From a virus, in IMG/VR virus record IMGVR_UViG_3300020467_000076, positions 1 through 20,384 of that record: a DNA stretch of 20,384 nt. One strand, written 5' to 3'. Shown here in pieces: positions 1 to 20,384 of this stretch (its first letter is position 1; each line of letters begins with the position of its first letter). Under the pieces are notes generated by a model. That model made no database searches. It was not told where the DNA came from and was given only the letters and a program-made list of their open reading frames with translations. Position numbers and translations under genes: made by a program.

Positions 1-3000
1 CATCCATTCAAAACTGGTCAGAAGTTAATCTTTAGTAAGAGAGGAACTGCAAACTCTTTAATCGTTGGTGATACTGAACAAGCAGTTAATAACTTCAGTT
101 TACCTAATGTAACTACTGATCAATCCGTTGTTTATGCAATTAATAAGGGTCAAAACTATGTTGGTTTAGTTACTCAGGTTGGTGCTGCAACTACTAGTGA
201 GGGATTATTCTTTAAGGGTAATGAATCAGATGATTATGAATATCTTTTAGAGTCTACTTTTGAACAAGTTACTGGTGATATTGATAAAATCGTATCAACA
301 GTTACTACAAATATTGCAATTGCAAATACAGAGTCTCATAGTTTATCAAATGGTGATGTAGTTTCTTTAAATGTAGTTCCAAATACCGTTGTTGGTGTAG
401 GAAGTACTGCTCCACTTTCATTGATATACAATGAAGATCATGAGATTATATTAGTTAATAGAGTTGGATTTACTTCTGCAGGAATTGACACAACAACAAA
501 TCGTATCACAGTTCCAAGCCATGGATTTAAAACTGGAGATAAAATATTTTATGATGCAGATGAAGATACAAGTTCTGTTGGTGGGTTGCCAATTTCCTCT
601 AGTTACTTTGTTTATGAGTTAAACAGGGATCAATTTAGTGTATCTAAAACTTTAAAAGATGTTCAAGTAGATCCACCATTATTGATTGGTATTTCATCTA
701 CTGGTGCTGTTGACCATACAGTTGCTGCAATTAATCCACAAATAGATGTAATAAAGAATTCTAAGTTAACATTTAATGTTTCTGATTCTTCTCTACTTGG
801 ATATGAATTAAAAGTATTTTATGATAAGGAATTTAAGAATGAATTTATTAGTTCTCAGGATAATAATAATTTCAATGTAAGTGGTGTAGGTACAGTTGGT
901 GTTGGAACTGAATCAACAATATCACTTGCATTTTCAAAAACAACACCTTCTAGGTTGTATTATACATTAGAAAAATCTGGATATATCAGTACAGCAGACA
1001 CTACAATTCCAAATTATTCAGAAATTAATTTTGTTGATAGTGCTTATAGTGGAGATTATAAGATTTTTGGTATAACTTCTGATACATTTAAAGTTTCACC
1101 AAGATCAATTCCAGAACTTCTATCATATAAAGAAGATCAATGCGATACAATTGAATATGCCACAGAATCTAACTCAGTTTCTGGTTCTATAAAAGAGATT
1201 AGAGTAATATCAAAAGGATTTGATTATAAGCAACTTCCAAAATTCTCATCAATTGTTAGTCTTAATGGAAAAAATGCTAATGTTGTAGCATTATCAACTT
1301 CCATAGGTAGAATTAATAGTGTAAGAATCGTTGATTTTGGATATGAATATTCATCAGATAGAACATTAAGTCCTGAAGCATTTGTTTCTCCAGTAGTTAG
1401 AATTGATGATTTAGATAGTATTGTTTCAATAACTGTTACTGATGGTGGTAATGAGTATCTAAGTGCTCCTGATATTATCGTATATGATCCTGAGAGGGAT
1501 GAAATTATTGATGATACTTCATTATTAGCAGAAGTGCCATATCAGACTATATCTGAAGTTAAAGTAATTGCACCAATTCAGGGATTAAATTCAATAAATC
1601 ATAGAATTATTACCATTAACAATTCAAATGGTATTGGAATTAACTCTATGGAGGGTGGTGGTTCAGGTATTGTTACTTGTACCTTAGAAACACCTATTGG
1701 TGGATTTAGAGTTTCTCCATTTGAAACTGGAGATGAAGTATTTGTTGAAGGTGTTGAATTATTTGGTGAAGCAGGTATTGGAACACAGAGTAATGTTTCT
1801 GCTGGTGTTGCTACTGGTGGAGATGGTTATAACTCAGCAAATTATCAGTTTAGATTCTTTAAGGTTCAAGAGTTTGTTAACTCAGATCCAGCAGTATTGA
1901 AATATAGTATAACTGGACTAACAACTAATCCAGGTATTGCAAAAACATTCCAATCTGGATATGCAAATATTGTCAATAAGAGAAATTATCCAATTCTTGA
2001 AGCTGTTCAAGAAAGAGGAGAGTTTATTATAAATGAACCACTACTTGTAGAGGAAAATAATAAATTCATTTCTAAAAATATAAAAATTGCTGACACAAGA
2101 GAAGATTTTATTAAAATTGATGGAACATTTAGACTTAAGGTTGGATATAGAATAAAAGGTGAAACTAGTAATGTTTCTGCAACCATAACATCTATAGTCG
2201 AAAATAAAGCAAGATTTGAAGTTGATTATGCAAATCGTCAAGAGTATGGATGGAATGATGATAGTGGTAAGTTAAATGAAGATATTCAGGTAACTCCAAA
2301 TAATGATTATTTCCAGAATCTTTCATATTCTGTTAAGAGTCCAATAACTTGGGATAATTTTGTTGATCCAGTAAACAGATTAGTACATCCATCTGGACTG
2401 AAGAATTTTGCTGATACATCAATTGAAACTGTTGTTGGAAATGTTGGTGTAGGAACTAGTGTTTCATCAGTACCAGTTATTGTTGTTGATGTTTTAGGTG
2501 AAAGAAGAGTTGATACAATTAACAATTTTGATTTGGCAAAAGATTATGATACTAGAGGAAATAAATCTAAATTTGTTACTTTTGAAAATTTAAAATTAAC
2601 TGATTATACAAAATGTAAGACAAATAGAGTTCTTCTTCATGATGATATTAGTAATAAGTTTTCAAGTAAAGGATTACAAGATTTATTTACAGAAATTGAA
2701 GAAATTGATAGTAATTTTGCAAGATATCTCGTACAGATAGTAGATGCAGACACACAGGATGCTCAGTTGTCCGATATGGTTGTATTAACTACAACAAATG
2801 ATGCTTTCTTGGTAGAAAAGACTACTGATTGGACAAAGTATAAATTGGGTGATTTTGAAGCACTTTCCGATTCATTCCAAAGAAAGACTTTAAACTTCAA
2901 TCCTACTGAGAGATATGATAGAGATCACGATATTAAAGTCTATAAGACAGATTTCACTACTAATAGAATTTCTGATGGAACAAATACTATAGGATCTCTT

Positions 3001-6000
3001 GATTTTAAGGCATCTAATGTTAAAGTTGCTATTGCTGATACTGATAGTAACAATAATGTTTCTGGATTTAATACAACAACTTTAGCACAATTTGATCATA
3101 CTGATTTCAATGGATTCTATGCATCTGTTGTATTACAGGATGATATCACTAAAGATCTTAACTATGGTGAAATTGTTGTAGACTTTGATGGAACCAATCT
3201 TTACTATACAGAATCTTATATTGATACTTTAAATATAAGCTATAGTTCTTCTCAAGTTGGAGTTCTAACTGCTAGATTTGATGCTGGAACAATTTACTTT
3301 GAATGTGAAAATCAAACTAAGAGAGTAATTAATGTAAGTACAAATGTTGTTGGTTTAGGTACTACAACTGCTGGAATTGGAACTTATAGATTTTCAGTTC
3401 CTGGTCAACCTGTAGGTGCAGAAAGAAGTGGTAGATTAGAATCAACATACCATACTGGAACTTCTACACCAATATTAGTTACAAGAACACATAAAGATAT
3501 TGATTCTGCAGTTAAATCTTTTGTCAGAGTATCTAATGAAACTGGTGGTTCTGCTATGCATCAGGTTGTTTCTATTCAAGATGGTTCTGATACAACAACT
3601 ATTCAGTATCCATTTACAGGTGCTACTACTAGTGGTTTAGGTACATTTGGAACTGTTACTGTTGGTGACTATAATGAACTTAATTTCTATCCAGATACTT
3701 CACAAACAACTCTAATTGAAGTTCAGGCATACAATGAAGTTCTTAATACTATTAATGATTTTGCAAATGAACCATTATCCTTAAAATATGGACCTTTAGA
3801 GAAAGCTATAATCTTATCTGCATATGATGGTGTAAATGGAACTAGAGCAAACAAAGTTAATTTTGATTTAACATTTGAAGGAACTCCAATTTACAGTAAG
3901 ATATTTAATCCTGCAGATCTAGTATTAGAACAAACTGGATTTAATATACCAAATCATTTCTTTAACAATAATGAAGAGATTAAGTATATTCCAGGATCTA
4001 CTTTTGTAGGTATTGGATCTACTGCAGTTTCAATTGGTTCAACTGCTAATAATGTTGGTGTTGTTACTGATATACTACCTTCTACATTATTTGTTAAGGC
4101 AATTGATTCTAATAATATAGAACTCTATACTCAAAAAGAATATATCACTTCAGGTCTTCCTGTTAAAATAACTGGAGTTGGTGAAGGTAATGCTCATAAG
4201 TTTGAGATGACTAAGAAGTTATCTAAAACAGTTATTGGTTTAGATGGAATTGTACAGCAACCAATTACATTTACTGCAATTGAACATAATATTGATCAAG
4301 AGGGTGGTATTGGTATTGGAAATTCACAATTTGTTCTTAGTGGAATAAGTTCTGTTCAACCTAGAGATGTGTTGAAGATTGGACCAGAATATATGAAGGT
4401 TGAGCAAATTGGATTCTCAAGTCTTCCTGAAGGAATTATCAATAAAGCAGAAGATGTTGCTCTTGGAATATGTACTCTACCTGTTGTTAAAGTAAGAAGA
4501 GGATCTTTAGGTATTGGAGCAACAGAACACGCAGATGGTGCTGCTGCTAGAGTTCATAGGGGATCATTTAATATTGTTGATAGTACTGCTTGGTTCTTAG
4601 ATCCACCAAAAGGAAATACTAGAGAAAGAAGGAATGAAACTAATCTTCCATATGTAAGAGCAGAATTTAGTGGAAGAACCTTCCTAAGACAAAATTATAC
4701 AACCAATATGGTATTTGATGATATTTCAGATAATTTTACTGGAATAGGAAGAACATATACTATGACAGTTGGTGGTGCTAACACAGAAACTGGTGTTGGT
4801 ATTGGTAATGGAATTCTATTCATCAATGGAGTATTCCAGACACCATTAACAGTTAATAATGCTGGAAATAACTATGAGTTTGAACAGGATACTAATGTTG
4901 GCGTATCAAGTGTAGTATTCACTGGTATTAGCTCAGAAAATGGTCAAATGATGCAATCTGAGTTTGATATTAACCAGAATCAACTTCCAAGAGGTGGTTT
5001 GATAGTTTCTATGGGATCAACACCTGGTCTTGGATACGCTCCTCTAGTTGGTGCTAAAGTTAAAGTTGAATCTTTTGAAAATACAAATAGATTTGCCAAT
5101 AGGTCAATTAATGGTATTGTTGGTTTAGGTACTTCATCTGGTCTTACTATTGGTATTCAAACTGCTGCATACGATAATACAACTGGTATTATTACAGTTA
5201 CTACTAATAAAGTACACGGATTTAGTTTAGGATCTCCCAATACTGTTAAGTTAAAGGGATTAGAATTCAAGTGTCCGACTTATGTTGTTGGTACACCAAC
5301 TACAGGTACATCATATAATCCTGCAACAGGACTTCTAACAATTAAGATTGTCGACCATAATCTTACAACTGGAGATTCAATCAAGATTGATAAAGAAGGA
5401 TTAACCTTTAGTTGTACTTATGGTAGTGGTGGTAATGATTCTTATCCAAGGACTACTGATCCTGCTTATGATAAGTATCTAACTGTTACTGTTGTAGATG
5501 CTGATACATTTACTGTTAATGTTTTACTAGGAATATCACCAACTAATACTGATACTCATACTTTTGTAGGTGCATCTCCTGATTGTATTCGTTCTTTAAA
5601 TTATGTTGGAGTTACAACTTCATTCTTCCAAGATGAAAGATTGAATGCAAAAGATAAAGAAAGAGCATTACAATTAGTTGGTATTGTATCTGAAAGAAGT
5701 TTTGAAGTAAAAGTTGGATTAACCTCCATAGCACATATCTATCATGGTGGTGGATGGGCATATGAATTCTGGAATGATTTAACTATGGGATCTGGTTATC
5801 GTGAACCAGTTGCTATTGGAGTTACCGATATACTATATGACCATAAGTTTGTAAGTTCTGATAATGATTCAGTTACTGCAAATACAGGAACACAATACAC
5901 ACCATCAACTGTTGATTATCATTCAGAAAACGGTGAATTGGTATTGACTGTCGGAACACATAATTTACAGGCAGCAACAGAACACACTCCAGATAGTGTT

Positions 6001-9000
6001 ACTTATAGTGCATCTACTGGTAAGATAACAGTTACAATGGCTGGTCATCCATTTGTTAATGGTGATTTAATTAAAATTAAGGATCATTCTATAGCACTTA
6101 AGTGTGAGATGGATAATTATGGATCTGTTCACAAATATCCTCGTCCTTCAGACCCAATAAGTGGAAAATGGGTTGCTGTTCAGAATAAGACTACAAATAC
6201 CTTCAAAATTGATGTAGGAACATCACCAACAGTAACATTTACACCATCTGATGCTGATTATGATCCTGTAACTGGTTTGATGGAATTACACATCGGATCA
6301 CATACATTAAGACCAGGTACAAGTATTAAAATTGCAACTAATTCTTTAGGATTTACTTGTGATGTTGATAATAACACATCAACTAAGACTTATCCAAGAT
6401 CTTCTGATCCATATAATGATACTGCAATAAAGATTGAATCTGTAACAGATACTACTATTACTGTACAAGTATTATCAGTTCAACCCTCTACAAACACTGC
6501 TCGTCATACATTTGTCAGTGCTGTACCGAATTGTATAAGCACAGGTGGAAATTATACCCATCAGTTCGATTCAGTGGTACCAGGAGGCATTTTAAAGGCA
6601 TCTAATACAGTTACTATTGTAGATAATTCACTAACATTTACTTGTTCTAGAGATAGTCATAGAAGCCCTCATACTTATCCAAGAACAACTGATCCAGCAT
6701 CAGGACAAACATTAGGTGTTGAGAGAATTGCTAATAATAGTTTCACTGTTAATGTTGGTACTGGTGGTGGAGGTGGTAGAGGAGCTATAGTTGAGGCTAA
6801 AGTTGCTACAAATAAACATAAATTTGTAAGTTCTAGTGCAGGTAGTTTTACTATAGGTTCTGGTGGTGTTTTAACACCAACTAATGCTAAGTATAATCCA
6901 GCAACTGGTGAATTAACAGTAATAAAAACTAGTCACGGTGTTGGTGGTGCAACTACAATGACACCTTCAAATGTTTCATATAATGAAATAACAGGTGATC
7001 TAACAATTACTAAAGATAATCATGGATTCGCTCAGTTTGATACAATTCTTATTGAAGATAATTCATTAACATTCACTTGTACTAAAGATGGAAATGTAAC
7101 TAGACATCATTATCCAAGACCTACTGATTATGCTAGTGGAAGATGGTTATTCATTACGAATGCTTCACTTAATGAATTTACAGTTAATGTAAATCCAAAT
7201 CCATCATCAGAAAAATATCCACATACCTTTATACAACCAGCAATAAATGGATGTATTCAGAAATCTAATGAAACTGTCACGATTGCTTCAAATTCATTAG
7301 TGTTTACTTGTGAGCATGATTTACATCAGACTTTACACTCATATCCAAGAACAACTGACCCTGCGTTTGGTGTATCATTACCAGTAGGAAAAGCAACTGC
7401 TGATACTTTTAGAGTAATGGTAGGAAAATCACCTGCAGGAACAGGCGGTGCGTTAGATTTAGTTATTAAAGATCCTGGTGGAAAGTATGTTAACCCAGAA
7501 ATTGAATTCCCAGATCCAATTTATGAAAATGTTCCTATTGTAGGTATTTCTAGATTAGGTGTAGGTAAGACTACAGATACTGGTAATAATCTTCTTATGA
7601 ATATGGCAGTTGGTGCTGCTAGAACTAGTGTTGGTATTGCTAGAAGTATGTTTGAAATTTCAGAATTTGAAATTGCAAGACCAGGACATTCGTTTAAGAT
7701 TGGTGATAAGTTTAAACCACAAGGATTGGTTGTTGATAAGAGATTGCAAAAACCATTACAAGAGTTTGAACTTGAAGTTGTAGAGACATTTAGTGATTTC
7801 TTCTCTGCATGGCAATTCGGTGAATTAGATTTTATTGATAGTATTTCATTGATGCAAACTGGATCTAGAAGAAGATTCCCATTATTCTTCAATGGTCAAT
7901 TATTATCATTTGAAGTTGATGAAGAATCTGCACTATCAGATCAAATAGATTTAAATGCGGTATTGTTGATATTCGTAAATGGAGTTTTACAAACACCTAA
8001 TATTTCATACCAATTTGAAGGTGGAACTACATTTACTTTCACTGAAGCACCAATGGCAAGTGATAAGGTGGATGTATTCTTCTATAAAGGAGAAGAGGGT
8101 GTTGATATTGAGATAGTTGATGTAAATGAAACTATAAAAATTGGAGATGATATTCATATTATTAAACATCCAGATTTCTTAAATCCAAATGTAGAACCAT
8201 TTACAGAGACTCAAGAAAAAGATAGACCAGTTAAATCTATATTGGGATCTGATTTAGTTGAAACAACAGTTTACACTGGTATTGGAATAACAGAATTTTA
8301 TGCTAAACCATTAGATTGGACTAAGCAAAAAACTGATTTCTGGATTAAAGGTGATTTAATTTCAAAAGCAAGAGAACAATTAGAACCCCAGATTTATCCA
8401 ACAGCAAAGATTATTGCAAGTGTAGGATCTACTACAGGATCTACTACAGCAGAAACTGATGGAATATTTGTAGATGATGCCGAATCATTCTTCTATGAAG
8501 AAGCACCATTACATCTTAAAGTAGAAGATAGATATGGAGTTTCTATAGAATCTGTTGACGCATTATTACTACCACCTGCTAACTTTATAGGTGCTGCAAT
8601 TACTGCAATAGTAAGTAATAAGGGTGATATTGAATCATTAGTAATTAATGAAGAAGGTAATGGATATGTTGGTGCTGCTATTACATTATCAATCTCTGCT
8701 CCAATTGGAGTTGGTATTGGAACAACTGAAAGAAATAAGTATGCAGTTACTGGAATTTCAACTTTTGCAGAAGCAAATGCTACAGTAACTGATGGGAAAA
8801 TTACTGGATATAACATAACAAATATTGGTTTAGGTTATACTCATTCCAACCCACCACAAGTTGTGATACCAGATGCATATTATGGATCTGAAAAGATATT
8901 GGAAATAAAGAATGTACAAGGATTTGCAGGTATTATTACTGGTATCTCCACATCAGCAGGAACAAATGGTCATCCATTGGCACTAAGATTTGCTTTCCGT

Positions 9001-9582
9001 GCAGATAAACCAACAACTGACTTGAAAGCAGGACATTATGTTTATATTTCAGATACACCATTTACTGTTGGTGGAGCAAAAACTGATGCTGAATACTTAC
9101 CATTTAATGATGGATCAATTCAACCAAATAATAACAGATTCATTGCTGGTATAGGTGGAGATCCAACTACATCTGTTGATAATAATGATAGTGAGATTAT
9201 TGCAATTGGATCAGGATTTATGGATAACATCTATAAGGTTTCTGAAATTGCATATACATCTGGTGAAAATGGTGAGATTGTTTGTAATATAAAAAATACA
9301 AATGATGTTATTGCTGGATTAGCTGCTACTGGATTCCATGACGCAGGTGGAGTTAATATAGACGAACCAACTAATATTGGTTTGACTACAACTTATGGAA
9401 AAATATCATGGGGTAGATTATATAATGCTACTAGAGCAGATTCACCAATCTCTTTAGATGTTACTGGGTTAACTGTTGATTCTGGATTAAGCACATTCCC
9501 AACAATTCAAAGAAGAAGTTATGCTAGATCTTCTCTGAAAGGTTTGAGGAATACTGGTGCTATTAGGATTCAAATAAGTTAA
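1..9582 (+). CDS. Giant virion structural protein, 5'-truncated by window edge (gp7-position baseplate/tail protein)
   Basis: The frame is open from base 1 to a TAA at 9580-9582, giving 3193 visible residues. The TTG at 421 is not a credible start, because the reading frame continues upstream without a stop and in the same style (for example HSLSNGDVVSLNV just before it). Visible modules, numbered from base 1, are: GG.EY/G.GY beta-type segments near 400-500 and 2860-2960; an RGSLGIG..EH module near 1500; a SGRTFLRQNYTTN..FDD segment near 1555-1583; two INGV.QTP modules near 1608 and 2658; a Cys/YPR repeat array at about 1721-2480; and the C-terminal GLRNTGAIR. Such modules are typical of giant structural proteins of T4-like cyanophages. 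The gene sits immediately before gp8, where T4 has gene 7, so a baseplate wedge or peripheral fibre role is likely. Direct homology to gp7 is not visible. The gene is sure, the structural role likely and the gp7 equivalence a guess. Confidence 0.9.
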   Translation, partial: HPFKTGQKLIFSKRGTANSLIVGDTEQAVNNFSLPNVTTDQSVVYAINKGQNYVGLVTQVGAATTSEGLFFKGNESDDYEYLLESTFEQVTGDIDKIVSTVTTNIAIANTESHSLSNGDVVSLNVVPNTVVGVGSTAPLSLIYNEDHEIILVNRVGFTSAGIDTTTNRITVPSHGFKTGDKIFYDADEDTSSVGGLPISSSYFVYELNRDQFSVSKTLKDVQVDPPLLIGISSTGAVDHTVAAINPQIDVIKNSKLTFNVSDSSLLGYELKVFYDKEFKNEFISSQDNNNFNVSGVGTVGVGTESTISLAFSKTTPSRLYYTLEKSGYISTADTTIPNYSEINFVDSAYSGDYKIFGITSDTFKVSPRSIPELLSYKEDQCDTIEYATESNSVSGSIKEIRVISKGFDYKQLPKFSSIVSLNGKNANVVALSTSIGRINSVRIVDFGYEYSSDRTLSPEAFVSPVVRIDDLDSIVSITVTDGGNEYLSAPDIIVYDPERDEIIDDTSLLAEVPYQTISEVKVIAPIQGLNSINHRIITINNSNGIGINSMEGGGSGIVTCTLETPIGGFRVSPFETGDEVFVEGVELFGEAGIGTQSNVSAGVATGGDGYNSANYQFRFFKVQEFVNSDPAVLKYSITGLTTNPGIAKTFQSGYANIVNKRNYPILEAVQERGEFIINEPLLVEENNKFISKNIKIADTREDFIKIDGTFRLKVGYRIKGETSNVSATITSIVENKARFEVDYANRQEYGWNDDSGKLNEDIQVTPNNDYFQNLSYSVKSPITWDNFVDPVNRLVHPSGLKNFADTSIETVVGNVGVGTSVSSVPVIVVDVLGERRVDTINNFDLAKDYDTRGNKSKFVTFENLKLTDYTKCKTNRVLLHDDISNKFSSKGLQDLFTEIEEIDSNFARYLVQIVDADTQDAQLSDMVVLTTTNDAFLVEKTTDWTKYKLGDFEALSDSFQRKTLNFNPTERYDRDHDIKVYKTDFTTNRISDGTNTIGSLDFKASNVKVAIADTDSNNNVSGFNTTTLAQFDHTDFNGFYASVVLQDDITKDLNYGEIVVDFDGTNLYYTESYIDTLNISYSSSQVGVLTARFDAGTIYFECENQTKRVINVSTNVVGLGTTTAGIGTYRFSVPGQPVGAERSGRLESTYHTGTSTPILVTRTHKDIDSAVKSFVRVSNETGGSAMHQVVSIQDGSDTTTIQYPFTGATTSGLGTFGTVTVGDYNELNFYPDTSQTTLIEVQAYNEVLNTINDFANEPLSLKYGPLEKAIILSAYDGVNGTRANKVNFDLTFEGTPIYSKIFNPADLVLEQTGFNIPNHFFNNNEEIKYIPGSTFVGIGSTAVSIGSTANNVGVVTDILPSTLFVKAIDSNNIELYTQKEYITSGLPVKITGVGEGNAHKFEMTKKLSKTVIGLDGIVQQPITFTAIEHNIDQEGGIGIGNSQFVLSGISSVQPRDVLKIGPEYMKVEQIGFSSLPEGIINKAEDVALGICTLPVVKVRRGSLGIGATEHADGAAARVHRGSFNIVDSTAWFLDPPKGNTRERRNETNLPYVRAEFSGRTFLRQNYTTNMVFDDISDNFTGIGRTYTMTVGGANTETGVGIGNGILFINGVFQTPLTVNNAGNNYEFEQDTNVGVSSVVFTGISSENGQMMQSEFDINQNQLPRGGLIVSMGSTPGLGYAPLVGAKVKVESFENTNRFANRSINGIVGLGTSSGLTIGIQTAAYDNTTGIITVTTNKVHGFSLGSPNTVKLKGLEFKCPTYVVGTPTTGTSYNPATGLLTIKIVDHNLTTGDSIKIDKEGLTFSCTYGSGGNDSYPRTTDPAYDKYLTVTVVDADTFTVNVLLGISPTNTDTHTFVGASPDCIRSLNYVGVTTSFFQDERLNAKDKERALQLVGIVSERSFEVKVGLTSIAHIYHGGGWAYEFWNDLTMGSGYREPVAIGVTDILYDHKFVSSDNDSVTANTGTQYTPSTVDYHSENGELVLTVGTHNLQAATEHTPDSVTYSASTGKITVTMAGHPFVNGDLIKIKDHSIALKCEMDNYGSVHKYPRPSDPISGKWVAVQNKTTNTFKIDVGTSPTVTFTPSDADYDPVTGLMELHIGSHTLRPGTSIKIATNSLGFTCDVDNNTSTKTYPRSSDPYNDTAIKIESVTDTTITVQVLSVQPSTNTARHTFVSAVPNCISTGGNYTHQFDSVVPGGILKASNTVTIVDNSLTFTCSRDSHRSPHTYPRTTDPASGQTLGVERIANNSFTVNVGTGGGGGRGAIVEAKVATNKHKFVSSSAGSFTIGSGGVLTPTNAKYNPATGELTVIKTSHGVGGATTMTPSNVSYNEITGDLTITKDNHGFAQFDTILIEDNSLTFTCTKDGNVTRHHYPRPTDYASGRWLFITNASLNEFTVNVNPNPSSEKYPHTFIQPAINGCIQKSNETVTIASNSLVFTCEHDLHQTLHSYPRTTDPAFGVSLPVGKATADTFRVMVGKSPAGTGGALDLVIKDPGGKYVNPEIEFPDPIYENVPIVGISRLGVGKTTDTGNNLLMNMAVGAARTSVGIARSMFEISEFEIARPGHSFKIGDKFKPQGLVVDKRLQKPLQEFELEVVETFSDFFSAWQFGELDFIDSISLMQTGSRRRFPLFFNGQLLSFEVDEESALSDQIDLNAVLLIFVNGVLQTPNISYQFEGGTTFTFTEAPMASDKVDVFFYKGEEGVDIEIVDVNETIKIGDDIHIIKHPDFLNPNVEPFTETQEKDRPVKSILGSDLVETTVYTGIGITEFYAKPLDWTKQKTDFWIKGDLISKAREQLEPQIYPTAKIIASVGSTTGSTTAETDGIFVDDAESFFYEEAPLHLKVEDRYGVSIESVDALLLPPANFIGAAITAIVSNKGDIESLVINEEGNGYVGAAITLSISAPIGVGIGTTERNKYAVTGISTFAEANATVTDGKITGYNITNIGLGYTHSNPPQVVIPDAYYGSEKILEIKNVQGFAGIITGISTSAGTNGHPLALRFAFRADKPTTDLKAGHYVYISDTPFTVGGAKTDAEYLPFNDGSIQPNNNRFIAGIGGDPTTSVDNNDSEIIAIGSGFMDNIYKVSEIAYTSGENGEIVCNIKNTNDVIAGLAATGFHDAGGVNIDEPTNIGLTTTYGKISWGRLYNATRADSPISLDVTGLTVDSGLSTFPTIQRRSYARSSLKGLRNTGAIRIQIS
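5161..7437 (+). repeat. Intragenic protein repeat array (Y..xTG.LT / L.FTC / YPR..DP units)
   Basis: Six units carry the signature L.F.C followed by YPR(T/P/S)(T/S)D(P/Y). Their YPR codons begin at 5443, 6136, 6391, 6676, 7111 and 7342. A full unit reads roughly: TP....Y...TG.LT....H.L..GD.I.I....L.FTC..D......YPR..DP..G..L.V......TFTVNVG.SP. Three extra, truncated units lie among them: 5161-5280 (stops after LEFKC), about 5899-5985 and about 6874-6960 (both stop after the H.L/H.V part and restart directly as a full unit). Copies 3+4 and 5+6 look like duplicates of a two-unit block. The units are well diverged at DNA level, so this is an old array rather than fresh slippage. Comparable modules occur in large tail proteins of marine phages; the fold and ligand are unknown to me. 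Confidence 0.85.
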
Positions 9583-9596
9583 TCAATAATAACGAC

Positions 9597-9604
9597 TATA
9601 AATA
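9597..9604 (+). promoter_or_regulatory. T4-type late promoter (TATAAATA) for gp8 operon
   Basis: An exact TATAAATA lies in the 48-nt gap between the giant gene and gp8, 26 nt before the gp8 ATG. T4-like phages use this element, read by the gp55-type late sigma with the sliding clamp, for virion genes. I found only two exact copies on the + strand of the window, and both sit at or in the only two gaps longer than 25 nt. That placement is the main support, since composition alone would give a few random copies. Confidence 0.8.
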
Positions 9605-9630
9605 AAGAAAAAAAGTCTTAGTTAATAAAA

Positions 9631-11202
9631 ATGTCGGCAATTGTTACTGATCAATTTAGAATTCTGAATGCGAATAACTTTGTAGAATCAGTAGAGTCTG
9701 ATGACAATTCTTATTACGTTTTCATTGGATTATCAAATCCAACAACAGTTGGATTTGGAAGAGATACAAACTGGAATACAAATACACCAGATCCTGTAGA
9801 TAATTTTTCTAGGCATGCTCATGTTGGCGACACCATGATGTATGGTAAGAAAATTTCTTCTGCTAATATTAGAAGGATTATCAGAAGAATTGACTGGACT
9901 GCTGGAAATCGGTATGAAATTTATAGAGATGATTATAGTGTAAGTAATCCAAGTCCTATAAAAGAATCGAGTCGATTATATGGTGCAAATTATTATGTAA
10001 TGAACTCAGATTTCAAAGTTTATCTTTGCATTTCTAATGGATCAACTGGTGAAAATCCAAAAGGTAATATTTCTCAAGATGAACCAACATTTACTGATTT
10101 AGAACCTTCTAGAGCTGGTACTAGCGGAGATGGTTATATTTGGAAATATATGTATACAGTATCTCCATCAGATATACTTAAATTTGATTCTACAGAGTAT
10201 ATTACTGTTCCTAATGGTTGGGCAACTAGTACAGATGCTCAAATTAGAAGTATACGAGAAAATGGTGATTCCATTGTAAATAATAATCAAATTAAGCATG
10301 TATATATTGATAAGGCAGGTGGTAAATATGCTGATGGATTAGGACAAGAGGTTAAAATTATTGGTGATGGTGAAGGTGGAAAGGCAAGAGTTGATATTGT
10401 CTCTGGTATAGTTAAGGATGTTACTGTAAGTTCTGGTGGTAAAGGTTATAGTTATGGTGTTGTGGATTTAGGTGCTTTACAGGATACCCAACATCCATCA
10501 AACCAACGGGCAAAATTAGTTCCTATAATTCCACCATCTCTTGGGCATGGTTACGATATCTACACTGAATTGGGAACAGATAAGGTATTGATATATGCTA
10601 GATTTGATGATTCTACAAAAGACTTTCCAACAGATACAAAGTTTGCACAAGTAGGTATTGTAAAGAATCCAACTGAAGTTGGAACTGCCAATACTTTTAC
10701 TGGAACGACTTTTTCATCTTTACATGCTTTTAAATTTAAAACTGTTAATGGTACTCCAACCATTGGTGAAGAAATAACACAGGATATTTCCGATTCTAAT
10801 GGTGATCCTCAAAAAGCCCGTGCTTATGTTGCTTCATATGATAAAGAAACTCAAGTTATGAAGTATTTTAGAGATAGATCTCTAAATTATACCACTACAA
10901 ATGATCAGACTGATTATGCTGGTATTTCAACTAGTGGTCAGATATATTCATTTGAATCTACTGCTAATGCTGTTAAGGGAACAAGTTCTACTTTTTCAGG
11001 AACTATTGATACAGGGTTTACTGGAATTAGTACAAATCCATCTGGAACAAAGTTGATTAATTTAGAAACCACCTTCAATGAGGGGCTATCTAAACCTGAG
11101 ATAAATAAAGGATCGGGGGAAATTGTTTATCTTGATAATAGACCTTCGATTGCTCGAAATACTCGACAAAAAGAAGACGTTAAAATCATCCTGGAATTCT
11201 AA
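9631..11202 (+). CDS. 8: Baseplate wedge subunit gp8 (enlarged, marine T4-like form)
   Basis: This 523-residue protein matches T4 gp8 (334 aa) at several points. The N-terminal IVTDQFRILNANNFVESV parallels T4 IVTSKFRTEKMLNFYNSI. GDGYIWKYMYTVSPS...TEYITVP at about residues 166-193 parallels GDGYVWEYLFEIPPD...NEYIVVP. FPTDTKFAQVGIVKNP at about 332-347 parallels LPGNKGFRQISIITNP, and the terminal GSGEIVYLDNRPSI (494-507) parallels SGEMIYMENRPPI. gp8 is a dimeric component of the T4 baseplate wedge that joins the gp7/gp10 assembly. The extra ~190 residues come as two blocks: a GG.GY beta-type module at about 226-280, and a stretch from about 360 to 480. The ATG at 9631 is the first start after the late promoter, and the conserved N-terminus follows it directly. 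No strong Shine-Dalgarno is seen, only A-rich leader. The next gene starts 6 nt after the stop. Confidence 0.93.
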   Translation: MSAIVTDQFRILNANNFVESVESDDNSYYVFIGLSNPTTVGFGRDTNWNTNTPDPVDNFSRHAHVGDTMMYGKKISSANIRRIIRRIDWTAGNRYEIYRDDYSVSNPSPIKESSRLYGANYYVMNSDFKVYLCISNGSTGENPKGNISQDEPTFTDLEPSRAGTSGDGYIWKYMYTVSPSDILKFDSTEYITVPNGWATSTDAQIRSIRENGDSIVNNNQIKHVYIDKAGGKYADGLGQEVKIIGDGEGGKARVDIVSGIVKDVTVSSGGKGYSYGVVDLGALQDTQHPSNQRAKLVPIIPPSLGHGYDIYTELGTDKVLIYARFDDSTKDFPTDTKFAQVGIVKNPTEVGTANTFTGTTFSSLHAFKFKTVNGTPTIGEEITQDISDSNGDPQKARAYVASYDKETQVMKYFRDRSLNYTTTNDQTDYAGISTSGQIYSFESTANAVKGTSSTFSGTIDTGFTGISTNPSGTKLINLETTFNEGLSKPEINKGSGEIVYLDNRPSIARNTRQKEDVKIILEF

Positions 11203-11208
11203 AGAAAA

Positions 11209-14200
11209 ATGCCACAAAAGACTAACTTAAATATAAGTCCTTATTATGATGATTTTGATAAGGCAGATAACTTTTATAAGGTACTGTTTAAACCTGGATA
11301 TCCAGTTCAAGCAAGAGAATTAACAGGTTTGCAATCAATATTGCAAAACCAATTAGAATCGTTTGGAAGTCATATTTTTAAAGAAGGTTCAATGGTTATT
11401 CCTGGTGGAGTAACTTACGATAGTACATATTTTGCTGTAAAAGTAAATCCCGATCATTTGGGTATTGATGTTACAGTATATCTTGATGCAATAATTAATA
11501 ATAATGATGGTAAGGGAACTTTAGTCCGTGGACAAAATTCTCAAATATTAGGAACTATCAAAAATTATATTCTTCCACCATCTGAAGGTGTTGATGATAT
11601 TACTCTATTTGTTAAATATAAATCTTCTGGGGATAATAAGGAAAGTCAAGCATTTCCAAATCAAGAAATATTAACACTTGAAGAAAATATTACTTATGGT
11701 AATACTACATTAAATTCTGGAGAATCTGTCTTAACATTGGTATCTGAAGATGCAACTGCTGTTGGATCTGCTGTTGGTGTTGATCAAGGTGTGTATTTTA
11801 TTAGAGGTACATTTGTAGATGTAAGTAAGTCTCTTGTAGTTCTTGAACCATATAATAATACACCATCATATAGAGTTGGATTTGAAGTATTAGAGCAAGT
11901 TATTAATGCTAATGATGAACCTTCTTTAAACGATAATGCTAAAGGATTTACTAATTTTGCTGCACCAGGTGCAGATAGATTTAGAATATCGGTCAAATTA
12001 ACTAAAAAGGCACTATTAGATTATAACGATACCAATTTTGTAGAGCTATTAAGAGTACGAAATGGTGAAATAAAGAAATTAGAGAATAAGTCTGTATATT
12101 CAGAGATTAAAAAATATTTTGCTAAAAGAACATATGATGAATCTGGCAACTATGCAGTAAATCCATTTAGAGTAAACATTCAAAATTCATTGAATGATGA
12201 GATTGGTTCTGATGGATTATATGTAGAAGGTCAAAAGACTGATGAAGGTAATGATCCTTCAGAAGATACAATGTGTGTTAAGTTGTCACCAGGCACAGCA
12301 TATGTTAGAGGATTTGATGTAAATCTACCAGGAACAACTGTTTTAGATGTAGATAAACCAAGAGATACTAAGAGTATTAAAAATTCACCTATCCCATTTG
12401 CAATGGGTAGTTTATTGAGAGTAAATAATGCTCAAGGATCTCCTTACATTAATATTGGTTCTGCTGAGAGTGGTGGTGCTAATGTTATTCATTTTTATAG
12501 TAGAAGAATAAGAGCAATTGAAGCAAAAAGTCAAACTACTGATGAATTAGGTGCAAAAGTTGGTGAGGCTCGTGTTTATTGGTATGGTCTTACTGATGAT
12601 TCTTACAATGGTGCAGCAACTCAGTGGGATTTATATTTGTATGATATACAAACTTATACTTATCTTGAAATAAGTAATCCAGGTACAATTACTAATATTG
12701 CACCAGTATCATCATATATTCGTGGTTTAAGTAGTGGTGCTACTGGATATGTATCTGGAACAAATGCAAATGAGTTAGTTTTATCTCAAACATCTGGAAC
12801 CTTTATTCAAGGAGAACAGTTAAAGTTTAATGGACAAGATATAGCCTCTAATTCTTCAGTAATTAAAGTTACATCTTATACTACTGATGACATTAAATCT
12901 GTATATCAAGATGCTAAGACACTTTCAAGTAATAAACTATTAACCCCATTTGCTGCTGATTCTGTTCTATATGATAGAATTTTACCAAATTTCTCCGCCT
13001 TTGACAATTTAGTAATTGTTGGAGATTCTACTGGAGATACTGGAACTGGAACTGTATCTAAAAGAAGATTTTCTGGTCAAGTTGGATTAAAAACTGATTC
13101 TATTGTTGGATATTCAACAAATACTGATGGTGTTCAATTTGAAACCTTTAATAGAGTACATTCAATTCAACCTGATGGTGATTGGATATCACTTAGACCA
13201 GTTGGTATTGTAACAGGAATAATGAATGGTGAAATTGTTTCTGGAGTAACAACTTCAGGAATATTCCGTATTAAATCACCTAAAATTCTCAAGTTCAATA
13301 ATTCTGGATTATATGCTAAATTACCTAAGAGAAATGTTTCTGCAGTAGATTTATCGAACTCAACATTATCAATATCTCGTCAGATAACAGGAAAAGCAAC
13401 ATCTGCTAGTGGTAGTATAACTTTAACAACTCAAGATGCTTTAGATGGATCTTCAGATAATGGTGCAATTGGTATTACTAGTGCTTTCTTTGAGACATTT
13501 GATCAAGAAAGATATTCTGTTGTTTATGATATTGATGGAGTACCAGAAAAATTAAGTTCAGATAAAGTTACTATTACTAATGATGGTAATGATTTAGTAT
13601 TTATAGGTCTTTCTAGAAATAGTGCAAATGTAACTATTAACACAACATTAAAGAAAATAGGTCTTAAAAGTAAGTCTAAAGATTATATTAGAAGTAATAA
13701 AGTAGAAATAACAAGAACTGTAGGTGTGTCAACTAATGCACAACTAACTCAAAGTAAATTCTATGGTCTAAGAGTTGAAGATAAGGAAATATCATTAAAT
13801 GTTCCTGATGTAGTAAAGATTCTTGCAGTATTTGAATCTAAAGATACAAATACTCCTAGTTTAGATAGATTGACATTTGTACAAGGTTTAGCATTAGATA
13901 CAAATTCTATAATTGGTGAAAAAATTGTTGGTAATAAGAGTAGAGCAATAGGTCAAATTGTTAATAGACCTTCTACTAATGAAATTGATTTTGTATATCT
14001 TAATGGAAATACATTCTCACCTGGTGAGACAGTTAACTTTAAAGAGTCCAATATAGAGACAAATATTCAAAAAGTAGTTCCTGGAAACTATGTGAATAGA
14101 ACATCTAATTATAGATTGGATAAGGGACATAAGAAACAGTATTCTGATTATTCTAAGATAGTTAGAAAGGCAAATGCAGGTTCTCCTTCTAAGAGATTGC

Positions 14201-17200
14201 TTATTATATTTGATAAGTATCAAGTTCAGAGTGGAAATAATGGTGATTTATTCACTATAAATTCATATACTAAGGATAGGTACACGAATGATATTCCAAG
14301 TATAGGAAGAACTAGAGCAAGTGATATTCTTGATTTTAGACCAAGAGTAAATGAATTTGATCCATCAACAACTAATGCATCTCCATTTGCGTTTTCATCA
14401 AGAAGTTTTGAAACAACAACTAGATATGTTGTTGCTCCAGATGAATCATCAATTGTTGGGTATACTTATTATCTACCGAGGATTGATAAACTAGTAATTA
14501 ATAAATTTGAACAAGTAAAACTTATTAAGGGAATCTCTGCTGAAGATCCAGCACCACCTACTGAGGTTGGTGATTCTATGGAAGTTGCTGAAATCACACT
14601 TCCTCCATATCTTTATGATCCTATAACTGGTCCTAATATCAAGTTATATGATAATAGAAGATTTACCATGAGAGATATTGGTAAAATTGAGAAAAGAGTT
14701 TCTAATTTAGAAATAATGACTTCTCTTACTGCTCTTGAATTGGACACTAAATCATTATCAGTAACTGATGCTGATGGATTAGATAGATTTAAGACTGGAT
14801 TTGTTGTAAATGATTTCAAAAATAGAGATTTTATTAACACCAATCGTGAGCAAGGATCTAGATGCGAGATTGATGTTGTTAATAAAGAATTAATCAGTGC
14901 TGTTGATTTCTGGTCACTTCCTGCTGAATTGGCATTTGATCCTTCTATAGATCAAAATGTCGTAGATATTTCATCTAATTTAAAACTTTTAGATCCTAAT
15001 TGTAAGAAAACTGGAGATATATTAACATTAGATTTTGAGGAAGTTAGGTGGATTGAACAACCACAAGCATCTCAAGTTGAGAATATTAACCCATTTGAGG
15101 TTATAGTATATGTTGGTGGTATTATTCTTGATCCACCATCAGATAATTGGACTAGAACAATATATGTTGAGGGAACTCATAGAACAGAATCTACAGGTGC
15201 AACTTGGGCTGAACATCAAAATATTGTTTCTGATACGAGCCAATCAAATACTGATGTAACAGTAACTGAAACTGAAATCGAGGCTGATCAGGATGAGTTT
15301 GAAGGTAATCATAGAGATATTACTACAACTAGAACAACAACTACAACAAGAACTGTAGAAACTTCATTTACTAATACATTAGAGAATGCAGGTAGAGAGT
15401 TTGATTATGTTGAAAGTATTAAGATTAGTGGTGCAACTGATCCATTTATGCGTAGTAGAAACGTTGCATTCAATGCAAATGGATTAAAACCAAGCACAAG
15501 GCATTATGCATATCTTGATAGTGCTGCTCCTGATATAACACCTAAAGTAACTGAAATTCAAATGAGTTCTGGTTCTTTCCAGAATTATGAACATGTTGAT
15601 GTATATGATGGTAGTAAATTGGTTGCTACTGTTATAGCAGTCCCACCAAATCATAAGTATGGTGATACTAACGTTATTAGACTTCCTATTGTAGGTCCTT
15701 TTGATAGCAGTCCATATACTATGCCAGGTAATGATGGATCAGCCATCGTTGGTAATACTATGCAAAATGAGCAGCAAATTAGAGCATCATTAACTTCTAG
15801 TGGTGTAAGTGTTGTTGGTGGAACCACTGAAAAATATATGGTAGATATATTTGATAGTTCAAGACCAGCACCATCTGATTCATACTCTGCTACATCTAAA
15901 ATATTTAATTGTGATGTAAATGAACTTGCAAATAGACCTAGTCAAGGTGGTTATATATCCGAAGGATTTACACTTATAGGAAATACCAGTGGTGCATCAG
16001 CAATAGTAACGAATGCAGGATTATTCTCTGATAATTGGGGAGATTGTTTAGGTGCAATATATTTCAGAAATGCAAATCTAATACCAAAACCATCACCTTT
16101 GTTTAGAACAGGAACAAAGACTTTTAAATTAACTGCTGCTTCTGTAGGAACAACAGTACTTCCAGGTAGTACTGCATTAGCTAGTGATGCTTCTACAAGT
16201 TATCATGCTACTGGAACTATCCTAACTCAAGTAACAAATACTGTCGGTGTTAGGAATCCACCTGCACCTGCACAGAGACCAAATGAAATTAATACTACTG
16301 TTAGTGTTAATGAAGAATCTTCAACACGAAGAATAAGGGCTCCTTATAGAGATCCTTTAGCACAATCATTTACTGTTGATGAATCTGGTGCATTCTTAAC
16401 TTCATTTGATGTTTACTTTGCTAAGAAAGATCCAAATGCTAAGGTATTTGTAGAACTTAGGACTGTAGAATTAGGAACACCAACAGGTTGGCTTGTTCAA
16501 GATTATGCTCAAGTGGCAATTAATCCGAATAATATACAGACTTCAGATGATGCTTCTATTCCTACTAGGATTAAATTCCCATCACCAATTTATTTGGAAG
16601 CACAAAAAGAATATGCCTTAGTATTCTTATCACCAGGATCTGATCAATATGAAATGTGGTGTGCAACAATGGGTCAAAAGACTGTTAAAACATCCAATTT
16701 ACCTGATGTTGAAAGTGTTGTTGTTACTAAGCAATATATTGGTGGTAGTCTCTTTAAATCTCAAAATGGTAGTATATGGACTCCAAGTCAGTATCAAGAT
16801 TTAACATTTACTCTTTATAAAGCAGAATTTGTTCCTTCTGGTACAGTTACATTCTATAATACTCCAGTTGAGGCAGGTAACGAAAATACTCAGATATTAT
16901 CAGATAATCCTATTAGAACACTTCCAAGAAAATTAAAACTTGAATTAAATTGGCCAGGTGCATCATATACTGCAGGTCAAGAAGTTTTTGTTGGAGTTGG
17001 AAGAAAGATTAGTACTGGTGCTGTTGGTGATAGAGAAGATGATAGTATTACAGGTATTGTTGAAAAAGTATCTGCTCCTATTGCACTTGGTGTTGATGCG
17101 GTTACTCTCGTTACTGGTGGATCAGGGTATGTATTTAGTAATTTAAATGGAGTCAAGTTAAAGACATTAACTGGTGGTGGTAGTGGTATTACTGCAACAA

Positions 17201-18840
17201 TAACATTAACTAATGGAGTAATTACTGATATTGATGCTTCTTCTGGTAATGCTGGTACAGGATACTCTGTTGGTGATGTTCTTACTATAGATGAAACTGA
17301 TAGTAAGTATACATCTGGTATTGGTGCAAAATTCACTGTCGATGCTGTAGTAGCAAAACCAGACACTCTATATCTAACAGATGTTCAAGGTGAGAATTTC
17401 ATTACTAGTGAAACTATAGTACATTATGGAAATTCAAATAATGATACTAGAACCGTTCTTACTGGTGTAACTGTAGCATCAGATTCAGTTCCTACAAGTG
17501 ATATTAATACTGGTAATGTTATAGAAGTGGTTCAACCTAATCATGCACATCACGGTGGAAACAATATTGTTAGTATTAAAGGTATAGAACCAGACACAAT
17601 ATCTACAGTAACAAAATCAGACCTATCAAAAGATGCAACACTAGTATCAGTTGCAAGTACATCATCATTTGCCAGATTTGCTGGAGTTACTACTGATAGA
17701 GGAGAAGCTTTATTAGGATCTGAAATTGTTAATTATGTTATTGGAGAAGGTCAACTTAATATTACTAGGGGAATTGAAGGTTCTTCTGCAGTTGAGCATC
17801 CAGAAGATACTAAGATTCAACCATATGAAATAAATGGATTCCCATTAGCAGGTATTAATACTACATTTAATTTACCTACAAATACAACTCTAAAATCTTC
17901 ATCTAATATAGACAATTATTACTTAGAAATTGATAGAGGAACAAGTGATAGAGTTAGTGGTAAGAATATGTTATGTTTCACTGATGAGAAAGCAATAGGT
18001 GGATTAACTGTAGATATTTCTCAAAATCATCAGTTTAGTACATTATCACCACAATTTAATATTGTTACACCTGGAAAAGGAACTCGTGTAAATACTTCTG
18101 TCAGAACAGTAAGTGGAACAAGTGCTGATGGAAATGAAGTATCATTTATTGATCAGGGATTTGAACCAACTACTTTGAATGAAACGACATTCTTCCCAAC
18201 ACCTAGATTAGTTGCATCTAAAGTTAATGAGATTCAAAGATTGGAAACTTTACCTAAGAATAAATCCTTAACTTTGAAAGTTGATATGACTTCAACAGAT
18301 AAGAATTTATCTCCAATATTGGATATTAAAAATGCAACCTTTATTTTAGGTAGAAATAAGATTAATAATCCAGTTGGACAAGATGGATATGCATCTGATA
18401 TTGGAACTACAGAATTAAGTGGTGATCGTCATGGATCAATCTTTGTTTCAAATAGGGTTAATCTTAAGCAACCTGCAACTTCAATAAAAGTTTTAGTTGC
18501 TGCTAATCGACAACCAGAAGCAGATTTCAGAGCATATTATAGATTGTTTACTGCAGATTCAACTGAAGTTAATCAAGGATATAGAGCATTCCCTGGTTAT
18601 AAGAATCTGATTGATACTGATGGTGATGGTTTTGGTGATGAAATTATTGATGTTAATTTAAATGATGGTAGACCAGATGCCTATGTTCAACCAAATGGTT
18701 TAAATGATTTCTCAGAATATCAATTTACTATAAATGATTTGGAGCAATTTAGTGGATTTACTATCAAGATAGTAATGGCATCCACGAACGAATGTGTTCC
18801 TGTTAGATTAAAAGACTTTAGAGCAATTGCCTTAGCGTAA
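11209..18840 (+). CDS. DUF4815-type giant baseplate/tail structural protein
   Basis: This 2543-residue protein starts 6 nt after gp8. Its N-terminus (LNISPYYDDFDKADNFYKVL, then PGYPVQARELTGLQSILQNQ to about residue 53) is the pattern I know as DUF4815, found in tail proteins of many myoviruses. Later landmarks are: a short coiled-coil-like RDIGKIEKRVSNLE (about 1155-1168); a Thr/Arg-rich stretch (about 1371-1388); FMRSRNVAFNANGLKPSTR (from 1413); DPLAQSFTVDESGAFLTS (from 1715); a GG.GY module (about 1962-2047); NHAHHGG (2111-2117); an RGIEGSSAVEH module (from 2187); and a calcium-loop-like DTDGDGFGDE (2469-2478) near the C-terminus. These blocks are conserved in large structural proteins of T4-like cyanophages. 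It takes the place of T4 genes 9-12, so a peripheral baseplate or fibre role is inferred. It shares one base with the next gene (TAATG). Confidence 0.88.
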   Translation: MPQKTNLNISPYYDDFDKADNFYKVLFKPGYPVQARELTGLQSILQNQLESFGSHIFKEGSMVIPGGVTYDSTYFAVKVNPDHLGIDVTVYLDAIINNNDGKGTLVRGQNSQILGTIKNYILPPSEGVDDITLFVKYKSSGDNKESQAFPNQEILTLEENITYGNTTLNSGESVLTLVSEDATAVGSAVGVDQGVYFIRGTFVDVSKSLVVLEPYNNTPSYRVGFEVLEQVINANDEPSLNDNAKGFTNFAAPGADRFRISVKLTKKALLDYNDTNFVELLRVRNGEIKKLENKSVYSEIKKYFAKRTYDESGNYAVNPFRVNIQNSLNDEIGSDGLYVEGQKTDEGNDPSEDTMCVKLSPGTAYVRGFDVNLPGTTVLDVDKPRDTKSIKNSPIPFAMGSLLRVNNAQGSPYINIGSAESGGANVIHFYSRRIRAIEAKSQTTDELGAKVGEARVYWYGLTDDSYNGAATQWDLYLYDIQTYTYLEISNPGTITNIAPVSSYIRGLSSGATGYVSGTNANELVLSQTSGTFIQGEQLKFNGQDIASNSSVIKVTSYTTDDIKSVYQDAKTLSSNKLLTPFAADSVLYDRILPNFSAFDNLVIVGDSTGDTGTGTVSKRRFSGQVGLKTDSIVGYSTNTDGVQFETFNRVHSIQPDGDWISLRPVGIVTGIMNGEIVSGVTTSGIFRIKSPKILKFNNSGLYAKLPKRNVSAVDLSNSTLSISRQITGKATSASGSITLTTQDALDGSSDNGAIGITSAFFETFDQERYSVVYDIDGVPEKLSSDKVTITNDGNDLVFIGLSRNSANVTINTTLKKIGLKSKSKDYIRSNKVEITRTVGVSTNAQLTQSKFYGLRVEDKEISLNVPDVVKILAVFESKDTNTPSLDRLTFVQGLALDTNSIIGEKIVGNKSRAIGQIVNRPSTNEIDFVYLNGNTFSPGETVNFKESNIETNIQKVVPGNYVNRTSNYRLDKGHKKQYSDYSKIVRKANAGSPSKRLLIIFDKYQVQSGNNGDLFTINSYTKDRYTNDIPSIGRTRASDILDFRPRVNEFDPSTTNASPFAFSSRSFETTTRYVVAPDESSIVGYTYYLPRIDKLVINKFEQVKLIKGISAEDPAPPTEVGDSMEVAEITLPPYLYDPITGPNIKLYDNRRFTMRDIGKIEKRVSNLEIMTSLTALELDTKSLSVTDADGLDRFKTGFVVNDFKNRDFINTNREQGSRCEIDVVNKELISAVDFWSLPAELAFDPSIDQNVVDISSNLKLLDPNCKKTGDILTLDFEEVRWIEQPQASQVENINPFEVIVYVGGIILDPPSDNWTRTIYVEGTHRTESTGATWAEHQNIVSDTSQSNTDVTVTETEIEADQDEFEGNHRDITTTRTTTTTRTVETSFTNTLENAGREFDYVESIKISGATDPFMRSRNVAFNANGLKPSTRHYAYLDSAAPDITPKVTEIQMSSGSFQNYEHVDVYDGSKLVATVIAVPPNHKYGDTNVIRLPIVGPFDSSPYTMPGNDGSAIVGNTMQNEQQIRASLTSSGVSVVGGTTEKYMVDIFDSSRPAPSDSYSATSKIFNCDVNELANRPSQGGYISEGFTLIGNTSGASAIVTNAGLFSDNWGDCLGAIYFRNANLIPKPSPLFRTGTKTFKLTAASVGTTVLPGSTALASDASTSYHATGTILTQVTNTVGVRNPPAPAQRPNEINTTVSVNEESSTRRIRAPYRDPLAQSFTVDESGAFLTSFDVYFAKKDPNAKVFVELRTVELGTPTGWLVQDYAQVAINPNNIQTSDDASIPTRIKFPSPIYLEAQKEYALVFLSPGSDQYEMWCATMGQKTVKTSNLPDVESVVVTKQYIGGSLFKSQNGSIWTPSQYQDLTFTLYKAEFVPSGTVTFYNTPVEAGNENTQILSDNPIRTLPRKLKLELNWPGASYTAGQEVFVGVGRKISTGAVGDREDDSITGIVEKVSAPIALGVDAVTLVTGGSGYVFSNLNGVKLKTLTGGGSGITATITLTNGVITDIDASSGNAGTGYSVGDVLTIDETDSKYTSGIGAKFTVDAVVAKPDTLYLTDVQGENFITSETIVHYGNSNNDTRTVLTGVTVASDSVPTSDINTGNVIEVVQPNHAHHGGNNIVSIKGIEPDTISTVTKSDLSKDATLVSVASTSSFARFAGVTTDRGEALLGSEIVNYVIGEGQLNITRGIEGSSAVEHPEDTKIQPYEINGFPLAGINTTFNLPTNTTLKSSSNIDNYYLEIDRGTSDRVSGKNMLCFTDEKAIGGLTVDISQNHQFSTLSPQFNIVTPGKGTRVNTSVRTVSGTSADGNEVSFIDQGFEPTTLNETTFFPTPRLVASKVNEIQRLETLPKNKSLTLKVDMTSTDKNLSPILDIKNATFILGRNKINNPVGQDGYASDIGTTELSGDRHGSIFVSNRVNLKQPATSIKVLVAANRQPEADFRAYYRLFTADSTEVNQGYRAFPGYKNLIDTDGDGFGDEIIDVNLNDGRPDAYVQPNGLNDFSEYQFTINDLEQFSGFTIKIVMASTNECVPVRLKDFRAIALA

Positions 18841-18875
18841 TGATAACTTTTCAAGAATTTTTAATATTATGTGAG
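18840..18875 (+). other. Predicted capsid-targeting/propeptide segment 1 (MITFQEFLILCE)
   Basis: These twelve codons resemble the T4 internal-protein targeting peptide, sharing M.T(Y/F)QEF, and end in L-C-E, a plausible gp21-type prohead protease site. Cleavage would leave a mature protein starting GGLSRS. The similarity is seen directly; targeting and cleavage are inferred from T4. Confidence 0.5.
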
Positions 18876-19349
18876 GGTGGTTTATCAAGATCACTTAGCA
18901 AATCAGAAACTCATGATACTGGACATATATCTCCAGATCGTGGAGATGATGAGAGTGAAAATCGTAAAAAAAGAAAAAAACTTGAAAGTGATTTAAAAAG
19001 AAAAGGTATTGGATTTAAAAAATCAACTGGTAAGTATAAGTATGATGATGGTTCTGATGCCCGTGAAGTTTCTTACCATACAACAAGACCAGAAGGAATG
19101 TCAAAAAGAAAGTTTGGCAAGACTATGAGGAAGTTTGGTAATAAATATGGTCAGGAGTCTATTATTACTAAAAAAGCAGGTAAAAGTGCTAAATTACACT
19201 ACACTGATAAGAGTGGAAGAAAACCTGATGATATAGGAAAGGCAAAAGCAGGTAAACATCCAGATGGTTATGGGGAAACTGGCGAAAAACGCCAGAGAGG
19301 TTCTAAATTAAAAGACAAGAAAAAAGATAGGGATTTCCACTACTCATGA
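18840..19349 (+). CDS. Small basic protein with capsid-targeting-like N-terminus; candidate internal head protein 1
   Basis: This 169-residue protein starts at an ATG overlapping the previous TAA by one base, so it is translationally coupled. It begins MITFQEFLILCE, resembling the T4 internal-protein targeting peptide (MKTYQEFIAE), and L10-C-E12 fits the L/I-x-E cleavage pattern of the T4 prohead protease gp21. The rest is very basic: 44 Lys/Arg against 26 Asp/Glu by my count. A central globular-looking part (about residues 29-121) includes HISPDRGDDESEN, a Lys/Arg run at 42-47, FGNKYGQESII and KLHYTDKSG. From memory this resembles a family of small T4-like cyanophage proteins with an RGD..S..EN...YGQ(D/E)S(V/I) pattern, perhaps related to DUF3293, but I cannot confirm it. 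The C-terminus (about 134-169) is Gly/Lys-rich and probably disordered. A role as packaged, DNA-associated cargo is inferred. Confidence 0.75.
   Translation: MITFQEFLILCEGGLSRSLSKSETHDTGHISPDRGDDESENRKKRKKLESDLKRKGIGFKKSTGKYKYDDGSDAREVSYHTTRPEGMSKRKFGKTMRKFGNKYGQESIITKKAGKSAKLHYTDKSGRKPDDIGKAKAGKHPDGYGETGEKRQRGSKLKDKKKDRDFHYS
19279..19295 (+). other. Perfect GC-rich hairpin inside the 169-aa gene
   Basis: CTGGCG AAAAA CGCCAG forms a 6-bp perfect stem with a five-A loop, which stands out in this A+T-rich DNA. It lies about 50 nt before the start of the next gene. No T-run follows, so it is not a typical intrinsic terminator. It could affect RNA processing or translation of the downstream start, or be a coding coincidence. 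Confidence 0.35.
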
Positions 19350-19396
19350 AAACTTTTAAACAATTTAACGAAGAGTCAAAGCAAAAACTTGATGAA
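19346..19396 (+). other. Predicted capsid-targeting/propeptide segment 2 (MKTFKQFNEESKQKLDE)
   Basis: These seventeen codons start with the same MKTFKQF as the next gene. The first L/I-x-E site is L-D-E at residues 15-17, so the predicted propeptide is longer than in T4. Cleavage would leave a mature N-terminus of ALPLAAA. Across the first 22 bases this copy and the one at 19854 differ at three positions, two of them synonymous third positions in TTT/TTC and AAA/AAG codons and the third a synonymous ACT/ACA change. Confidence 0.5.
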
Positions 19397-19852
19397 GCAT
19401 TGCCTTTAGCAGCAGCAATACCAGCACTAGTTAAGTTTGGTAGTGCAGCATTGACAGCGTATTCTGCTGGTTCAGCAATAAACAATGCTAGAAAAGGTAA
19501 ATGGGGAAAAGCAGGACTTGATGTTGTTGGTGCAATACCAGCTGGTAGGGTATTCAGAGGTCTTAAAACATTGGGTGCTGGAAAAAGATTAGCACAAGCA
19601 GGTTCAGCAACTCATAGTCTTACAAGGCACGGAACAGATAATGCCTTTAGTAGAGCATATGGAAAAGTATGGGATACAGGAGCTAAAATGCTTGGATTTG
19701 GGGGTGATGCTAAAGCAAATAATAAGACTAATACTAAGACCAATACAAATACAAATACTAAGACTAACACAACCACTCCTTCTAAAGTAAAGGGTCCTGC
19801 TAAAACTGCTGCTGGTAAACTTAGATTAGCAAGTGGTAGAATAGCGAGTTAA
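19346..19852 (+). CDS. Ala/Gly-rich basic protein with capsid-targeting-like N-terminus; candidate internal head protein 2
   Basis: This 168-residue protein overlaps the previous stop by four bases (ATGA). It begins MKTFKQFNEESKQKLDE. MKTFKQF closely matches the T4 capsid-targeting peptide, and L15-D-E17 is a gp21-type cleavage candidate. The predicted mature part opens with a hydrophobic Ala-rich stretch (LPLAAAIPALVKF to about residue 43). A segment INNARKGKWGKAGLDVVGAI (45-64) follows, with PAGRVFRGLK after it. Its W..AG.D..G.IP.G pattern is reminiscent of pre-toxin or membrane-associated linker regions in polymorphic toxins; that likeness is weak and from memory. Residues 125-144 are an Asn/Thr/Lys low-complexity linker, followed by a basic tail. 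I count 28 Lys/Arg against 8 Asp/Glu. The hydrophobic stretch is shorter and more broken than a sure transmembrane helix. A packaged protein that meets the host membrane or DNA is inferred, and no enzyme motif is seen. Confidence 0.75.
   Translation: MKTFKQFNEESKQKLDEALPLAAAIPALVKFGSAALTAYSAGSAINNARKGKWGKAGLDVVGAIPAGRVFRGLKTLGAGKRLAQAGSATHSLTRHGTDNAFSRAYGKVWDTGAKMLGFGGDAKANNKTNTKTNTNTNTKTNTTTPSKVKGPAKTAAGKLRLASGRIAS
19718..19777 (+). repeat. Asn/Thr/Lys low-complexity coding repeat
   Basis: The DNA is a run of AAT/AAC, ACT/ACA and AAG codons that encodes N/T/K alternation (KTNTKTNTNTNTKTNT) at about residues 125-144 of the 168-aa protein. It looks like a slippage-prone flexible linker between the Ala/Gly-rich part and the basic tail. 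Length variation among relatives would be expected. Confidence 0.7.
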
Positions 19853-19853
19853 T

Positions 19854-19883
19854 ATGAAAACATTTAAGCAATTCATAACTGAA
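19854..19883 (+). other. Predicted capsid-targeting/propeptide segment 3 (MKTFKQFITE)
   Basis: These ten codons have the same length as the T4 targeting peptide (MKTYQEFIAE), and cleavage is predicted after Glu10 of I-T-E. Of the three segments in the window this is the strongest candidate, since both the motif and the position of the cleavage site agree with T4. Confidence 0.6.
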
Positions 19884-20114
19884 TTAGACGCAAAGAATAG
19901 TATTGAAAGGTTACATCCTTTCAAAACTATGAAAGTAGGTGGAGTGAAGGATGGTAAATTTAAATACCCTCATCATTTGAGGTTATTTAAAAAAGTTATG
20001 GGTAAAAAGAAATTTGGTAAGGATGATTCAATCCCTACAAAATCTATAACTGACCCCAATGTTAGGGATAAGAACAATGACAATACAAATCCTATTAAAA
20101 AAATAAAAGTATGA
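19854..20114 (+). CDS. Small Lys-rich protein with capsid-targeting-like N-terminus; candidate internal head protein 3
   Basis: This 86-residue protein starts one base after the previous stop. MKTFKQFITE is the closest match in the window to the T4 internal-protein targeting peptide MKTYQEFIAE, with six of ten positions identical. I8-T-E10 fits the I/L-x-E prohead protease rule at the same position as in T4. The remaining ~76 residues are strongly basic (22 Lys/Arg against 9 Asp/Glu overall), with clusters such as RLFKKVMGKKKFGK (43-56) and IKKIKV at the C-terminus. There are no Cys, no membrane segment and no enzyme motif. The size and charge resemble small T4 internal proteins. It overlaps the next gene by four bases (ATGA). 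DNA packing or injection with the genome is inferred; a non-head role cannot be excluded. Confidence 0.75.
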   Translation: MKTFKQFITELDAKNSIERLHPFKTMKVGGVKDGKFKYPHHLRLFKKVMGKKKFGKDDSIPTKSITDPNVRDKNNDNTNPIKKIKV

Positions 20115-20311
20115 TACCAGTTGAAGGACATAAAAATCTGTTTCGTGATCCAGAAACAGGTGCGATTTTAAATTATGATTCAAAAGGATATGCCCAATAC
20201 AATACTAAAAAAACTAGAAGTGCTGATCAGAAAGCAGAACTGGATGAGATGAAAAAAGATATTGATGAGATCAAATCTTTATTGCAACAGTTAGTTAATA
20301 ATAAAATATAA
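20111..20311 (+). CDS. Small conserved-type phage protein with C-terminal coiled coil
   Basis: This 66-residue protein begins MIPVEGHKNLFRDPETGAIL and overlaps the previous gene by ATGA. Residues 8-30 contain (F/Y)RDPETGAI.N, a pattern I recall from short proteins in T4-like cyanophage structural regions, though I cannot name the family. Residues about 41-62 (KAELDEMKKDIDEIKSLLQQ and following) have hydrophobics at heptad spacing and look like a short coiled coil, suggesting oligomerization or docking to a larger virion protein. It lacks the MKTFKQF-type N-terminus of the three genes before it, so it is probably not part of the same cargo set. Its TAA stop lies inside the next late promoter, so it ends the operon. 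Function unknown. Confidence 0.75.
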   Translation: MIPVEGHKNLFRDPETGAILNYDSKGYAQYNTKKTRSADQKAELDEMKKDIDEIKSLLQQLVNNKI

Positions 20312-20314
20312 ATA
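20307..20314 (+). promoter_or_regulatory. T4-type late promoter (TATAAATA) for the right-edge gene
   Basis: An exact TATAAATA overlaps the TAA stop (20309-20311) of the 66-aa gene and lies 29 nt before the next ATG. This spacing is close to the 26 nt seen upstream of gp8. It is the second of only two exact + strand copies found, and it marks the start of a new late transcription unit. Confidence 0.78.
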
Positions 20315-20343
20315 ATAGATAGATTCTTGAATTGCTTACATAA

Positions 20344-20384
20344 ATGGCAGATATTAAGGTCAGAGTAGGGCAACAAAATGCCGT
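20344..20384 (+). CDS. Start of a further virion structural protein (3'-truncated by window edge)
   Basis: Only the first 13 codons are visible, reading MADIKVRVGQQNA and then the window end. I recall MxDIKVRVGQQN as the N-terminus of fibre-like virion structural proteins of T4-like cyanophages, but this is from memory and rests on little sequence. The late promoter just upstream and the baseplate context agree with a structural role. The start is the first ATG after the promoter; no strong Shine-Dalgarno is visible in the A+T-rich leader. Confidence 0.6.
   Translation, partial: MADIKVRVGQQNA

Follow-up and report, generated by a model that had tools for sequence, protein, structure and literature searches.

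A putative T4-style internal-protein cargo system in marine cyanophages that includes a SAM-lyase-family protein

Introduction

Are three short neighbouring genes behind a baseplate region of a T4-like phage, whose products begin much like the internal proteins of T4, a cassette of cargo that is carried in the head and injected with the DNA? The genes lie in a stretch of 20,384 nucleotides (IMG/VR record IMGVR_UViG_3300020467_000076; hereafter the window), the source of which is a marine T4-like cyanophage. In T4, an aromatic residue at position 4 and F7 are critical for capsid targeting, according to the accessible part of PMC9026906. The most likely answer is that the locus belongs to a T4-style internal-protein cargo system which includes a SAM lyase delivered together with the DNA, delivery itself being an inference. 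We set out below what supports this answer and what speaks against it.

Results and discussion

The features of the locus are collected in Table 1. The three ORFs that an earlier note on this DNA had singled out, 18840-19349 (169 aa, protein 1), 19346-19852 (168 aa, protein 2) and 19854-20114 (86 aa, protein 3), were all found as claimed, and all numbers of that note were borne out on recheck, including the strongly basic composition of proteins 1, 2 and 3 (K/R versus D/E of 44/26, 28/8 and 22/9, in exact agreement). Upstream lies a 2543-aa phrog_358 protein, the counterpart of P-SSM2 PSSM2_113 (T4-GC 109). The bodies had looked unrelated, and no relation was seen beyond residue 12, except that a low-complexity stretch gave a single weak match of protein 2 to protein 3 (31% over 32 aa, E 0.006-0.013). 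A late promoter had also been placed after the cargo genes; the position of the TATAAATA box agrees with this, but the window shows no excess of the late-promoter core ATAAATA (5 seen versus 13.8 expected).

Table 1. Position of the three genes, their predicted parts and their surroundings in the window
Feature	Position	Strand	Remarks
TATAAATA late-promoter-like box	9597..9604	+	about 27 nt 5' of gp8 start; position only
gp8, baseplate wedge subunit (context)	9631..11202	+	phrog_438 E 1e-158; PF09215
2543-aa protein, T4-GC 109 counterpart, left flank	11209..18840	+	phrog_358; DNA match to P-SSM2
Protein 1 leader MITFQEFLILCE, cleavage predicted after E12	18840..18875	+	[LIM]xE|G in 39/39 relatives
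Protein 1 body, SAM-lyase-family domain (Pfam match residues 36-136)	18876..19349	+	
Protein 2 leader MKTFKQFNEESKQKLDE, cleavage predicted after E17	19346..19396	+	[LI]xE at shifting positions in family
Protein 2 body; basic, hydrophobic, rich in Gly/Ala, without a known family	19397..19852	+	
Protein 3 leader MKTFKQFITE	19854..19883	+	spacing identical to T4 ipII/ipIII leader
Protein 3 body, small, basic, mosaic	19884..20114	+	first half similar to L004/L005; tail similar to L074
Right flank of slot, phrog_473 / T4-GC 112 'virion structural protein'	20111..20311	+	
TATAAATA late-promoter-like box, end of unit	20307..20314	+	

All three proteins have F4 and F7 and thus the T4-type targeting residues, and each leader ends in the L/I-x-E of a gp21-type cut site, at the places already noted (LCE at 10-12, LDE at 15-17 and ITE at 8-10). 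The prohead protease gp21 is annotated in the relatives P-SSM2, S-SM1 and S-CREM2; the window stops short of that region. In the protein 1 family the pattern at the leader end held in every one of the 39 aligned sequences (Table 1), 38 of which have leaders of 9 to 18 residues; the length of 7 in row L053 does not count, because this row runs upstream of the first ATG. Leader residues 2-12 of protein 1 have a dN/dS of 0.16 versus 0.21 for the body (17 sequences), and the protein 2 family retains [LI]xE though its distance from the start varies. Among 46 other tagged representatives, which are not independent since their leaders are shared by descent, 29 carry [LI]xE at residues 7-20 (shuffles average 7.2); its absence from the remaining 17 counts against our preferred reading.

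The leader occurs more often than chance allows. ORFs of at least 40 aa starting with M[KR][TSN][FY]xx[FL] were counted with the same sequences reversed as the control, giving, forward versus reversed, 1 versus 0 in S-CREM2, 0 versus 1 in S-SM1, 8 versus 0 in AG-345-F15, 3 versus 0 in 72 kb of P-SSM2 and 2 versus 0 in the window. A stricter DNA pattern gave 12 matches across 12 phage records and none in the reversed control. In cyanophages it found only the SAM hydrolase gene of S-CREM2, the equivalent slot gene of P-SSM2 and cytidylyltransferases (three cytidyltransferase annotations were confirmed), and S-PM2, S-WAM1 and HTVC008M, which were among the 12 records, had no match to it; in T4 it matched ipII, ipIII and 61.1.

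T4 61.1, whose place in the virion is not known to us, matches the pattern too, which is a point against the internal-protein reading, as is the lack of a match in S-PM2, S-WAM1 and HTVC008M.

Leader-bearing relatives have been detected in virions of other phages, on published evidence. We compared two phages with published virion proteomes, matching ORFs by eye to annotated S-CREM2 and S-SM1 genes. Four S-CREM2 ORFs start with the strict leader (F4-F7-E10) and all are in the virion list, that is, 4/52 virion-detected proteins versus 0/167 others (Fisher p 0.003; published mass spectrometry list); for the loose pattern the counts are 5/52 and 1/167. The single S-SM1 ORF with the strict leader, a cytidyltransferase starting MKKFSAFLNE, is likewise reported in the virion. 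On the other side, S-CREM2 gp18 (start MKFDCF) is absent from the virion list, which weighs against our reading, and detection so far concerns only relatives and other leader-bearing proteins of other phages in published lists. Could the common N-terminus be a coincidence, or a signal for translation or the membrane, with no link to the head? Virion lists may contain contaminants, and the S-CREM2 authors themselves caution, in the part of their paper available to us, that enzymes in virions may be purification carry-over; but the stricter pattern had no matches in reversed sequence, it also marks known internal proteins of T4, and the leader is enriched among virion-detected S-CREM2 proteins, so that we regard this explanation as very improbable.

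Protein 1 is a conserved member of the SAM-lyase family, an identity that is new here and is based on Pfam, fold and residue alignment; its activity is inferred. PF23780, the Pfam family to which the T3 and Svi3-3 enzymes also belong, scored 36.7 bits, above the curated cut-off of 28. All of Foldseek ranks 1-4 are SAM lyases, with E < 0.001 at rank 1 only, and VIA gave SAM lyases Z scores of 10.3 (the T3 enzyme), 10.1, 8.0 and 7.0, followed by a designed ferredoxin fold at 6.3. By both methods protein 1 thus has the ferredoxin-like/PII-like SAM-lyase fold, with the T3 and Svi3-3 SAM lyases as its best structural matches. Its E76 aligns with T3 E68, the catalytic Glu (E69 in Svi3-3), the T3 residue numbers being counted by hand, and E76, Q105 and E106 are invariant in 39/39 aligned sequences. 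By hhalign, T3 SAMase had no significant match to the protein 1 alignment, and PDB sequence searches with protein 1 or its alignment found no SAM lyase. T3 SAMase differs in being early-expressed, as stated in the accessible part of PMC7877911, and in that its domain match begins at residue 13 without a leader. The homologue set comprised 94 loci, less 5 that were cut or short; 57 were distinct, and the alignment has 39 rows, one of them from the window. Relatives occur at 72 viral-contig loci and in 40 phage records, where many phages appear twice (GenBank and RefSeq); given this spread over phages and loci, we reject the view that protein 1 is a variable effector of unknown type.

A described relative of protein 1 is gp6 of S-CREM2, a 'SAM hydrolase' whose presence in virions is already published. 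It shares 38.6% identity with residues 1-127 of protein 1, carries the strict leader MKDFDSFLEE, scores 70.1 bits against PF23780 and was detected in the virion with 19 unique peptides; it differs in its length of 414 aa, its long C-terminal extension and its genome position. Its authors already propose host entry and restriction counteraction; in the text of theirs available to us, 'targeting', 'N-terminal' and 'propeptide' are not mentioned (PMC10665884). Searches of an open-access library gave no description of the leader or of the exchange slots.

The slot 3' of the protein 1 gene is hypervariable. With identical slots counted once, there are 32 distinct slots for which the genes on both sides were identified; these hold 0, 1 or 2 ORFs (at least 40 aa) in 9, 15 and 8 cases, respectively, the empty ones including partial left anchors at a contig end (L029, L089 and L092). 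The leader is present on 25 of the 31 distinct slot proteins, and the other six are a single family. The idea of a single leader fused to many bodies therefore holds in related genomes. That of a slot with differing bodies holds for the region behind protein 1, but not for protein 1 itself, which is conserved. P-SSM2 has PSSM2_115 in this position and S-SM1 has no slot gene. Related bodies were found again in other late loci, one body was exchanged precisely at the predicted cut site, and AG-345-F15 has tagged proteins in other loci, including long ones of 286, 321 and 465 aa. A second slot lies between uvsY and uvsW, with a tagged ORF in 3 of the 29 loci where uvsY was recognisable (73 of 80 loci scanned). 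The location behind a baseplate gene, put forward as new for such cargo, is just one among at least three places holding such genes. Rough clustering sorted 105 tagged proteins into 17 body clusters; in cluster 0, protein 1 and small slot proteins are lumped together, and cluster 3 is an artefact of the reverse strand. A fourth loose-tag match at uvsY-uvsW, L213, has a nucleotidyltransferase-like start and was counted as chance.

Two further explanations can be weighed here. Protein 1 might be the sole real cargo, with the small slot proteins being unstable ORFs that share a leader through local duplication. Many slot leaders indeed differ very little, and some bodies have only 44-92 aa, but like leaders also sit on bodies encoded elsewhere, including several long ones, and the distance of the cut site from the start changes without loss of the site; we think this explanation improbable. 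Alternatively, the proteins may be packaged and processed but act within the head as basic fillers for core assembly or DNA packing, protein 1 being a domesticated SAM-lyase fold. The basic character of all three would suit such fillers, a role that has been proposed for T4 IPIII, and T4 IPIII mutants are defective in head assembly (PMC9026906). Against this, the three invariant residues of protein 1 fit an enzyme, and the small cargo is dispensable, because close relatives have an empty slot or other contents in it and S-SM1 lacks a slot gene. We consider this reading unlikely, if somewhat less so than the previous one.

We therefore judge it probable that the three genes encode cyanophage internal head proteins whose leader is cleaved and whose bodies are ejected with the DNA, protein 1 being a SAM lyase, although these functions are inferred. 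That the leader exists, is conserved and is joined to many bodies is observed, as are the SAM-lyase family, fold and catalytic residues of protein 1; packaging, cleavage, ejection, enzyme activity and an anti-defence role of proteins 1-3 are inferred. The leader, with its aromatic residue 4 and F7, would direct each protein into the prohead core, gp21 would cut it off after L/I-x-E, and the mature basic body would leave the head together with the DNA. As protein 1 resembles a SAM-destroying enzyme with a head-loading leader, an anti-defence enzyme may travel with the phage DNA: its body would start to destroy host SAM on arrival, ahead of phage gene expression, and the loss of SAM would weaken defences that depend on it, for instance type I restriction or BREX. 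Delivery with the DNA would solve a timing problem, since synthesis after entry may miss restriction. If true, a SAM lyase carried in the virion would drain the small SAM pool of a picocyanobacterium within seconds of entry, and SAM-dependent restriction or BREX would be disarmed before any phage protein is made.

As far as the available text of PMC9026906 goes, T4 IPI, IPII and IPIII share with our proteins a short N-terminal leader with aromatic residue 4, F7 and an x-E cut site, and small basic bodies that differ between phages; ipII and ipIII were found by the same leader DNA pattern as the cyanophage genes. The window phage differs in genus and hosts, in proteins 1 and 2 the cut site is further from the N-terminus, the cyanophage genes sit behind baseplate genes and at other late loci, and one of the bodies belongs to the SAM-lyase family. 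DarA and Hdf of P1 are likewise head-linked defence-against-restriction proteins, on the accessible part of PMC12810830 and without sequence comparison. On a wider view, T4-like cyanophages may run a general cargo system, which combines a transferable leader that includes a protease site with several exchange slots in late operons and with interchangeable injected effectors; this remains tentative, and we stop just short of favouring it. If true, it would explain the SAM lyase, kinase and cytidylyltransferases in cyanophage virions, linking these puzzling enzymes to the well-studied T4 internal proteins, and would offer a sequence rule to predict head-carried cyanophage proteins. Isolated relatives, P-SSM2 and P-SSM5, exist, so the cargo idea is directly testable.

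Proteins 2 and 3 would fill the exchange slot, with the same leader and different bodies, and their targets are not known. Relatives of protein 2 were found at loci L076-L081 and in AG-345-F15, and no family was found for it in PHROGs, Pfam, PADLOC or NCBIfam; its AlphaFold model (mean pLDDT 43.9) was set aside. Its Gly-rich stretch is reminiscent of hydrophobic segments that precede toxin domains, without profile support. For protein 3 only weak matches were obtained, to phrog_3966 (E 0.045) and to phrog_8765, annotated as 'internal virion protein' (E 0.051).

Gene order and assignment of protein 1

This 20,384-base virus record is most closely related to two Prochlorococcus phages, P-SSM2 and P-SSM5, and to viruses from marine single cells (AG-345-F15, for example), of the genus Salacisavirus. 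The genes for three candidate head-cargo proteins (proteins 1, 2 and 3) follow gp8 and the gene for a 2543-aa protein (T4-GC 109) and precede T4-GC 112, and starts and stops overlap or almost touch throughout the run from gp8 to T4-GC 112. The earlier note's numerical statements on the three ORFs were all reproduced when recomputed on the window. A 3053-aa ORF at window positions 421-9582, 5' of gp8, occupies the position of P-SSM2 gp7.

Coordinates of the candidate cargo genes and the gene that follows them
Feature	Position	Description
Protein 1	18840-19349	
Protein 2	19346-19852	
Protein 3	19854-20114	
T4-GC 112		66-aa virion structural protein, after protein 3

Judged by Pfam profile, predicted fold and aligned residues, protein 1 belongs to the SAM-lyase family. 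Its PF23780 score is 36.7 bits (cut-off 28), the same model giving 143.2 for T3 SAMase and 70.1 for S-CREM2 gp6. In the AlphaFold model pLDDT averages 66 overall and, in blocks of 10 residues, 61-91 between residues 21 and 130; the ends are disordered. Foldseek against the PDB ranked SAM lyases in the first four places (E 7e-4 to 1e-2). In VIA-align, T3 SAM lyase reached Z 10.3 and 10.1 and Svi3-3 reached 8.0 and 7.0, ahead of the next fold at 6.3. Two residues, E76 (opposite E68 of T3 in the alignment) and Q105 (opposite a Gln of T3), are invariant in 39/39 members of the protein 1 family. According to PMC7877911, T3 SAMase without E68 loses in vivo rescue and Svi3-3 without the equivalent E69 loses nearly all activity. 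However, hhalign of the protein 1 alignment with T3 SAMase failed, which counts against the assignment.

Unlike protein 1 and its relatives, T3 SAMase has no leader. The leader is kept in relatives elsewhere, namely a P-TIM68 gene adjoining purM (MKTYKEFIQDIQE from its seventh residue), S-CREM2 gp6 (MKDFDSFLEE) and, less exactly, an Alishewanella phage protein (MNFEQLLESEINALSE). A 433-aa relative of protein 1 (L054/L055) and L091:6711-8522 end in a similar ...KSLRAWNC tail. The last 86 residues of the latter match phrog_727 as well as several further families without known function, so a common C-terminal domain may be fused to SAM lyases too.

The leader and its predicted cut site

In T4 IPIII, targeting depends mostly on residues 4 and 7, and cutting on residues 8 and 10 (PMC9026906). 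The earlier note had proposed T4-like leaders on all three window proteins and, indeed, F4 and F7 are present in 3/3. The protein 3 leader (MKTFKQFITE) is spaced as in T4, and the cut site is shifted inward by two residues in protein 1 and by seven in protein 2. DNA encoding M-[KR]-x-[FY]-x-x-F-[LIMVF]-x-E was found 12 times in 12 phage records and never in the reversed control. The matches were ipII, ipIII and gene 61.1 in T4; PSSM2_115, in the slot equivalent to the window's, and the cytidyltransferase in P-SSM2; gp6 and gp154 in S-CREM2; the cytidyltransferase in S-SM1, P-SSM4, S-SSM5 and Syn9; and an unannotated AG-345-F15 ORF clustering with these. S-PM2, S-WAM1, HTVC008M and T3 had zero matches to this pattern. 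T4 gene 61.1 (L192:367-531) encodes a 54-aa hypothetical protein whose N-terminus, MKTFKEFIKE, fits the internal-protein pattern.

Across the protein 1 family, 39/39 aligned rows have a leader terminating in [LIM]-x-E with G as the next residue; its length is 9 to 18 (38 rows beginning at a start codon), and in 17 sequences of this family it is under purifying selection as the body is (dN/dS 0.16 vs 0.21). Among other tagged representatives, [LI]xE lies within residues 7-20 in 29/46 and is missing in 17/46; shuffles averaged 7.2, 0/2000 reached 29, and three later stretches of tagged proteins gave 0/44 each. The site moves in front of a related body in the protein 2 family (LDE, IQE, LDE, LSE, LNE and LDE in six leaders). 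One body follows two leaders, and the predicted cut is where they join: L091 has MKTFKEFIAE\|GKADAFLA and AG-345-F15 has MKTFKQFQFNISE\|GKADAFLA.

Leader-bearing proteins in virions

Published mass spectrometry (PMC10665884, Table 3) lists 52 S-CREM2 virion proteins. Exactly four S-CREM2 ORFs of at least 25 aa start with the strict motif F4-F7-E10, i.e. gp6, gp14 (kinase), gp136 and gp154 (cytidylyltransferase), and 4/4 are in that list, gp6, the SAM hydrolase, with 19 unique peptides. The strict leader is therefore found on 4/52 listed virion proteins vs 0/167 others (Fisher p 0.003), and a looser pattern on 5/52 vs 1/167. Near but non-matching starts occur on the virion proteins gp13 (MKDLHSFLTE, in the loose set) and gp15 (MNFSEFNES). 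As a counter-example, however, gp18 (MKFDCF) is absent from the list. The only S-SM1 ORF starting with the strict motif, T4-GC190, was reported in the virion by Sullivan et al. 2010 (PMC3037559). The S-CREM2 authors nevertheless caution that such virion enzymes might be carry-over (PMC10665884). In S-CREM2 gp12 (L159:7704-10313), detected in virions and annotated as Cas9, a stretch resembling the leader (FASFMAEA) lies not at the N-terminus but near residue 19; it may be worth checking the annotated start or the Cas9 name.

We infer that the leader would carry each protein into the prohead core, that the prohead protease gp21 would cut it off and that the body would leave the head together with the DNA. 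A T4 head contains ~360 copies of IPI (PMC9026906), and the turnover of Svi3-3 is ~9.5 SAM per second (25 C, 1 mM; PMC7877911); if the same applies here, up to ~3,400 SAM would be destroyed per second. If one assumes both 100 micromolar SAM and a cell of 0.1-0.3 fL, the pool of ~6,000-18,000 molecules would last seconds, so that prompt protection against SAM-dependent defences is plausible, although not shown. A virion SAM hydrolase with a possible anti-restriction role is already in print for S-CREM2 (PMC10665884). In searches of an open-access library (including PMC3037559, PMC10665884, PMC9026906, PMC7877911 and PMC12255297), we found no paper that connects enzymes of cyanophage virions with targeting leaders of the T4 type or that describes these slots.

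Exchange slots

Of 32 distinct slots delimited by protein 1 and T4-GC 112, 9 contain no ORF of at least 40 aa, 15 contain one and 8 contain two; the S-SM1 slot is empty. The earlier note's expectation of leaders with variable bodies here was borne out, the leader being present on 25 of 31 distinct slot proteins and the other six forming one family. For comparison, 9/182 other + strand ORFs of at least 100 aa in the slot loci match the leader, and 8 of these 9 appear to be further genes of the same type. Mosaic structure is seen in protein 3: its first half resembles L004/L005 and its tail L074. Relatives of protein 2 lie between uvsY and uvsW, where L081, L080 and AG-345-F15 have runs of two or three tagged genes; tagged genes occur there in 3/29 loci of a wider survey, so only a minority use this second slot. 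A third location, after gp15, is found in L091.

The untagged family, M[RK]NSVNPA.KFIIDPSGSGKLVKF..PIDLR, occurs in L015, L016, L017, L018, L020 and AG-345-F15 (L167:14765-14902), always immediately 3' of the SAM-lyase-family gene. In L011:7339-8394 a relative of protein 1 lengthened to 351 aa is the sole occupant of the slot. A near-identical contig carries a further tagged gene (L004:16565-16954; MKSFNEFSESLKQ) with a Cys-containing basic motif, CWKGYKAKGTKKK, which a stretch of S-CREM2 gp15 loosely resembles.
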